Shown one piece after another: positions 1 to 64,000 of a stretch of DNA of 64,000 nt (its first letter is position 1; each line of letters starts with the position of its first letter). Origin of the DNA: a bacterium (lineage in GTDB: Bacteria > Myxococcota_A > UBA9160 > UBA4427). The notes below the pieces were generated by a model. That model worked only from the letters and a program-made list of their open reading frames with translations. It was not told the origin of the DNA and ran no database searches. A program made the position numbers and the translations under genes. Where the stretch lies: assembly GCA_024742285.1 (NCBI GenBank), contig JANSYR010000008.1, forward strand, positions 186,001 through 250,000, read 5' to 3'.

Positions 1-882
1 GCGGAAGTGGTGGATCGGTGTGGTCCAACGAATCACCTCCTCGATGGCGACTGGCAACCCGCCCGGCTCGCGGCGGAGGCGCGCCCATTGGTCCGGATGC
101 TCCGTGAAGGCGAGCATGCCGCCCGAGATCGCTGCCTTGGTCGTCTCGATCCCGGCCGTGATCAACAGCATGAAGAAGGACGCGAAGGCGTCGGCGTCCA
201 TCGTGTAGCCCTCGATCTCCGCCTGGAGGATCTTCGTCGCGACGTCGTCGCGCGGCTCCCGGCTTCGCGCCCGGCCCAGCTCGAGCGCGTACGAACCCAT
301 CTCGAGGATGGCCTCGACGTTCTCGCGATTGCCGTCGTCGCCGCCGAGCTCGGGATCGTCGAACCCCTGGATCCGATGGGCGAGCTCTCCCAGCCGCGGC
401 CGATCGTCTTCGGGGACCCCCATCATCTCCGTGATGATCCGGAGGGGCAGCTGACTCGCGACGTCCTCGACGAAATCGCAACGCCCCTTCTCGAGCGCGC
501 GGTCGAGCACGCCTGCGAAACAGCGCCGGGCGAAGGGCTCGAGATCGAGGACCCGCCTCGGCGTCATGCCTCGGCTCACGAGGGCGCGGAGCCGGGTGTG
601 TCGGGGCGGATCGATCTCGAGCATCGTCCGCGCGCGGCCGCTCGTCTCGAACGACTCGTCGTAGATCATGATGCCGCGGCGTTCGGAGGAGAAGGTCTCC
701 GAGTCACTGCTGACCGCGAGCACGTCCGCGTGCCGGGTCAGGGCCCAGAACCCCGTGCCGTCGGCCTCTTCGTTCCAATGGATCGGATGGTGTCGGCGGA
801 GATGTCGGAAGACGTCGTGGGGCGTGCCGTGGGCGAAGAGCTCGACGTCGGCGAGATCGATCGACTCGAGGGACGGGTCCAT
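1..882 (-). CDS. Cytochrome P450, C-terminus missing at window edge
   Basis: A haem-thiolate monooxygenase of the soluble bacterial type, probably hydroxylating a hydrophobic substrate with electrons from a ferredoxin partner. The minus strand is open for 294 codons from ATG at 882 to the left edge. It shows the C-helix region DPPRHTRLR (about 91-99), the I-helix oxygen-binding motif AGIETT (243-248) and the ExxR motif E282-R285. The haem-binding Cys region lies beyond the window. An in-frame ATG at 924 is possible, but the protein beginning MDPSLESIDL matches the usual P450 N-terminus better. The steroid/alkane hydroxylase-like character is inference. A second, complete P450 lies at 54000. 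Confidence 0.9.
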   Translation of the reverse strand, partial: MDPSLESIDLADVELFAHGTPHDVFRHLRRHHPIHWNEEADGTGFWALTRHADVLAVSSDSETFSSERRGIMIYDESFETSGRARTMLEIDPPRHTRLRALVSRGMTPRRVLDLEPFARRCFAGVLDRALEKGRCDFVEDVASQLPLRIITEMMGVPEDDRPRLGELAHRIQGFDDPELGGDDGNRENVEAILEMGSYALELGRARSREPRDDVATKILQAEIEGYTMDADAFASFFMLLITAGIETTKAAISGGMLAFTEHPDQWARLRREPGGLPVAIEEVIRWTTPIHHFR

Positions 883-1227
883 CGAGGAATCTTGACGCGC
901 ACGACGGACGACGACCACTCCCATCGGGTCGGTCGATGATCCACGCGCGCTTCGCGTCCTCGGCGAAGTCAGGCGGGGTATTCGCTCGCCTCCTGGAGGA
1001 TCTCGAGGGGTCGCCGGACGGCGTGATCGATCTCGGCGAGCTCACGTTCGCCGACGACCGCCCGCACTCGCTGCTGGAGCGCGTCGTGCGTCTCCGCGCC
1101 CCTGCGCGACGGCGAGAAGAGCGAACGCAGCTGACGACGGGCTAGCGTTGCTCACGCGCAGACTCGCACTCCGACGCCGAACGCGATCTGCCGGCTCGCA
1201 TCCTTGCGGGCGAACGAGGAGAGACCG
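883..1227. other. Intergenic region with possible gene remnant
   Basis: This 345-bp gap separates the divergent P450 and Nudix genes. It must carry both promoters, but no clear -35/-10 pair is visible. The purine-rich GAGGAGAG just before 1228 is the Nudix ribosome-binding site. A possible coding remnant on the minus strand is listed separately. The plus-strand open frame at 936-1145 has no family resemblance and is probably chance. Confidence 0.4.
969..1151 (-). pseudogene. Possible remnant of a regulator (MarR-like C-terminus)
   Basis: A minus-strand frame of 60 sense codons, bounded by a TGA at 1152-1154 and ending with TGA at 969. It has no plausible start codon near its beginning. The translation (ARRQLRSLFS... 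through ETHDALQQRVRAVVG to EYPA) is amphipathic and helical, and resembles the C-terminal dimerisation helices of MarR-type regulators. It lies just upstream of the P450 on the same strand. It may be the tail of a decayed regulator, or simply a chance open frame in G+C-rich DNA. The family assignment is a guess from composition. Confidence 0.22.
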
Positions 1228-1947
1228 ATGGGTGACGAGGTGAAGGACTTCAACGAGCGGATCGCGGGTGGCAAGGGCGACGCCACCGTGATCATGCCCG
1301 CAGCGACCGTGATCCTATTGAGAGACACGGACGCCGGCCCGGAGACCCTCATGCTCAAGAAGAACTCGAAGATCGCGTTCGGCGGGATGTGGGTCTTTCC
1401 GGGTGGCCGGGTCGATGACGAAGACGCGCCGGGTGCTGCCGACGACGACCGGGCGCGCGCGGCCGCGGTGCGCGAAGCCAACGAGGAAGCCTCCCTCGAT
1501 CTCGACGCGCGCGAGCTCGTCTGGTTCTCCCATTGGACGCCGCCGCCCGTCGAGATCCGCCGCTACAGCACGTGGTTCTTCGCGGCGCGCGCAAGGCAGC
1601 ACGACGTCACGATCGACCAGGGAGAGATCACCGACAGCCAGTGGATCCGTCCGGCAGAGGCGATCGAGCGACACCGAAGCAACGAGATCCAGCTCGTCCC
1701 GCCGACGTTCGTGACGCTCCACTACCTGGCCCAGCACGATTCCGTCGATACGGCCCTCGGAAATCTCGTCCCCACCGCCGGTCCGCGCCACTACGTGACC
1801 CAGATGACCAAGGGGGACGACGGCATGGTGATCCTGTGGGAGGGCGATGCCGGCTACGAGACCCGCGACGCGTCCGTCGCAGGGGCTCGCCACCGCCTCA
1901 CGATGGGAAGCGGCGGCTTCGTCTTCGACGACTCGGGCGTCCGCTAG
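1228..1947 (+). CDS. Nudix hydrolase
   Basis: A 239-residue protein of the Nudix superfamily, which hydrolyses nucleoside diphosphates linked to another moiety, often CoA or NAD derivatives. FPGG occurs at 57-60 and the second half of the Nudix box, REANEEASL, at 82-90. The box is lengthened by an acidic insert (VDDEDAPGAADDDRA), as in the NUDT19-like branch, and its final Gly is replaced by Ser. ATG 1228 follows GAGGAGAG; an in-frame TTG at 1204 has no such site. It is a single gene with no operon partner. The substrate cannot be told from sequence; a CoA diphosphatase role is possible by analogy with NUDT19. Confidence 0.88.
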   Translation: MGDEVKDFNERIAGGKGDATVIMPAATVILLRDTDAGPETLMLKKNSKIAFGGMWVFPGGRVDDEDAPGAADDDRARAAAVREANEEASLDLDARELVWFSHWTPPPVEIRRYSTWFFAARARQHDVTIDQGEITDSQWIRPAEAIERHRSNEIQLVPPTFVTLHYLAQHDSVDTALGNLVPTAGPRHYVTQMTKGDDGMVILWEGDAGYETRDASVAGARHRLTMGSGGFVFDDSGVR

Positions 1948-2086
1948 CGGGACGCGGAGAGGCCCCGGCTCGCCTGGTCCGGCGCTTCGTGAATGCCGTA
2001 CAACGAAACGTGCGGAGGCGAAGTTCGAGCCGGGAGCGTATCGGAGATCGACGGGTCGCTCGCGCGGCCGGAGAATACGCCGCTTG

Positions 2087-2102
2087 TGTGAACTCCTTCA
2101 CA
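2087..2102. promoter_or_regulatory. CRP/FNR-type palindrome TGTGA-N6-TCACA
   Basis: The sequence TGTGAACTCCTTCACA is a perfect inverted repeat. It equals the core consensus of the E. coli CRP site (TGTGA, six bases, TCACA). Its centre lies about 71 bp before the ATG of the secreted protein at 2166, a distance compatible with activation. The 218-bp gap from 1948 holds no other recognisable element. Binding by a CRP/FNR-family protein is inference; no such regulator is in the window. Confidence 0.5.
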
Positions 2103-2165
2103 GAAGCGCGGCCGGAAGGAGGGTTCCCTCCGCTTCACCGCGCCCCGAGTGAAGGGAATCGATCG

Positions 2166-2603
2166 ATGACACGACAGAAGCGAATCGCGATCAGGGCCGT
2201 CCCGCTCGCTGCATTCGTCGCGCTCACGCTTGCCCCCCTGCCCGTCCTGGCGGAGTCCCCCCTCGCCCAATGGAAGGCCGGGCTCTCCGGCGCGCTGCTC
2301 ACGGCGTACTCGGGTTCGGTCATCAGCTCGAACAGCTCGCTCACCACCCTCCGCCTCTGCCGCAACGGCCGCTTTCAGCTCGACCGCGAGGGCAGCTGGA
2401 ACGCCGGCGGTGCAGCGATGGGCGCGAACCAGAGCCGCATCACCGGTCGCTGGGACGTGATCGAGTCCGGCGGGCAGATCATCGTCACGTACACGACCGA
2501 TGCGGGCGACCAGGGCGGCTATCCGGTCTGGCTCCGGAACGACGGCAAGGTGGATCTCGGCGGAGTCGCGTACGCGGCGCAGCGCGGCGGCGCGGGCTGC
2601 TGA
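2166..2603 (+). CDS. Small secreted protein of unknown function
   Basis: A 145-residue protein with a classical Sec signal peptide: basic n-region MTRQKR, hydrophobic core AVPLAAFVALTLAPLP, and an AxA-like cleavage site VLA/ES near residue 29. The mature part is about 116 residues. It is rich in Gly, Ser and Asn and has beta-strand character (ITGRWDVIESGGQIIVTYT), with one Cys near LRLCRNG and one as the last residue. Periplasmic or extracellular location is likely. The family is not recognised; the repeated turn-strand pattern resembles a small beta-barrel or lipocalin-like fold, but this is only an impression. ATG 2166 is the first start that gives the signal peptide. Confidence 0.7.
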   Translation: MTRQKRIAIRAVPLAAFVALTLAPLPVLAESPLAQWKAGLSGALLTAYSGSVISSNSSLTTLRLCRNGRFQLDREGSWNAGGAAMGANQSRITGRWDVIESGGQIIVTYTTDAGDQGGYPVWLRNDGKVDLGGVAYAAQRGGAGC

Positions 2604-2699
2604 TCGCGATCGCGGGCGGGCGGGCGCGACCGAGCGCTGGTCCGACCCCGACCGTCCGCGGGGCTCCTCGATCAGGATCGCCGCCTGTCCTCGACGAGC

Positions 2700-4514
2700 T
2701 CACTTCTCCAGCTCGAGTCCCCCGAGATCGCCCTTCGCGTTCCACTCGGCCAGGATCTGCTTGAAGCCGAAGTAGTCGCCCATCCCGCCGCCGTAGTTCG
2801 AAGCGAGGGGCGGGACGCCCGCCGGGTCGCCTTCGTTGTTGATTCGCGAGGGCGGGCAGAGCTCCATGATCGCGCTGGCGTCGATTCGCGTGTCGAGGAT
2901 CTTCTGGCACCAGTCGGCCTCGGCCGCCTCGCTGACGTCGAAGACGGCGAGATCCCGCTCCTCCATCGACGCCACGATCTCGGCCGCCTGCGCCGCGAAC
3001 GCGGTCGTCGCGAGCGTGAAGTTCGCCGTGACCACTGCCTGTTGGAAGGGACAGGGCGAGATGAACATGTTGGGGAAGCCCCGACTCATCATGCCGAACA
3101 GGCTTTTCGGACCGTCGGCCCACTTGTCGGCGATCTCGACGCCGTTCCGGCCGACGATGACGTGACCCGCGCGGCGATAGAAAGGCGTGACCTCCCCTTC
3201 GAAGCCCGTCGCGTAGACGATGCAATCGACGGCGAACTCCTCGTCGTTCGCCCACAGGGCGTACTCGGTGATCCGCTCGATCCCGCCCGGACAGTCGACG
3301 AGCTCCACGTTCGGCGCGTTGAAGGCCGGGTAGTACTCGTCGTGCCAGAGCGGGCGCTTGCAGATGTAGCGGTAGTAGGGCTTCAGGATCTCGGCCTTCG
3401 CCGGATCGCCGACGATCTCGTCGATCCGCTCCCGGTGTTCCTCCATGACCCCGAAGTCGAAGGCCTCCGCCGCCTGTGCGTACTCTTCGTCGGTCCAGGC
3501 GGGGTCCCGCGGCGGGAACTGAACCGGCCCGAAGTGGTGCGTCCAGCCGTCGTCGACCAGGTCCTCGTCGACGGGCATACCCTGCAGGATCGCCTGGAAG
3601 TTCTCCATGCGTTCCTGCTGCCACCCCGGCCGACGACTCTCCTTGAATGCGTCGTCGGTCGGTCGGTTGTCTCGAACGCCGATGGCCGAAGGCGTCCGCT
3701 GGAAGACGAAGAGCTTCTTCGCGCTGTCGGCCAGGTGGGGAACGCACTGGACCGCGCTCGCGCCGGTTCCGACGACCGCGACGGTCTTGTCGGCGAGCCC
3801 GGTGAGTCCTCCGTGCAGGTCGCCCCCGGTGTAGTCGTAGTCCCACCGCGCAGTATGGAACGACGTGCCCTCGAAGGAGTCCATTCCCGGGATCGCCGGC
3901 ACCTTCATCAGGTTGAGGATCCCGACGGCCATGACCACGTACCTGGCGCTCAGCTGGTCGTCGTGATCCGTGTGCAGGCGCCAACGCCGCGCCTCTTCGT
4001 CCCATTCGGTCCGCTCGACGCGCGTGTGGAAGAGCGCGTCGTCGACGAGGTCGTACTTGTCGGCGATCGCCTGGAAATGCCCGCGGATCTCGTCGCCGAA
4101 CGAATATCGATGCTTCGGGACGTAGTCCATGTCCTCCAGCAGCGGCAGGTAGATGTAGGACTCGATGTCGCACATCAGTCCCGGGTAGCGGTTCCAGTAC
4201 CAGGTCCCGCCGATCCCGCCGGCCTCGTCGATGATCCGGATGCTTCGCACACCGCGCTTGCGGAGCTCGACGCCGGCGAGAACGCCCGCCAATCCGCCGC
4301 CCACGATCAAGACCTCGACTTCGTCGGAGACGGCGTCGCGATCCTGGTACGGGGTGAAGGGGTCGCGTCGATAGCGCGCCGAGGCGGCGTCGCCTCGGAG
4401 GTCCCGAAGCGCGGACCGCCGCTCGACGCCGAGCCGCTTGTCTCGTTCCTCCCCGTACTTCTCGCGCATCGAATCCGCGTTGCGTTCGCTCGGTGCGCCA
4501 CCGCGCTCCATCAT
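2700..4514 (-). CDS. Flavin-containing monooxygenase, Baeyer-Villiger type
   Basis: A 604-residue FAD/NADPH enzyme of the class B monooxygenases, which insert one oxygen atom next to a ketone or oxygenate a soft heteroatom. It has the FAD Rossmann motif VGGGLAG (71-77), the GGTWYWNRYPG segment (102-112), the class fingerprint FxGxxxHxxxWD as FEGTSFHTARWD (214-225), and the NADPH motif GTGASA (249-254). ATG 4514 follows GGAGGGATCGAG. A longer frame to 4616 lacks a ribosome site and has junk composition. It shares the N-terminal REKYxxERDKRL signature with the paralogues at 50262 and 52106. The substrate is unknown. Confidence 0.93.
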   Translation of the reverse strand: MMERGGAPSERNADSMREKYGEERDKRLGVERRSALRDLRGDAASARYRRDPFTPYQDRDAVSDEVEVLIVGGGLAGVLAGVELRKRGVRSIRIIDEAGGIGGTWYWNRYPGLMCDIESYIYLPLLEDMDYVPKHRYSFGDEIRGHFQAIADKYDLVDDALFHTRVERTEWDEEARRWRLHTDHDDQLSARYVVMAVGILNLMKVPAIPGMDSFEGTSFHTARWDYDYTGGDLHGGLTGLADKTVAVVGTGASAVQCVPHLADSAKKLFVFQRTPSAIGVRDNRPTDDAFKESRRPGWQQERMENFQAILQGMPVDEDLVDDGWTHHFGPVQFPPRDPAWTDEEYAQAAEAFDFGVMEEHRERIDEIVGDPAKAEILKPYYRYICKRPLWHDEYYPAFNAPNVELVDCPGGIERITEYALWANDEEFAVDCIVYATGFEGEVTPFYRRAGHVIVGRNGVEIADKWADGPKSLFGMMSRGFPNMFISPCPFQQAVVTANFTLATTAFAAQAAEIVASMEERDLAVFDVSEAAEADWCQKILDTRIDASAIMELCPPSRINNEGDPAGVPPLASNYGGGMGDYFGFKQILAEWNAKGDLGGLELEK

Positions 4515-4715
4515 CTCGATCCCTCCAGAACTGCCGTCTCGTGATGCCGAAGGCGCCGACGCCCCTTCGCGGGGCAGCGGGCCGCCGAACGGCTCCTCGA
4601 ATCCCGATGCTATCAAGCGGCGGACGGGCCGCTCAACGCCGGCCGCGCTCTTCGACGAAGGCGACCGATCTGTCGCGGGAGGCAGGCAGCGTCCGAGCGT
4701 CGAAAGCGCCGCGAC

Positions 4716-5186
4716 TCAGCCGAGCTCCCACGGCTTCCGCTCGGTCTCGTCGATCGCGCCGAAGAGCTCCACCCGGTTCCCGTCCGGGTCGAGGACGAAG
4801 GCGAAGCGCGCGTTCGAGCCGGCGCTGGCCCCGATCGTGTTCTCGAGCATCGGAACGCCGAGCGCTCGCAGACGATCGAGCTCTGCGTCGAAGTCGGCGA
4901 CCCTGACCGAGAGGTGCGTGAACCCGACGCGATGAAACGCGCCCTTCCCTCCGCCCGACGGCGGCGGGTTCCGGATGTGGATCAGCTCGACCCGGAACCC
5001 GTCGAGCTCGACGAAGGCGAGCTCCATCGACAGGTCGTCGAGCTCGAGGAGTCGGCCGACCTCCGGATCGTCGATCCCCGTCATGTGGGCGACGCGATCG
5101 AAGCCGAGCACCTCACAGTAGAAATGGAGCGACGCCTCGAGATCGTGCACGCAGATCCCGTGGTGCGAGACGCCGGTGATCGGCAT
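4716..5186 (-). CDS. VOC-superfamily (glyoxalase/dioxygenase fold) protein
   Basis: A 156-residue vicinal-oxygen-chelate protein. Two beta-alpha-beta-beta-beta modules are visible. Likely metal ligands are His in SHHGICVHD near the start, Glu in the SMELAFVE strand, His in GFTHLSVRV and Glu in DPDGNRVELFG, the last being the conserved end of the fold. The metal site looks intact, so an enzyme (isomerase, lyase or epimerase) is more likely than a binding protein. ATG 5186 follows AAAGGAG. It is divergent from the SDR/TetR/Coq4-like operon across a shared AT-rich control region, so it may belong to the same pathway. Confidence 0.87.
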   Translation of the reverse strand: MPITGVSHHGICVHDLEASLHFYCEVLGFDRVAHMTGIDDPEVGRLLELDDLSMELAFVELDGFRVELIHIRNPPPSGGGKGAFHRVGFTHLSVRVADFDAELDRLRALGVPMLENTIGASAGSNARFAFVLDPDGNRVELFGAIDETERKPWELG

Positions 5187-5287
5187 CGAGACTCCTTTCG
5201 ATCGCCCCGAGGCGAGCCCCTGGGACGAACAGATCCCGGCGCCCTCCCCTCGGTGCGGATCCACGGGCCGGACCGGGCACGCGAAAT

Positions 5288-5319
5288 TGTGAATACACAC
5301 TAGCAGAATATAAATTCTG
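5288..5319. promoter_or_regulatory. Divergent control region with two palindromes
   Basis: The 178-bp gap between the VOC gene and the SDR operon contains the most AT-rich stretch of this part of the window (5283-5342). It carries TGTGaataCACA at 5288-5299 and the perfect 16-bp palindrome CAGAATataaATTCTG at 5304-5319. Both fit operators for a TetR-type dimer, and a tetR gene is the second gene of the operon (6237), so autoregulation of both directions is the simplest reading. The AT-rich core could supply -10 elements for both promoters. Which protein binds is inference. Confidence 0.55.
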
Positions 5320-5364
5320 ACATATCGTACTCGTCAATATGGAAGACAGGATTGGAGGAAGTTC

Positions 5365-6228
5365 GTGGCCCAGGGTGAGCTGAATGGACGCGTGGCCCTC
5401 GTGACCGGCGCGAGCCGCGGGATCGGACGCGGCATCGCCCGTCGCCTCGCCGCCGCCGGAGCCCACGTCTTCGTGAGCGCACGGAGTCTGAACCGCTCGA
5501 TCGACTACGAAGGCACCCTCGAAGAGACGGTCGACCTGATCCGGGCACGCGGAGGCGAAGCGACGGCGATCGGCGCGGATCTGTCGAATCCCGAAGAGCG
5601 CGATTCGTTGGTCGCGCGCGTCGTCGACGAGGCGGGTCGCCTCGACGTCCTGGTGAACAACGCCGGTCTCGCCCGCTTCTCGAAGATCGAGGACATGCCC
5701 GACGAGGTCCTCGAGGGCACATTCGATCACTATATCCGTGTTCCGGTCAAGCTCGCCCAGGCCGCGATCCCCGTCATGCGGGAGCGAGGCGCGGGGTGGA
5801 TCGTGAACGTCGGCTCGGCGACCGCCTTCCGACCCCTCAAGCCTTTCGACGTCTTCGCGACGGACGGCGGATCCCACATCTACGGCGCCATGAAGGCCGC
5901 CCTCAATCGACTGACACGCGGAATGGCCGCCGAGCTCGAGCGCGACAACATCGCCGTCAACCTCGTCGCGCCGAGCTCCGCGATCAGCACGCCGGGCGCC
6001 GACGGCTACATCGGGGACTCCCCCACCGAGCCGATGGACTACCTGACGGAGTGCGTCTACGAGATGACGCGACTCCCGGCGAAGGAGCGCACGGGCCTGC
6101 TCGCCTACAGCGTCCACTACGTGCTCGAGCGTGGACTGGCGTGCCACGACCTCGAAACGGGCGAGCCGCTTCCGGTTCCCGCGATGCCTTCGATCGCGCA
6201 TCCCGAGATTCCTGCGACCGCGGAGTAG
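5365..6228 (+). CDS. Short-chain dehydrogenase/reductase (SDR)
   Basis: A 287-residue NAD(P)-dependent oxidoreductase and first gene of a seven-gene operon. It has the cofactor motif TGASRGIGRG near residues 14-23, the structural NNAG motif (about 94-97), a catalytic Ser in GSAT and the YGAMK version of YxxxK. It starts with GTG at 5365, seven bases after TTGGAGGAAG. The C-terminal part (about 210-287) is longer and less typical than in minimal SDRs of 250 residues. It likely oxidises an alcohol or reduces a ketone on the operon's substrate; specificity is not visible. The TetR gene follows after an 8-bp gap. Confidence 0.9.
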   Translation: MAQGELNGRVALVTGASRGIGRGIARRLAAAGAHVFVSARSLNRSIDYEGTLEETVDLIRARGGEATAIGADLSNPEERDSLVARVVDEAGRLDVLVNNAGLARFSKIEDMPDEVLEGTFDHYIRVPVKLAQAAIPVMRERGAGWIVNVGSATAFRPLKPFDVFATDGGSHIYGAMKAALNRLTRGMAAELERDNIAVNLVAPSSAISTPGADGYIGDSPTEPMDYLTECVYEMTRLPAKERTGLLAYSVHYVLERGLACHDLETGEPLPVPAMPSIAHPEIPATAE

Positions 6229-6236
6229 GAGACGAC

Positions 6237-6893
6237 ATGCCGAGAGCGAAGACACCGGACGCGAAGACGCGCGCACGACAGGCGCGCGAGGCGGTCTACC
6301 GCGATGCGATCTGCGAGGCCGCCGAGGACTGCTTCGCCGCGCGGGGCATCGACGAGACGAAGGTCGAGGAGATCGCCGCAGAAGCGGGCCTGTCCCTCGC
6401 CACCCTCTACTCGGTCTTCAAGGGCGGCAAGAGCGAGATCGCGCGCACGGTTCACGACGTCCGTATGAGCGAGCTGGCGCGGTTCGGTCCGGACGCCGAG
6501 TCCAGCGGACACGCTCCGGAAGCGGCGCTGCGCGAGGCCTTTCACGGGGCGATCGACTTCCTGATGGCGCACCCGAGCTACCTGCGGATCCACCTCGCCG
6601 AAGGCCACGCGTGGGGCCTTCCGGACGCCGTCGGCGCGCGCTCGCAGGCGGATGCCCGCAGCTTTCGCGAAGGCGTCGGCGCGCTCGAACGCCTCGTCGA
6701 GCGGGGGATCGAGGACGGGACCTTCCGCGAGACGAGCGCTCGTCGCGCGGCCCGAACCCTCGTGATGATGCAGCAGGTCCATCTCGCCGACTGGATCGAA
6801 GACGGCGAGCGAGCGGATCCGGACGCGGTCTTCGTCGGATACTGGCGAGACGCAGCGGTGTATCTCGGACTCGAGAACGGCGAAGAAGCCTGA
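6237..6893 (+). CDS. TetR-family transcriptional regulator
   Basis: A 218-residue one-component repressor. The N-terminal DNA-binding domain is clear: helix AVYRDAICEAAEDCFAARG followed by helix-turn-helix KVEEIAAEAGLSLATLYSVF (about 42-61). The C-terminal ligand pocket is divergent, as usual for the family. ATG 6237 follows TAGGAGACG. It sits inside the catabolic operon, 8 bp after the SDR and 16 bp before the Coq4-like gene, so it probably senses a pathway intermediate and represses from the palindromes at 5288-5319. The effector is unknown. Confidence 0.9.
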   Translation: MPRAKTPDAKTRARQAREAVYRDAICEAAEDCFAARGIDETKVEEIAAEAGLSLATLYSVFKGGKSEIARTVHDVRMSELARFGPDAESSGHAPEAALREAFHGAIDFLMAHPSYLRIHLAEGHAWGLPDAVGARSQADARSFREGVGALERLVERGIEDGTFRETSARRAARTLVMMQQVHLADWIEDGERADPDAVFVGYWRDAAVYLGLENGEEA

Positions 6894-6909
6894 AGCGGAG
6901 AACCCCACC

Positions 6910-7746
6910 ATGGCCAAGCTCGAGATCAAGGGCGACGAGGACCTCTACTACAAGGAGGGGAAGGCGAACGCCTTCGGCACGACCAGTCTCCTCTCCAGCA
7001 ACTCGAAGTGGCTGAACAGCGCGGTCATGCGCGATCTCTTCGGCCAGGAGAGCCTCCGTCGCAACGGCCACGACATCGGCGTGCTCCAGCTCGTCCCGGA
7101 GGTGATGAACGAGTTCCACCGTCTCCTCGACGACGACGAAATCGAACGCATGATCCAGCGCGATCGCGCGGATCATCCCGACTTCGCCGCCCGGCTCGAC
7201 GAGCGGCGCCACTGTCTGCTCGACCTCGACACCGCGGACCGCTTCGCGGACGGAACCCTCGGCGCGCTGATCCGGGACTTCTACCGCGAGACCGGCTTCG
7301 CCCAGGTGCTCTCCTACAAGGACCTCGAGCCGGAGAACGACTACCAGTTCTACTCGATGCAGCGCACGATCGTCCACGACATCGAGCACCTCGTGACGGG
7401 ATTCGGGACCGACCCCGCCGGCGAATTCGGCATGATGTACCTCTACATCACGCTCAACTCGGCCTACTTCTCTCCCGAGTTCGCGGGCGTCCTCAACTTC
7501 AACCACGCCTACCTCTCGGGCACGTGGAAGATGCGCACGACGCTCTACTACCCCGACTGCACGATGGCCTTCATGGAGGCCACGCAGGCCGGGCTCGAGA
7601 TGGCGTCGAAGATGAAGCGCCCGCTCCCGATCGAGGACTGGCACCGACTCTTCGAGCTGCCGATCGACGACGTCCGGCGGGAGCTCGGCATCACGCCGGT
7701 CGATCCGGGGACCTGGGCGTGGACCGACGACGCATGGCGCGGCTAG
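6910..7746 (+). CDS. Coq4-like protein
   Basis: A 278-residue protein with the zinc-ligand signature of the Coq4 family, HDxxH-x11-E. It is seen here as H156-D157-I-E-H160 and E172, with exactly eleven residues in between. In eukaryotes Coq4 is needed for coenzyme Q synthesis and has been linked to oxidative decarboxylation at C1 of the quinone head group. Here it lies among dehydrogenases and a TetR gene, not with ubi genes, so a role on another ring substrate is plausible but unproven. ATG 6910 follows GCGGAGAACCCC. No signal peptide or membrane helix is obvious. Confidence 0.85.
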   Translation: MAKLEIKGDEDLYYKEGKANAFGTTSLLSSNSKWLNSAVMRDLFGQESLRRNGHDIGVLQLVPEVMNEFHRLLDDDEIERMIQRDRADHPDFAARLDERRHCLLDLDTADRFADGTLGALIRDFYRETGFAQVLSYKDLEPENDYQFYSMQRTIVHDIEHLVTGFGTDPAGEFGMMYLYITLNSAYFSPEFAGVLNFNHAYLSGTWKMRTTLYYPDCTMAFMEATQAGLEMASKMKRPLPIEDWHRLFELPIDDVRRELGITPVDPGTWAWTDDAWRG

Positions 7747-7777
7747 GGCACGACGCCCGACTCGCGAGGAGAAGCCG

Positions 7778-8854
7778 GTGAGGACGATGATCTACGGGGT
7801 GACCGGATATACCGGTCGCCTCGCACTCCGGACGGCGCTCGCGGCCGGCCAGCGCCCGATCGTCGCGGGTCGAACGCGCGGCGCCGTCGAAGCGATCGCC
7901 GGCGAGCACGCCCTCGAGGCGCGCGCCTTCTCCCTCGAAGACCACGCGGGCGCGGTCGACGCCCTCCGCGACGTCGACGCCGTCTTCAGCGCGGCGGGCC
8001 CCTACTCGGCCACGGCGGCGCCGATGGTCTCCGCCTGCCTCGAAGCCGGAACGCACTACGTCGACGTGACGGCGGAGAACGCGGTGTTCGCGAACCTCCA
8101 GTCGCTGGACGCGAGCGCCCAGGCGGCGGGCGTCATGCTGCTGCCCGGACTCGGCGCCGGCGGCGCGCCGACGGATTGCCTCGCCGCGCACCTGAAGCAG
8201 CGGATGCCCGACGCCACGACCCTCGAGTTCTACGGCGGAAGCCTCGAGGTCGTCTCGCGTGGAACCGCGAAGTCGGCGATGGAGGCAGTCCACCTCCCGA
8301 CCGAGGTGCGCCGCGAGGGGCGACTCGTCCCGCTCGAAGCCCCGATCCGCGTCTCCACGGAGATAGACGGAGAGCGCCTCGACTCCGTCACGGTTCCGCT
8401 CTGCGACGTGCTCGTGGCGGGCTGGTCCTCGCAGATCCCGAACATCACGACCTTCGTCCAGGAGACCGGCGCCGTGAAGCAGATGAGCAGCGTGCCGGGT
8501 TGGCTGAAGCGACTCCTCTCGACGCAGGTCGGCCAGAAGATCGTCCAATGGCAGCTCGATCGTGGGGTCGAGGGCCCGACCGACGAGCAGCGGGCCGCCG
8601 GCCATTACCGCAACTTCGCGATCGCCCGAAACGACACCGGCGAATCCGTCGCGGCCGTCGCGCGAGGACCCGAGGGCTACACGCTGACCGCGCTCTCGGC
8701 GATCGACGCCACCTGCCGCGCCGCACGGATGGAGGGCAAGCCCGGCTATCAGACCGCGTCCTCCGCCTTCGGCGCTTCGTTCTTCACGTCCCTGCCCGGC
8801 TGCTCGATCGAGGACATCGACGTGCCCGAGGTCCGGCCGCGGGAGACCGCCTGA
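7778..8854 (+). CDS. Saccharopine-dehydrogenase-like / trans-acting enoyl reductase family protein
   Basis: A 358-residue NAD(P)-dependent protein. It opens with the Rossmann motif MIYGVTGYTGRLA, followed by VFSAAGPYSA, EAGTHYVDVTAE and LLPGLGAGGAPTDCLA. These are conserved in the saccharopine-reductase-like family that includes mycobacterial trans-acting enoyl reductases. It probably reduces a C=C bond or dehydrogenates a similar group in the operon's pathway. GTG 7778 lies eight bases after GAGGAG; ATG at 7787 is an alternative without good spacing. The next gene begins one base after its stop, so the two are translated together. Confidence 0.85.
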   Translation: MRTMIYGVTGYTGRLALRTALAAGQRPIVAGRTRGAVEAIAGEHALEARAFSLEDHAGAVDALRDVDAVFSAAGPYSATAAPMVSACLEAGTHYVDVTAENAVFANLQSLDASAQAAGVMLLPGLGAGGAPTDCLAAHLKQRMPDATTLEFYGGSLEVVSRGTAKSAMEAVHLPTEVRREGRLVPLEAPIRVSTEIDGERLDSVTVPLCDVLVAGWSSQIPNITTFVQETGAVKQMSSVPGWLKRLLSTQVGQKIVQWQLDRGVEGPTDEQRAAGHYRNFAIARNDTGESVAAVARGPEGYTLTALSAIDATCRAARMEGKPGYQTASSAFGASFFTSLPGCSIEDIDVPEVRPRETA

Positions 8855-8855
8855 G

Positions 8856-9650
8856 ATGACGACACGCGAACGATTCGTCGCGGTGACCGGGGCCGCCTCG
8901 GGTCTCGGCGCCGCGCTCGCGACCCGGCTGCGAAGCGTGGGCCACGAGGTTCTGGGGATCGATCTCCGCGACAGCGACGTCGAGGCCGACCTGGGTGCCG
9001 AGGCGGGGCGGAAGGCGGCGATCGAGGCCGTGCTCGCGCGCGGCGCCGGCCGCCTGGACGGGCTCGTCGTCGCCGCCGGTGTGGGTCCCCAAGCGGATCC
9101 GAAGACGGTCGTGGCGGTCAACTACTTCGGTTCGATGCGGCTGGTCGACGCGCTGCGCCCCGCCCTCGTACGCGGGCACGCACCGGCCGCGGTCAGCGTC
9201 GCCTCGATCGGCGGCTACTTCGACGGCAGCATCGTCCCCCGGATCGTCGACGCGTGCCTGGCCGACGACGAGGCGAGCGCCGTCGCCGCAGGCGCCGAGG
9301 GAACGGGGACGCAGGCCTACTCGAGCGTGAAACGCGCCGTCGTCGTGGGCACGCGAAGTCGGGCGCCCGAGTGGGGCGCGGCGGGGGTCCGACTCAACGT
9401 CCTGGTGCCGGGCAACATGGCGACGCCGATGCTCGACGGGGTCTACGCGACGCCGGGGATCGGGGACGACACGCGACGGATGCCCGTGCCGCTCGGGCGC
9501 GACGGCGACGCGGCCGAGGTCGCGGGGGTGGCGGCCTTCCTGCTCGGAGAAGACGCGTCCTACCTGCACGGGGCCGCGATCCCCGTCGATGGCGGCGTCC
9601 TGGCCGGGCTCCAACCGGACCCCTTCGCCGGCCCTGGATTCGCGAAATAG
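8856..9650 (+). CDS. Short-chain dehydrogenase/reductase (SDR)
   Basis: A 264-residue SDR with cofactor motif TGAASGLG near the start, VVAAGVG in place of NNAG, a catalytic Ser in SVASIGG and the tetrad YSSVK. The C-terminal HGAAIPVDGG segment is typical of classical SDRs. Between the Ser and Tyr there is an extra loop of about 30 residues, the lid region seen in 3-alpha-hydroxysteroid dehydrogenase-like members, which supports a bulky alicyclic or steroid-like substrate (inference). It starts one base after the preceding stop. It is the second SDR in the operon, so substrate oxidation probably needs two alcohol/ketone steps. Confidence 0.9.
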   Translation: MTTRERFVAVTGAASGLGAALATRLRSVGHEVLGIDLRDSDVEADLGAEAGRKAAIEAVLARGAGRLDGLVVAAGVGPQADPKTVVAVNYFGSMRLVDALRPALVRGHAPAAVSVASIGGYFDGSIVPRIVDACLADDEASAVAAGAEGTGTQAYSSVKRAVVVGTRSRAPEWGAAGVRLNVLVPGNMATPMLDGVYATPGIGDDTRRMPVPLGRDGDAAEVAGVAAFLLGEDASYLHGAAIPVDGGVLAGLQPDPFAGPGFAK

Positions 9651-9660
9651 GGAGACGACC

Positions 9661-10026
9661 GTGAGCGAAGACGCGAACACGATCTACATGATCGACGAGA
9701 TCGAGCTGCACCCCGATCGTCTGGAGTCCTTCCTCGAGGCCTTCGAGGCGGACTACCGCCCTCTCGCGCAGCAGCGCGGCATGGAGCTGCTCCATACCTG
9801 GGTGACTCCACCGGAGGGGCCCCCGGACCTCGGCGAGACGGTCCTCTTCGTCTGGGGCCTCGCGGGCATCCCGGGCTTCTGGCAGATGCGGAGCCAGACG
9901 GGCCTCCCGGGCATCACCGAATGGTGGCGCCAGTGCGACGACTTCTGCAAGCGACGAACGCGCCGCTTCGCCGTCGCGCCGGAATCCCGTGACGCCTTCC
10001 GCGCCGCCGGGAGGATCCACGCATGA
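9661..10026 (+). CDS. NIPSNAP/Dabb-like dimeric alpha/beta-barrel protein
   Basis: A 121-residue protein with the pattern of one ferredoxin-like alpha/beta barrel: strand NTIYMIDEIELHP, helix LESFLEAFEADYRPLAQQRG, strand MELLHTWVTPP, strand ETVLFVWGLAG, helix GFWQMRSQTGLPGITEWWRQCDDF. Such proteins act as cofactor-free oxygenases, lyases or small ligand binders. GTG 9661 follows GGGAGACGACC. Its stop overlaps the next start by four bases (ATGA), so the two products may pair. The exact family (NIPSNAP, Dabb or ABM) is uncertain. Confidence 0.75.
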   Translation: MSEDANTIYMIDEIELHPDRLESFLEAFEADYRPLAQQRGMELLHTWVTPPEGPPDLGETVLFVWGLAGIPGFWQMRSQTGLPGITEWWRQCDDFCKRRTRRFAVAPESRDAFRAAGRIHA

Positions 10027-10739
10027 CCCGACGCATCGTCGCGACCGCCACCCTTCCCGACGAGCTCGGCGCCGCCGATCGCCAGCGCGTATGCGAGGCC
10101 CTCGAACGACTCGGCGGCCTCGTTTCCGAGCTCAGCCATTCGCACGCGGGCCTGCACGTCGAGGGCTCGGTCGGCGGTGGGGACCTGACCTGGGACTTCG
10201 CCGTCCCCGATCCGGAGGCGCTTCGCGAGCTGACGACGCTCCTCGACACGGAGGGCTGGGCGGGGCTCTTCAGGTGCGCGCAGGCGGACGAACGCGCCTG
10301 CCTCGCGCGCGTGGAGCAGATCGAGGGTTGGCTCGTCGAGCCGGTCGCCGCGAACGTGCCGCACGCGGATCTGGTCGGCATCAAACGCACGAATCTCGTC
10401 CGCGTGCTGGACGACGCGGCGACCGACGCCGTCGACCGGTGGCAACGGGAAGTCCCGGTCCTCGCGGACCACGTCCCCGCCATCCGCAATTGGAGCCTCG
10501 CCCGTGTCCGCGCGATCGGACCGACTTCGCCGCGCGTTCGCTGGACCCACGTCTGGGAGCAGGAGTTCGAGACCCTCGCAGGACTGCTCGAGGACTACAT
10601 GGCGAGCCCCTACCACTGGGGCCACCTCGACGGCTGGTACGACGTCGAGATGCCCCACTGCATCATGGATCCGGACCTGGCCCACCTCTACTGCAACGCC
10701 AAGCAGAACGTGCTGTCGTGGATGGGCACGTCGGCCTGA
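10023..10739 (+). CDS. Two-module alpha/beta-barrel (Dabb/EthD-like) protein
   Basis: A 238-residue protein and last gene of the operon. The N-terminal half (VATATLPDELGA... DLTWDFAVPD) and C-terminal half (WSLARVRAIGPTSPRVRWTHVWEQEF... HWGHLDGWYDVE) each look like one dimeric alpha/beta-barrel unit. The C-terminal MASPYHWGHLDGWYD resembles the PFHxxxxDxxxD element of Dabb proteins. Its start overlaps the previous gene (ATGA). It may be a non-haem, cofactor-independent enzyme or a ligand-holding protein of the pathway. No catalytic residues can be assigned. Confidence 0.72.
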   Translation: MTRRIVATATLPDELGAADRQRVCEALERLGGLVSELSHSHAGLHVEGSVGGGDLTWDFAVPDPEALRELTTLLDTEGWAGLFRCAQADERACLARVEQIEGWLVEPVAANVPHADLVGIKRTNLVRVLDDAATDAVDRWQREVPVLADHVPAIRNWSLARVRAIGPTSPRVRWTHVWEQEFETLAGLLEDYMASPYHWGHLDGWYDVEMPHCIMDPDLAHLYCNAKQNVLSWMGTSA

Positions 10740-10768
10740 ACCCGACGCTTCGCCGATCGAAGGGGATC

Positions 10769-13700
10769 TCAGCGCCGGCGCCGCCTGCCCGCCTCCCCCA
10801 GATCCTCGAGCACCAGATAGGCACTGGGGACCAGGAAGAGCGAGATTGCCGTCGCGAAGATGACGCCGAAGGCCAACGAAGTCGCCATCGGTACGAGGAA
10901 ACGCGCACCGAGCCGATCCTCGAGCAGCAGCGGCGTGAGGCCGGCGAACGTCGTGAGCGACGTGAGGATGATCGGTCGAAATCGCGAAACGCCCGCCTGC
11001 GAGAGTGCTTCGACGACGTCGGCGCCGTTCGCACGTCGTCGATTCACGCCGTCCACGAGGACCAGGCTCGAGTTCACGACGACCCCCGAGAGCGCGACCA
11101 CGCCGAAGATCGAGATCATGCTGAAGTCGAGGCCCATGATGACGTGACCCACCATCGCGCCGATCAGACCGAAGGGGATCACCGCCATGATGATCAGGGG
11201 CTGCGCGTAGGAACGAAGCGGGATGGCCAGCAACGCGTAGATGATGAAGAGCGCGAAGCCGTAGCTGCCCACCAGACCCGCCAGACTCTCCTGCTGCTCC
11301 CGCTGCTCTCCCTCGAGCGAATAGGAGAGCCCCGGATGGGTCGCGAGGATGTCCGGCAACACGGTTCGCTCGACGTCGGAGATCACCTGGTTCGCGTTCG
11401 TGACGTGGATGTCGACGTCGGCGGTCACCGCGACCGTCCGACGGCGGTCGACCCGCCGGATGTTCGCGAAGCCGACGCCGGACTCCGCGCGGGCCACGCT
11501 GTAGAAGGGAACCTCGCCGCCCGCGGGCGTTCGGATCCGTAGATTCGCGAGATCGGCGAGCGAGCGCCGCTCGTCCTCCGGATACCGGACCATGACCCGG
11601 ACGTCGTCGCGACCGCGCTGGATACGCTGGGCCTCCTCCCCGTAGAACGCCCGCCGGACCTGACGGGCGACGTCCTCGAGGTCGATGCCGAGGGCTTCCG
11701 CGGCGGGCAACACGGCGAGCTTGATCTCGCGCTTGCCGGCGTGGAACGAGTCCCGGACGTCGGAGACGCCCGGGTAGACACCGAGCGCGGACTTGAGCGT
11801 CTCGCCCGCGGCGACCAGGTCCTCGATCCGATCCGATCGGAGCTCGATGTCGATCGGCGCCCCCATCGACACCGAGTCCCAGGTGAAGACGAGCTGCTCC
11901 GCCTCGGGGATCGCCGGCGTCCGCTCGCGCCAGCGCCGCACGATCTCGTCGGCGGAGACCGGGCGGTGTCCCATCAGCTCGAGCGCGACCTGCCCGAGGT
12001 GCGTACCGCGTCCGGCCTCCCCGACCGAGGGGCCGTTCTGGAGCGGAGGCTGCTCTCCGATCGAGGCCAGCATGTGCTTGATCACCGACCCGGACTCGAC
12101 CGGGAAGTCGCGATCGATCTCCGCCTTCACGTCGAGCGCCGCGCGTTCGAGCTGCTCGACGGCGGCCGCGGTCACCTCGACGGGCGTGCCCTGGGGCATC
12201 GTCAATGCGGCGCTCACGTAGTCGGCTTCGACCTTTGGAAAGAACGAGAAGGCGATCCGGCCGCTCGCGAGCACGCCGGCCGTCAAGAGCAGGAGGGCCA
12301 CCGCGGTCGCGAGCGCCGCATACCGCCACTCCAGGACGCGAGCGAGTGCAGGGGCGTAGCGCTCGGTCGCCAGGCGACCGAGCGTCGTGCGCGTGGCTGC
12401 CTGCAATCGCTTCCAGCGAGCCGAGAAGCCCCTTGCCTGCCCGACTTCGATCTCGTCCGCAGCCGCTTCGGGTCGCAGATGGTGGCCGAGATGGGCGGGC
12501 AGGACGAACTGCGACTCGACGAGCGAAACGAGGAGACAGATCGTCACGAGGACCCCGATCGTCCCGAACATCTCGCCGATCCGACCGCCGCCGATCATCA
12601 TCGGCGCGAAGGCCGTGATGGTCGTCAGGATCCCGAAGATGACGGGCTTCGCGACCTCCTGCGCGCCGGTGATCGCCGCGCGAATCGGATCGTCCCCCTC
12701 CAGCTGATGGCTGTGGACGTTCTCGCCGATCACGATCGCGTCGTCGACGAGGATTCCCAGTCCGAGGATGAATCCGAAGAGCGTGAGGACGTCGATCGAG
12801 ATCCCGAAGACGGGGAACGTCGCGATCGCCCCGAGGATCGAGATGGGCACACCGATCGCGACCCAGAAGGCGAGCTGGAAACGGAGGAAGAGCGCCAGCA
12901 CGATGAATACGAGCAGGAAGCCGCCGAAACCGTTCTGGATCAAGACGTCCAGTCGATCGCGCAGATAGCCGGAACCGTCCCGCCAGACGGTGATCGACAG
13001 GCCCTCGGGCAGCGATCGCTCGAACTCGCGCGCGTACTCCTTCACTTCGGTGACGAGGTCGAGGACCTTCTGCTCACCCACGCGATAGAGGTAGATCATG
13101 ACGGCCGTGCCGCCGTCGAAGCGCGCGTAGCGCGGATCCTCCTCGAAGCCGTCGACGACGCTCGCGACGTCGCGCAAGAGGACGCGCGTCCCGTCTTCTC
13201 GCGTGAGGACCACGATCCTCTCGAACTCGTCTCCGAGATAGGCCTGGCCCGCCGACCGCAGAAGGATCTCGCCGGCGCGCGTCTTGATCGAGCCGCCGGG
13301 CAGATCGAGCGACGAGCCACGCACGGCCTCGACGACCTGCGCGAACGTCAGTCCGTGACGGCGCAGCGATTCCTCGGAGACCTCGATCGAGATCTCGTCG
13401 TCGCGGGCGTTCAGCAGCTCGACCTGGGTTGCCGACGTGTTCGCGGTGATCCCGTCGCGCAGCCGCTCGCCGTGGATCTTGAGCGCCCGCTCGGTCGCCG
13501 CGCCGGAGAGCGCGATCTGGAGCTCGTTGTGCCGGATCTGGTAGAGGTTGACGAGCGGCTTCTCGGCCTCGGCGGGGAACGTGTCGATTCCGTCCACGCG
13601 GTTCTTGACGTCCGAAAGCGCTCGATCCTTCGGGTAGCCCGAGATGAGCTCGATCGTGACCTTGCACGCGCCTTCGGCGGAGACCGACCGGATCCGATCG

Positions 13701-13933
13701 ATCCCCTCGATCCCCGCGATCGCCTCTTCGATCCGGACACAGACCCCCGTCTCGACCTCTTCCGGGGCGGCGCCGAGGTACTCGACGGAGACTTCGACGA
13801 TGTCGACGTCCATGTCGGGCATCGTCTTCTGCTGCACGTTCGGCAGGGCGACGAGACCACCGATCACGATCAGACCCATCAGGAGGTTCGCCGCGACCGG
13901 GTTGTCGACGAACCAGGCGATCGGCCCCGTCAC
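10769..13933 (-). CDS. RND efflux transporter permease (AcrB superfamily)
   Basis: A 1054-residue inner-membrane proton-driven pump. It has the duplicated RND plan: TM1 at 13-30 (NPVAANLLMGLIVIGG), a large periplasmic loop, a TM2-6 cluster containing the proton-relay pair GILVDDAIVIGENV, then a second loop and TM7-12. The Lys of TM10 that completes the AcrB relay is absent; the segment reads ALSGVVVNSSLVLVD, as in a sub-branch of these permeases. The ATG overlaps the adaptor stop at 13930-13933 by four bases. No outer-membrane factor gene is adjacent, so it probably borrows one, such as that at 37835. The substrate is unknown. Confidence 0.93.
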   Translation of the reverse strand: MTGPIAWFVDNPVAANLLMGLIVIGGLVALPNVQQKTMPDMDVDIVEVSVEYLGAAPEEVETGVCVRIEEAIAGIEGIDRIRSVSAEGACKVTIELISGYPKDRALSDVKNRVDGIDTFPAEAEKPLVNLYQIRHNELQIALSGAATERALKIHGERLRDGITANTSATQVELLNARDDEISIEVSEESLRRHGLTFAQVVEAVRGSSLDLPGGSIKTRAGEILLRSAGQAYLGDEFERIVVLTREDGTRVLLRDVASVVDGFEEDPRYARFDGGTAVMIYLYRVGEQKVLDLVTEVKEYAREFERSLPEGLSITVWRDGSGYLRDRLDVLIQNGFGGFLLVFIVLALFLRFQLAFWVAIGVPISILGAIATFPVFGISIDVLTLFGFILGLGILVDDAIVIGENVHSHQLEGDDPIRAAITGAQEVAKPVIFGILTTITAFAPMMIGGGRIGEMFGTIGVLVTICLLVSLVESQFVLPAHLGHHLRPEAAADEIEVGQARGFSARWKRLQAATRTTLGRLATERYAPALARVLEWRYAALATAVALLLLTAGVLASGRIAFSFFPKVEADYVSAALTMPQGTPVEVTAAAVEQLERAALDVKAEIDRDFPVESGSVIKHMLASIGEQPPLQNGPSVGEAGRGTHLGQVALELMGHRPVSADEIVRRWRERTPAIPEAEQLVFTWDSVSMGAPIDIELRSDRIEDLVAAGETLKSALGVYPGVSDVRDSFHAGKREIKLAVLPAAEALGIDLEDVARQVRRAFYGEEAQRIQRGRDDVRVMVRYPEDERRSLADLANLRIRTPAGGEVPFYSVARAESGVGFANIRRVDRRRTVAVTADVDIHVTNANQVISDVERTVLPDILATHPGLSYSLEGEQREQQESLAGLVGSYGFALFIIYALLAIPLRSYAQPLIIMAVIPFGLIGAMVGHVIMGLDFSMISIFGVVALSGVVVNSSLVLVDGVNRRRANGADVVEALSQAGVSRFRPIILTSLTTFAGLTPLLLEDRLGARFLVPMATSLAFGVIFATAISLFLVPSAYLVLEDLGEAGRRRRR

Positions 13934-15132
13934 CCGTCTCGCTCCGCGAGGGAGGACGGATCCTCGGGCTCATCCGAATCGACCGGTCGCACGCGCATTC
14001 CGTCGACCGCGCCCCTGAGTGGAGACGTCACGACGCGAGCCGCCCGATCCAGCCCGCCGCCGAGAACGACCTCCTCCCGACGGTCGCGAAGCACTTCCAC
14101 GCGGCGAAACCGGACCCGGTCGTCTTCGTCGACGACGTAGACGACGTCCCCATCGTGCAGCGCCGTCGTCGGAAGCACGACGGCTTCGGGAATCTCGCGA
14201 CCCTCGATTCGCGCTTCGACGAAGAGCCCCACCGGAAGGGGCATGTCGGGCCCCGAGGGCGACCGACCGTAGGGGTCGTCGACGCGGGCGACGACGGTCA
14301 CGGTCCGGCTGCGCGCGTCGATCTCCGCCGAGGTCCGGACGATGCGCCCCGTCCATTCGCTCGGAACACCGGCGAACTCCGCGCGCAGCGTCACTCGCGG
14401 TCCGTCCACGTACTCGCTTCCGCCCGTGTCGCGAAAAGGATGCGGGAGCTCGAGGAAGGCGAGCTCGCGGTCCGAGAGGGGCAGTGGCACCTCGAGGTAG
14501 GCGATCGAGTAGAGGTGCGCGATCTCGTCCCCGCGACGAACGAACTGACCGACGTCGACGCCCTTCGTTCGCGTGCGGCCGGCATAGGGAGCGACGAGCT
14601 GCGTACGCTCGAGATCGTGCTCGGCGCGCGACACGCGGACCGTCGCTCCGCGTAGCTCGGCGTCCGCCGCGCGATGGGCGTCCCGCGCTTCGTCCGCTCG
14701 CGCGACACTCGCGGCCGACTGGCTCATCAAGCGCTGCTGGCGCTCGTGCTCGCGCCGGGCGACCGACAAGGCGCTCTCCGCCCGGTCCCGGGAAGCGCGC
14801 GCGGCCTCGAGCTCGTGGCGGTAGTCGGTGTCGTCCAGTCTCGCGAGCACGTCGCCCGCCTCGAAGTATCCGCCGGGTGAGAGCTTCGGCGAGACCCAGA
14901 CCACCTCGCCGTCCACCTGAGCACGGAGCTCGCTCTCGACGGGCGGCTCGACCGTACCGTTCGCCAGGACCTCGAGACGCAGCGGACCGGGTTCGACCGT
15001 CGTCGTCCGGACGATCGGCACGTCCACCGACGGCTCGACACGATCCACCTCGGCGCGCGTCGCCATCAGCAGGGCGAATCCCAGGATGCCCAGGGTCAGG
15101 ATGGCGGCGGGAATCAGCAGGCGGCGTCGCAT
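13930..15132 (-). CDS. RND efflux periplasmic adaptor (membrane fusion protein)
   Basis: A 400-residue HlyD/AcrA-type adaptor. It has one N-terminal membrane anchor (LLIPAAILTLGILGFALLMA), a lipoyl half-motif (GTVEPPVESELRAQVDGEVVWVSPKLSPGGYFEAGDVL, quoted only as landmark), a coiled-coil hairpin around 95-165 with many Arg/Glu heptads, the second lipoyl half, and beta-barrel and membrane-proximal domains ending near SPLRGAVDGMRV. It links the permease encoded next (four-base ATGA overlap) to an outer-membrane channel. The ATG at 15132 gives the membrane anchor directly. It faces the EthD-like gene across a 204-bp divergent promoter region. Confidence 0.9.
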   Translation of the reverse strand: MRRRLLIPAAILTLGILGFALLMATRAEVDRVEPSVDVPIVRTTTVEPGPLRLEVLANGTVEPPVESELRAQVDGEVVWVSPKLSPGGYFEAGDVLARLDDTDYRHELEAARASRDRAESALSVARREHERQQRLMSQSAASVARADEARDAHRAADAELRGATVRVSRAEHDLERTQLVAPYAGRTRTKGVDVGQFVRRGDEIAHLYSIAYLEVPLPLSDRELAFLELPHPFRDTGGSEYVDGPRVTLRAEFAGVPSEWTGRIVRTSAEIDARSRTVTVVARVDDPYGRSPSGPDMPLPVGLFVEARIEGREIPEAVVLPTTALHDGDVVYVVDEDDRVRFRRVEVLRDRREEVVLGGGLDRAARVVTSPLRGAVDGMRVRPVDSDEPEDPSSLAERDG

Positions 15133-15336
15133 CGGGCGCTCCAGGATCGCGAGTCGATTCCGAACGTAAGCCGCGGCGTTGCGGCGCGCAAAGGCGCATC
15201 GGCCTCCCGATCGCGCGTGCCGTCATGCACTCCGTGTCGCTCCTGGCGACTCGTTCGACCGATTCGCGGCTGACGCCGGTGCCCGAACGAGGCATCGTCC
15301 TGGCGTGACCCGAGGCGGCCAACCGACAAGGAACGA

Positions 15337-16038
15337 ATGGAGAAGCTCGCCTACGTATTGAAGAAGGACCCCGACCAGCGTGGCGACTGCTTCGCGGACG
15401 CCCTGCTCGGCTCGGTCGGGCCCGTGCTCGTGCGGAACGAGCGCGTGCGCGGGCTGACGATCGAGATTCCGGATCTCGCGGACGACCGTCGCGTCACGCC
15501 CGAGCATCTCACGGGACGGGGGCGCGAGATCGGCGGGGTCGTATTCGCGTGGCTCGGCAGCGTCGACGATCGGCACGTGATCGAGGAGACGCTCGCGACG
15601 ATCGAAGCGGAGATCGCCGGGTATCTGGTGACCGAGTCGATGGTCCAACCCTACGCGGCGCGCGATTGGCCGGACGGCGAGAGGAGCCCGGGCGTCACCC
15701 AGTTCGTGACGTTTCCGCAGCCCGACGCGCTCTCCGACGAAGCCTTCTTCGCGCGTTGGCACGACCGGATCACGCCGATGTCGTTCGAGCTCCATCCGAC
15801 CCGCACGCGATACGTCCGGAACGTCGTCGTACGGCGGCTCACCCCGGACGCACCGCCCTGGCGAGGCATCGTCTCGGAGCGTTGGGGGAGCCTCGACGAG
15901 TGGCTCGACCCGGAGCAGCTCTATTCCTCGCCCGCGCTGTTCAGCGAGATGCAGGCCGTCGGATTCGCCGAGCCCGAGGCGGTGAGCCTCAGCCTGATGA
16001 GCGAGTGGATCCTGAAGAGCGGGGGTCGCCTCGACTGA
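15337..16038 (+). CDS. EthD-domain-like protein
   Basis: A 233-residue cytoplasmic protein that appears to hold two dimeric alpha/beta-barrel units. One runs from KLAYVLKKDPDQRGDCFADALL to about residue 105. The second contains GVTQFVTFPQPDALSDEAFFARWHDRITPMSFEL and YVRNVVVRRLTPDAP, the latter being the usual EthD strand-helix order. ATG 15337 follows AAGGAACGA. EthD-type proteins accompany P450 or SDR pathways, some with unknown catalytic roles. It is a single gene divergent from the efflux adaptor. Confidence 0.72.
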   Translation: MEKLAYVLKKDPDQRGDCFADALLGSVGPVLVRNERVRGLTIEIPDLADDRRVTPEHLTGRGREIGGVVFAWLGSVDDRHVIEETLATIEAEIAGYLVTESMVQPYAARDWPDGERSPGVTQFVTFPQPDALSDEAFFARWHDRITPMSFELHPTRTRYVRNVVVRRLTPDAPPWRGIVSERWGSLDEWLDPEQLYSSPALFSEMQAVGFAEPEAVSLSLMSEWILKSGGRLD

Positions 16039-16066
16039 GTCGCCCGGGAGCCGAATCGGGGCGGCC

Positions 16067-16912
16067 TCAGGTGGAGAGAGGCAGCGACGCGCTCGCGGCG
16101 ATCGTCGCGACGCGACCGCCCACCCAGACGTGGCCGTCCGCATCGCGGGAGCAATGGACACGGCCGTCCGCTCCGACGCGACGTCCCTGCGCAGCGACAT
16201 AGGCGCCTTCCGCCCGTCCGCTGGCGAAAAGGTGCACGGCGACACCTGCATTGAAGCTGCCCGTCACGGGGTCTTCGACGAGCTGTCCGCGCTGATTCGC
16301 GAAGAAGGCGCGGATCTCCCAGTCGACCGCCTCCCCGGCCGGATGGGGCCCCGCCAATCCGACGTCGGTACCGGAAGGTGCATTCGCCACCGGCTCGGCG
16401 GTCAACACGTCGTCCGCGGAACGCAGTCGCAGCAGCTTCCATTCCGGCCCGTTGGCGACGTGAACCGCCTCCACCACGGCCTCGCGTTCGACGCCGACGA
16501 CGCGCAGCGCCTCGACGAGTTCCGCTTCTTCGAGCGGTCCCGTCCGCACCAGCTCCGGCGCACGGAACGACAGGCGCTCGTCCTGCGGCCGGATCTCGAC
16601 CCGCCCGATCCCGCATTCCTGGACGATCCGACCGCCGTCCTTCGGCCGCCCACCCGCCTGAAGCCAGGCGTGGCAGCTTCCCAGCGTCGGATGCCCGGCG
16701 AAGGGCAATTCGCCCGCCGGGTAGAAGATTCGCACGCGATAGTCCGCGGCCGCGTCCGTGGGCTCGAGCAGGAAGGTCGTCTCGGAGAAGCCGAGCCACT
16801 GGGTGAGCTCCAACATCTGGGCGTCGCTCAGCCCCTCGCCACCGCGCACGACGCCGAGCGGATTGCCCTTCAGTGGACTGCAGCCGAACACGTCGACCAG
16901 ATCGAGCTTCAT
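16067..16912 (-). CDS. PhzF-family isomerase-like protein
   Basis: A 281-residue protein of the PhzF/diaminopimelate-epimerase fold. Landmarks are GNPLGVV (17-23), the catalytic Glu in GFSETTFLL (about residue 44), AGHPTLGSCHAWL, and EDPVTGSFNAGVAVHL in the second half, all in the expected order. PhzF of phenazine synthesis catalyses an allylic shift, but no other phenazine gene is present here, and most family members have unknown substrates. The ATG at 16912 follows GGAAACC. It converges with the EthD-like gene and diverges from the epoxide-hydrolase-like gene at 17063. Confidence 0.9.
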   Translation of the reverse strand: MKLDLVDVFGCSPLKGNPLGVVRGGEGLSDAQMLELTQWLGFSETTFLLEPTDAAADYRVRIFYPAGELPFAGHPTLGSCHAWLQAGGRPKDGGRIVQECGIGRVEIRPQDERLSFRAPELVRTGPLEEAELVEALRVVGVEREAVVEAVHVANGPEWKLLRLRSADDVLTAEPVANAPSGTDVGLAGPHPAGEAVDWEIRAFFANQRGQLVEDPVTGSFNAGVAVHLFASGRAEGAYVAAQGRRVGADGRVHCSRDADGHVWVGGRVATIAASASLPLST

Positions 16913-17062
16913 GGTTTCCTTCCGCTGATCCGAAGCGCGGCCAATCGTACCTCCGCGTAGGGACCACGGCGACTTCGAGCGCGGGCCTCGTCGCGACTTC
17001 GCGTCTGCCGGTCTTCTCGACTAGCCTCAGCGGTCGCCCACGCGCGAACGAGGACGCAAGAC

Positions 17063-17431
17063 ATGTCCAGCCACACCGATCTGATCGTCGAGTTCTGCAC
17101 AGCCTGGTCGCGCCTCGATCCCAGCGAGCTCGCCGGCTACTTCACCGAGGACGGCATCTACCACAACATGCCCGCCGGCCCGATCCAGGGGCGGGCCGAG
17201 GTCGAACGATTCATTCGCGGCTTCACGGCTTCGTGGACGAAGACCACCTGGGACGTGCTGAACGTCATGGAGAAGGGCAATGTCGTGATCGCAGAGCGAC
17301 TCGACCGGACCGAGGCCGGCGACAAGAAGGTCGATCTCCCGTGCACCGGCGTCTTCGAGATCCGCGACGGGAAGATCGCCGTCTGGCGCGACTACTTCGA
17401 CATGGGGACCTACGCGCGCGGGATGGGGTGA
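17063..17431 (+). CDS. Limonene-1,2-epoxide hydrolase family protein
   Basis: A 122-residue SnoaL/NTF2-like single-domain protein. The likely catalytic triad of limonene epoxide hydrolase, Arg-x-Asp plus a later Asp, is present as ERLDR (R and D two residues apart) and WRDYFD near the end. The overall order of helices and curved sheet also matches (HTDLIVEFCTAW, YFTEDGIYHNMP). It would open an epoxide by direct water attack, possibly after P450 or BVMO action. ATG 17063 follows GAGGACGCAAGAC. Many steroid isomerases share this fold, so an isomerase role cannot be excluded. Confidence 0.82.
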   Translation: MSSHTDLIVEFCTAWSRLDPSELAGYFTEDGIYHNMPAGPIQGRAEVERFIRGFTASWTKTTWDVLNVMEKGNVVIAERLDRTEAGDKKVDLPCTGVFEIRDGKIAVWRDYFDMGTYARGMG

Positions 17432-17444
17432 GGCGCGGCGACGC

Positions 17445-18461
17445 TCAGACCGCCGTCAGTCCGTAGACCCGCATCGCGGTCCCGCGGAAGAGCGCTTCCT
17501 TCTCCTCGTCGCCGTAGCGACTCGCGATCTTCTTGAACGCGTTCCACAGCACCGGATAGGAGATCGAGAGCCGGTCGACCGGGAAGTTGCTCTCGAACAT
17601 GCAGCGGTCCGGCCCGAAGACGTCGATCGCCGTGTGGTAGTAGCGCTCCTGCGCCGCGACCAGCTCGTCCGACGTCGGGGGCCGCTCGCCCCGCTCGAAG
17701 CCGAAGCCCGACCACGGCATCGCCATCCCGCCGAGCTTCATGTGGACATTGCTGCAGTCGCGCAGCGTCTCGAGGCCGCTCTTCCAGACCTCGAACACTT
17801 CGTCTCTCCGCCCCTTGTACGGACCCGTACCGAGAGGCGTGCCGAGGTGGTCGAGCACCATCGTGGTCTCGGGGAAGGCCCGCGCGAGATCCGCATAGAA
17901 ATGGTTCTGCGTGTGGTAGTGGTAGCCGTCGAAGGAGAGGCCGAGCGGCGCGAGCTGGGCGAATCCCTCGCGGAACGCAGCGTCGCCGTAGAGGTTCGGC
18001 CCGGTGGCCCGCTCCGCGGTGTGGATGTCCTCGGACGCGTCGTAGATCGCGGCGTCGCGGATCCCCCGGAAGAGCGGCGAGGCTTCCTTGTGCGCCTCGA
18101 GCACCTCCCGGACCTTCTCGCCGAGGCAGAGGTTCGCCGTCCCCACGATGGCCCCGATGCGTGCTCTGCCGGCGGGCGCCCTCGCCGTCTCGGCGGCGAT
18201 CCCGGCGACCCACTCCGTCTCGCCCACGACGGCGAGGTCCTCCGACGTGCCCGGTCGATAGTGCTCCATGCACTCGATGAAGACCGTCTGCTCCACGTTG
18301 TGGCCGCGCGTATCGGACCAGAGCGCCTCGAGGTCGTAGCTCGGGAACATCTCCATCGTGTCGAAGAAGTGATGATGCGGATCGACGATGGGCCGATCGG
18401 GCTCGAGCACTTCCTCGGATACGGAAGCGAGCCATTCCTCACGAAAGACGATCTTCTCCAT
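17445..18461 (-). CDS. Amidohydrolase family 2 (metal-dependent hydrolase)
   Basis: A 338-residue TIM-barrel protein of the ACMSD/LigW-like amidohydrolases. The N-terminal metal motif is PIVDPHHHFFD (about 24-34). Further landmarks are AIVGTANLCLGEKVREVLEAHK, TTMVLDHLGTPLG and the closing FESNFPVDRLS, whose Asp is the last metal ligand. Members hydrolyse lactones or decarboxylate aromatic acids. ATG 18461 follows AGGATTGAAGG. It converges with the epoxide-hydrolase-like gene with 13 bp between stops. A lactonase role following BVMO chemistry is plausible but inferred. Confidence 0.88.
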   Translation of the reverse strand: MEKIVFREEWLASVSEEVLEPDRPIVDPHHHFFDTMEMFPSYDLEALWSDTRGHNVEQTVFIECMEHYRPGTSEDLAVVGETEWVAGIAAETARAPAGRARIGAIVGTANLCLGEKVREVLEAHKEASPLFRGIRDAAIYDASEDIHTAERATGPNLYGDAAFREGFAQLAPLGLSFDGYHYHTQNHFYADLARAFPETTMVLDHLGTPLGTGPYKGRRDEVFEVWKSGLETLRDCSNVHMKLGGMAMPWSGFGFERGERPPTSDELVAAQERYYHTAIDVFGPDRCMFESNFPVDRLSISYPVLWNAFKKIASRYGDEEKEALFRGTAMRVYGLTAV

Positions 18462-18513
18462 CCTTCAATCCTCCTGGGCCCGACGTCGAGACGTCAGGCC
18501 GTGGTGATAGAGC

Positions 18514-19497
18514 CTACACCCGGTCGAGAAAGACACGAAGACATCGGTCGTGCCACGGCGCGCGCTCCCCTCGCGCGTGGAAGCCGACGTGGCCACCGCC
18601 GCGTGGCAGGAGTGCCTCCAGCCGGGGTGATCCGGACCACGCGTACTCCGTATACATCGTCGACGGGATCCAGGGGTCGTCGAGCGCGTGCATGAGGAGC
18701 GTTGGAACCCGGATCTCGCCGAGGAACTGCCTCGCGTGGTTCCTCGCGTAGTAATCCCTCGCGTCGGCGAAGCCGTTGCGCGGAGCGACGACGTGTTCAT
18801 CGAAATCGAGGATGGTCCGGACACGCTCGAGGGTCTCCGCCTCGGCCGGGTCGAGGCCACCGGGCGTCGATCGCATCTCCTGCTTCATCCCCCCGAGCAG
18901 ATGCGCGTGGTAGACGCGATTGCGCGCGTCCAGGAATCGAAGCGAGGCGGCCTCCAGGTCGATCGGCGCCGAAACGGACACGGCGCCCCGGACGCCGCCG
19001 AACTCAGCCGCGAATTTCAGCACCATGTTGCCGCCGAGGGAGTAGCCCACGACGACCACACCGTTTCGGGTGAGTTCCGTCGGAAGCGCCGCGACGGCAT
19101 CGTGCAGATCCCGGCTGCGTCCGGCGTGATACTGCGCCTGGCAATGGACGCGACTCTCGCCGGCGCCGCGAAGATTCAGCTGCAGAACGGGGTAGCCGAA
19201 CTCGAGGAGGTCGGCGGTCGTCGTCTGGATGTACGCGCTGTCGGAGGTTCCGCCGAGCCCGTGCACGAGAACGACGAGGGGGGCGTCGCTTCGATGAGCG
19301 GGACGCGGCTCCGCCGCCAGGTGGTGGGCGACGAGTCGGTCTCCGCTCTCGTCGCACATAGGGAGCTCGAGCGTCGTCCGCTCGGCCTCGGGGGTCACGA
19401 CGAGCGCGGGGCCGCGGAGGACGTTTCGAAGCGTCTGGAGGTCCGGCCCCCGCCACGGAAACCGGGGCTCGAAATCGGGATAGGTGGAGGAAGGCAT
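18514..19497 (-). CDS. Alpha/beta hydrolase, YheT-like
   Basis: A 327-residue alpha/beta hydrolase of the YheT/EMB8 group. It has the oxyanion-hole motif LVVLVHGLGGTSDS, nucleophile elbow GYSLGGN, the acid Asp in HALDDPWIP and the His in GGHVGF, all in order. The opening FEPRFPWRGPDLQTLRNVL corresponds to the usual YheT N-terminus (P-x-W-x-x-G-x-x-Q-T). Members are esterases or thioesterases with poorly known substrates. ATG 19497 begins MPSSTY. It shares the minus strand with the amidohydrolase gene downstream, after 52 bp. Confidence 0.88.
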   Translation of the reverse strand: MPSSTYPDFEPRFPWRGPDLQTLRNVLRGPALVVTPEAERTTLELPMCDESGDRLVAHHLAAEPRPAHRSDAPLVVLVHGLGGTSDSAYIQTTTADLLEFGYPVLQLNLRGAGESRVHCQAQYHAGRSRDLHDAVAALPTELTRNGVVVVGYSLGGNMVLKFAAEFGGVRGAVSVSAPIDLEAASLRFLDARNRVYHAHLLGGMKQEMRSTPGGLDPAEAETLERVRTILDFDEHVVAPRNGFADARDYYARNHARQFLGEIRVPTLLMHALDDPWIPSTMYTEYAWSGSPRLEALLPRGGGHVGFHARGERAPWHDRCLRVFLDRV

Positions 19498-19726
19498 GGC
19501 TTCGGGCTCGACCTCAGCCTACCACGGAGAGGCGCGCTCGAACCGGGGCCGAAGCCCCGGCGAGTTGGCCGATACCGTCGCGTCCGGCGCGTCACCGATC
19601 GAAGCAGTCCCGCCAGCCCGTGACTTTGCGGAATGATCGGCTTCGAAGATCGTCCGCGCCGGCAGCGCGATGCGACCGGCGGCCGTCTCGACGTGGGTCA
19701 TGCGCTCGACACAGTCCCGCGTCCCG

Positions 19727-21340
19727 TCAGGCCCGCTCGCGGGCCCGACCGACCGTGCAGCGCCCTCCCCGCTCCGGCCAGAGGACCTGGACCCGACCGG
19801 GATCGACGCCCTTCCGTTCCAGGTAGCGGCGAAGCTCGGCCCGGATCTCGGCTTCGCTTCGGGTCTCCCGGATCTGGACGTCGAAGAGCGTCCAGTCGAT
19901 CGGAAAGGCTCCGCCGACGAAGTTGACGGTCGGCTTCCCCGCCTGCTGGGCGACGCGCAGCGCCTGCAGGTTGTCGCCGTGGTTGCCGGTCAGATGGAAG
20001 GCGTCGGCAGCGGGGTCGATCCGCGCGACGAGCGCGTCGACCTCACACTGCCACCGGGCCTTGTCGAATCCCGGCATCACCCGCGCCTGTTCGACCAGAC
20101 AGAGCACGCCGATCGCGACGAGACCGGCCGTACGACGTGCCGATCTCCGATCACGGCCGAGCGTCGACGCCGATTCGTCCACTCGGCCCGAGACGAAACG
20201 GGCGACGGCGAACGCGGCGGGGATCGTCAGGAACAGACCGAGGCGACTGACCGCGCGGACCGCGCCGAGTCCCGGGATCGTGTAGTACCAGAGACGCCAG
20301 AGTCGGATCTCGAAGGGGAACATCGTCAAGGCCACGACCAGCACGACGACGACGAGCGCGACGAAGCGCGTCGTCGGCGCGTCGCGGGCGCGCCAAGCGA
20401 CGAAGGCGACGACGCTCGTCGTGACGATTCCCAGGCCGATCGCCTGCTCGTGGGGCTCCGGGATCCAGGCGAAGGGCGGGAGCGAGGCCGTCCAGCCGTA
20501 GAAGACGCTCTCGGGGCCCATCGAGAAATAGGAGGCGAGTCGCGGGAGCCGAAGCTCGCCCGCACCGACGCCGACGCGCTGGCTGATCGCCCGTGCTTCG
20601 AGGTACCGGATCGCAAGGGGGGCCAGCGCCAGGGCCGAGGTGGCGAGTCCGACGCCGAGGGGCACGCGGTTCCGGCGTAGTCGATCCAGCAGGTCCGGGC
20701 GGGTCGCCGATCGCGCGAGTCCGATCGCGAGCGCCACGCCGGAAACGAGCACCACGAAGTAGCCGAGATAGAAGCTCCCCCAGAGCTGCAGGCAGAGACA
20801 GGCGAGAAAGACGGCGATCGCGGTCGGCTCCGCCCTCGACGATCCGGCCCGGTCCGCCGTCTCGGGCGTCGTCTCGCAGAAGGTCAGCGCGGCCCCCAGT
20901 GCGCCGAGCACGAAGACCTGCGGGAGCAGCTGCGGATGACCGAGATGGGCCATCAGCGCGCTCGAGAACGCGAAGACCCCGGCCCCCAGACCCGCGCCCA
21001 GCGGCGTCGACGCGCCGAAGCGACGCAGCAGGACGAACATCGCCGCGTAGTTGGCGATCGCGACCGACAGGTAGAAGAGCTGGAGTGCCGTCTCCGGGTC
21101 GGCGCCCAACGCGCGCCAGGTCGAATAGAAGGGGGCGAAGGAGATCATCACGTCGCCGTGGGCGAGCGCGCCCGCGCGCGGAAACCCGATCGGGGGCGAC
21201 CAGAACGCCGGCGCCGACGCGCCTCCGGAGAGCCAGAGCCAGCCGTGCTCGAGGAGCGTCAGGAAGTGGATCGTGTCGCCGCGATCCCCCGGCACGATCG
21301 CGAACCCGGACACGAACACGGGATGGAAGGCGAGCAGCAC
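19727..21340 (-). CDS. Polytopic membrane protein, probably GT-C-like
   Basis: At least 537 residues with about ten to twelve membrane helices and a soluble C-terminal domain of about 110 residues (WQCEVDALVARIDPAADAFHL onward). An acidic pair in PGDRGDTIHF in the first exterior loop, and the hydrophobic plan, resemble GT-C glycosyltransferases and YfhO-like proteins, but no signature is decisive. The start is uncertain. GTG 21340 lies inside the first hydrophobic helix; the frame stays open upstream and a CTG at 21388, preceded by GAGGAGAAGG, would add the missing basic residues and helix half. No operon partner is visible. Confidence 0.72.
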   Translation of the reverse strand: MLLAFHPVFVSGFAIVPGDRGDTIHFLTLLEHGWLWLSGGASAPAFWSPPIGFPRAGALAHGDVMISFAPFYSTWRALGADPETALQLFYLSVAIANYAAMFVLLRRFGASTPLGAGLGAGVFAFSSALMAHLGHPQLLPQVFVLGALGAALTFCETTPETADRAGSSRAEPTAIAVFLACLCLQLWGSFYLGYFVVLVSGVALAIGLARSATRPDLLDRLRRNRVPLGVGLATSALALAPLAIRYLEARAISQRVGVGAGELRLPRLASYFSMGPESVFYGWTASLPPFAWIPEPHEQAIGLGIVTTSVVAFVAWRARDAPTTRFVALVVVVLVVALTMFPFEIRLWRLWYYTIPGLGAVRAVSRLGLFLTIPAAFAVARFVSGRVDESASTLGRDRRSARRTAGLVAIGVLCLVEQARVMPGFDKARWQCEVDALVARIDPAADAFHLTGNHGDNLQALRVAQQAGKPTVNFVGGAFPIDWTLFDVQIRETRSEAEIRAELRRYLERKGVDPGRVQVLWPERGGRCTVGRARERA

Positions 21341-21698
21341 GCCCAGGACGGCGCAGCCGACGAAGGGAAGGATCGTTCGTCCGCGCAGAACCTTCTCCTC
21401 GCATGGGGCCGCGCCCGGTCGGACGGGGGGTTACGCGCTCGCGGCTCCAGTCCACGCCTTCGCGATGACCGGCCGCGCCGTACGGGCCAGGATACGCTCC
21501 GCCGAAGCGACTCGAAAGGCAGCGGGAATCGGCCCGGGTTCGCCGAGGGCCGACGTACGCCTTCGTTCGCGCGGACCGCCTCGACCGCCTCGACCGCGTC
21601 GGGGCGCGCGCAGGCGCGCCCGAGGAAGGACCGAGCCGTGCATTGCGCTCCACGGGGGATAAGCTGCCTTCGACACCCGAGATCGAGAGGGGAGCACG
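21341..21698. other. Intergenic region between divergent genes
   Basis: 358 bp between the membrane-protein gene (minus) and the amphi-Trp gene (plus). The first 48 bp probably belong to the membrane-protein gene if CTG 21388 is its start. The rest is very G+C-rich, with CG-rich runs such as CCGCCTCGACCGCCTCGACC near 21580-21600. No convincing promoter, palindrome or RNA structure was found. GAGGGGAG just before 21699 is the ribosome-binding site of the small gene. Confidence 0.4.
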
Positions 21699-21932
21699 AT
21701 GCCCGCAAGAACACGTCGAGGCCGACGAGACGTCGAGAAGATCGTCTCCCGCAAGGCCTTCGCGAACAAGCTGCGCCGCCTGGCCGATGCGCTCGAGAAC
21801 GGGGATCGCTATCGCCTCCAGATCGCCGGCGAGCGCATCTCGGTCCCGCCCGACGCCGAGATCACGCTCGAGCACGAGCGCGGTCGCGAAGAGGAGGAGA
21901 TCGAGTTCCAGCTCCGCTGGAAGCTCGACTGA
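21699..21932 (+). CDS. Amphi-Trp domain-containing small protein
   Basis: A 77-residue protein with the layout of the amphi-Trp family: a basic helical half (VEKIVSRKAFANKLRRLADALENG), then DRYRLQIAGERISVPPDAEITLEHE, then an acidic run EEEEIEFQL ending in the family's Trp-containing RWKLD. The name refers to an amphipathic terminal strand ending with Trp; the function is unknown. ATG 21699 follows GAGAGGGGAG. It is followed after 21 bp by an SDR with which it may be cotranscribed. Confidence 0.75.
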   Translation: MPARTRRGRRDVEKIVSRKAFANKLRRLADALENGDRYRLQIAGERISVPPDAEITLEHERGREEEEIEFQLRWKLD

Positions 21933-21953
21933 AATGGCGGCGGGAGGTCGGCG

Positions 21954-22709
21954 ATGACCCGGGTCGCCCTGGTGCAGGGGGCGAGCCGCGGGCTCGGGCT
22001 CGCCTTCGTGCGAGCCCTGCTCGAACGGCCCGACGTCGATCGCGTCGTGGCGACGTCCCGCGCGCCAGATCGGAGCGAGGCGCTCGCCACGCTCGGCGAA
22101 ACACACGGCGCCGCGCTCGATCTCTTGGCGCTCGACGTACGCGACGAAGCCTCGATCGCGCTCGCGGCCTCGACGCTCACGGATCGGGGGATCGAGCGCC
22201 TCCACACCCTCGTCAACTGCGCCGGGGTCCTCCACGAAGGCGCCGCACTCGGCCCGGAGAAGCGCCTCGAAGCAATCGATCCCGATCGGTTGAGGACCGT
22301 CTTCGAGGTGAACGCCTTCGGCCCGATCCTGGTGGCCAAGCATCTCCTGCCGAAGCTCCGGCACGACGAGCGGGCGGTGATCGCGAACCTCTCCGCCCGC
22401 GTCGGCAGCATCGAGGACAACCGCCTCGGCGGCTGGTACGCCTACCGCGCGTCCAAGAGCGCGCAGAACATGTTCACCCGCACCCTCGCGATCGAGCTGC
22501 GTCGCCGCGCCACGAACGTCATCTGTCTCGCCCTCCATCCGGGCACCGTCGACACCGACCTCTCCCGGCCCTTCCAGGGCGGCGTGCCCCCCGAGAAGCG
22601 CTTCGCCCCCGAGCGGGCCGCCGCGCAGCTCCTCGCCGTGATGGACGGCGCGACCCCGGAGGACTCCGGCGGATTCTTCGCCTGGGACGGCGCGCCCATT
22701 CCCTTCTAG
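21954..22709 (+). CDS. Short-chain dehydrogenase (C-factor/CsgA-like)
   Basis: A 251-residue SDR. The cofactor motif is QGASRGLG (8-15), then VNCAGVLHEG, a catalytic Ser in NLSARVGS and YRASK as YxxxK. The motif SKSAQNMFTRTLAIEL and the closing LHPGTVDTDLSRPF with FFAWDGAPIPF are typical of the C-factor-like SDR branch, which includes Myxococcus CsgA and many proteins of unknown function. ATG 21954 follows GGGAGGTCGGCG. It lies 21 bp after the amphi-Trp gene and before lhr. Confidence 0.88.
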   Translation: MTRVALVQGASRGLGLAFVRALLERPDVDRVVATSRAPDRSEALATLGETHGAALDLLALDVRDEASIALAASTLTDRGIERLHTLVNCAGVLHEGAALGPEKRLEAIDPDRLRTVFEVNAFGPILVAKHLLPKLRHDERAVIANLSARVGSIEDNRLGGWYAYRASKSAQNMFTRTLAIELRRRATNVICLALHPGTVDTDLSRPFQGGVPPEKRFAPERAAAQLLAVMDGATPEDSGGFFAWDGAPIPF

Positions 22710-22779
22710 CCCGGCGGGACCGCGCGAAGGGATCGGATCTCGGTGCGAAGGACGCACGCCGGGGCGGGAAGGTGGATCG

Positions 22780-22785
22780 TATACT
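22780..22785 (+). promoter_or_regulatory. Possible -10 element (TATACT) for leaderless lhr mRNA
   Basis: TATACT matches the bacterial -10 consensus at five of six bases. It ends six bases before the lhr ATG at 22792, with no Shine-Dalgarno sequence in between (CGGGGC). If used, transcription would begin at or very near the start codon. No good -35 box is seen around 22757-22762. The element is only suggestive. Confidence 0.3.
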
Positions 22786-22791
22786 CGGGGC

Positions 22792-27420
<4,629 letters not shown>

Positions 27421-27453
27421 AACCTGCGGCCGACGACGACCACGGAGAAACGG

Positions 27454-28305
27454 GTGCCCGAGGGCGATACCGTCCATAAGATCGCCGCGCGGTTCCGCAG
27501 CACGATCGAAGGCCGTCGCCTCGAATCGCTCTGGCTCTCGGATCGCGGCCCGGTCGAGGACCTCGAGGGCGCCCGGCTGGCGGACGTGTCTGCCGTCGGC
27601 AAACACCTGGTGATCGCGCTCGGCTCGCGCGATGACGTCCCCCACGAGACCGTGGCGAGCTGGTACCTCCACGTCCATCTGGGCATGTGGGGCCGTTGGC
27701 ATCGCTACGCGCCCGGGGACCGCTGGTCGCGGGCGCCTTCCGACGCGCGGATCCGGCTGGGCGTCGACGGCGCCGAGTGGGTCTGCTTCCGCGCCGCCCG
27801 TGCGGAGCTGCTCCGCCGGGTCGATCTCGAGACCCATCCCTCGATCACGCATCTCGGGCCCGACCTGCTCGACCACCGTTTCGATCTGGCACGGATCATC
27901 GCGCGCGCGGAGGCCGCGGAGAACGAGACGGTCTCCGATCTCCTGCTCGACCAACGCGTCGCCTGCGGGATCGGCAACGTCTACCGCAACGAGACCCTCT
28001 TCCTCGAGAGTCTCTCTCCGGCGACGCCGGTCACGGCGTTGGATCGCGAGACGCTCCGTCGACTCTATCGCCGGGCGAGGACGCTCATGCGCGCGAATCT
28101 CGGCGGCTGGCGGCGAACCACGACGCGCGCCGTTTCGAAGGCGGCGCCGCTTCGGCTCGGCGAGCCGCGGGCCTGGGTCTACGACCGGGCGGAGCGCCCT
28201 TGTCTTCGCTGTCGCACGCCGATCCGCTCGGCGCGACTCGGCGACCAGGCGCGCGCGACCTACTGGTGCCCGCGCTGCCAGGACGGGCGATTCCGACTAC
28301 CGTGA
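27454..28305 (+). CDS. nei: DNA glycosylase/AP lyase, Fpg/Nei family
   Basis: A 283-residue base-excision-repair enzyme. The mature N-terminus PEGDTVH supplies the catalytic Pro and Glu; the Asp-Thr after them is typical of Nei (endonuclease VIII), not Fpg. The helix-two-turn-helix carries ACGIGNVYRNE, and the zinc finger is CLRCRTPIRS...YWCPRCQ near the C-terminus. GTG 27454 follows GGAGAAACGG. Oxidised pyrimidines are the expected substrate. It is directly downstream of lhr, the arrangement known from mycobacteria, which supports a joint role in repair. Confidence 0.93.
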   Translation: MPEGDTVHKIAARFRSTIEGRRLESLWLSDRGPVEDLEGARLADVSAVGKHLVIALGSRDDVPHETVASWYLHVHLGMWGRWHRYAPGDRWSRAPSDARIRLGVDGAEWVCFRAARAELLRRVDLETHPSITHLGPDLLDHRFDLARIIARAEAAENETVSDLLLDQRVACGIGNVYRNETLFLESLSPATPVTALDRETLRRLYRRARTLMRANLGGWRRTTTRAVSKAAPLRLGEPRAWVYDRAERPCLRCRTPIRSARLGDQARATYWCPRCQDGRFRLP

Positions 28306-28371
28306 CGAGCGCGGGCGGCACGAGAGAAGTGCCTTCCCCATTCGGCGACGGCGCTTCGACGAGGACGATGC

Positions 28372-29088
28372 ATGATCGATTTCTACGGCTACATCACGAC
28401 CATGACCTGGCGGGCGGGGATCGCGCTCGAGGAGCTCGGCCTCGACTACCGCTACGTCTCGATCAACCTCGGAACGGGAGAGCAACGCGGCCCCGAGCAC
28501 ACGGCTCGGAACCCGATGCAGAAGGTGCCCGTGATCGTCGACGACGATCCGCCTGGCGGCGGCGAACCGGTCTCGGTCTTCGAGTCGGGAGCGATCCTGA
28601 TGTACCTCGCCGAGAAGACCGGGCGACTCGTCCCGACCGATCCCAGCGATCGCGTGGAGTTCTGGACCTGGTTCTTCTGGGTCATGAACAGCTACGGCCC
28701 TGCGCTCAGCTGGCCGGGCGCGATGTTCCACACGGATCCGAAGTACCGGATCCTGAACGAGAAAGAGTATTGCGAAGAGACCTACCAGTTCTTCACGAAC
28801 TCGAGCATCGAAGCCCACCGCAAGCTCGACCGACGTCTCGAGGGACGCGACTTCATCTGCGACGACTTCTCGATCACGGACATCGCGGCGATCGGCTCGA
28901 CCGTGCCTCTCCTGCTCCATGGCGTCGACGACGTCGAGTCGCTGCCGAACCTGGCGCGCTGGTACCGGCGGATGCGGGCGCGACCGGCGGTCCAGCGCGG
29001 TCTCGCGCTCGGCGAAGAAGCGCGCTCGAACCTGCCCGACTACTACGCGGCGGCGCTCTTCGACGATGGCTGGCAGGGTCGGCGCTAG
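28372..29088 (+). CDS. Glutathione S-transferase family protein
   Basis: A 238-residue GST. The thioredoxin-like domain (about 1-85) has YGYITTMTWRAGIALEELGLDY, NPMQKVPVIVDDD with the cis-Pro loop, and VFESGAILMYLAEKTGRLVP, the glutathione-binding Glu-Ser pair. The helical domain follows, with DDFSITDIAAIGSTVPL as the N-capping box. The catalytic residue is probably a Thr or Ser in the first loop. It may conjugate or reductively cleave xenobiotics. ATG 28372 follows GAGGACGATGC, 66 bp after nei; shared transcription is uncertain. Confidence 0.9.
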   Translation: MIDFYGYITTMTWRAGIALEELGLDYRYVSINLGTGEQRGPEHTARNPMQKVPVIVDDDPPGGGEPVSVFESGAILMYLAEKTGRLVPTDPSDRVEFWTWFFWVMNSYGPALSWPGAMFHTDPKYRILNEKEYCEETYQFFTNSSIEAHRKLDRRLEGRDFICDDFSITDIAAIGSTVPLLLHGVDDVESLPNLARWYRRMRARPAVQRGLALGEEARSNLPDYYAAALFDDGWQGRR

Positions 29089-29158
29089 GCGCTCCGCGCT
29101 CGCGACCGGCTCTCTCCTCGGCGACGCGACCCTGCTCGCGCTTCCCCGATCGAGCCGA

Positions 29159-29749
29159 TCACGCCAGCGCGTCGGCTGTCTCCAGCGCCGCCGCGCGGAC
29201 CTCGTCCGCGAACGCCGAATCCGGCAACGTCCGAGCGAGCACCATCCCCCCGACGCAGAGCGCTGCCAGTGCCCGGGCGCGCTGTCGTCGCGCCGCCGGT
29301 CGGACCTTCTTTGCCCGCAGGCTCTGCTCGAAGAGGCCGACCATCGCCTTCAACAGGACCTCGTAGGAGGCTCGCACCTCGGGACCCGCCCGCGCGACGT
29401 CGGAGGGAAGCGCGATCATCGGACACTGACCGTCGAGATCGCCGAGATGCTCCGACGAGAGGTAGCTCGCGATCATCCGTCGAGACTCTTCGGGTCCGGG
29501 ATCTCCGGCATCCACCCCCGCCTCGTCGCGCCATTGCCTGCCGCGACCGGCGAGGAAGCTGATCACGGCCTCTCCGTAGAGATGCTCCTTGCTTCGGAAG
29601 TGGTTGTAGAAACCGCCCCGCGTGAGCCCCGCCGACTCCATCACCTGGTCGATCGTGACGCTCTCGAAACCGTGTCGATTGAAGAGCACGCGCGCCGCCT
29701 CGACGATCCGGTCCCGGGTCTGCTTCTTGTGTCCCTTGCTGTAGGGCAT
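29159..29749 (-). CDS. TetR-family transcriptional regulator
   Basis: A 196-residue repressor with a textbook N-terminal domain: RIVEAARVLFNRHGFESVTIDQVMESAGLTRGGFYNHFRSKEHLYGEAV (residues about 14-62, given as landmarks RIVEAARVLF and GGFYNHF). The C-terminal half has Met- and Ala-rich helices fitting a hydrophobic ligand. ATG 29749 begins MPYSKGHKKQTRDRI. It faces the MAPEG gene, and a perfect 20-bp palindrome lies between them, so autoregulation plus control of MAPEG/ABM is likely. The GST gene converges after 70 bp. Confidence 0.92.
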   Translation of the reverse strand: MPYSKGHKKQTRDRIVEAARVLFNRHGFESVTIDQVMESAGLTRGGFYNHFRSKEHLYGEAVISFLAGRGRQWRDEAGVDAGDPGPEESRRMIASYLSSEHLGDLDGQCPMIALPSDVARAGPEVRASYEVLLKAMVGLFEQSLRAKKVRPAARRQRARALAALCVGGMVLARTLPDSAFADEVRAAALETADALA

Positions 29750-29792
29750 GCCCTTCTCCCTGCGTTCGCCGTTCGGTGTACCCGAGATTCAT

Positions 29793-29812
29793 TATATGTT
29801 CTTTAACATATA
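29793..29812. promoter_or_regulatory. 20-bp perfect palindromic operator
   Basis: TATATGTTctttAACATATA is an inverted repeat with 8-bp arms and a 4-bp spacer. It lies in an AT-rich island 44 bp from the tetR start and 49 bp from the MAPEG start. Symmetry, length and position fit a TetR-dimer operator that overlaps both promoters; TATAGA at 29811-29816 could be the -10 of the plus-strand promoter. Such AT-rich perfect symmetry is rare in this G+C-rich window. Confidence 0.7.
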
Positions 29813-29860
29813 TAGATCCGACCCATACTTTCGAGGAACCCGCCCTCAGGAGACCTCGTC

Positions 29861-30301
29861 ATGACCGTCCTCGAAGAATCGCTCAGCCTCTCCCCCTACG
29901 AGCCTGCGGTCCTCGCCTTCGCGGTGCTGTGCATGGCCGTCATGGTCCAGGCCTTCCTGACGGCGCCGCTCGGATTCCTGAAGGAGGAGCAGGCGCCCGG
30001 CATGCCGCTTCGAGGCGACCACGACATGTTCAGCTTTCGCGTCCTGCGGACGTACGCGAATTCGGTCGAGAACCTGCCCGCGTTCGGGTTCTCGCTCCTC
30101 CTCGCGATCCTCGTCGGCGTGTCCGCGGCGGCGGTGAATTGGCTGGCGGCCATCCATGTCGCTTCCCGGCTCGCCTTCTGGGCGGTCTACTACAGCGGGG
30201 TCGGGAAGGTGGCAGGCGGTCCGCGCACGATCACCTACGTCGCGGGGGCGCTCTCCAACCTCGTGCTGACCGGGATGGTGCTCTACACCCTGGTCAGCTG
30301 A
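29861..30301 (+). CDS. MAPEG-family membrane protein
   Basis: A 146-residue integral membrane protein with about four helices. MAPEG proteins (membrane-associated proteins in eicosanoid and glutathione metabolism) often conjugate glutathione to lipophilic compounds. Landmarks are the first helix AVLAFAVLCMAVMVQAFL, the polar segment VLRTYANSVENLPAFGF (the conserved R-x-x-x-N-x-x-E-x-x-P pattern), SRLAFWAVYYSGV and the last helix YVAGALSNLVLTGMVLY. ATG 29861 follows CAGGAGACCTCGTC. It is divergent from tetR, with a small ABM gene 17 bp downstream. Confidence 0.9.
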   Translation: MTVLEESLSLSPYEPAVLAFAVLCMAVMVQAFLTAPLGFLKEEQAPGMPLRGDHDMFSFRVLRTYANSVENLPAFGFSLLLAILVGVSAAAVNWLAAIHVASRLAFWAVYYSGVGKVAGGPRTITYVAGALSNLVLTGMVLYTLVS

Positions 30302-30318
30302 CGAACCGGAGGCCGCGC

Positions 30319-30666
30319 ATGCCGGGTTTCGCCACCACGAAGAGGACGAGGACGAATCGAATGGACAAGCGAACGATGATGGGCTCCTTCGAGTGCAAGG
30401 AAGGCCAGGCCGCGGCGATGGAATCGGTGCTGCGCGAAATGGTGGAGGCCGCGCGAGACGAGCCCGGATGCGAGATCTACTCCTACCACCGGGGAGAAGG
30501 CGACACCTTCTGGTTCTTCGCGCTCATGAGCGACGAGGATGCGATGCAGGTCCACGGACAGAGCGAGGCCATGAAGGCGGCGATGGCGGCCTTCATGCCT
30601 CTGGTCGCCGGTCCGCCCCGCATGTCGGGGAGCGTGCCGATCGCGGCGATCGGGCTCGACCTCTGA
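30319..30666 (+). CDS. ABM/quinol-monooxygenase-like small protein
   Basis: A 115-residue dimeric alpha/beta-barrel protein of the antibiotic-biosynthesis monooxygenase type. Strand TMMGSFECKEGQ, helix AAAMESVLREMVEAARDEPG, strand CEIYSYHRGE and strand DTFWFFALMSDEDAMQVHGQSEAM follow the YgiN-like order. ATG 30319 has GGAGG six bases upstream. ATG 30361 would give 101 residues and starts closer to the first strand, but its upstream GAGG is less well placed. It follows MAPEG closely, so the pair probably forms a small detoxification unit under the TetR regulator. Confidence 0.8.
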   Translation: MPGFATTKRTRTNRMDKRTMMGSFECKEGQAAAMESVLREMVEAARDEPGCEIYSYHRGEGDTFWFFALMSDEDAMQVHGQSEAMKAAMAAFMPLVAGPPRMSGSVPIAAIGLDL

Positions 30667-30824
30667 CCCGAGCGGCGGAGCGCGGGAGCCCCTCAGCATC
30701 CCGTCTTCCGCACTCCGAGCCGTGACAGCGAAGCCGTGCACCCGTCGACGCCAGCGCGGTCGCGGCCCCCGGATCGACTCCGCCAACCGGTCGGCGAACG
30801 CCCGAATCCACCGCGGCTGTCCGC

Positions 30825-32123
30825 TCAGCCCTGGGCGTCGACGGCCTCGCTCGGCTCCGGCCCGATCACCCGCCGCGCCACCGGTGCGATCGTGAGCCCC
30901 TGGACCACGATCGAGAAGGCGACGACGGAGATCGCCATCAACAGGAGAGCGTCGTCGTGCCCGGAGTCGGGGATCGTGAGAGCGAGCGCGATCGGGATGC
31001 CGCCGCGCAACCCGCCCCAACTGAGAAGCGCGACCATCCCGGGCCGGACGCGCTCGCCCAGGACCGGGAGGACCAGGAGCAGCGACCACACGACGACGAA
31101 GCGGACGCCGACGACCGCGGCGACGGTCGCGAGGGTGAACGCGATGATCGTCCCCCAGCCGCCGTTCGGTTCGAGGTGTCCGAGCTCCGTGACCGTGAAA
31201 CCGACCAGCAGGAACAGGATCGTGTTCAGCAGCGAGTCGTTGATCCGCCAGAAGGTTCGGAATCGAGCCGTCGCACGGCGGTGAGTGTCGCGGTCGTTCA
31301 CGTGGGCCGTGATGAAGAGGCCGAAGACGACCACCGCGATCGGGCCGCTCATGTGGAACTGCGCGGCCGTCCGCGTGATCGCGAAGATCGAAGCGAAGGA
31401 GATGAGGACGAGCAGACCCTCGTCGTCGACCGAGAGGGACATCTTCTGCGCGACCCAGCCGACGGCGATCCCCAGCGCGATCGCGCCGCCGGACTCCCAG
31501 AGCACGTCCGTCGCGAGGTCGACGGCGCCGAGCTCTCCGCTCGTGCCGACCGCCACGCCCAACAAGCTGGTGAACGCGAAGATGCCGAGGCCGTCGTTGA
31601 AGAGCGACTCACCCGCCAGCACCGCGGTGAAGTCGCTCGGGAGTCGCATTCGCTTCAGCACCTCGAGCACCGCGACGGGATCCGTCGGCGTGATCAGCGC
31701 CGCGAAGACGAGCAGCCAGACGAAGGGCGGATCCGAAACGAAGAAGTGGAGCACGCCTTCGAGCGCCAGGGCGATCAGCACGATCGACAGGGGTACGCCG
31801 ATCACGACGAGCACCGCGATCGCGCGCCAGTGGATCTGCATCGACCGGACGTTCAAGTGGAGAACCCCGCCGAAGAGCAGCATCCCGAGCAGCAGGTCGA
31901 GGAGCGTCCGGGCGAAGTCGAGCCGCGTCATGCTGCGATCGATCCAGTCCCCGATCCCGAGCCCGGGCGCGAATCGATTGAGGACGATGAGCGAGAGGGC
32001 GCTCGCGAACGCGATCAGGAAGAGGCCGATCGAGTCCGACAGATGAAGCCATCGATGGTTCACGAAGCTGAAGAGCCCAGCCATTACGAGAACGGCGGCG
32101 ATCTGATCGGCCGGATCGAGCAC
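30825..32123 (-). CDS. Na+/H+ antiporter, CPA1 family
   Basis: A 432-residue transporter with about 12 membrane helices. TPTDPVAVLEVLKRM contains the functional Asp pair region of the CPA1 (NhaP) family, and GESLFNDGLGIFAF carries the conserved ND motif. GGLRGGIPIALALTIP near the end is also family-specific. It exchanges cytoplasmic cations for protons. GTG 32123 has GGAGG about 11 bases upstream. It is divergent from the universal stress protein gene, sharing a 115-bp region. The C-terminal cytoplasmic tail is very short. Confidence 0.92.
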   Translation of the reverse strand: MLDPADQIAAVLVMAGLFSFVNHRWLHLSDSIGLFLIAFASALSLIVLNRFAPGLGIGDWIDRSMTRLDFARTLLDLLLGMLLFGGVLHLNVRSMQIHWRAIAVLVVIGVPLSIVLIALALEGVLHFFVSDPPFVWLLVFAALITPTDPVAVLEVLKRMRLPSDFTAVLAGESLFNDGLGIFAFTSLLGVAVGTSGELGAVDLATDVLWESGGAIALGIAVGWVAQKMSLSVDDEGLLVLISFASIFAITRTAAQFHMSGPIAVVVFGLFITAHVNDRDTHRRATARFRTFWRINDSLLNTILFLLVGFTVTELGHLEPNGGWGTIIAFTLATVAAVVGVRFVVVWSLLLVLPVLGERVRPGMVALLSWGGLRGGIPIALALTIPDSGHDDALLLMAISVVAFSIVVQGLTIAPVARRVIGPEPSEAVDAQG

Positions 32124-32238
32124 GGCGGGTCGAGCCTCCGGGAAAAGCCCACGGTGACTGCGCGCGGGCTGTCCCTAGAATAGGCCGTCGGAAGCCGGAT
32201 CTACGGAACCGAATGACCCGAGACCCCACGGAGCTCCG

Positions 32239-33096
32239 ATGTCCTCTGTTCACCTGTCCGAGTCGTCGCTGCCCACCGTTCGGTCGGTCGCGCACTTCAC
32301 GGACTTCTCCGACGGGGACGAGGTCGCCTTCGCGCACGCCCTCGCGATCGCGCTCGTGCAAAGGGCGAGCCTGACGATCCTGCACGCGGGGGCGGACCGG
32401 GGCGCGGACTGGTCCGGATTTCCGGCCGTGCGCAGCGTCCTGGAGCGATGGAAGCTGCTCGAGCCGGGCTCCCGCCCCTCGGACGTCTTCGAGCGGCTGG
32501 GCGTTCGCGTCGAGAAGGCCCTCCTGAAGAAAGAATCGAAGCGGGCGATGCTCACGTACGTCGAAGACGAGCGTCCCGACCTGCTCGTGTTCTCGACCGC
32601 GCGACGCAGGGGCTTTCCCGCCTTCCTCCACCCGTCGAAGTCCCAGACGATCGCCCGGCGATCGCGCACCTTGACCCTCTTCGTCGGCGTCGGCGTGCGA
32701 CCTTTCGTATCGCCCGAAGACGGACACCTCTCGCTCCGCCGGATCCTGGTCCCGATCGACCGGACCCCGGACGCGACCCAGGCGATCGTCGCCGCAACCC
32801 GTGCGGCGAGCGGCTACGGCGATCTGCCCGTCGAGATCACGCTGCTCCATGTCGGCGAAGGCACGCTGCCCCCGTACCCGCGTCCGGAGAGCGCAGACTG
32901 GATCTGGCGCGACGAGCTTCGTCGGGGCGACATCATCGAGGAGATCCTCGAAGAGGCGGAGGCCAACGAGAGCGACCTGATCGTGACGGCCACCGACGGC
33001 CGCAACGGCGTCCTCGACGCGCTCCGGGGCAGCTTCACCGAGCGGATCGTGGCGGGCGCGCCCTGCCCCGTACTCGCCGTCCCCGCACCGACCTGA
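32239..33096 (+). CDS. Universal stress protein, two Usp domains
   Basis: A 285-residue cytoplasmic protein with tandem UspA-like Rossmann domains. The first (about 12-155) opens RSVAHFTDFSDGDEVAFAHALAIA and ends ARRSRTLTLFV. The second opens LRRILVPIDRTPDATQAIVAA and ends with DLIVTATDGRNGVLDALRGSFTERIV, a variant of the ATP-binding G-x2-G-x9-G-S motif. ATG 32239 follows GGAGCTCCG. Such proteins respond to energy or envelope stress. The antiporter gene is transcribed divergently, which may link ion and stress responses. Confidence 0.88.
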   Translation: MSSVHLSESSLPTVRSVAHFTDFSDGDEVAFAHALAIALVQRASLTILHAGADRGADWSGFPAVRSVLERWKLLEPGSRPSDVFERLGVRVEKALLKKESKRAMLTYVEDERPDLLVFSTARRRGFPAFLHPSKSQTIARRSRTLTLFVGVGVRPFVSPEDGHLSLRRILVPIDRTPDATQAIVAATRAASGYGDLPVEITLLHVGEGTLPPYPRPESADWIWRDELRRGDIIEEILEEAEANESDLIVTATDGRNGVLDALRGSFTERIVAGAPCPVLAVPAPT

Positions 33097-33348
33097 ACCC
33101 GCGTGGCCGGCGACGAGACGGACGAGCGTCGACAGGGCACGGACTCTCGAATAATGGCGGGTTCTCTCGCTTCTGGAATGCGGTGGGACGCTCGGGCGGC
33201 GCGGTGCCGATCGAGGTCGGGCCGGGCGACGGCGTGCGCGAGCGGAGCCGGTCCCGGCGGAACCTGGGTCGATGGCATGAGCATGCCACGGCGCTAGCTT
33301 AACGCCCTTGTCGGACTCTACCGCCGTGGAGTGCCGAAGGAGCCCCCG

Positions 33349-34632
33349 ATGTCCCCCCATCGTCGCCCGGTCCCGCGCACGTCGCGGGGCGCGAGCCCAT
33401 CTCTTTCGAAGGCGTTTTCGAAGGCATCGTCCGCGGCTCTGCTGTTCGCGGTCGGGCTCGGTTGTCTGGTGGCCTGCGATTCCGCCGCACCCCCCGCGCC
33501 GCCGCTCCTGGAGATCCAGGTCGCGCGTGTCGTCCAGCGGGATCAACCGATCGAAATGGTCATGGTGGGCGAGACCCTCGGCTCGGCCGACGTCCCCGTC
33601 CGCACGCGCGTCGAGGGCGAGCTCCTGGGGATGCACTTCCTCGAAGGACGCGACGTCGAGCAGAACCAGCTTCTCTACACGATCGACCCCGAGCCCTACG
33701 AGGCCAGAGTGGTCGAGGCCGAGGGCGCGCTCGCCGAGGCCATCACCCATCTCGCCAAGGCGAAAGCCGATCTCGATCGGGTCCGACCGCTCGCCGAGCT
33801 GAACGCCGTGAGCCAGTCGGACCTGGACAGCGCCGTCGCCCAGTACGAGGCCGCGCTCGGAAGTCGACAGTCCGCGCAGGCCAGGGTCGAGCAGGAGCAG
33901 ATCCAGCTCGGCTACACGCGCATCCATTCGCCGATCAGCGGTCGGATCGGGATCTCGGAAGCCCAGACAGGCGAGTTCGTCGGGCGCTCCCCGAACCCCG
34001 TGGTGCTGAACTTCGTCTCCCAGACCGACCCGATTCGCGTGCGCTTCTCGATCGACGAGCGCACCTACCTTCGCCTGGCGCGGCGCCTGCGCGAGCTGGC
34101 GAAGAGCACGGGCGAAGAGTCGAACATGAGCGAGGGGCTCGAGCTGACCCTCGCGGACGGCTCCGTCCATCCCCATCCCGGCTTCGTCGTCGGCGCCGAC
34201 GCCGCGGTCGACCCGAAGACGGGCACGTTCACCTTCGAGGCCGACTTCGCCAACCCGGAAGCCTTCGTGCTGGCGGGGCAGTTCGCCCGTATCCGGGCGG
34301 TCGCCGAGACCCGCGAGGGCGCCCTCCTCGTACCGAGGATCGCGATCAGCGAGCTCCAGGGCGATTTCCGGATCTTCGTCGTCGGCGCGGACGGCCAGGT
34401 GGAGATGCGGTCGGTCGAGCTCGGACCGGAGATCGATCGCCTTCGCCTCGTCCGGTCCGGTATCGGCCCCGGAGAGCTCGTGGCCCTCGACTTCATCAAG
34501 CTTCGACCCGGCATGACCGTCAAGCCCCGGATCGTGTCGGTCGGGGACGACGGCACGATCGTCGAGGGGACTCCCGGAGAGGCAGGCTCCGCGACTCTCT
34601 CCGACGGAGACTCCGCGAAGCAGGCAGGCTGA
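33349..34632 (+). CDS. RND efflux periplasmic adaptor lipoprotein
   Basis: A 427-residue AcrA/MexA-type adaptor. The signal peptide ends in a lipobox (CLVAC/DS), so the protein is probably lipid-anchored to the inner membrane like AcrA. Domains follow in order: lipoyl half RVEGELLGMHFLEGRDVEQNQLL, a coiled-coil hairpin with AEGALAEAITHLAKAKADLDRV, the lipoyl half IHSPISGRIGISEAQTGEFV, then beta-barrel and membrane-proximal domains. ATG 33349 follows GAAGGAG; the frame also reads in from GTG 33331. It is the first gene of a complete three-gene pump. Confidence 0.93.
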   Translation: MSPHRRPVPRTSRGASPSLSKAFSKASSAALLFAVGLGCLVACDSAAPPAPPLLEIQVARVVQRDQPIEMVMVGETLGSADVPVRTRVEGELLGMHFLEGRDVEQNQLLYTIDPEPYEARVVEAEGALAEAITHLAKAKADLDRVRPLAELNAVSQSDLDSAVAQYEAALGSRQSAQARVEQEQIQLGYTRIHSPISGRIGISEAQTGEFVGRSPNPVVLNFVSQTDPIRVRFSIDERTYLRLARRLRELAKSTGEESNMSEGLELTLADGSVHPHPGFVVGADAAVDPKTGTFTFEADFANPEAFVLAGQFARIRAVAETREGALLVPRIAISELQGDFRIFVVGADGQVEMRSVELGPEIDRLRLVRSGIGPGELVALDFIKLRPGMTVKPRIVSVGDDGTIVEGTPGEAGSATLSDGDSAKQAG

Positions 34633-34635
34633 CGC

Positions 34636-37600
34636 ATGGCCGAGTTCTTCGTCCGCCGGCCGATCGTCGCCATGGTCATCGCGATCGTGATCGTGATCAT
34701 CGGCCTGGTCGCGCTCCAGAGCCTGCCGATCGCCCAGTACCCGGACATCACGCCGCCGATGGTCAACATCACGGCGACCTATACCGGAGCGAACGCCACG
34801 AACGTAGAGCAGTCCGTCGCGACCCCGATCGAACAGAAGGTCAACGGGGTCGAGGACATGATCTACATGAAGTCGATCAACGCGAGCGACGGGAAGATGT
34901 CGCTCGAGGTGTCCTTCGAGGTCGGAACCGACCTCGACATGGCGAACGTGCTGACGCAGAACCGCGTGTCCGAAGCCCAGGCGATGCTCCCCGACGAGGT
35001 GAAGCGCCAGGGCGTCACGGTCAAGAAGAAGCTCTCCTTTCCTCTCCTGCTGATCACGATCGATTCGCCCGGCGGCACCTGGGACGACCGCTTCCTCGCG
35101 AACTACACGACGATCAACATCATCGACGAGATCGCCCGGATCCAGGGTGTCGGGCTCGCCGAGGTCTTCGGCGGCAGCTCGACCGAGTACGCCATGCGCG
35201 TGTGGGTGCGCCCGGCGGAGCTGGCGAAGCTCGACCTGACGATCTCCGATCTCCAGAACGCGATCCGCGAGCAGAACGTGCTCGTCCCGGCCGGGCAGCT
35301 CGGAGGCCCCCCCGCACCGAGAGGCACGGACTTCACCTATACGGTCCAGACCTCGGGGCGCTTCCAGACCGAGGAGGAGTTCGGCTCGGTCGTCGTCCGC
35401 TCCAACGACGACGGGTCTCAGGTCCTGCTCCGCGACGTCGCACGGGTCGAGCTCGGCTCGCAGGCCTACATGATGCGCACGCGCACGAACGGCCGGCGCA
35501 CCGCCGTCATCTCGATCTACCAGCTCCCCGACGCCAACGGTCTCGAGGTCGCCCAGCAGGTCAAGGAGACGATGGCCCGGGTCTCCGAGCGATTCCCGGA
35601 GGACATGAACTACCTGATCTCGCTCGACACGACGAAGCCGATCACCGCCGGCATCCGCGAGATCATCGTCACCCTCTTCCAGGCCATCGCCCTCGTCATC
35701 CTGGTGGTGTTCATCTTCCTCCAGAACTTCCGATCGACACTGATTCCGTCGCTGACCGTGCCGGTCTCGCTGATCGGCGCGTTCGCCGTCTTCCCCCTTC
35801 TCGGTTTCTCCGTCAACACCCTCTCCCTCCTCGGGCTCGTGCTCGCGATCGGCACGGTCGTCGACGACGCGATCGTGGTCGTCGAGGCCGTCTCCACGAA
35901 GATGGAGGGGGGACTCTCCCCGAAGCAGGCAACGATCGAGGCGATGCGCGAGGTCTCGGGACCGATCGTGGCGACGTCGCTCGCGCTGATCGCGGTCTTC
36001 GTTCCCGTCGCCGCGATGGCGGGGATCACGGGCCGGCTCTATCAGCAGTTCGCGATCACGATCGCGATCTCGGTCGCGATCTCGTCCATCAACGCGCTCA
36101 CGCTCAGCCCCGCGCTCGCCGCGTCGCTACTCAAGCCGCCTGGCGAGCAGAAGGGCCTCTTCGATCGCTTCTTCGCGAGCTTCAACAAGGGCTTCGACAT
36201 CGCGACCGAGCGGTTCATGATCCTGACGAGCTTCTTCACGACGAAGCTCGTTCGCGCGGGCGTGCTCGTCGTCGCGCTCGTCGTCGGACTCTTCCTCCTC
36301 TTCGCCGTCGTGCCCGGTGGCTTCGTTCCGGAGGAGGACCAGGGCTACGTGCTCGGGGCGCTGATCATGCCGGACGCGGCCTCCCTCGATCGGACCGAAG
36401 GGGTCATGAAGGACCTCGAAGCGATCGCGATGGAGAACGACGCGATCGAGAACGTCGTCACGATCGCGGGCTTCAGCCTCGTGTCCCAGACGGTCCAGCC
36501 GAACTCGGGCTTCCTCTTCGTCCAGCTCAAGGACTGGTCCGAACGACCGGACGCGGAGGACCACGCCAAGAACGTGATCCGGAAGCTGAACGCCGCTTTC
36601 GCGACCCGCCTCAACCAGGGCATTGCCTTCGCCTTCGGCCCGCCCGCCATCCCGGGTCTCGGCACGGGCTCCGGCTTCTCGATGATGCTCCAGGACCGCA
36701 GCGGCAACCCGCCCGAGTACCTCGCCGAGCAGGTCCAGAAGTTCACGGCGGCCGCCAGCGCACGACCCGAGATCGATCGCGCTTCGAGCCTCTTCCGATC
36801 GAGCGTCCCGCAGGTCTTCCTGGACATCGACGAGGCCAAGGTCCTGAAGCTCGGCGTCCCGCTCGAGGAGGTGAATACCTCGATCGGCGCGTTCCTGGGC
36901 GGAGCCTACGTGAACGACTTCAACCGCTTCGGGCGGCTCTATCGCGTCTACATCCAGGCCGAGCCCGAGTATCGGACGGCCGCGGACTCGCTCCGCTTCT
37001 TCTACGCGCGCAATCGCGAAGGAGGCATGGTCCCGCTCTCGACCTTCGTCTCGGCGAGCCGCACGCTCGGGGCCGAGTACACCAATCGCTTCAACCTGTT
37101 CCGCTCGGCGGAGATCCAGGGCCAGGCCGCCCCGGGCTACAGCTCGGCCGACGCCCTCGCCGCCCTCGAAGAGGTTGCGGACGAGACGCTCCCCGAAGAT
37201 CTCTCCTACGCCTGGAACGCGATGAGCTTCCAGGAAAAGGCCGCCGAGGGGACGGGCGGCATCGTCTTCGTGATGGCCCTCGTCTTCGTGTTCCTGATCC
37301 TGGCGGCCCAATACGAGAGCTGGTCGCTTCCGCTCTCGGTGTTGTTCGGCGTGCCGATCGCGGTCTTCGGCGCGATGGGCGGACTCGCGCTGTCGAGGCT
37401 GTTCAGCGAGAGCTACGAGAACAACGTCTTCGCCCAGATCGGGCTCGTGATGTTGATCGGCATGTCCGCGAAGAACGCGATCCTGATCGTCGAGTTCGCG
37501 AAGATGGAGGTGGAGTCCGGCAAGGGCCTGGTCGAGGCGGCCATGGAGGCGGCGCGCCAGCGCTTCCGCCCCATCCTGATGACCGCGTTCTCTTTCATCC

Positions 37601-37833
37601 TCGGCGTCCTTCCTCTCCTGGTCGCGAGCGGGGCTGGCGCCGAGGCCCGCAAGGTCATGGGCATGACGGTCTTCAGCGGCATGCTGGTCGCGACGATCGT
37701 CGGCGTGCTCGTCGTCCCCGCGCTCTTCGTCTTCGTCGAGCGGTTCATCTCGCGGAGCGAGGCGTCGATCACGCCCGAAGGCACCGCCGCGACCGCAGCG
37801 TCGCCGGCGCCCGAACGTGGCGGGGCGGACTGA
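34636..37833 (+). CDS. RND efflux permease, AcrB (HAE1) type
   Basis: A 1065-residue proton-driven multidrug pump. The N-terminus MAEFFVRRPIVAMVIAIVI with QYPDITPPMVNITATY is characteristic of AcrB proteins. The proton-relay Asp pair is in IGTVVDDAIVVVEAV (TM4) and the relay Lys in MLIGMSAKNAILIVEFA (TM10), so transport chemistry is complete, unlike the permease at 10769. It starts three bases after the adaptor stop and is followed after one base by the outer-membrane channel gene. Substrates are expected to be hydrophobic drugs, solvents or lipids. Confidence 0.96.
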   Translation: MAEFFVRRPIVAMVIAIVIVIIGLVALQSLPIAQYPDITPPMVNITATYTGANATNVEQSVATPIEQKVNGVEDMIYMKSINASDGKMSLEVSFEVGTDLDMANVLTQNRVSEAQAMLPDEVKRQGVTVKKKLSFPLLLITIDSPGGTWDDRFLANYTTINIIDEIARIQGVGLAEVFGGSSTEYAMRVWVRPAELAKLDLTISDLQNAIREQNVLVPAGQLGGPPAPRGTDFTYTVQTSGRFQTEEEFGSVVVRSNDDGSQVLLRDVARVELGSQAYMMRTRTNGRRTAVISIYQLPDANGLEVAQQVKETMARVSERFPEDMNYLISLDTTKPITAGIREIIVTLFQAIALVILVVFIFLQNFRSTLIPSLTVPVSLIGAFAVFPLLGFSVNTLSLLGLVLAIGTVVDDAIVVVEAVSTKMEGGLSPKQATIEAMREVSGPIVATSLALIAVFVPVAAMAGITGRLYQQFAITIAISVAISSINALTLSPALAASLLKPPGEQKGLFDRFFASFNKGFDIATERFMILTSFFTTKLVRAGVLVVALVVGLFLLFAVVPGGFVPEEDQGYVLGALIMPDAASLDRTEGVMKDLEAIAMENDAIENVVTIAGFSLVSQTVQPNSGFLFVQLKDWSERPDAEDHAKNVIRKLNAAFATRLNQGIAFAFGPPAIPGLGTGSGFSMMLQDRSGNPPEYLAEQVQKFTAAASARPEIDRASSLFRSSVPQVFLDIDEAKVLKLGVPLEEVNTSIGAFLGGAYVNDFNRFGRLYRVYIQAEPEYRTAADSLRFFYARNREGGMVPLSTFVSASRTLGAEYTNRFNLFRSAEIQGQAAPGYSSADALAALEEVADETLPEDLSYAWNAMSFQEKAAEGTGGIVFVMALVFVFLILAAQYESWSLPLSVLFGVPIAVFGAMGGLALSRLFSESYENNVFAQIGLVMLIGMSAKNAILIVEFAKMEVESGKGLVEAAMEAARQRFRPILMTAFSFILGVLPLLVASGAGAEARKVMGMTVFSGMLVATIVGVLVVPALFVFVERFISRSEASITPEGTAATAASPAPERGGAD

Positions 37834-37834
37834 G

Positions 37835-39319
37835 ATGCGCGCTGGAATTCATCTCGCCGTCGCTCTCGCGGCCGCGCTCGGTCTCGCAGGCTGCGCGCTG
37901 ACGCCGGACTACGAGCGCCCCGAGCTCGACGAGCCCTCGGCTTGGATCCGGCCGGCCGATCCCGGCGCGTCCATCGCGAACCTCGACTGGTGGGACGTCT
38001 ACAAGGACGAGACCCTCTCGGGTCTGATCGAAGTCGCTCTCGCCAACAACCAGGACCTCGCCCTCGCCCTCGCGCGCGTCCAGGAGTCGCGGCGCCTCGT
38101 CACCTTCACTCGCGCCGAGCAGTTCCCCTTTCTCGACGTCTTCGCGGACGCCGGCCGCGGCCGGCAGAGCCGCGAGATCGTGCCCGGCGCCGACACGACG
38201 AGCAACTTCTCACTCGGTGCGACGCTCAGCTTCGAGGTCGACCTCTGGCGGCGTTTCGCACGCGGTACCGAAGCGGCGCGCGCCGACCTGCTGGCGACCG
38301 AGGCGACCTATCGGAACGTGACGATCACACTCGTTGCGGACGTCGCGAGCACGTACCTCCTGCTTCGGGACGCGGACGCTCGTCTCGAGATCGCGATTCG
38401 GACCGTGGAGGGTCGGCGGGATCGGCTCGAGATCGTGCGCGCGCGCTTCGAGAAGGGCATCGAGCCCGAGATCGACGTGAACCAGGCGGAGGTCCAGCTC
38501 GCGATCGCCGAGGCCTCGGTCGCACAGTTCGAACGGCTCGTCGCGCAGACCGAGCACGCTCTCCGCGTACTGCTGGGACGCTACCCGGGCCCGATCCCGC
38601 GCGGCCCCCGCAACGACATCAAGCAGTTCCGGATCGAGGTCCCGGCGGGCCTCCCCTCGGAGCTCCTCGAGCGGCGCCCCGACATCGTCGAGGCCGAGCA
38701 ACGCTTCGCGGCGGAGACGGCGCGCATCGGCGTCGCCCAGGCGCTGCGATTCCCTTCGCTGTCGTTGACGGCCCAGGTCGCCGGGGTCGCCGAAGACCTG
38801 ACGGATCTGAACTCGACGGACGCTGGGCAGTGGAACGTCGCGGCCGGGATCTTCCAACCGATCTTCAACAGTGGTCGGCTCAAGGCGCAGAAGGAGGCCC
38901 AGGAGGCCCGCGCCGAGCAGCTCGGCTACGCCTACGTCGCCACGTTGCAGAACGCCTTCCGTGAAGTCGAAGACGCGCTGATCGGGGTCGCGACCCTGCG
39001 CCGCGAGCACGCCGCCCGATCCCGTCAGGTGGCGGCCGCCGCTGGCGCCGCGCGCCTCTCCCGCGCACGCTACGACGGCGGGGTCGTCGACTACCTGGAA
39101 GTGCTCGACAGCGAGCGGTCCCTCTTCGACGCCGAGCTGGCGGAATCCGCGGTACGCCGCGAGGCGCTCGTCGCCTACGTCACGCTCTACAAGGCCCTGG
39201 GAGGGGGATGGTCCCAGGAGTACATGACGCAGTTCGACCCGGAGGCCGAGGCCGAATCCGGCCTCGAAGAGAACGACGAAGGCGCGACCGGGAACGGAGC
39301 GTCGACCGCTCCGCGCTAG
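37835..39319 (+). CDS. Outer-membrane efflux channel, TolC/NodT family
   Basis: A 494-residue outer-membrane lipoprotein. The signal peptide ends LAGC/AL (lipobox), followed by TPDYERPELDEPSAW, the typical NodT opening. Two long alpha-hairpins with the outer-membrane efflux repeats follow, for example NLDWWDVYKDETLSGLIEVALANNQDL, PLSLGATLSFEVDLW-like strands and RRPDIVEAEQRFAAETARIGVAQALRFPSLSL. ATG 37835 starts one base after the permease stop. It completes the tripartite pump. Its stop codon overlaps the stop of the convergent lipoprotein gene by four bases. Confidence 0.94.
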   Translation: MRAGIHLAVALAAALGLAGCALTPDYERPELDEPSAWIRPADPGASIANLDWWDVYKDETLSGLIEVALANNQDLALALARVQESRRLVTFTRAEQFPFLDVFADAGRGRQSREIVPGADTTSNFSLGATLSFEVDLWRRFARGTEAARADLLATEATYRNVTITLVADVASTYLLLRDADARLEIAIRTVEGRRDRLEIVRARFEKGIEPEIDVNQAEVQLAIAEASVAQFERLVAQTEHALRVLLGRYPGPIPRGPRNDIKQFRIEVPAGLPSELLERRPDIVEAEQRFAAETARIGVAQALRFPSLSLTAQVAGVAEDLTDLNSTDAGQWNVAAGIFQPIFNSGRLKAQKEAQEARAEQLGYAYVATLQNAFREVEDALIGVATLRREHAARSRQVAAAAGAARLSRARYDGGVVDYLEVLDSERSLFDAELAESAVRREALVAYVTLYKALGGGWSQEYMTQFDPEAEAESGLEENDEGATGNGASTAPR

Positions 39320-40029
39320 AGCCAGCCGCGGCGCTCGTAGAACTCCTCGGCCCGGTCAGCGAACTCTTCGGCGATCCGCTTCACGTCCGCACCGAGCGGC
39401 CCCTTCAGCTCCCGCAGCCCGGTCATCGTGCCGCTCACGACGGCGGAGGTCGCCGCGCGGCCCAGCGACGCGCCCACGGCAACGGGCCCCAGCATTCCCG
39501 GCATTCTCGAACCCGCCGCTTCTGCATCGCCCCGAGAGAGCAGCTTCGCGCCGTAGGTCGTCTGCTGGAAGAGTGTCATCTCGATCTCGACCTCGCTCTT
39601 GCCCGCACCGAAGCCGACCGTCACCCGCGAGAGCTGATCGCCTTCGTCGATGGTCTGGAAGGCTCCCTTCAGCAGCAGGGCATGGAGCGGGGGCACTTCG
39701 GAGGGTTCGGCCCTGCGGGCCGCAATCTCGCGATCGTTGAGCTCGGCGACGATCGTCGCCGCCATCACGTCGGCGACCTCCCGTGCGAACTTCCTCTGCT
39801 CGTCTGCGAGCGCAGCCCCCTCCTCACCGTCCTTGTCGGACGAACCGAGGCCCGCCTCGTCCACGACGACCTCCGCATCCGTGACGGCGAAGTCGTAGAC
39901 CAGCACGACGGGCGGCCGCTCGACGTCGGACTCGTCGACGTAGCGCCGGCCCCTCTCCATTTCCGTGCTCGCGCACCCGGCGACCAGGAACGCGAAAAGG
40001 GAAGCCGTCAGAGCGATGCGAATCGTCAT
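39316..40029 (-). CDS. DUF4410-like lipoprotein
   Basis: A 237-residue secreted protein. The signal peptide ends FLVAGC/AS, so it is probably a lipoprotein. The body begins VERPPVVLVYDFAVTDAEV and continues with AREVADVMAATIVAELNDREI, the pattern of the DUF4410 domain, whose function is unknown. A Gly/Ala-rich, partly hydrophobic stretch (MPGMLGPVAVGASLGRAATSAVVSG) lies at about 175-200, as in related proteins. ATG 40029 gives the signal peptide at once. It is convergent with the efflux operon. Confidence 0.8.
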   Translation of the reverse strand: MTIRIALTASLFAFLVAGCASTEMERGRRYVDESDVERPPVVLVYDFAVTDAEVVVDEAGLGSSDKDGEEGAALADEQRKFAREVADVMAATIVAELNDREIAARRAEPSEVPPLHALLLKGAFQTIDEGDQLSRVTVGFGAGKSEVEIEMTLFQQTTYGAKLLSRGDAEAAGSRMPGMLGPVAVGASLGRAATSAVVSGTMTGLRELKGPLGADVKRIAEEFADRAEEFYERRGWL

Positions 40030-40259
40030 GGGTCGGGTCCTCGGGATACGTCGCGAAGCGACGCGGTGGGTCGGGAGGCGATGCGGACGACCGCGAGCGA
40101 AGATCGAGTCACTCGCTTCGGAGGCGGGCTACGCAAGATGGGCATCCATCGCGAGCCGCGCCGCCGGAAAGTCTATCCGCTTCGCTCGGTCGTGTCCCGC
40201 CCGCACCGCCCCACCGGCCGACCGCCCGGAGGTCGAACGACCCGGTCCCGAGCGGCGGC

Positions 40260-40874
40260 TCACTCCCGTGCGCCGTAGAGCGAGACGAGCCGGGCGATCA
40301 CGATCGCCGGGTAGAAGACGCCGACGAACGCTTCGATCGAAGCGAGCAGCCGGGTCAGCTCGTTGACGGGCACGAAGTCGCCATAGCCCGTCGTCGTGAG
40401 CGTCATGTAGCTGTAGTAGATCAGGTCGCCCACGACGCCCGGACCATCGGGCTCGAGCGTCCCCGGTGAGACGCGCTCGATCATCTGGAAGACGCCGCTG
40501 AAGCCGAGTCCGATCAGCCAGTAGAGGCAGACGGCGGCGAGGACGACGCTCGTCGTCACCTGCTGCTGCTGAAGACACCATCGGCTCATGCCGACGACGA
40601 CCCCTGCGATCAGGAGCACCTCGATCCCGATCGCGAGCTCGAGCAGCTCGGGGCCGACGACGCGCAGCCCCTCGGCGGTGAGCGCCATGCCCGTCCCGAC
40701 GACGAGCACGCTCCGCCGTCCCGTCACGAAGTAGACGCCCGTGATCATCAGGGCCGACAGGATCGCGCTCACAGCCAAGCTCCCGAGCGCGCTGCGCTCG
40801 AGCCAGGGCAGCGCGAGGATCGCCGTCGGAAGGAAGAAGAAGAGCGCGCGAGCGACGATTCCCTCGCGGCTCAG
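40260..40874 (-). CDS. Potassium-channel family protein (second of a pair)
   Basis: A 204-residue membrane protein with about five helices, ending in a pore module: LIYYSYMTLTTTGYGDFVPVN includes the K+ selectivity filter TTTGYGD, flanked by SVVLAAVCLYWLIGLGFSGVF and LASIEAFVGVFYPAIVIARLV. No ATG, GTG or TTG fits the start. The frame begins best with CTG at 40874, whose last two bases plus the next form the TGA stop of the upstream channel (CTGA overlap). It would be translated by coupling. It is a paralogue of the channel at 40871-41599. Confidence 0.8.
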   Translation of the reverse strand: MSREGIVARALFFFLPTAILALPWLERSALGSLAVSAILSALMITGVYFVTGRRSVLVVGTGMALTAEGLRVVGPELLELAIGIEVLLIAGVVVGMSRWCLQQQQVTTSVVLAAVCLYWLIGLGFSGVFQMIERVSPGTLEPDGPGVVGDLIYYSYMTLTTTGYGDFVPVNELTRLLASIEAFVGVFYPAIVIARLVSLYGARE

Positions 40875-41599
40875 CTCGGGCTCGGGATGGGAGAAGGGGC
40901 TGTCGGGCTGTCGCCGGAGGAGGACTGTACGGCGATGATCCGCGCGACGATCAGCGCCGGGAACATCGCTCCGATCACGGTCTCGAGGATGGCGAGCGAT
41001 TGGCAGAAGGGGTGGACGGGAGCGAGGTCTCCGTAGCCCAGCGTCGTGAGCGTCACGAGGCTGAAGTACGAGAGCTGCGCGAAGATCGTACCCCCGCCCT
41101 CCTGGACGAGGCCGGCGATCGCGCCCGGCGAGAACGACTCGACCGCCTCGTAGGCGCTCGCGAAGGCCAGGCTCATCAGCAGGTACGCGCACGCCGATCC
41201 GAGCACGGTGTCCTCCGTGACCTGCTTCGCGCGCAGCACCTGACGGAGGACCGTGCCGGAGAAGTAGACGTAGAATGGGGCGTGGAAGGGCGAGCCGCTG
41301 ATGGCGGCGGAGAAGCTCGAGGACACGGCGAGACCACCGACGATCGCGAGCAGCATCAGCGCGACCCCGATTGCGAAGGCCAGAAGGCGGTCGTAGACCC
41401 GCCAGAGCATCGTCGCCATCACGACCGCACCGACGAAGGCGAGCGCCATCGGGCTCCAGGACCGGGCCTGCGCGACGGATTGCAGGCCGACGAAGAGCGC
41501 GAGCGAGAGCAGCAGCACGCGGTAGCGATGGCTCCGCTTCGGCACGTCGGCGACCGCGCTCACGGCAGCACGTACCACGGTGATCGCGGCGAGGGCCAT
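40871..41599 (-). CDS. Potassium-channel family protein (first of a pair)
   Basis: A 242-residue membrane protein with several N-terminal helices (VLLLSLALFVGLQSV, MALAFVGAVVMATML, LLAFAIGVALMLLAIVGGLAV) and a C-terminal pore: QLSYFSLVTLTTLGYGDLAPVH contains filter TTLGYGD, followed by the inner helix LAILETVIGAMFPALIVARII. The architecture matches the paralogue encoded next with a four-base overlap, so they may form a mixed tetramer. The ATG at 41599 has only weak purine sequence before it. Ion selectivity for K+ is inferred from the filter. Confidence 0.87.
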   Translation of the reverse strand: MALAAITVVRAAVSAVADVPKRSHRYRVLLLSLALFVGLQSVAQARSWSPMALAFVGAVVMATMLWRVYDRLLAFAIGVALMLLAIVGGLAVSSSFSAAISGSPFHAPFYVYFSGTVLRQVLRAKQVTEDTVLGSACAYLLMSLAFASAYEAVESFSPGAIAGLVQEGGGTIFAQLSYFSLVTLTTLGYGDLAPVHPFCQSLAILETVIGAMFPALIVARIIAVQSSSGDSPTAPSPIPSPS

Positions 41600-42123
41600 C
41601 GCTCGGATCGGAGGTGTGTGCGCGTCGAGTCGTGAGGATCCATCGCCCCAAGACTAGCCCCCACCGAATGGAGTTCACTCGTCCCTGATAGGCGGGGCCC
41701 GGTCGCGACGGACCGGGCTCCGAGTCGATCGGCCACGGTCGACCGGACTCCCCAGCCGGCTGGACTTCGGCCCCCAGAGGTCCCCCGGTGCCGAAGCGCC
41801 TCTCGATCGGCCCGTTCGTGCGCGTCGTCCTCGGGCTCGTCCTCGACTCCTTCGCGGGGCTCTTCTACTCCGAGGATTGGGCCCCCTCGAGGCGCTCGAT
41901 CCCGACGACGATCGAGCCCACGCCGTCGATCAGGAGGCGGTCGCGGTCGCTTCCGAGCCGATGAGCGACCGCCCGGGCGTCTGGCTGCAGGTCCCGGCGT
42001 CGAGCGTCCTCACCGTCCGGGACGGCCAGGTCGCGATGCGGCGCTTCGAGCCCGAGAGCCCTCGAAGCCAAGGGCCCGGAGCCCCTCGGCGCCGACACCG
42101 AGTACCCACGCTAGGCTTCGCCC
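41600..42123. other. Intergenic region with degraded coding sequence
   Basis: 524 bp between the channel genes (minus) and pqiA (plus). The first 190 bp show nothing beyond a likely promoter zone, with a short A/T-richer patch at 41668-41690. The remainder looks coding but is not open in one frame; see the separate entry at 41788-42113. A minus-strand open frame at 41865-42098 overlaps it but resembles no family. Confidence 0.4.
41788..42113 (+). pseudogene. Possible frameshifted small gene upstream of pqi operon
   Basis: From GTG 41788, frame 1 reads PKRLSIGPFVRVVLGLVLDSFAGLFYSEDWAP with nearly all third positions G or C, then loses protein-like composition and ends at TGA 41964. From about 41880, the frame one base over reads LEALDPDDDRAHAVDQEAV and then RPGVWLQVPASSVLTVRDGQ with the same codon bias. 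The two halves look like one protein interrupted by a frameshift. The second half has no stop before pqiA, so the end is unclear. The family is not recognised. Confidence 0.3.
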
Positions 42124-42720
42124 GTGCTGATTCCGTGCCACGACTGCGACCTGCTCGTCAAGGAGCCGCCCGTCGCCGAGGGCGACACCGCAGTGTGTCC
42201 GCGCTGCGGCGCCCTGCTGCGCAAGCGCCGGCGCGACAGCATCGAACGGTCGCTCGCGCTCACGGTGGCCGGCGTCTTCCTCTTCGTCGTCGCAAGCTCG
42301 TTTCCCTTCCTCACCTTCGACATGCAGGGCAACGAGGTCGAGACCACGCTCGCCTCCGGCTCCTTCGATCTCTTCGCGCAGGGGCAGCCGGCCGTCGGTG
42401 CGCTGGTGCTGCTCACGACGATGGTCGCGCCGATCGCCCGACTCAGCCTGATGCTCTACGTCCTCGCACCGCTCCATCTGGGCTTTCGCGTTCGCGGCAT
42501 GGTCCCCGCCTTCCGATGGGTCGGCATCGCGAGCGGCTGGAGCATGATGGAGGTCTTCCTGATCGGCGTCCTCGTCTCGCTGGTCAAGCTCGCGGACATG
42601 GCGGACATCATTCCGGGGATCGCGATCTGGGCCTTCGCTTTGCTGATCCCGACGCTCGCCGCCATGAGCTCGGTCCTGGACCCCCAGGAGGTCTGGGACC
42701 AGCTGGAGGCGCAGCCATGA
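42124..42720 (+). CDS. pqiA: PqiA-domain inner-membrane protein (first half-size PqiA)
   Basis: A 198-residue protein. An N-terminal zinc ribbon (CHDCD at 5-9, CPRCG about 25-29) is followed by a PqiA domain with four membrane helices (SLALTVAGVFLFVVAS, ALVLLTTMVAPIARL, FLIGVLVSLVKLAD, IWAFALLIPTLAAM). E. coli PqiA carries two such halves in one chain; here they are separate genes. With PqiB and PqiC it moves lipids between the membranes or protects the envelope. GTG 42124 lacks a strong ribosome site. Its stop overlaps the next start (ATGA). Confidence 0.9.
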   Translation: MLIPCHDCDLLVKEPPVAEGDTAVCPRCGALLRKRRRDSIERSLALTVAGVFLFVVASSFPFLTFDMQGNEVETTLASGSFDLFAQGQPAVGALVLLTTMVAPIARLSLMLYVLAPLHLGFRVRGMVPAFRWVGIASGWSMMEVFLIGVLVSLVKLADMADIIPGIAIWAFALLIPTLAAMSSVLDPQEVWDQLEAQP

Positions 42721-42779
42721 GCGCTCCCGGAACAGCCGTGAGCGCTCCCGGAACGGCCATGAGCGCTCCCCGAACCGGC
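42717..42779 (+). repeat. Three tandem 21-bp repeats at the start of pqiA2
   Basis: Three consecutive 21-base units begin at 42717, 42738 and 42759. They encode MSAPGTA, VSAPGTA and MSAPRTG and differ by only a few bases, so the expansion is recent. Every unit opens with ATG or GTG, so each could act as a start codon. No Shine-Dalgarno sequence lies inside the array; the ribosome site would be GGAGGCGCAGCC before 42717, within the previous gene. Confidence 0.85.
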
Positions 42780-43469
42780 GCGTCCGAGGGGCTCCTCGTC
42801 TGCCACGAATGCGAGGCCGTCACGAAGCGCCCGGCTGTCGCGATCGCGCGCGGGCTCCACGACTTCGAGTGCCCGCGCTGCGGCGCGGCGCTGCACGCAC
42901 GGAAGCCGAACAGCCTCGCGCGGACCTGGGCGCTCGTGATCGCCGCGACGATCTGTTACGTGCCGGCGAACCTCTACCCCATCATGGCGATCACGTCGCT
43001 CGGCAAGACCCAGGCGGACACGATCCTCTCCGGCGTGTTCTTCCTGATCCATCACGACATGTGGCCCCTCGCGCTGGTGGTCTTCGTGGCGAGCTTCGTG
43101 GTCCCCCTCGCCAAGATCGTCTCGATCGTGTTCCTGCTCGTCTCGGTCCAGATCGACTCGCACTGGCGGCCCGCCGACCGCACCCGTCTCTACCGGATCA
43201 CGGAGGCGGTCGGCCGATGGTCGCTGGTCGACATCTACGTCGTCACGATCCTCGTTGCCCTCGTGAAGCTCGGCTCGCTCGCGAGCGTCGAGGCCCGGGC
43301 CGGCGCAGTCTTCTTCGGGGCCGTCGTGATCCTGACCATGCTCGCCGCGGAGAGCTTCGACCCGCGCCTCATCTGGACCCCCATCGACACGGCGGCGCGC
43401 GAGAGCACGCCGACACGGGCCGACGCCCACCCGGGAGCTAGCCATGTCCGAACCGCCCCTTCGTCCTGA
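42717..43469 (+). CDS. pqiA: PqiA-domain inner-membrane protein (second half-size PqiA)
   Basis: A 250-residue protein with the same plan as its neighbour: zinc ribbon CHECE and CPRCG, then helices TWALVIAATICYVPANLYPIM, PLALVVFVASFVVPLAKIVSI, IYVVTILVALVKLGSLAS and FFGAVVILTMLAAESFDP. The N-terminus is unusual: the first 21 codons are three near-identical heptads, MSAPGTA, VSAPGTA and MSAPRTG, each beginning with a start codon. ATG 42717 overlaps the previous stop; 42738 or 42759 could also serve. The end overlaps pqiB by 26 bases. Confidence 0.9.
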   Translation: MSAPGTAVSAPGTAMSAPRTGASEGLLVCHECEAVTKRPAVAIARGLHDFECPRCGAALHARKPNSLARTWALVIAATICYVPANLYPIMAITSLGKTQADTILSGVFFLIHHDMWPLALVVFVASFVVPLAKIVSIVFLLVSVQIDSHWRPADRTRLYRITEAVGRWSLVDIYVVTILVALVKLGSLASVEARAGAVFFGAVVILTMLAAESFDPRLIWTPIDTAARESTPTRADAHPGASHVRTAPSS

Positions 43470-45066
43470 CCCCGCCTCGACCGAGGGCGAGCCCGCCGAC
43501 GCGCTCATCCGCAAGACGCGCAACTTCTCGATCGTCTGGATCGTCCCGATCGTGGCGGCGCTCGCCGCCATCTTCGTCGCCTGGCGCGCGATCAGCGAGC
43601 AGGGTCCGACCGTGACGCTGCTCTTCGACGACGCGGAGGGCCTCGAGGTCGAGAAGACGAAGGTCAAGTACAAGAGCGTCGACATCGGGGTCGTCGAAGC
43701 GATCTCCTTCACGCGAGACCTCGAGCAGGTCGAGCTGGAGGTCAGCCTGGTCGACGGATCCGAGCCCTTCCTCACGGAGAACACCCGCTTCTGGATCGTC
43801 CGCGCGGAGATCTCGGCGGGCCACGTCAGTGGAATCGGGACCGTCCTCTCGGGCGCGTACATCGCGGTCGATTTCTCCGACGAGGGCAAGCGACAGACGA
43901 CCTTCGTCGGACTCGACAAGGCACCTGTCATCACCTCGGAGGCGGAGGGCACGACCTACTCCCTCCGCTCGGAGGCGGCGACTTCGCTCCGCGTGGGCTC
44001 GCCCGTCTACTACCGCAGCTACGACGTCGGCAAGGTCATCGCCTACGAGCTCGACGAGTCCGCGGAGTTCTTCTCGATCGACGTCTTCGTGCGCAAGCCC
44101 TACGACGCGCAGATCACGACGAGCACGAAGTTCTGGAACGCCTCGGGCCTCGATGTCAGCGTCACCGCCGAGGGCGTTCGCGTGGACACGCCGTCGCTCG
44201 TCTCGGCGCTCATCGGGGGTGTCTCGTTCGACAACTTCGCCCACGCCGCGCTGGGAAGACCCGTCGCCGAGGGGACGATCTTCGACCTGTACGAAAATCG
44301 GGACGAGAGCCAGAATCCCGTCTACCGGAGAAAGCAGCGCTATCTCGTCTACTTCGACCGATCGGTCGCGGGCCTGACGATCGGCGCTCCCGTCGAGTTC
44401 CGGGGCATCCAGATCGGGCGGGTCCTCGACGTCAAGCTCACCTACGACTACGGCGAGAGCGACTTCCGCATCCCGGTCGTGCTCGAGCTCGAGCCCGATC
44501 GCATCGAGGCCGTCGGTGACCCGGAGGAGGATGAGGCGGCCATCGAAGCGGGCTTCGCGGGACTGGTGCGCCGCGGGCTGCGCGCCGAGCTCGCGACGGG
44601 GAACATCCTGACGGGCCAGCTCAAGGTCATGCTCGGCTTCCACGAGGACGCCGAACCCGCCGAGCTGATCCAGGGCGAGCGCTACCCCGTGATCCCGTCG
44701 GCGCCCGGCGCCTTCGATCAGATCTCGAACAGCCTCGCGAGCGTCGTCGGCGAGCTCCAGGAGGTCCCGATCGCCGACATCGGCCGGCGTCTCGACGGGG
44801 TCCTGGCCGAGCTGCAGACGGCGGTGAAAAGCGTGAACGAGCTGACGGGGACCTTGAACGATGACGTCGCCCCGAGTCTCACCGCGACGCTCGAGAGCGT
44901 CGAGCGGACGCTCGCCTCCACGGATACGATGGTCGGGCCCGACTCGGCTGCGAATACCGAGCTCGACCGGATCGTGCTCGATCTCGGGGACGCCGCGCGT
45001 TCGCTTCGCCTGCTGACGGAACGCCTGGAACAACACCCCGAAGACCTGCTGCGAGGAAAGCGCTGA
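43444..45066 (+). CDS. pqiB: PqiB-like MCE-domain protein
   Basis: A 540-residue inner-membrane-anchored protein that builds a hexameric lipid-conducting tube across the periplasm. One helix (FSIVWIVPIVAALAAIFVAW) is followed by three MCE domains, beginning near GPTVTLLFDDAEGLEVEKTKVKY, GTTYSLRSEAATSLRVGSPVYYRS and RYLVYFDRSVAGLTIGAPVEFRGIQIGRV. The C-terminal 110 residues form long helices (ASVVGELQEV, LTATLESVERTL) that make the needle in PqiB. ATG 43444 lies inside the end of pqiA2. The three-MCE count matches E. coli PqiB. Confidence 0.94.
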   Translation: MSEPPLRPDPASTEGEPADALIRKTRNFSIVWIVPIVAALAAIFVAWRAISEQGPTVTLLFDDAEGLEVEKTKVKYKSVDIGVVEAISFTRDLEQVELEVSLVDGSEPFLTENTRFWIVRAEISAGHVSGIGTVLSGAYIAVDFSDEGKRQTTFVGLDKAPVITSEAEGTTYSLRSEAATSLRVGSPVYYRSYDVGKVIAYELDESAEFFSIDVFVRKPYDAQITTSTKFWNASGLDVSVTAEGVRVDTPSLVSALIGGVSFDNFAHAALGRPVAEGTIFDLYENRDESQNPVYRRKQRYLVYFDRSVAGLTIGAPVEFRGIQIGRVLDVKLTYDYGESDFRIPVVLELEPDRIEAVGDPEEDEAAIEAGFAGLVRRGLRAELATGNILTGQLKVMLGFHEDAEPAELIQGERYPVIPSAPGAFDQISNSLASVVGELQEVPIADIGRRLDGVLAELQTAVKSVNELTGTLNDDVAPSLTATLESVERTLASTDTMVGPDSAANTELDRIVLDLGDAARSLRLLTERLEQHPEDLLRGKR

Positions 45067-45068
45067 TC

Positions 45069-45683
45069 ATGAGAAGCCCCTACCTGCGTGCGCAACCTAC
45101 GACCTGCCTCGCCCTCGTCGGCGTGCTCGCCCTCACCACCCTGGCCTGCCTCGGCCGAAGCCCCGAAGTCCGGCTCCATACCCTCGGCGCGGAGCCGCGA
45201 GCCGTCGATGCCGACCGCCCGAGCGAGACCGCCGTCGTGATCGGCTCCGTGCGCTTCCCTCGCTACCTGGAGCGACCCCAGATCGTCCGCCGCCTCCCTG
45301 GCGGCGAGCTCGAGCTCGACGAGTTCAATCGATGGGCGGGCAGCTTCGAGGACAACGTCATCCGGGCGCTCGGCCTCGCCGTCTCCGAACGGCTCGGGTC
45401 GGATCGTGTCGTGACGTCGCCGGCCGATCCCGCGTTCGCCGTCGACTTCCGCGTCGCCGTTCGCTTCGACGAGCTGGTCGTCGCGGCGGACGGAACCCTC
45501 CGCATGCGCGCCGCCTGGTCGATCGCGACGGGCACTCGGGGGGAGGCGCCCGTGCTCGGACGGACCGACCGCGATCTCCCGGTCGACGGGCGCTCGACCC
45601 GCGCCCTCGTCGCAGCCCACGAGCGGTTGATCGAGGCGCTCGGGGGCGACATCGCCGCGGCGATCCAGGGAGTGCGACCCTGA
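45069..45683 (+). CDS. pqiC: PqiC-like lipoprotein
   Basis: A 204-residue outer-membrane lipoprotein of the ABC-type transport auxiliary family. The signal peptide ends TTLAC/LG. The mature part opens VRLHTLGAEPR, followed by VVIGSVRFPRYLERPQIVRRLPGGELELDEFNRWAGSFEDNVIRALG, the conserved PqiC core in which an exported domain binds the PqiB needle. ATG 45069 is two bases after the pqiB stop. It closes the pqi operon; the MscS gene converges after about 100 bp. Confidence 0.92.
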   Translation: MRSPYLRAQPTTCLALVGVLALTTLACLGRSPEVRLHTLGAEPRAVDADRPSETAVVIGSVRFPRYLERPQIVRRLPGGELELDEFNRWAGSFEDNVIRALGLAVSERLGSDRVVTSPADPAFAVDFRVAVRFDELVVAADGTLRMRAAWSIATGTRGEAPVLGRTDRDLPVDGRSTRALVAAHERLIEALGGDIAAAIQGVRP

Positions 45684-45784
45684 GCGTGGGATGGCTTCGT
45701 GGGCCCGCACCGTCGAGCCTGACGAACGAGCCCTCTCGCGGCATCCCGACCGGATCGAGGGGCTCCCGCCGCGCGGGCGCCGGC

Positions 45785-47701
45785 CTATTCGGACTCGCCT
45801 TCCGCGGCGTCGCGTGAACGCGTCGAAGAACGATTCGACGGGCTCGGGGCTTCGGACGACGATGGCCGAGTGGGCTCCGGGGCGACCCCATCCCGCAGGT
45901 GGACGTCGCGCTGAGGGAACGGGATATGCAGCCCCTCCCGGTCGAATCGAAGCTTGACCGCGCGGGTCAGGTCCCACTTCACGTCCCAGTAGTCCGCGTT
46001 CTCCACCCAGGGTGCGACCTTGAAGACGACCGCGGAGTCCCCCAGCTCGTCGACGACGAGGAGCGGCGGCGGATCCGAGAGGATGCGTTCGTCCTCCTCG
46101 AACAGCGCCTTGAAGACGCGCTCCGCGTGCTCGATGTCGTCGCCGTAGGCGATGCCGAACTTGAGATCGACGCGGCGAAGTCGCTGGTCGCTCACGTTCT
46201 TGATCACGTTTCCCCAGATCTTCGCGTTCGGAACGACCAGCGTCTGTCGATCGATCGTGAGGATCGTCGTGGAAACGAGGCTCATCTTCGAGACCTGCCC
46301 GAAGACGCCAGCCGTCTCGACGAAGTCGCCGACGTCGTAGGGCCGATAGAGCAGGATCATGGCGCCGGAAGCGAAGTTGGCCAGCGTCTCCTGAAGCGCG
46401 AAGCCCACGACGAAGCCCGCGATCCCGAGGCCGGCGAGCAGGGGTCCCGGGTCGATGCCGATCTGCGAGAGTGCGAAGAGGACGCCCAGCGCGGTGACCA
46501 GACCGGAGGTCCACGACACCAACGTGTCCTGGAGCAGCTTCGTGAACGAGAACCGCGAAGTGGACACGGCCCGCCGAACGACTCGCCCGGTGAGTCGGGC
46601 GAACACGCGCGTCACGAGGAGGATCGCCAGGAAGAGCAGGAGATCGAAGGCGACGTCCGGGCCCTTCTCCCGGAACCACGCACCCGCGCGGTCCGACGCG
46701 TCGCGAAGCAGGCGGACGACGACGTCCCCGTCCAGGATGTCGCCCGAGAGCTCGCCGGTCGTCTCGATCAGGAGCTGGCGGTACTCCGCCGTTTCCAGGT
46801 CGTAGTCGCCCATGATGCCGAGCGTCTCGCCGAAGCTGGTCGTCACGGACTCGAGGCGCCGCTCCTCGAAGACGAGCTCTGCCTTGAGCTCCGCGTCGTC
46901 CGGGCTGACCTCGAGATCGCGCTGGAGCGATTCGATGCGACCGTCCAGGAACTCGAGCCAGGCGGCGAGAGAGTCGGCGCGGCGCTCGATGTGCGTGGTC
47001 AGCCAGTTGCGGCCCGTCGTTGGGTCGAGCCCGACGGCTTCCACCCCCTCGAGATGCTCCTGCATCGCGGCATAGAGACGGTCGAGCATCTCCATGTCGT
47101 CGAGCGCCTTCTGCTCTCGCTTCCGGCGCGTGGCGGGATCGAGCTCCTCGAGCGGGGTGCGACTCCGCTGGACCTGCTGCTCGGCCTCGACGATCAGCTC
47201 GCCGATCCGGCCGGTGGTCGGCCCCATCTGGCGCTTGACTTCGCGCTCGAGGTCCGCCGTCTCGAGGCCCTCCCCTTGCTGTGCGAGCAGGTTCCCCGCC
47301 TGCTCGTGAAGCAGCGCGAGATACTCCAGTCGCATGTCGCCCATGCGCGCGAGGAGAACGCTGCGATCCTCGCCGCGCGCTGCCACGAGCTCCTCTTCCA
47401 GCCCGTCGTAGCGCTCGACGAGCGTCTCCATCTCGCCGCGACGCTCGGCCGCCTCCGCGACGAGTGGGTGGAGCTCCCTTTCTTCCGCCGCTTCGACCGC
47501 TTCCTCGACCGCCTCCTCGGCGTCGTCCGCGGGCGCGTCGGCGGGCGCCGTGGCCACCGGCTCCGAGGCTTCCTGGGCCGCGGCGATGGAGGCCGGAAGC
47601 CCCGCGAGCAGAGCACACACGAGCCCCAGCAGCAGCGCCGAGGGGCACGGGCGAAGCACGGAACCCCACCCGTGCGACGTTGTACGAGACCACGCGCTCA
47701 C
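45785..47701 (-). CDS. Large MscS-family mechanosensitive channel
   Basis: A 638-residue inner-membrane channel. After a signal peptide (core ALLLGLVCALLAGLPASIAAAQ) there is an acidic periplasmic region of about 300 residues, rich in coiled-coil sequence (ERRGEMETLVERYDGLEEEL; LDDMEMLDRLYAAMQEHLEG). Membrane helices begin near 335, and the MscS pore region is GIAGFVVGFALQETLANFASGAMIL with the beta domain PYDVGDFVETAGVFGQV. GTG 47701 is listed, but GTG 14 codons later (LRPCPSALLLG) would give a cleaner signal peptide. It relieves turgor on osmotic downshock. Confidence 0.9.
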   Translation of the reverse strand: MSAWSRTTSHGWGSVLRPCPSALLLGLVCALLAGLPASIAAAQEASEPVATAPADAPADDAEEAVEEAVEAAEERELHPLVAEAAERRGEMETLVERYDGLEEELVAARGEDRSVLLARMGDMRLEYLALLHEQAGNLLAQQGEGLETADLEREVKRQMGPTTGRIGELIVEAEQQVQRSRTPLEELDPATRRKREQKALDDMEMLDRLYAAMQEHLEGVEAVGLDPTTGRNWLTTHIERRADSLAAWLEFLDGRIESLQRDLEVSPDDAELKAELVFEERRLESVTTSFGETLGIMGDYDLETAEYRQLLIETTGELSGDILDGDVVVRLLRDASDRAGAWFREKGPDVAFDLLLFLAILLVTRVFARLTGRVVRRAVSTSRFSFTKLLQDTLVSWTSGLVTALGVLFALSQIGIDPGPLLAGLGIAGFVVGFALQETLANFASGAMILLYRPYDVGDFVETAGVFGQVSKMSLVSTTILTIDRQTLVVPNAKIWGNVIKNVSDQRLRRVDLKFGIAYGDDIEHAERVFKALFEEDERILSDPPPLLVVDELGDSAVVFKVAPWVENADYWDVKWDLTRAVKLRFDREGLHIPFPQRDVHLRDGVAPEPTRPSSSEAPSPSNRSSTRSRDAAEGESE

Positions 47702-47735
47702 GACGGAACCTGCTGAGGCGAGGGGCGAGAATGCC

Positions 47736-48737
47736 CTAGAAGTTGAATCGGACGTTCACGCCACCGAAGCCGGCATCGTCGTAGTCCGAGGACGACAAGC
47801 CGTTGCCGTTCTTGTCCTCGAGCCGGAACTGCCCGTCGGCCGTGACGCCGCCGTAGCCTTCGACGGTCACGGTGTCGGTCACGCGATAGCCGACCGTGAT
47901 CTTGGCCACGGTCGCTTCTTCCTCGCCGACGCCGTCTCGTCGGATGCCCGTGCCGGGCAGACCGCCGCGATCGCCGTTCAGGCGGAAGAGCTCGCGACGG
48001 ACGCCGATTCCGGCCGCCACCGTCATCCGGTCGAAGGCGTACTGGATGCGGAACTCACCGCCGCGCGAGGTATCGGCCTTGAGGCCGAGGGTCAGGCCAT
48101 CCGTGATCAGCCAGTTGAAGAGGACGAAGGGCTGGATGCGCGCGTCCTTCTCGATCTCGGTGAGCGCGAGGACGCCTACGGCGACCGTCAGACTCTCGCC
48201 CTTCCAGGCACCGGCGAGCGCACCGCCGCCGCGGAGGGCGTCGCCGAACTGTGCGCCGCCCTCTCCGGAGAACTCCCCGATCGGGGCCACGAGGATCGAC
48301 CAGCTCTCGTTCACGGCGAACGCGAAGGTCGGCATGACCCGGATCACGTGCACGGTGTTCCACGGGTCCGTGCTGTTCGCGCCGACGAAGGTGCCGCTGA
48401 AGTCGTAGCCCACGGCGCGGTACTGGGTCTTGATCGTCACGCCCACGTCGTCGGAGAGCTTCCGCGAGAGATCTACGCCGCCGGAAGCCATCCAGTAGCT
48501 GAAGTCGCCTCGTCGATCGAGCTTCGTCTCGCCCTGGTACTCGAAGCCCGTGCGAGCCTGAGTGCGCCACGCCGATTCCTCGGCGGGCCGCGTCGCTGCG
48601 GTCCCCGTCCAGTGGTCCTCGCCGTCGTCCGCGGCGGCGGCGGACATCGGCACCAGGAGGAGGGCCAAGAGCGCGACCGCAGCCGGGGCAGCACGCAGTC
48701 CCAGTCGTTCGATCGAGAGGACGTCGACGGTCTTCAT
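47736..48737 (-). CDS. Outer-membrane beta-barrel protein
   Basis: A 333-residue exported protein. The signal peptide ends VPMSAAAA, and the rest alternates hydrophobic and polar residues as in antiparallel barrel strands (VGVTIKTQYRAVGYDFSGTF, VTVEGYGGVTADGQFRLED). The last residue is an aromatic Phe in VNVRFNF, the signal for BAM insertion. ATG 48737 follows AGGAGCTCGCGAG; the open frame to 48959 has no ribosome site. It could be a porin or substrate channel, but no specific family was recognised. It is separated from the MscS gene by 34 bp. Confidence 0.82.
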   Translation of the reverse strand: MKTVDVLSIERLGLRAAPAAVALLALLLVPMSAAAADDGEDHWTGTAATRPAEESAWRTQARTGFEYQGETKLDRRGDFSYWMASGGVDLSRKLSDDVGVTIKTQYRAVGYDFSGTFVGANSTDPWNTVHVIRVMPTFAFAVNESWSILVAPIGEFSGEGGAQFGDALRGGGALAGAWKGESLTVAVGVLALTEIEKDARIQPFVLFNWLITDGLTLGLKADTSRGGEFRIQYAFDRMTVAAGIGVRRELFRLNGDRGGLPGTGIRRDGVGEEEATVAKITVGYRVTDTVTVEGYGGVTADGQFRLEDKNGNGLSSSDYDDAGFGGVNVRFNF

Positions 48738-49102
48738 CTCGCGAGCTCCTGGAGAAACTTCAGCGCGAGCCGGGCTCGCACTGCAGATTCTCTCGCTGCC
48801 CGTACGTCGAGCGCGATTCGGATCGACGGGCGGGCGATCATTGAGATTGCTCCGAGCTCGGCGCCTAAGGTCGCCTGCTCGAAGCCGGCCCGAATCTAAC
48901 CCAGTGAGATGCCGTCTGCCTCGACCGTCCTGGCCGCCACGCCCCGAAGAGTCGATCATGCTCGAGCAGTTCGAGCCACCCGCGCGTCGATCTCGCCCCG
49001 GCCGTCACCCGATCTCGGCGCCTCGCAGGCGACACGTAACCCGCATTGTCATACGTGCAAATGTGCGTTGCGCCTCGACCGGGCCCGGAGTAGCGTTTCG
49101 CC
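48738..49102. other. Divergent intergenic region with imperfect palindrome
   Basis: 365 bp between the outer-membrane protein gene (minus) and the tandem-MarR regulator (plus). The stretch near 49044-49063 is A/T-richer and carries an imperfect 20-bp palindrome, CATT-gtCA-tacg-TGca-AATG, where the outer four and two inner bases pair. It could be a MarR-type operator for autoregulation. No clear -35/-10 pair was assigned. GTTTCGCC before 49103 is not a good ribosome site. Confidence 0.35.
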
Positions 49103-50209
49103 ATGCCCCCGCCTCCCGCCGCCGATCCGCAGCGCTCTGCCGTCGATCTCGCCGCCACGGTCGAGCGCTATCGGCACAACTGGGTGGGCCACATCCACGA
49201 CCTCGGCGCCTCCCTCAGCCGCCGGACGATCGAGCGACTCGAGCGCGAGTGCGGCTATCCCCGGATCCGGCCGAGCCTCGGCCCTTTCATTTCCCTCGTG
49301 TGGCGCGAGCCGCGGCCGCTGACCGAGCTGGCGCAGCAGCTCGCGATCAGTCGCCAGGCGTGCAGCAAGATCGCTCGCCTCGCCGAGGACGACGGCTACG
49401 TCGAACGCGTCCTCGCCCAGAAGAACGACCGCGCGCAGTGCGTCCGGCTGACGAAGCGGGGACGCGATCTCGCCGAGGACAGCGTGCGTCTCATCTTCGA
49501 GGAGCAGACCACCTGGGAGGCTCGGATCGGCGCGGGCCGCTTGCGTCGCTTCAACGCGGCTTCGTCGGCGCTCTTCTTCACGCTCGGCCTCCAGGATCAG
49601 ACGGACGCCGGACTCGGCAAGGACGCGCGCCGATCGATCGGCGTCCTTCCCTTGATCGCCGACCACGTGGAGCTGGAGCTGCGAGAGCGGGTCCGCACAA
49701 TGGGTCACTCGGGCCTCCAGCTCTCCCACGCGCGCATCGTCGCGCTGGTAGGCGACGGTGCCCTGAGCGTCTCCGACATGGCGCGCCTCCAGGGCGTGAG
49801 CCGTCAGGCCACGGGCGTCACGGTCCGCAGCCTCGAATCGCGCGGATACGTGAAGCGCGGCACTCTCGAGTCCGACGGCCGAGCGATTCGCGTGCACCTG
49901 ACGGAGAAGGGGGAAGCCCTCGTCCGCGACACCGTCGCGACGCTCGAGGATCTGGAAGCAGAGTTCCGCGAGAAGCTCGGCACGCGCCGCTTCGCCGACT
50001 TCGTGAACCTGGCCGCTGAGCTCCATCACGCGCTGACCCTCGAGAGGGAACTCCTCGAAGCGCGCGCGTTCGAGGCCCCACCGCCCGACCCGGCCGAGCG
50101 CAACGGGCGAGCGCCGCGGGACCGCGAGCTCCGCGCGATTGCTTCGTTGCTCGAGGAGAAGCTCGGGACGAGCGCCGCGAGTCGCCTGGGCCGGATCCTG
50201 TGCAACTGA
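49103..50209 (+). CDS. Fused double MarR-family transcriptional regulator
   Basis: A 368-residue protein with two MarR-type winged helices in one chain. The first has helix-turn-helix LTELAQQLAISRQACSKIARLAEDDGYVERV (about 73-105) and wing DRAQCVRLTKRGRDLAEDS. The second has LSVSDMARLQGVSRQATGVTVRSLESRGYVKRG (about 222-255) and wing DGRAIRVHLTEKGEALV. MarR proteins normally dimerise, so this fusion may bind as a pseudo-dimer or as two dimers. A small-molecule ligand is expected, perhaps a substrate of the adjacent BVMO/P450 cluster. ATG 49103 is the first in frame. Confidence 0.87.
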   Translation: MPPPPAADPQRSAVDLAATVERYRHNWVGHIHDLGASLSRRTIERLERECGYPRIRPSLGPFISLVWREPRPLTELAQQLAISRQACSKIARLAEDDGYVERVLAQKNDRAQCVRLTKRGRDLAEDSVRLIFEEQTTWEARIGAGRLRRFNAASSALFFTLGLQDQTDAGLGKDARRSIGVLPLIADHVELELRERVRTMGHSGLQLSHARIVALVGDGALSVSDMARLQGVSRQATGVTVRSLESRGYVKRGTLESDGRAIRVHLTEKGEALVRDTVATLEDLEAEFREKLGTRRFADFVNLAAELHHALTLERELLEARAFEAPPPDPAERNGRAPRDRELRAIASLLEEKLGTSAASRLGRILCN

Positions 50210-50261
50210 CGGGCGCCACGCTGCGCCGGATCTTCGATCGATTCCGATCAGAGAGGAACGC

Positions 50262-52068
50262 ATGAGCGCCACGACGAGAGCGAGCGAGCTGCCCTTCGAC
50301 CCGGATGCCCTCCGCGAGAAGTACCGGATCGAGCGGGACAAGCGGATGCGACCGGACGGAATCGCCCAGTTCCAGGAGCTGACCGGCGAGTTCGCGAAAT
50401 TCCTCGACGACCCGCACGTCGACGAGATCATCGCCCGTGACCCGATCGAGGAAGAGCTCGACGTCGTCGTGATCGGCGGCGGCTTCAGCGGCCTGAGTGC
50501 CGGCGCGCAGCTCAAGAAGGCGGGGATCGACGACGTACGAATCGTCGAGGCCGGCGGCGACTTCGGCGGGACCTGGTACTGGAACCAGTACCCGGGCGTC
50601 CAGTGCGACATCGAGTCCTACATCTACCTGCCGATGCTCGAAGAGCTCGAGTACATGCCGACGCTCAAGTACAGCTACGGCCCCGAGATCCAGTCCCACG
50701 CCAGCCGGATCGGCCACCACTTCGACCTCTACGATCGCGCCCTCTTCCAGACCCGCGTGTCGAACCTCGACTGGAACACCGACACGAACCGCTGGACGGT
50801 CCGAACCGAGCGCGGCGACCGGCTCCACGCGCGCTTCGTCGTCGTCGCCCCCGGCCCCCTGGCCCGGCCGAAGCTCCCCGGCATTCCCGGCATCCAGGAG
50901 TTCGAAGGCCACATGTTCCACACCAGCCGGTGGGACTACGACTACACGGGCGGCGATACGACCGGCGGGCTCGACAAGCTCGGCGACAAGAAGGTCGGCG
51001 TGGTCGGAACCGGAGCGACGGCGATCCAGTGCATCCCCCACGTGGGCGAAGCCGCGGGCCACCTCTACGTCTTCCAGCGCACGCCCTCCTCCGTCGACGC
51101 GCGCAACAACCGACCGACGGATCCCGAGTGGTCCGCGCGCCTCGAGCCCGGCTGGCAGGACGAGCGGATCGCGAATTTCTCGACCTTCGTCTCCGGAACG
51201 CCCGTCGGCGAAGACCTCGTCGCGGACGGCTGGACCGACATCTTTCGCAAGGTCTCGGTCATGTTCTCGCGGGACGGTGCGGGGCTCTCGCCGGAAGAGG
51301 CCGAGCGGATGGTCGAGCTCGCGGACTTCGAGAATGATGGAGGAGATCCGCGCCCGGGTGGAGGAGATCGTCTCCGATTCCGAAACCGCCGAGTCGCTCA
51401 AGCCCTGGTATCGCCAGTTCTGCAAGCGCCCCTGCTTCCACGACGACTACCTCCAGACCTTCGACCGGGAGAACGTCACCCTCGTCGACACGGAAGGTCG
51501 CGGCGTCGAGCAGATCACCAGGGACGGCGTGATCGTCGGCGGCAAGGAGTACCCGCTCGACTGTCTGATCTTCGCGACCGGGTTCGAGGTCGGCACCGAC
51601 TATTCGCGCCGGGCCGCCATGGAGATCCGGGGCGCGACGGGCGAGACGCTGACCGACCACTGGAAGGAGGAGGTCACCACCTTCCACGGCCTCACGACCG
51701 ACGGCTTCCCCAACCTCTTCCTGATGGGCGGGCTGCAGTCCGGCGTGACGCCGAACTTCACCGAGCTCTACAACGAACAGAGCCGACACATCGCCTACAT
51801 CGCCCTGAAGACCCTCGGCCAGTCCGAGCAGGTCTTCGAAGCGACCCCGGAAGCCGTCGCCGGCTGGGTCCAGGCCGTGAAGGACTCCGCGTACTCGAAC
51901 TCCGATTTCGCCGAGACCTGCACGCCCGGCTACTACAACAACGAGGGCAAGCCCGGCGTCGGTCCGGGCTGGTTCGGGGGCAGCTACGGCGGGGGCGCAC
52001 AGGCCTTCTTCGCGCTCCTGCACGCGTGGCGGGCCAAGGGCGACCTCGAAGGCATCGACCAGCGCTGA
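50262..52068 (+). pseudogene. Baeyer-Villiger type monooxygenase, frameshifted
   Basis: A class B flavin monooxygenase of about 601 residues, read in two frames. The first frame (ATG 50262, after AGAGAGGAACGC) gives VIGGGFSG (70-77), FEGHMFHTSRWD (214-225) and GTGATA (249-254). At codon 358 the frame must move by one: GAGAAT GATGGAGG contains an extra T at 51335 relative to the paralogue, which reads GAG AAG ATG GAG. The second frame continues EEIRARVEEIVSD to the stop at 52068, with CTPGYYNNEGKPG conserved. Codon use is normal on both sides. A sequencing error, a young pseudogene or a programmed shift are all possible. Confidence 0.85.
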
Positions 52069-52105
52069 GCCGATCGCGGCCGGCCAGAGAGAACGGGTGG
52101 AACGT

Positions 52106-53959
52106 ATGGAGAACGAGAGTGCCGGCACGACCGGCGGTCCGGCACGGGCGAAGCCCCTCGCCTTCGACCCGGATCAGCTGCGCGCAAAATACGAGCAGGA
52201 GCGCGTCAAGCGGCTGCGCGAGGACGCCAACGACCAGTACCGCGAGCTCAAGGGCGATCTCTCGGGCTACCTCGAGGACTCCCACTCGGAGGAGAAGATC
52301 CCGCGCGCGCCGCTCCGCGACGAAGTCCAGGTCGCGATCATCGGCGGCGGCTTCGGCGGTCTCCTGACGGGCGCGCGCCTGCGCGAGGCCGGCGTCGAGG
52401 ACATCCGCTTCATCGATTCCGCCGGCGACTTCGGCGGAACCTGGTACTGGAATCGGTATCCGGGGATCGCCTGCGACATCGAGGCCTACATCTACATGCC
52501 GCTGCTCGAAGAGACCGGCTACATGCCCACCCAGAAGTACGCGACCGGGGCGGAGATCTTCGCGCACTGCCAGCGGATCGCGGGTCACTACGACCTCTAC
52601 CGCGACACCTGCTTCCAGACCCGCGTGACCGACCTCCGCTGGGACGACGACGCGGCGCGCTGGATCATCTCGACCGACCGCGGCGACGAGATGCGCGCCC
52701 ACTTCGTCTGCATGGCGCTCGGGGTGCTCAACCATCCGAAGCTGCCCGGCATCCCCGGAATCGAGGACTTCGAGGGCCACTCGTTCCACACCAGTCGCTG
52801 GGACTACGACTACACGGGTGGAAGCTCCGACGGCGGACTGGTGGGACTCCGCGGCAAGCGCGTCGGGATCATCGGAACCGGCGCGACCGCGGTCCAGTGC
52901 GTCCCCCACCTGGCCGAGTCGGCCGAGCACCTCTACGTGTTCCAGCGGACGCCGTCCTCGATCGACGTGAAGGACAATCCAAAGACGGATCCCGAGTGGG
53001 CGAAGAGCCTGAATCCCGGCTGGCACCAGGAGCGGATGGACAACTTCCAGGTCCTGACCCAGGGCGGCTTCCAGAAAGAAGACCTGGTCGCCGACAACTG
53101 GACCGAGATCATCCGCAAGTTCATCTCGACGACGCTCGCGGGCGACTCACCCGACCTGTCCCCGGAAGCGATCGAGAGGCAGATCGAGCTGACGGACTTC
53201 GAGAAGATGGAGCAGATCCGCGCCCGGGTGGACGAGGTCGTCGACGACCCGGCCATCGCCGAGGCGCTCAAGCCCTACTACCGACAGTTCTGCAAGCGGC
53301 CCTGCATCCACAACGACTACCTGCCGACCTTCAACCGCGACAACGTCACCCTCGTCGATACGGACGGCAAAGGCGTCGATCGCGTCACGAAGCGCGGTGT
53401 GCTCGTCGGCGACGAGGAGTACGAGATCGACTGCCTGATCTACGCCTCGGGCTTCGAGGTCGGGACGGACTACACGCGACGGGGTGGCTACGAGGTCCAT
53501 GGGCGGAACGGACGGACGCTGACGGAGCACTGGGCCGACGGCGCTCGAACACTCCACGGCATGCACTCCCACGGCTTCCCGAACTGCTTCTTCATCATGA
53601 GCATCGTCCAGTCCGGGTTTGCCGTGAACTTCACCCACGGCCTCGGGGACACGGCGAAGCACCTGGCCTTCATCATCTCCCGCGCCCTCGAGGAGGGAAT
53701 CGAAGCCGTCGAGGTCTCCGAGGAGGCCGAGGCCGGCTGGGTCGGACGCGTCCTCGAGCTCGCCGGCGCACGCGGCGACTTCATGCAGAGCTGCACCCCG
53801 GGCTACTACAACAACGAGGGCAAGCCCGGGGATGCGAGCCGCCAGAACAGCTACTTCTTCGGAGAACCCGGTGAGTTCATGCAGATCCTGAAGGACTGCC
53901 GCGCGAAAGGCGGCATGGCGGGGCTCGTGATCCGGCGCGGGGACGCGAAGGACGCTTGA
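52106..53959 (+). CDS. Flavin-containing monooxygenase, Baeyer-Villiger type
   Basis: A 617-residue class B flavin monooxygenase. It has IIGGGFGG (about 78-85), GGTWYWNRYPG, the fingerprint FEGHSFHTSRWD (about 222-233) and NADPH motif GTGATA. The C-terminal landmark CTPGYYNNEGKPG is shared with the upstream frameshifted paralogue, so the two arose by tandem duplication. ATG 52106 follows GGTGGAACGT; an in-frame GTG at 52097 is possible. It probably converts a cyclic or branched ketone into an ester or lactone. It is 38 bp after the paralogue and 40 bp before the P450 gene. Confidence 0.93.
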   Translation: MENESAGTTGGPARAKPLAFDPDQLRAKYEQERVKRLREDANDQYRELKGDLSGYLEDSHSEEKIPRAPLRDEVQVAIIGGGFGGLLTGARLREAGVEDIRFIDSAGDFGGTWYWNRYPGIACDIEAYIYMPLLEETGYMPTQKYATGAEIFAHCQRIAGHYDLYRDTCFQTRVTDLRWDDDAARWIISTDRGDEMRAHFVCMALGVLNHPKLPGIPGIEDFEGHSFHTSRWDYDYTGGSSDGGLVGLRGKRVGIIGTGATAVQCVPHLAESAEHLYVFQRTPSSIDVKDNPKTDPEWAKSLNPGWHQERMDNFQVLTQGGFQKEDLVADNWTEIIRKFISTTLAGDSPDLSPEAIERQIELTDFEKMEQIRARVDEVVDDPAIAEALKPYYRQFCKRPCIHNDYLPTFNRDNVTLVDTDGKGVDRVTKRGVLVGDEEYEIDCLIYASGFEVGTDYTRRGGYEVHGRNGRTLTEHWADGARTLHGMHSHGFPNCFFIMSIVQSGFAVNFTHGLGDTAKHLAFIISRALEEGIEAVEVSEEAEAGWVGRVLELAGARGDFMQSCTPGYYNNEGKPGDASRQNSYFFGEPGEFMQILKDCRAKGGMAGLVIRRGDAKDA

Positions 53960-53999
53960 ACGAGGGCGACCCCCTCGACGAATGATTGGAGGACGCGAT

Positions 54000-55250
54000 A
54001 TGGCGACGGCGGTCGATCTCGATCAGCTCGACTTCATCGAACCCGACGGCTACGTGGCCCGGGGCTATCCCCACGAGGTCTGGACGCGCATGCGCGCCGA
54101 GGCGCCGGTCTACTGGTTCGACCGGAGTCCGGGCCACGACTTCTGGGCGATCACGAAGCACGAAGACATCGTGTGGATCAGCAAGCGCCCGGAGCTCTTC
54201 ATCAGCGATCCGACCCTCGTCGTCCAGACGACCCCGCCGGAGGGCGACCAGGACCTGATCCCGAAGAACCTGATCCAGTTCGACCCGCCGAAGCACGGCA
54301 TCCAGCGGAAGCTGATCAGCAAGGGGTTCACGCCGCGGGCGCTCAAGCGCTTCCACGCCGACATCGAACGGATCGCCAAGGGCGTCGTCGACGACCTCTT
54401 CGAGGAGGGCGACGAGGGCGAGGCGGATTTCGTCGAACGGATCGCGGCGCCGCTGCCGATCGCCGTCATCGGCTGGCTGCTCGGCGTGCCCGAACCGGAC
54501 TGGCCGAAGCTCTTCCACTGGACGAACCGGATCCTCGGTTCCAGCGACGAGGAGTACGTCGACGAGGGCAAGTCCCAGGTCGAAACCGTCTTCGCCGCAC
54601 AGACGGAGCTCTTCGCCTACTTCTCGGACCTCGTGGCGAAGAAGAAGGCGGATCCCAAGGACGACCTCGTCACGCTCTTCGCCTTCGCGGAGGTCGAAGG
54701 CAAGAAGCTCTCCGACGTCGAGATCCTCGTCTGGTGCATGTTGATCGTCGCCGCAGGCAACGAGACGACCCGCAACGCGACGACCGGCGGCATGCTCGCC
54801 CTGATCGAGCATCCCGACCAGATGCGGCGCCTCCAGTCCGATCCGGGCCTGCTGAAGAGCGGGGTCGAGGAGATCCTGCGCTGGACCAGCCCGATCATCC
54901 ATTTCGCGCGCACGGCGACGGCGGACGTCGAGATCAAGGGCCGGCAGATCAAGGAGGGCGACACCCTCGCCCTCTTCTATCCCTCGGCGAATCGCGACGA
55001 GGAGATCTTCGAGGCGCCCTTCGAGTTCCGGGTGGACCGGAATCCGAACCGGCACCTGGCCTTCGGAATCGGCGAGCACTTCTGCGCCGGCGCCCACGTG
55101 GCGAGGCTCGAGATCGAGTACGCGCTCCGCTTCCTGCTCCCGAGGATCGAGGAAGTCGAGCTCGCCGGCCCGCCGGATCGCCTCCACTCCAACCTGGTCG
55201 GCGGCTTCAAGCGCCTGCCCATCCGCTACAAGCTGCGCGCGAGCGCATAG
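54000..55250 (+). CDS. Cytochrome P450
   Basis: A complete 416-residue P450: C-helix DPPKHGIQRKLISKGFTPR (95-113), I-helix AGNETTRN (252-259), ExxR E291-R294 in EILRW, and haem loop FGIGEHFCAG (355-364) with Cys362. It has no membrane anchor, so it is soluble and ferredoxin-dependent; no ferredoxin gene is adjacent. ATG 54000 follows GGAGGACGCG; an in-frame ATG at 53982 precedes the ribosome site. Working with the two BVMOs, it would hydroxylate the carbon skeleton before ketone formation and ring oxygenation (inference). Confidence 0.95.
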   Translation: MATAVDLDQLDFIEPDGYVARGYPHEVWTRMRAEAPVYWFDRSPGHDFWAITKHEDIVWISKRPELFISDPTLVVQTTPPEGDQDLIPKNLIQFDPPKHGIQRKLISKGFTPRALKRFHADIERIAKGVVDDLFEEGDEGEADFVERIAAPLPIAVIGWLLGVPEPDWPKLFHWTNRILGSSDEEYVDEGKSQVETVFAAQTELFAYFSDLVAKKKADPKDDLVTLFAFAEVEGKKLSDVEILVWCMLIVAAGNETTRNATTGGMLALIEHPDQMRRLQSDPGLLKSGVEEILRWTSPIIHFARTATADVEIKGRQIKEGDTLALFYPSANRDEEIFEAPFEFRVDRNPNRHLAFGIGEHFCAGAHVARLEIEYALRFLLPRIEEVELAGPPDRLHSNLVGGFKRLPIRYKLRASA

Positions 55251-55290
55251 CCCTTCCACGGACGAACCCTTCCAGAATCACGGAGACCCC

Positions 55291-56460
55291 ATGAGTCAGA
55301 GGCATTTCGAAAAGTACAAGGTGATCGACGTCGACACGCACATCACGGAGCCGCCCGGCGTCTGGACCGATCGCGTCGCCAGCAAGTGGGGCGACAAGAT
55401 TCCGCACATCAAGAAGGTCGAGGGCATGGACATGTGGTTCATCGGCGACGAACCCGCCGGCGGTCCCGGTTGGGTGACCATGGCCGGCCACACGGGCACG
55501 TTCCCCGACGTGCCCATGGGCTACGACGACATCCCGGCGGCGTCCTACGACGCCAAGGCCCGGCTCGCGCTCATGGACGAGGAGCACATCCACGCGATGG
55601 TCCTCTATCCCAATCTGGGCGGCTTCGGCTCGGGGGGCTTCCTCAAGCTCGGCGAGCCCGAATTGATGCTCGAGTGCGTGCAGGCGTACAACGACTTCCT
55701 GGTCGACTGGGCGAGCGCCGACCTGAACCGGCTCCTGCCGGTCATGGCCCTGCCCTTCTGGGACGTCGAGGCCTCGGTCGAGGAGATCGAACGCTCCGCC
55801 GCGAAGGGCCACCGCGCCGTCCTCTTCGGCAGCCGACCGGAGACCTTCGGCGAGCCCGTCCTCGCGCACAAGCACTGGGATCCGGTCTGGGCCGCGACGC
55901 GTGACGCGGGCCTCCCGATCAGCTTCCACATCGGCGGCGGCGACCTGAGCGACATCATGGAGGACAAGGCCGACATGGGGACGAAGGCGAACTTCGCCCG
56001 TGGCGGCTCCCTGGCGCTCCTCGACAACCAGAGCTGCCTGGCGAACCTTCTCTTCGGCGGCGTCTGCGCGCGCTTCCCGGACCTCGACTTCGTGTCGGTC
56101 GAGAGCGGCGTGGGCTGGCTCTCCTGCGTCCTCGAGATGTTCGACTGGCAGTGGACGAATGGCGACGTCGCCAAGGAGCATCCGGAATACGACCTGCTCC
56201 CGTCGGAGTACTTCGAGCGCCAGATCTACGGCTCGTTCTGGTTCGAGAAGAGGGAAATCGAATCCGCGGTCGCCAAGTTCCCGAAGAACCTGATGTGGGA
56301 AACCGACTACCCGCACCCGACCAGCCAGTACCCGAGCCCGAACAGCAGCGCGGTCCACCCGGCGGATTACGCCGAGGAAGCCCTCGGCGGAATCGACGAG
56401 TCGGTCGTGCGCGCGATCCTGCAGGACACGCCTGCACGGCTCTACAACGTGGAAATCTGA
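55291..56460 (+). CDS. Amidohydrolase family 2 (LigW/ACMSD-like)
   Basis: A 389-residue metal-dependent TIM-barrel protein. It opens VIDVDTHITEP, where D-x-H gives the first metal ligands, and ends with MWETDYPHPTSQYP, which has the final Asp ligand of the ACMSD/LigW-like group. ISFHIGGG in the middle supplies a further His. Enzymes of this group decarboxylate aromatic acids or hydrolyse C-C and lactone bonds. ATG 55291 follows GGAGACCCC. It lies 40 bp after the P450 gene and 10 bp before the cupin gene, so it likely acts on the BVMO product. Confidence 0.92.
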   Translation: MSQRHFEKYKVIDVDTHITEPPGVWTDRVASKWGDKIPHIKKVEGMDMWFIGDEPAGGPGWVTMAGHTGTFPDVPMGYDDIPAASYDAKARLALMDEEHIHAMVLYPNLGGFGSGGFLKLGEPELMLECVQAYNDFLVDWASADLNRLLPVMALPFWDVEASVEEIERSAAKGHRAVLFGSRPETFGEPVLAHKHWDPVWAATRDAGLPISFHIGGGDLSDIMEDKADMGTKANFARGGSLALLDNQSCLANLLFGGVCARFPDLDFVSVESGVGWLSCVLEMFDWQWTNGDVAKEHPEYDLLPSEYFERQIYGSFWFEKREIESAVAKFPKNLMWETDYPHPTSQYPSPNSSAVHPADYAEEALGGIDESVVRAILQDTPARLYNVEI

Positions 56461-56470
56461 GGAGAAGAAG

Positions 56471-56932
56471 ATGAGCACGGCCTATCAGTTCGACGGCGAC
56501 AAGATCGACTGGAACGAGATCGACGACCCGACCCAGGACTATCCCTGCAAGTACGAGATGGCCATCCTCGGCTCCGACGCCGAGACGGGCCGGCTCGACC
56601 TGATCGTGCGATGGCCCGCGAACTCGTACTGCCACTTCCATCGGCACGTCGCCGACACAGCGATCATGGTGCTGGAGGGAGAGCAGCACGTGATCGAGAT
56701 CCATGACGACGGCAGCGAGGGAGAACACAAGGTTCGTCCGGCCGGCACCTACGTGATGAGTCCCGGCGGCGAGGCCCACATGGAGTACGGCGGGCCCGAT
56801 GGCGCCGTCGTGTTCTTCTCCCTCTACGCGGGAGACGGTCCCGTCTTCGAGACCCTCGACAAGGACATGAAGGTGCTCGAAGCGTCGACCGTGGCGCAGA
56901 TGGCGGCTCAGCCGACGCTCGGCGAACGCTGA
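56471..56932 (+). CDS. Small cupin-domain protein
   Basis: A 153-residue single-domain cupin. The first cupin motif is present as YCHFHRHVADTAIMVLEGEQ, with metal-binding His residues, and the second as VRPAGTYVMSPGGEAHMEYGG, where a His is also placed to bind metal. The protein is small and acidic and is followed after 12 bp by the convergent MMPL gene. It may be an isomerase, a dioxygenase or a binding protein that ends the pathway begun by the P450 and BVMOs. ATG 56471 follows GAGGAGAAG. Confidence 0.88.
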   Translation: MSTAYQFDGDKIDWNEIDDPTQDYPCKYEMAILGSDAETGRLDLIVRWPANSYCHFHRHVADTAIMVLEGEQHVIEIHDDGSEGEHKVRPAGTYVMSPGGEAHMEYGGPDGAVVFFSLYAGDGPVFETLDKDMKVLEASTVAQMAAQPTLGER

Positions 56933-56944
56933 ACCGCGCTCGCC

Positions 56945-59371
56945 CTAGCGAGGCGTGGCTTCCGAAAGCGGGCCATGCGCCGTGGCGGTCGGCTCCCCGA
57001 TCGTCTCGGCGCCCCGCTGCCCTCTCGTCCACGCGAAGAGCGGGGGCAGGAAGACGACGTCGACCAGGAGCGCGAGGCCGATCGAGAGCGCGGTCAGCCC
57101 GCCGAACGCGACCAGATTCGACATCGACGAGAATCCGAACGTCGCGAACCCGAGACACAGCACGACCGAGCTGGTCAGGATCGCGCTTCCGGTCGTCTCG
57201 AGCCCCTCCGAGACGGCCCTTTCGAGATCGCCGTGCTCTTCCCAGCCCCGCCGGAAGGCGTGGCTCAGATGGACGGTGTCGTCGACGGCGAGGCCGAGCG
57301 CGATGCTGCCGATCAACATCGTGAAGAGATCGAGGTCGATCCCGAAGAAGCCCATCACGCCGAGGGTGATCGCGATCGGAAGCACGTTCGGCACCATGCT
57401 CGCGAGCCCGGCGCGCACGCTGCGCAGGAACGCGACCATGACGAGGGTCACCATCAGAACCGCCGTTCCGTAGCTCAGCACGAAGCCGCGCGAGATCGCC
57501 TCGACTGCCTCCGCGAAGAGGACGATCAGCCCGGTCGTCGAGACCGAGACCCCGCTCGGGAGCAGCCGCTCGAGCGCCGCCTCGACCTTCGGTATCAGCG
57601 CGAGGTAGTCCCGCCCCGAGCCCCAGGGCGCGCGAAGCGTGATGCGCGCGCTCGAGTAGTCGCTCGCCACGACGCGCTCGAGATCCTCGGCCCCGGTCGC
57701 CTCGAAGAGCAGGAGCTCCTGCGCGATCAGTCGCGCCTCGGAGGGCAGAGCGCCCTGCCCCGGCTCGCCCTCCGTCAGCGCGAGATGGATCTCACGCAAC
57801 ACGTCCACGAAAGACAGCGAGCGCTGGATCCGCGCTCCCTCGACCGCGGGGATCGCCGGAAGCACGCGTGCCATCTCGTCGAGCGCCGCCACGATCTCCG
57901 GCTGCCGCACGCCCCCGGCCACGCCGGCATCGACGAGGACCTCCATGCTCATCGTCCCGGAGAGCCGTTCGTCGAAGATCTCCGTCGCGATTCGGACGGG
58001 GTCGCCGGCCGGGAAGTAGGTGAGCGCGTCGTTCTCGGCGTCGACCCGGGACGCAGCGATCCCTGCGCCGACGAAGCAAGCCAGACCGGCCGCCGCGACG
58101 AGTCGCGGCGCGCGCAACGCGCGGAGTCCCAGTCGGGCGAGCGCCCGTCCGAGACGCAGGTGCACAGTCGCCGGCTCGCCCACTCGTGCCCGGATCGGCA
58201 GCAGCACGAGCGAAGCGGGAATCAGCACGAGGACGGCGATCAGGGTCGCCAACACGCCGACGGGGGCGACGGTCCCGAGCAGGGTCACCGGAGCCAGGTC
58301 GGTCGCGGCCGCGAACGAACCGAGGCCGAGCGCGGTCGTCAGGCTGGTCGCGACCAGCGCCGGCCCCGCGCGCTCGACGGATCGCGCGACCGCCTCGACG
58401 CGCGGCGTCCCCGCGTCGAGCTCCCGGTAGGCGATGACGAGCAGGTGGATGGCGGCGCTCGCGCCGACGGCCAGCAGGAAGGGCGGAAGGATCTGGATGG
58501 TCACGTTCAGGGTGACCCCCAGATGCCCGAGCAGGCCGAGGGTCGCGGCGATCGAGATCATCACGCTCGCGAGGGGCAGCACCACCGCAGATGCTCGGCG
58601 GAAGAGCAAGGCCAGGCAGGCGGCGATGGCCACCACGGCCAGCACGGTGAAGAGAAGCATGTCGCGAGCGAACGCGGCCGCCAGCCGCGCGTTCACCACC
58701 GGATTCCCGGCCAGGTGGTAGCCCCCTTCGGGCCAATGCCGCTCGGCCAGCGTCTCGACGCGCGCGACCACGCGACCCGACTCGAGGGCCGAGAGTGGCT
58801 GCAGCGTCGCGAGGTCGCGGTCGACGTAGGCGTCCAGGCTCACCGCGACGACGGTCAGCGTTCGGTCCCGGGAGAAGAGATGCCCCGGGTAGGCGCTGGT
58901 CTCGAAGAGTCTCGCGGCGAGCCGGTCCGATTCGCGCCCGTTCTGCGGGAGCGTCTTCCGCACTTCGCGCACGGACAGGACATCGTCGCGACCGGAGAGC
59001 AGACGCGCGCTCGCGAGGCTGCGCACCTCGTCCAGGTGCGGCAGGGTCGCTTCGAGATCGGCGTGGAAAGCGTCGAGTCGAGCCAGGAAGCCCGGCGCGA
59101 AGACGTCCTCTGCCTCGAGCAACACGAAGATCGCGGTGTCGAGTCCGTAGTCGCGCTTGAACGCCTCGTACCGGAGCCTGGACGGATGGTCCGGACCGAG
59201 GAAGCGCTCCGCGTGGGTCTCGAACCGGATCGACGGCAGGCCCGACGCGAGGACCACGAGACCGAGCAGCCCCGCGATCAGCGTTCGGACCGGGGCCCCG
59301 GCGACCCGATCCGCCCACGCGCGAAAGACGCGGGACCGCCCGGGCGGGCGCGACGCGGGCCCTTCCCTCAA
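56945..59371 (-). CDS. MMPL-type RND exporter
   Basis: An 808-residue inner-membrane transporter of the RND/MMPL type, with twelve predicted helices in two halves. TM1 (LIAGLLGLVVLASGLP) is followed by a periplasmic loop of about 200 residues, then a five-helix block with AVGASAAIHLLVIAY. The second half repeats this plan, with GLAVDDTVHLSHAFRRG carrying the Asp pair for proton use. The start is TTG 59371, whose last bases form the TGA of the sulfotransferase gene (TTGA overlap). Such exporters move lipids or hopanoids; the coupling to a sulfotransferase suggests a sulfated product (inference). Confidence 0.9.
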   Translation of the reverse strand: MREGPASRPPGRSRVFRAWADRVAGAPVRTLIAGLLGLVVLASGLPSIRFETHAERFLGPDHPSRLRYEAFKRDYGLDTAIFVLLEAEDVFAPGFLARLDAFHADLEATLPHLDEVRSLASARLLSGRDDVLSVREVRKTLPQNGRESDRLAARLFETSAYPGHLFSRDRTLTVVAVSLDAYVDRDLATLQPLSALESGRVVARVETLAERHWPEGGYHLAGNPVVNARLAAAFARDMLLFTVLAVVAIAACLALLFRRASAVVLPLASVMISIAATLGLLGHLGVTLNVTIQILPPFLLAVGASAAIHLLVIAYRELDAGTPRVEAVARSVERAGPALVATSLTTALGLGSFAAATDLAPVTLLGTVAPVGVLATLIAVLVLIPASLVLLPIRARVGEPATVHLRLGRALARLGLRALRAPRLVAAAGLACFVGAGIAASRVDAENDALTYFPAGDPVRIATEIFDERLSGTMSMEVLVDAGVAGGVRQPEIVAALDEMARVLPAIPAVEGARIQRSLSFVDVLREIHLALTEGEPGQGALPSEARLIAQELLLFEATGAEDLERVVASDYSSARITLRAPWGSGRDYLALIPKVEAALERLLPSGVSVSTTGLIVLFAEAVEAISRGFVLSYGTAVLMVTLVMVAFLRSVRAGLASMVPNVLPIAITLGVMGFFGIDLDLFTMLIGSIALGLAVDDTVHLSHAFRRGWEEHGDLERAVSEGLETTGSAILTSSVVLCLGFATFGFSSMSNLVAFGGLTALSIGLALLVDVVFLPPLFAWTRGQRGAETIGEPTATAHGPLSEATPR

Positions 59372-60120
59372 GGGCCGACGAGCGTCCAGCCGAGCACGAT
59401 GCTCGCGGCCGCGCCGACGACCCAGGCCGCCTTGATCCGGGCCGGCGTCGTGTCCACCCAGTAGCGGAAGAGCCTGGAGCTCAGACTCCCCTTCGACTCG
59501 TTCAGGTGCGGGAAGGGCTCGTCGGGGATCTCGACGCCGAGGAACTCACAGAGCGGTGCCCAACCGTCGCGAACGTCGAAGACGAGAAGTCGCTCCGCGG
59601 GCACCCGGTCGCGAACGGCCTGGTTGTGCCGCTCGTAGACTTCGATGTTCGAGGCCTTCTCGATCCCGCCGCCCATCACGGTGCCGGTCACGAGGAGGTC
59701 GGTGATGTCCATCGCTCTGCGCACGCGGGGCGAGAAGCGGGCGAAGGGGCGGATGAAACGGAAGGCGTCGTTGAGGCGCTTCCAGGATCGGAACCACCCT
59801 TCGGCGTCGCGCACCGTCAGGACCACCTTGGCGTCCGGGAACGCTTCGAGCAGCTCCTCGTAGTAGAGGCAGGTCGGGAGGTCGATGCACGAGGCGTAGC
59901 GGGCGAAGAGCCGACCCCAGTCGAGTCGATGGGGCTGACCGGCGTGGCGGGCGCGCGCATGCTCGCTCCACAGCTGCAGGTGGCCTTCGCTGTGGCCACG
60001 TCGCGGCGTGAGGATCTCGCGCATGTGATAGCAGGGACCGAAGCCCAGCTTCTCGAAGGCGGCCTTCGTACTGACGGTCCCCGTCCGAGCGAATCCCGCG
60101 CCGATGATCTTGAGACTCAT
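59368..60120 (-). CDS. Sulfotransferase family protein, membrane-anchored
   Basis: A 250-residue sulfotransferase-like protein of the Sulfotransfer_4 type. The PAPS-binding loop is GAGFARTGTVSTKAAFEKLG near the N-terminus. Other landmarks are PDAKVVLTVRDAEGWFRSWKRL, with the conserved Arg-Asp, and LLVFDVRDGWAPLCEFLGVEIPDEPFPHLN. A C-terminal membrane helix (AAWVVGAAASIVLGWTLVG) anchors it, with the active site on the cytoplasmic side. ATG 60120 begins MSLKIIG. It overlaps the downstream MMPL exporter by four bases, so the two products probably act on the same molecule. Confidence 0.9.
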   Translation of the reverse strand: MSLKIIGAGFARTGTVSTKAAFEKLGFGPCYHMREILTPRRGHSEGHLQLWSEHARARHAGQPHRLDWGRLFARYASCIDLPTCLYYEELLEAFPDAKVVLTVRDAEGWFRSWKRLNDAFRFIRPFARFSPRVRRAMDITDLLVTGTVMGGGIEKASNIEVYERHNQAVRDRVPAERLLVFDVRDGWAPLCEFLGVEIPDEPFPHLNESKGSLSSRLFRYWVDTTPARIKAAWVVGAAASIVLGWTLVGP

Positions 60121-60330
60121 GGGTCTGCCCCTGCCCGTTCCGGCCCCGTCGAGACAAGCCGGCGGGCGGTCTCGCTCGGTCGCGAGAGCGCGCCGATCCG
60201 ACGTAGGGGCCGCAGACTCGATCGGCAGAACGCCGGCAAGTCTGGAGCCTAACGAGAAACAGCCGAGCTGCGATCGGCGATTCGCCCCAGGCCCGATCGT
60301 CATCGTGCCGCCTAACGTTCCGGCCAGCGT

Positions 60331-61077
60331 TCATCGGCGTGGGGAAACCCACTTGTGTCGCGACGGCCGCAACTCCTCCCCCGGCAGGTCGAAGAGCAGG
60401 AGCTCTGCGCTCTCCACCGCTTCGATCTCGAGTCGATCGACTTCTTCGATGGCAAAGCCATCCCCGGCCTCGAAGTCGATCCCGTCGACGCGGCCGGTGC
60501 CGCGCGCGACCTGGATCCATCCGCGCCGTCGCCCGCCCAACGGCCAGACGAAGGACTGGCCCTCGTCCAGGACGAGCGCGGACACGATCGCGTCCTGACG
60601 GAGCGGAAGCCCGCCCGTCGACGCCCCCGACGCACCCGAAGAAGCCAGCACGGTCGGGACCCCGGGGGCGAGCGCGAAGTCGATCATCTCGTGGCCCGGT
60701 GCGGTGCCCCGGGTGTCGGGCTCGATCCAGATCTGCAGCAAGTGGACCGGATCGTCCCCGAGATTCATCTCGGCATGGGCGATCCCGGTCCCGGCATGCA
60801 TGAGCTGCGACCGGCGCGGGCGGATCTGGGCCTCGTTCTCTTCGCTGTCGAGATGGCTGAGCGTGCCCGAGAGCACGTAGGTCAGGATCTCCATCTCGCG
60901 ATGCGGATGGGCGGGGAACCCCGAGCGCGGGGCGATCCAGTCCTCGTTGATCACCCGCAGCGGGCCGAAGCCCAGGATCGCGGGGTCGTGGTGATGTCCG
61001 AACGAGAAGCTGTGGCGACTGTCGAGCCAGTCGAGCTCGGTCCGGAATCGATGGTCGGCCTTCCTCTTGTCGATCAT
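60331..61077 (-). CDS. Pirin-family protein
   Basis: A 248-residue bicupin protein of the short YhaK/YhhW-like pirin type. The opening TELDWLDSRHSFSFGHHHDP, metal site HPHREMEILTYVLSGTLSHLDS and motif QLMHAGTGIAHAEMN are clear. Some bacterial pirins have quercetinase activity; others sense redox state. ATG 61077 matches the family's usual N-terminus. An in-frame ATG at 61164, with AAAGGAACC before it, would add 29 residues of poor conservation. The region between these starts holds a strong hairpin, and a 25-bp palindrome lies just upstream. It is downstream of the CBS gene on the same strand. Confidence 0.88.
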   Translation of the reverse strand: MIDKRKADHRFRTELDWLDSRHSFSFGHHHDPAILGFGPLRVINEDWIAPRSGFPAHPHREMEILTYVLSGTLSHLDSEENEAQIRPRRSQLMHAGTGIAHAEMNLGDDPVHLLQIWIEPDTRGTAPGHEMIDFALAPGVPTVLASSGASGASTGGLPLRQDAIVSALVLDEGQSFVWPLGGRRRGWIQVARGTGRVDGIDFEAGDGFAIEEVDRLEIEAVESAELLLFDLPGEELRPSRHKWVSPRR

Positions 61078-61093
61078 GGCGCGGGTCGCCCTC

Positions 61094-61116
61094 CCTTCAC
61101 CGGTCAGCGGTGAAGG
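61094..61116 (-). promoter_or_regulatory. Hairpin in the pirin leader
   Basis: The arms CCTTCACCG (61094-61102) and CGGTGAAGG (61108-61116) pair perfectly around a 5-base loop. In the minus-strand transcript this stem ends 16 bases before the pirin ATG at 61077 and overlaps the start of GGGAGGG, the likely ribosome site. It could limit access to that site. If translation begins at 61164, the stem lies within codons. Its function is not known. Confidence 0.5.
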
Positions 61117-61164
61117 AAAGGATCGAACCGACTCGTCGAATGACAATCGATCTTCTTGGAACAT

Positions 61165-61189
61165 GATTGGTTCCTTTAAGGAATCAATC
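61165..61189. promoter_or_regulatory. 25-bp near-perfect palindrome upstream of pirin
   Basis: Centred on 61177, the sequence has arms GATTG-g-TTCCTT and AAGGAA-t-CAATC with a single central T. Twelve positions pair per side except one mismatch. It lies between the CBS stop at 61212 and ATG 61164. A one-base centre cannot form a good RNA hairpin loop, so a DNA operator is more likely. It overlaps AAAGGAACC, the ribosome site of ATG 61164, in the minus-strand sense. Confidence 0.6.
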
Positions 61190-61211
61190 GAGGGGCGCAC
61201 GCCCGCCCCGA

Positions 61212-61631
61212 TCAGAACTGATCGTGCAGGAACCGGATCAGATCGGTCGAGGTGACGAGCCCGACGAGCTTGTTCTTGTCGTCGACCACCGGCACCGCGT
61301 GGATGCTGCCGTCGGACAGCGCCTCCGCCGCGTCGGCCACGGTGCACTTCTCGGGCAGGGTCCGGAGCTCCTTCTTCATGAGCCCCTCGATCGAGAACTG
61401 GTGATCGAGGTAGGCGTCCATCGACATCTCGTCGCTGCCCACGCCCTCGACGCTGATCCCGAGGATGTCGGAGGCCGAGATCAGCCCGATCAGCTCGTCG
61501 CCCGAAACCACCGGCATGTGATGGAATCCATGCTTGGCGAAGGTCTTTCGCACGTCGCTCACGTTCTGGGCGACGTGGGTCGTGATGACGTCCGTGGTCA
61601 ACACCTTCGAGATCGGCTCGTTCTTCTTCAT
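61212..61631 (-). CDS. CBS-domain pair protein
   Basis: A 139-residue cytoplasmic protein made of two CBS motifs. The first is VLTTDVITTHVAQNVSDVRKTFAKHGFHHMPVVSGDELIGLISASDIL, given as landmark. The second is LMKKELRTLPEKCTVADAAEALSDGSIHAVPVVDDKNKLVGLVTSTDLI. Such stand-alone Bateman modules bind adenine nucleotides and report energy state. ATG 61631 begins MKKNEPISKV. It is transcribed in the same direction as the downstream pirin, with the 25-bp palindrome in between, and follows the cco assembly genes after a 324-bp gap. Confidence 0.92.
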   Translation of the reverse strand: MKKNEPISKVLTTDVITTHVAQNVSDVRKTFAKHGFHHMPVVSGDELIGLISASDILGISVEGVGSDEMSMDAYLDHQFSIEGLMKKELRTLPEKCTVADAAEALSDGSIHAVPVVDDKNKLVGLVTSTDLIRFLHDQF

Positions 61632-61955
61632 CGGATTCCCGTGTCTCCGTTCGCGGGCCGCGTGGCCCTGGTTGGCTCCCTCCTTGGAGTGCACGTTCCA
61701 TGCCCGCAGCGGAGTGCCGGAGACGGATCTCGCAGCGCGAATCGTGCTCCTTCGCCACACCTCGAGGCGGGAGACCCCGGCCTTCGCGCCGCTCGCTGGA
61801 CGACGTGGTGGCCGGAAGGCGGTGGCCTCGGGTCGGGTCTCGAAGGCATGGGCGTAGGGGCTACGCCTCCGACACGCCTCCGACACGCCTCCGATCGACC
61901 TCCGACGAGCCGCCGTCGCCGGCAGCCCCTCGAAGGTCGTGTTCGTCGGGGGGAC
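61632..61955. other. Intergenic region with short tandem repeats
   Basis: 324 bp between the SafE-like gene and the CBS gene, both on the minus strand. It should contain the CBS promoter, but no consensus boxes stand out. The part near 61863-61906 is an 11-bp tandem repeat, listed separately. No gene is evident: the longest frame on the minus strand simply extends the CBS frame upstream without a ribosome site. Confidence 0.4.
61863..61906. repeat. 11-bp tandem repeat, four units
   Basis: The unit ACGCCTCCGAC occurs exactly at 61863-61873 and 61874-61884, once with a final T at 61885-61895, and in a diverged copy (CGACCTCCGAC) at 61896-61906. The period of 11 is not a multiple of three, so the array is not coding. 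It lies between the SafE-like and CBS genes. It may be a slippage product or a set of helically phased protein sites. Confidence 0.75.
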
Positions 61956-62750
61956 TCACCTCCCGACCGCAGGCGCGCTGCAGGTCGGCATGAGGGCGGG
62001 GTCGAGGGAGGAATGCATGTTCGGATGCGAGGACGTCTCGGGCGCGTGCTCTCCCGGGTGCGATCCGTGTCCGCCCCCGGCGACACCGATCAAGGCGATC
62101 AGGCCGAAGGCGACGAGCAGGACGCCGGCGGTCCGTTGCGCGCCGGCACTCCGGAGCTTCGCCGTCAGCCCGCCGGCGGCGAGCGACGTCGCCACCATCG
62201 CCGGCATCGTTCCCAGACCGAACGCCGCCATCCAGATGGCGCCTGCCGTCGCGGAGCCGGTCGCCGCCGACGTCGCGGCGGCCGTGTAGACGAGCCCGCA
62301 AGGCATCAGACCCCAGACTGCCCCGATCGCCGCCGCTCGGGTCAGGCTTCCCGGCGACCCGAGGCGACGCATGCGGGGCGAGACCTGGCGCCATAGCCCG
62401 AGTCCGCGACGTTCGATCCAGGAGAAGCCGAGATCGAGACCCAGCACACGCAGGCCCTGTCCGACGAGCACGGCACCGGCGAGGACCCGAAGTCCCGTCC
62501 CGAGTCCCGGCACGCCGTGGGCCACGCCCCCTGCCCCGCCGAGGACGGCACCGATCGCCGCGTAGCTGCCGATCCGCGCGAGCGAGTGCGTGCCCGCCGA
62601 CAGCGCGGGGCGGGAGCGGGATCCGCCGGCGCCCCGCGCGGAGAGGCCGAGCGCGCCGGCGATCCCGCCACACATTCCGAGACAGTGGGCGCTACCGACG
62701 AACCCGAGCAGGAAGGCGGCGCCGATCGTGATCCCGGGATCAACGGACAT
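61956..62750 (-). CDS. Sulfite exporter TauE/SafE-like membrane protein of cbb3 assembly cluster
   Basis: A 264-residue membrane protein with about six helices. The first helix carries VGSAHCLGMCGGIAGAL, a Cys-His-Met-Cys motif suited to copper binding; a later helix has AVWGLMPCGLVYTAAATSA. The C-terminus is His-rich (GHGSHPGEHAPETSSHPNMH). This group commonly lies beside ccoI and ccoS and is thought to help copper delivery to cbb3 oxidase, although named after sulfite exporters. ATG 62750 lies inside the end of ccoS (11-base overlap). Confidence 0.87.
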   Translation of the reverse strand: MSVDPGITIGAAFLLGFVGSAHCLGMCGGIAGALGLSARGAGGSRSRPALSAGTHSLARIGSYAAIGAVLGGAGGVAHGVPGLGTGLRVLAGAVLVGQGLRVLGLDLGFSWIERRGLGLWRQVSPRMRRLGSPGSLTRAAAIGAVWGLMPCGLVYTAAATSAATGSATAGAIWMAAFGLGTMPAMVATSLAAGGLTAKLRSAGAQRTAGVLLVAFGLIALIGVAGGGHGSHPGEHAPETSSHPNMHSSLDPALMPTCSAPAVGR

Positions 62751-62928
62751 GTCCGGTCTCCTCGTCTTTGCGAGACGGGCCGGCCGGCACGTCGTCGTCC
62801 CAGAGAATCCGTCGCCCTTCGAGCTCGAGGTCCTCGAACTGATCGTTCCGCACGGCCCAGAGGAACGCGTAGATCGCGATCAGGAGGAGCAGGCAGCCGA
62901 GGGGAATCAACACGAGCAGGATCGTCAT
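62740..62928 (-). CDS. ccoS: cbb3-type cytochrome oxidase assembly protein CcoS
   Basis: A 62-residue single-pass membrane protein needed for insertion of haem and copper cofactors in cbb3 oxidase. The helix ILLVLIPLGCLLLLIAIYAFLWAV is followed by RNDQFEDLELEGRRILWDDD, the conserved CcoS signature (F-D-D-L-E-x-x-x-x-R-I-L-x-D-D). ATG 62928 follows GGAGGAGAGACGC, and overlaps the ccoI stop by four bases (ATGA). The longer frame to 63012 runs into ccoI and is not needed. Confidence 0.93.
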   Translation of the reverse strand: MTILLVLIPLGCLLLLIAIYAFLWAVRNDQFEDLELEGRRILWDDDVPAGPSRKDEETGHVR

Positions 62929-63998
62929 GCGCGTCTCTCCTCCCGGCGCAGACGCGTCGCGTTCAGGGCGACGAGCAGCGAGCTCGCCGACATGCCCGCC
63001 GCGGCGAGCCACGGCGCGAGGTTCCCGGTGACGGCGAGGGGCAGCACGAGCAGGTTGTATCCGATCGCCCAGGCGAAGTTCTGGGTCACGATCCGGCGGG
63101 TCCGCCTGGCCCAGCGGACCGCGCGCGGCATCGCCGCCAGGTCGTCCCGGTAGAGGAGCGCGTCCGCGGAGAGGAGTGAGAGATCGCAGCCTCCGGCCAT
63201 CGCGACCGAGACGTCCGCGGCCCGCAGGACGGGTCCGTCGTTCAGTCCGTCGCCCACGAAGGCGACCCGCTCGCCCTGCGTCTGATGGCGGCGGATGTGA
63301 TCCACCTTGCCCTCCGGCATGACCCCCGACGTGACGGCCAGCCCGCCGAGCTCCGCGGCGATCCGCGAGGCGGCGGACGACGGATCGCCGGTCAGGATCT
63401 CGAGCTCGACGCCGAGCGACCGCAGTTCGTCCACGCTCGCTGCCGCTTCGGCACGCAGCGCGTCACCGAGACCGAACCAGGCGATCGCCCCGTCCTCGTC
63501 GGCCAGCAGGATCCAGGTATGCGCGTCGGTCTCCGGAAGGACAGGCGGCGCGGCCTCGGCAGCGAGCGCGCTCGCCCAGTCGGGTCGGCCGAGCCGGTGA
63601 CGCACGCCTGCGATCGTGCCTTCCACGCCGGCCCCGGCGATCGAGCGGTTCGCTTCCACGACGGGAAGCACGCCCGGGCCCGCGCTGGACCCTCCGGAGA
63701 AGCGTGACGTGACCGCACCCGGCTCCGTGAACGCCCGCGCCAGGACGTGCGTCGAGCCCGCCTCGAGCGCGCGGGCGCGTGCGAAGGCGTCCTGGTTCGA
63801 GAGGTCGCGTACGAGCTCGACCGTCTCGATTCGCGGCCGGCCTTCGGTCAGGCTCCCGGTCTTGTCGAACACGACGCGGTCGACGCGGGCCAGGGACTCG
63901 AGGGCCGACCCCCCGGTGAGCACGAAGCCGATCCGCGCCAGGCCCTCGCTGGCGGCGGCGAGCGCCGTCGGCGTCGCCAGCCCGAGCGCGCACGGACA
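62925..63998 (-). CDS. ccoI: Copper-translocating P-type ATPase CcoI, N-terminus missing
   Basis: The last 357 residues of a P1B-type ATPase; the gene runs off the right edge. The first visible codons encode the copper motif CPC in the transport helix (CPCALGLATPTAL). The phosphorylation site FDKTGSLTEGRP, the nucleotide-domain TGDPSSAASR and GDGLNDGPVLRAADVSVAM follow, then two C-terminal helices. Position before ccoS and the SafE-like gene identifies it as CcoI/FixI, which supplies copper to the cbb3 oxidase. Its stop overlaps the ccoS start (ATGA). The oxidase genes ccoNOP are expected beyond the edge. Confidence 0.92.
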   Translation of the reverse strand, partial: CPCALGLATPTALAAASEGLARIGFVLTGGSALESLARVDRVVFDKTGSLTEGRPRIETVELVRDLSNQDAFARARALEAGSTHVLARAFTEPGAVTSRFSGGSSAGPGVLPVVEANRSIAGAGVEGTIAGVRHRLGRPDWASALAAEAAPPVLPETDAHTWILLADEDGAIAWFGLGDALRAEAAASVDELRSLGVELEILTGDPSSAASRIAAELGGLAVTSGVMPEGKVDHIRRHQTQGERVAFVGDGLNDGPVLRAADVSVAMAGGCDLSLLSADALLYRDDLAAMPRAVRWARRTRRIVTQNFAWAIGYNLLVLPLAVTGNLAPWLAAAGMSASSLLVALNATRLRREERRA

Positions 63999-64000
63999 GG

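Follow-up and report, generated by a model that had tools for sequence, protein, structure and literature searches.

Conserved cluster of candidate oxygenase genes behind a double-MarR regulator in a Myxococcota-type bacterium

The window analysed here is a stretch of 64,000 nucleotides from a bacterial genome of 6.5 Mb. Toward its 3′ end lie six genes, all encoded on the plus strand between 49103 and 56932, in the order MarR2 (a double-MarR regulator), BVMO1, BVMO2 (two Baeyer-Villiger monooxygenases), P450, “amidohydrolase” and cupin (Table 1). The gaps separating them measure 52, 37, 22, 40 and 10 bp in gene order. The original prediction described five enzyme genes following one regulator on the same strand with short gaps. 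The genes, their order and their spacing are as it stated, with the correction that only four of the enzyme genes are whole, as BVMO1 is interrupted by a 1-bp insertion. On the 3′ side of the cupin gene is a convergent MMPL-type transporter gene (56945-59371, minus strand), beyond which a sulfotransferase gene is found at 59368-60120, also on the minus strand. On the 5′ side, an outer-membrane gene (47736-48737) has no protein match in the related loci examined.

Table 1. Features of the cluster, with positions in the window.
Feature	Position	Strand	Basis
Promoter/operator-like region	49046..49102	+	Block conserved upstream of orthologous regulators; putative promoter elements
Double-MarR regulator, 368 aa	49103..50209	+	Pfam MarR_2, two stretches
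BVMO1, PtlE-like type I, interrupted near 51333	50262..52068	+	Model match, comparison with G004 orthologue
BVMO2, intact PtlE-like type I, 617 aa	52106..53959	+	Pfam, PtlE model, PDB matches
Cytochrome P450, CYP125/CYP124-like	53982..55250	+	Pfam, PDB matches; alternative start 54000
Amidohydrolase-superfamily protein, PtmU3/DitZ branch, candidate dinuclear oxygenase	55291..56460	+	Sequence, fold, ligands
ChrR-type cupin, 153 aa, candidate three-His non-heme dioxygenase	56471..56932	+	Pfam, invariant residues

The regulator carries the MarR_2 domain twice in a single chain, in agreement with the fused double-MarR protein that had been predicted, and possesses the winged-helix domain by which MarR-family proteins are recognized. 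Its scores are far under the curated cut-offs of HpaR/BilQ-type MarR models. Orthologues share 68-69% identity in G004, a genome of the same genus, and 63% in G025, with more distant family members found elsewhere, and the gene has a dN/dS of 0.25. Double-MarR proteins form a family across these genomes, so the regulator is not peculiar to the cluster. For instance, at 15 extra double-MarR loci the adjoining gene belongs to one conserved family of ~240 aa, a member of which matches Pfam FA_hydroxylase, and a BVMO/FMO-type gene is nearby in about half of the loci examined. A literature search on fused MarR regulators returned nothing useful.

The regulator gene is preceded by a block of the form ATTGTCA-N4-TGCAAA-N5-GTTGCG. 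Three elements are common to the window and to the equivalent loci of G004 (locus L085) and G025 (locus L150), in the order GTAACCC, ATTGTCA or ATTGACA, and TGCAAA-N5-GTTGCG. Without mismatch, the core TGCAAAN5GTTGC has a single occurrence in the 6.5-Mb genome, at window positions 49056-49071, and a search allowing one mismatch gives no more operator matches in the rest of the genome than a reversed control does. A putative −35 element (TTGCGC, 49068-49073) overlapping the last half-site and a putative −10 element (TAGCGT, 49091-49096) would together make a plausible promoter. Since the putative −10 ends six bases 5′ of the regulator’s ATG, its transcripts may be leaderless.

Both monooxygenases display the type I fingerprint FxGxxxHxxxWD in their translations (FEGHSFHTSRWD in BVMO2 and FEGHMFHTSRWD in BVMO1). 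Together with two glycine-rich nucleotide-binding motifs, this is the combination that marks type I BVMOs (FxGxxxHxxxW(P/D) plus both motifs), and the assignment of two BVMOs by motif is thereby upheld. The best-scoring model is that of PtlE (pentalenolactone D synthase), which BVMO2 matches over its full length with 834 bits and the intact BVMO1 of G004 with 773 bits. Both scores fall short of the 1100 bits set as the PtlE equivalog cut-off, so the substrate of PtlE cannot be assumed for them. Among structures in the PDB, a match of 449 bits was obtained with 5mq6, a polycyclic ketone monooxygenase. The closest annotated plasmid-borne relatives are a Streptomyces record named “pentalenolactone D synthase” and Sphingobium plasmid monooxygenases of unstated function; these were discarded as a guide to substrate. 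Neither of the two Sphingobium regions read has a gene neighbourhood in common with the cluster.

The reading frame of BVMO1 shifts at ~51333, where a single extra T is present in comparison with the G004 orthologue (gagaaTgatgg versus gagaa-gatgg), which has an intact frame of 600 aa. A programmed frameshift was ruled out by the single open frame of that orthologue. G004 presents the opposite case, with BVMO1 intact and BVMO2 broken: ~271 codons of the latter are deleted, including the nucleotide-binding region, a frameshift occurs further on, and the first part of the remnant has a dN/dS of 0.30. Orthologues of BVMO2 share 83% identity in G025 and 80% in G006. There is a considerable chance, though one short of even, that the break in BVMO1 arose in sequencing or assembly and that both BVMOs are functional in the organism. 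The gene contains no stop other than at the break, the assembly is in 56 contigs, and codons on either side have dN/dS values of 0.12-0.20, the same range as in the intact enzyme genes (P450, amidohydrolase-like protein, cupin and BVMO2), from which it follows that the break is either recent or an error. However, the extra base lies outside any homopolymer run, and the clear decay of BVMO2 in G004 demonstrates that one of the two BVMOs can indeed be lost here.

The P450 has its closest PDB matches in CYP125 and CYP124, the mycobacterial forms of which score alike, and it is 47% identical to a reconstructed CYP125 ancestor. CYP125 and CYP124 enzymes are sterol C26 and methyl-branched lipid hydroxylases.

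The product of the next gene matches Pfam Amidohydro_2, and a metal-dependent cleavage step had been proposed for it. The comparisons do not support such a step, and no other lactone hydrolase or dehydrogenase is present within the cluster. The best sequence matches in the PDB are PtmU3 and DitZ, and the predicted model (mean pLDDT 92.5) matches the folds of DitZ (E 2e-24) and PtmU3 (5e-21) ahead of that of the single-metal ACMSD. DitZ, from Rhodococcus rhodochrous, is presumably an enzyme of diterpenoid degradation, judged by its name alone; a literature search on its function returned nothing useful. Six residues that are invariant in all aligned homologues (D15, H17, H213, E271, D339 and H342) correspond to the complete set of AibH2 metal ligands, D25, H27, H211, E265, D337 and H340 (PMC7782822, PMC10401708). 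The protein thus has the six ligands (D-x-H, H, E, D-x2-H) of the amidohydrolase-related dinuclear oxygenases (AROs), a group that includes AibH2, PtmU3 and SfbO. Within the superfamily, PtmU3 uses a non-heme diiron site to hydroxylate diterpenoids linked to CoA (PMC7782822), and AibH2 is a hydroxylase with a Mn/Fe site (PMC7782822, PMC10401708, PMC10811679). On the strength of sequence and model, the cluster protein is a likely, if unproven, member of the PtmU3/DitZ-type oxygenase group, with a predicted oxygenase activity.

A further marker sets the protein apart. An acidic residue two positions past the last ligand His (D342 in AibH2, E313 in PtmU3) has been reported only in binuclear members (PMC7782822). 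In the alignment this residue is absent, with Thr two positions after H342 and Thr, Val or Ile throughout the clade, and the protein is therefore not filed as an ARO member. Several more distant relatives have Asp at this position. The Thr-bearing clade has 98/99 support in the tree and adjoins the DitZ branch, with a deeper order that is unsure owing to long branches. A small Rieske protein co-occurs with 90% of AibH2-like proteins (PMC10401708), and a motif scan of the flanking genes of 32 clade members found none (<250 aa). In many genomes the amidohydrolase-like family is also found away from BVMOs and cupins, with 5 of 50 near a cupin and 7 of 50 near a BVMO.

These features bear on the alternative that the protein is a true metal hydrolase, which would open the BVMO product, a lactone or ester, in the order P450, BVMO, hydrolase. 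Such an enzyme would fit the shared operon with the BVMOs, the Pfam assignment, the missing acidic residue typical of binuclear members and the match of the single-metal ACMSD to the same fold, and the family is known to include hydrolases and decarboxylases as well (PMC10811679). It is nevertheless an unlikely reading, because DitZ and PtmU3 are nearest by both sequence and fold and the six-ligand dinuclear set is invariant, so that a hydrolase is not the natural default.

The last gene encodes a cupin whose invariant residues are C54, H57, H59, T63, E71, H103 and E105. The pattern formed by H57, H59 and H103 is invariant among 17 homologues, and T63 falls roughly where the canonical Glu would be, which as a residue pattern corresponds to the Dke1 type of three His with no canonical Glu. 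The diketone dioxygenase Dke1 has 153 residues and three His ligands in the form of HxH plus a distal His (PMC4019311). No PDB sequence match in support of a dioxygenase was obtained for the cupin, nor any sequence match to Dke1. The top Foldseek match is a putative acetylacetone dioxygenase, a weak match from a poor model (pLDDT 54). These data hint at a candidate three-His non-heme dioxygenase that may resemble diketone dioxygenases.

The cluster is a conserved unit rather than a chance assembly. A search for its gene order in other genomes, suggested as a check on the original prediction, contradicts the possibility that the order is not conserved anywhere: all six genes recur in the same order in G004, with identities of 68, 88, 68, 89, 87 and 90% in gene order, and parts of it are found elsewhere. 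For example, MarR2-cupin-BVMO2 occurs in G025, BVMO-cupin-amh (the amidohydrolase-like gene) in G053, and P450-BVMO-DUF3556-FAD oxidoreductase-alcohol dehydrogenase-cupin-amh-SRPBCC-ChsH2-like-thiolase-like in G021. Several more families within the order also have BVMO-cupin pairs, such that partial forms span other genera and families. Across the genomes that both searches covered, 12 of the 44 cupin matches have a BVMO of this family no more than 5 kb away, versus ~0.2 expected under a simple random-position model, a figure whose precision is overstated since the related genomes are not independent.

Genes near the BVMO-cupin pairs include P450s, SDRs, thiolase/ChsH2-like genes, SnoaL, TetR regulators, acyl-CoA dehydrogenases and a CoA transferase. 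Such neighbours speak for catabolism via CoA intermediates, and the catabolic setting originally predicted for the cluster is borne out by relatives in which these genes sit amid CoA-dependent catabolic ones. They also bear on whether the cluster is instead biosynthetic and serves in tailoring a terpenoid natural product, the role of PtlE for pentalenolactone and of PtmU3 for platensimycin/platencin. The nearest characterized models and structures (PtlE for the BVMOs, PtmU3 for the amidohydrolase-like protein) do come from terpenoid biosynthesis, and P450s are common in terpenoid biosynthesis clusters. A biosynthetic role is quite improbable, however, given that a Pfam scan of the cluster and the genes directly next to it found no terpene cyclase, that relatives’ copies are beside acyl-CoA dehydrogenases, thiolase/ChsH2 and CoA transferase, and that DitZ, in name only, points to the degradation of diterpenoids. 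That the cluster is just a loose grouping of oxidative genes with no common pathway is more improbable still: although each family is numerous in these genomes (seven PtlE-like BVMO matches in this one) and often apart, the whole order is kept in G004, the cupin-BVMO linkage is far over chance, and the upstream block is conserved.

The reading preferred here, for which the chances are judged about even, is that of an autoregulated, conserved operon whose enzymes oxidise a polycyclic alicyclic ketone, most likely one of terpenoid or sterol type. It is built on the observed families, gene order and conservation, and from these we infer what the enzymes do, in which order and on what substrate. 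The double-MarR protein would repress its own promoter at the conserved operator and be released by a ligand from the pathway. The CYP125/124-like P450 would hydroxylate an unactivated carbon at a conjectural position, and a BVMO, represented by the intact BVMO2, would insert oxygen beside a ring ketone of the presumed substrate to yield a lactone or ester. BVMO1 and BVMO2 may be interchangeable enough for either to be lost in one lineage, with the proviso that the break in BVMO1 may be a sequence error. The “amidohydrolase”, in keeping with its relatives and metal ligands, would act as a dinuclear metal oxygenase of the PtmU3/DitZ type, hydroxylating the molecule rather than hydrolysing it, possibly as a CoA thioester, as is the case for PtmU3. 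Finally, the cupin would serve as a three-His non-heme iron dioxygenase for C–C cleavage of a diketone or hydroxyketone. The six-gene cluster is without redox partners, a dehydrogenase, a lactone hydrolase and CoA enzymes and so cannot be a complete pathway; electron donors, an alcohol dehydrogenase, a lactone hydrolase and CoA chemistry would be supplied from elsewhere in the genome.

A bolder version of this operon reading is possible but rather doubtful. According to it, the Thr-bearing clade would be a separate, uncharacterized class of dinuclear oxygenase minus the acidic second-shell residue. In combination with a PtlE-like BVMO, a CYP125-like P450 and a three-His cupin, it would constitute an undescribed all-oxygenase route for opening the rings of sterol- or terpenoid-type ketones, controlled by a double-MarR switch at a compound operator. 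In the open-licence papers searched, no description of this gene combination was found, nor of such a pathway in these bacteria, and a literature search on BVMO clusters in Myxococcota returned nothing useful. If the interpretation is right, the locus would amount to a conserved module of four oxygenases, open to testing, in Myxococcota-type bacteria that are uncultured and mostly marine. In addition, a large clade of “amidohydrolases” would probably consist of misnamed oxygenases, and its members could decide whether an acidic second-shell residue is needed in O2 chemistry. Both points are independent of the exact substrate.

Each part of the cluster has a counterpart among known systems. The BVMOs resemble PtlE, the neopentalenolactone/pentalenolactone D synthase, and 5mq6, which are BVMOs with an N-terminal extension, the PtlE model being matched over full length; the cluster differs in having a tandem pair, one member of which is broken, with no terpene cyclase seen nearby. 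PtmU3, of platensimycin/platencin biosynthesis, and DitZ share with the amidohydrolase-like protein the same six metal ligands and are its best matches in sequence and fold, whereas the cluster protein has Thr in place of the acidic residue, belongs to a separate clade (98/99) and has no Rieske partner in the neighbourhoods scanned. CYP125 and CYP124 are likewise the best PDB matches of the P450 (47% to the CYP125 ancestor), which here is located beside BVMOs and a cupin and not in a cholesterol side-chain operon. The cupin has in common with the Dke1 (acetylacetone) dioxygenase a single domain of 153 aa and three His as HxH plus a distal His, but it has no sequence match to Dke1, and its fold match is weak and its model poor. 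Last, HpaR/BilQ-type MarR repressors of catabolic operons are comparable to the regulator in their MarR domains and in their place upstream of a catabolic-type operon, to which the cluster adds the further likeness of a conserved, inverted-repeat-like operator; unlike them, the cluster regulator has two MarR domains fused in one chain.

The tandem BVMO pair of the cluster is disrupted reciprocally across two genomes, since the decayed partner in the same-genus genome that carries the whole six-gene order (G004, locus L085) is BVMO2, the intact copy in the window. At 7560-8640 of that locus, the gene shows a 271-codon deletion and a frameshift. The convergent MMPL/RND transporter that follows the cluster in the window is absent after the cluster in G004, while in G025, which has the MarR2-cupin-BVMO2 arrangement (L150), an MMPL gene lies upstream of the cluster genes.

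Features of the window outside the cluster
Feature	Position	Strand	Remarks
Gene with weak P450 match	1-882	-	truncated by window edge; adjoins the PtlE-like BVMO
PtlE-like BVMO	2700-4469	-	47% to BVMO2; 666 bits against the PtlE model
Amidohydro_2 protein	17445-18461	-	
MMPL/RND transporter	56945-59371	-	convergent to cluster; matches sterol-sensing and Patched domains
Bicupin, Pirin/quercetinase-like	60331-61077	-	

Two further close copies of the amidohydrolase-like protein occur in the same genome, at L078 9301-10467 (contig C1; 89%) and L079 10017-11183 (contig C2; 82%). Their surroundings differ, and one of the two adjoins TetR-like, DUF3556-like and dimethylformamidase-like proteins.

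At 15 loci (among L172-L187), the double-MarR regulator is adjoined by one conserved gene of ~240 aa with HxxHH motifs, which matches Pfam FA_hydroxylase in the single member scanned.
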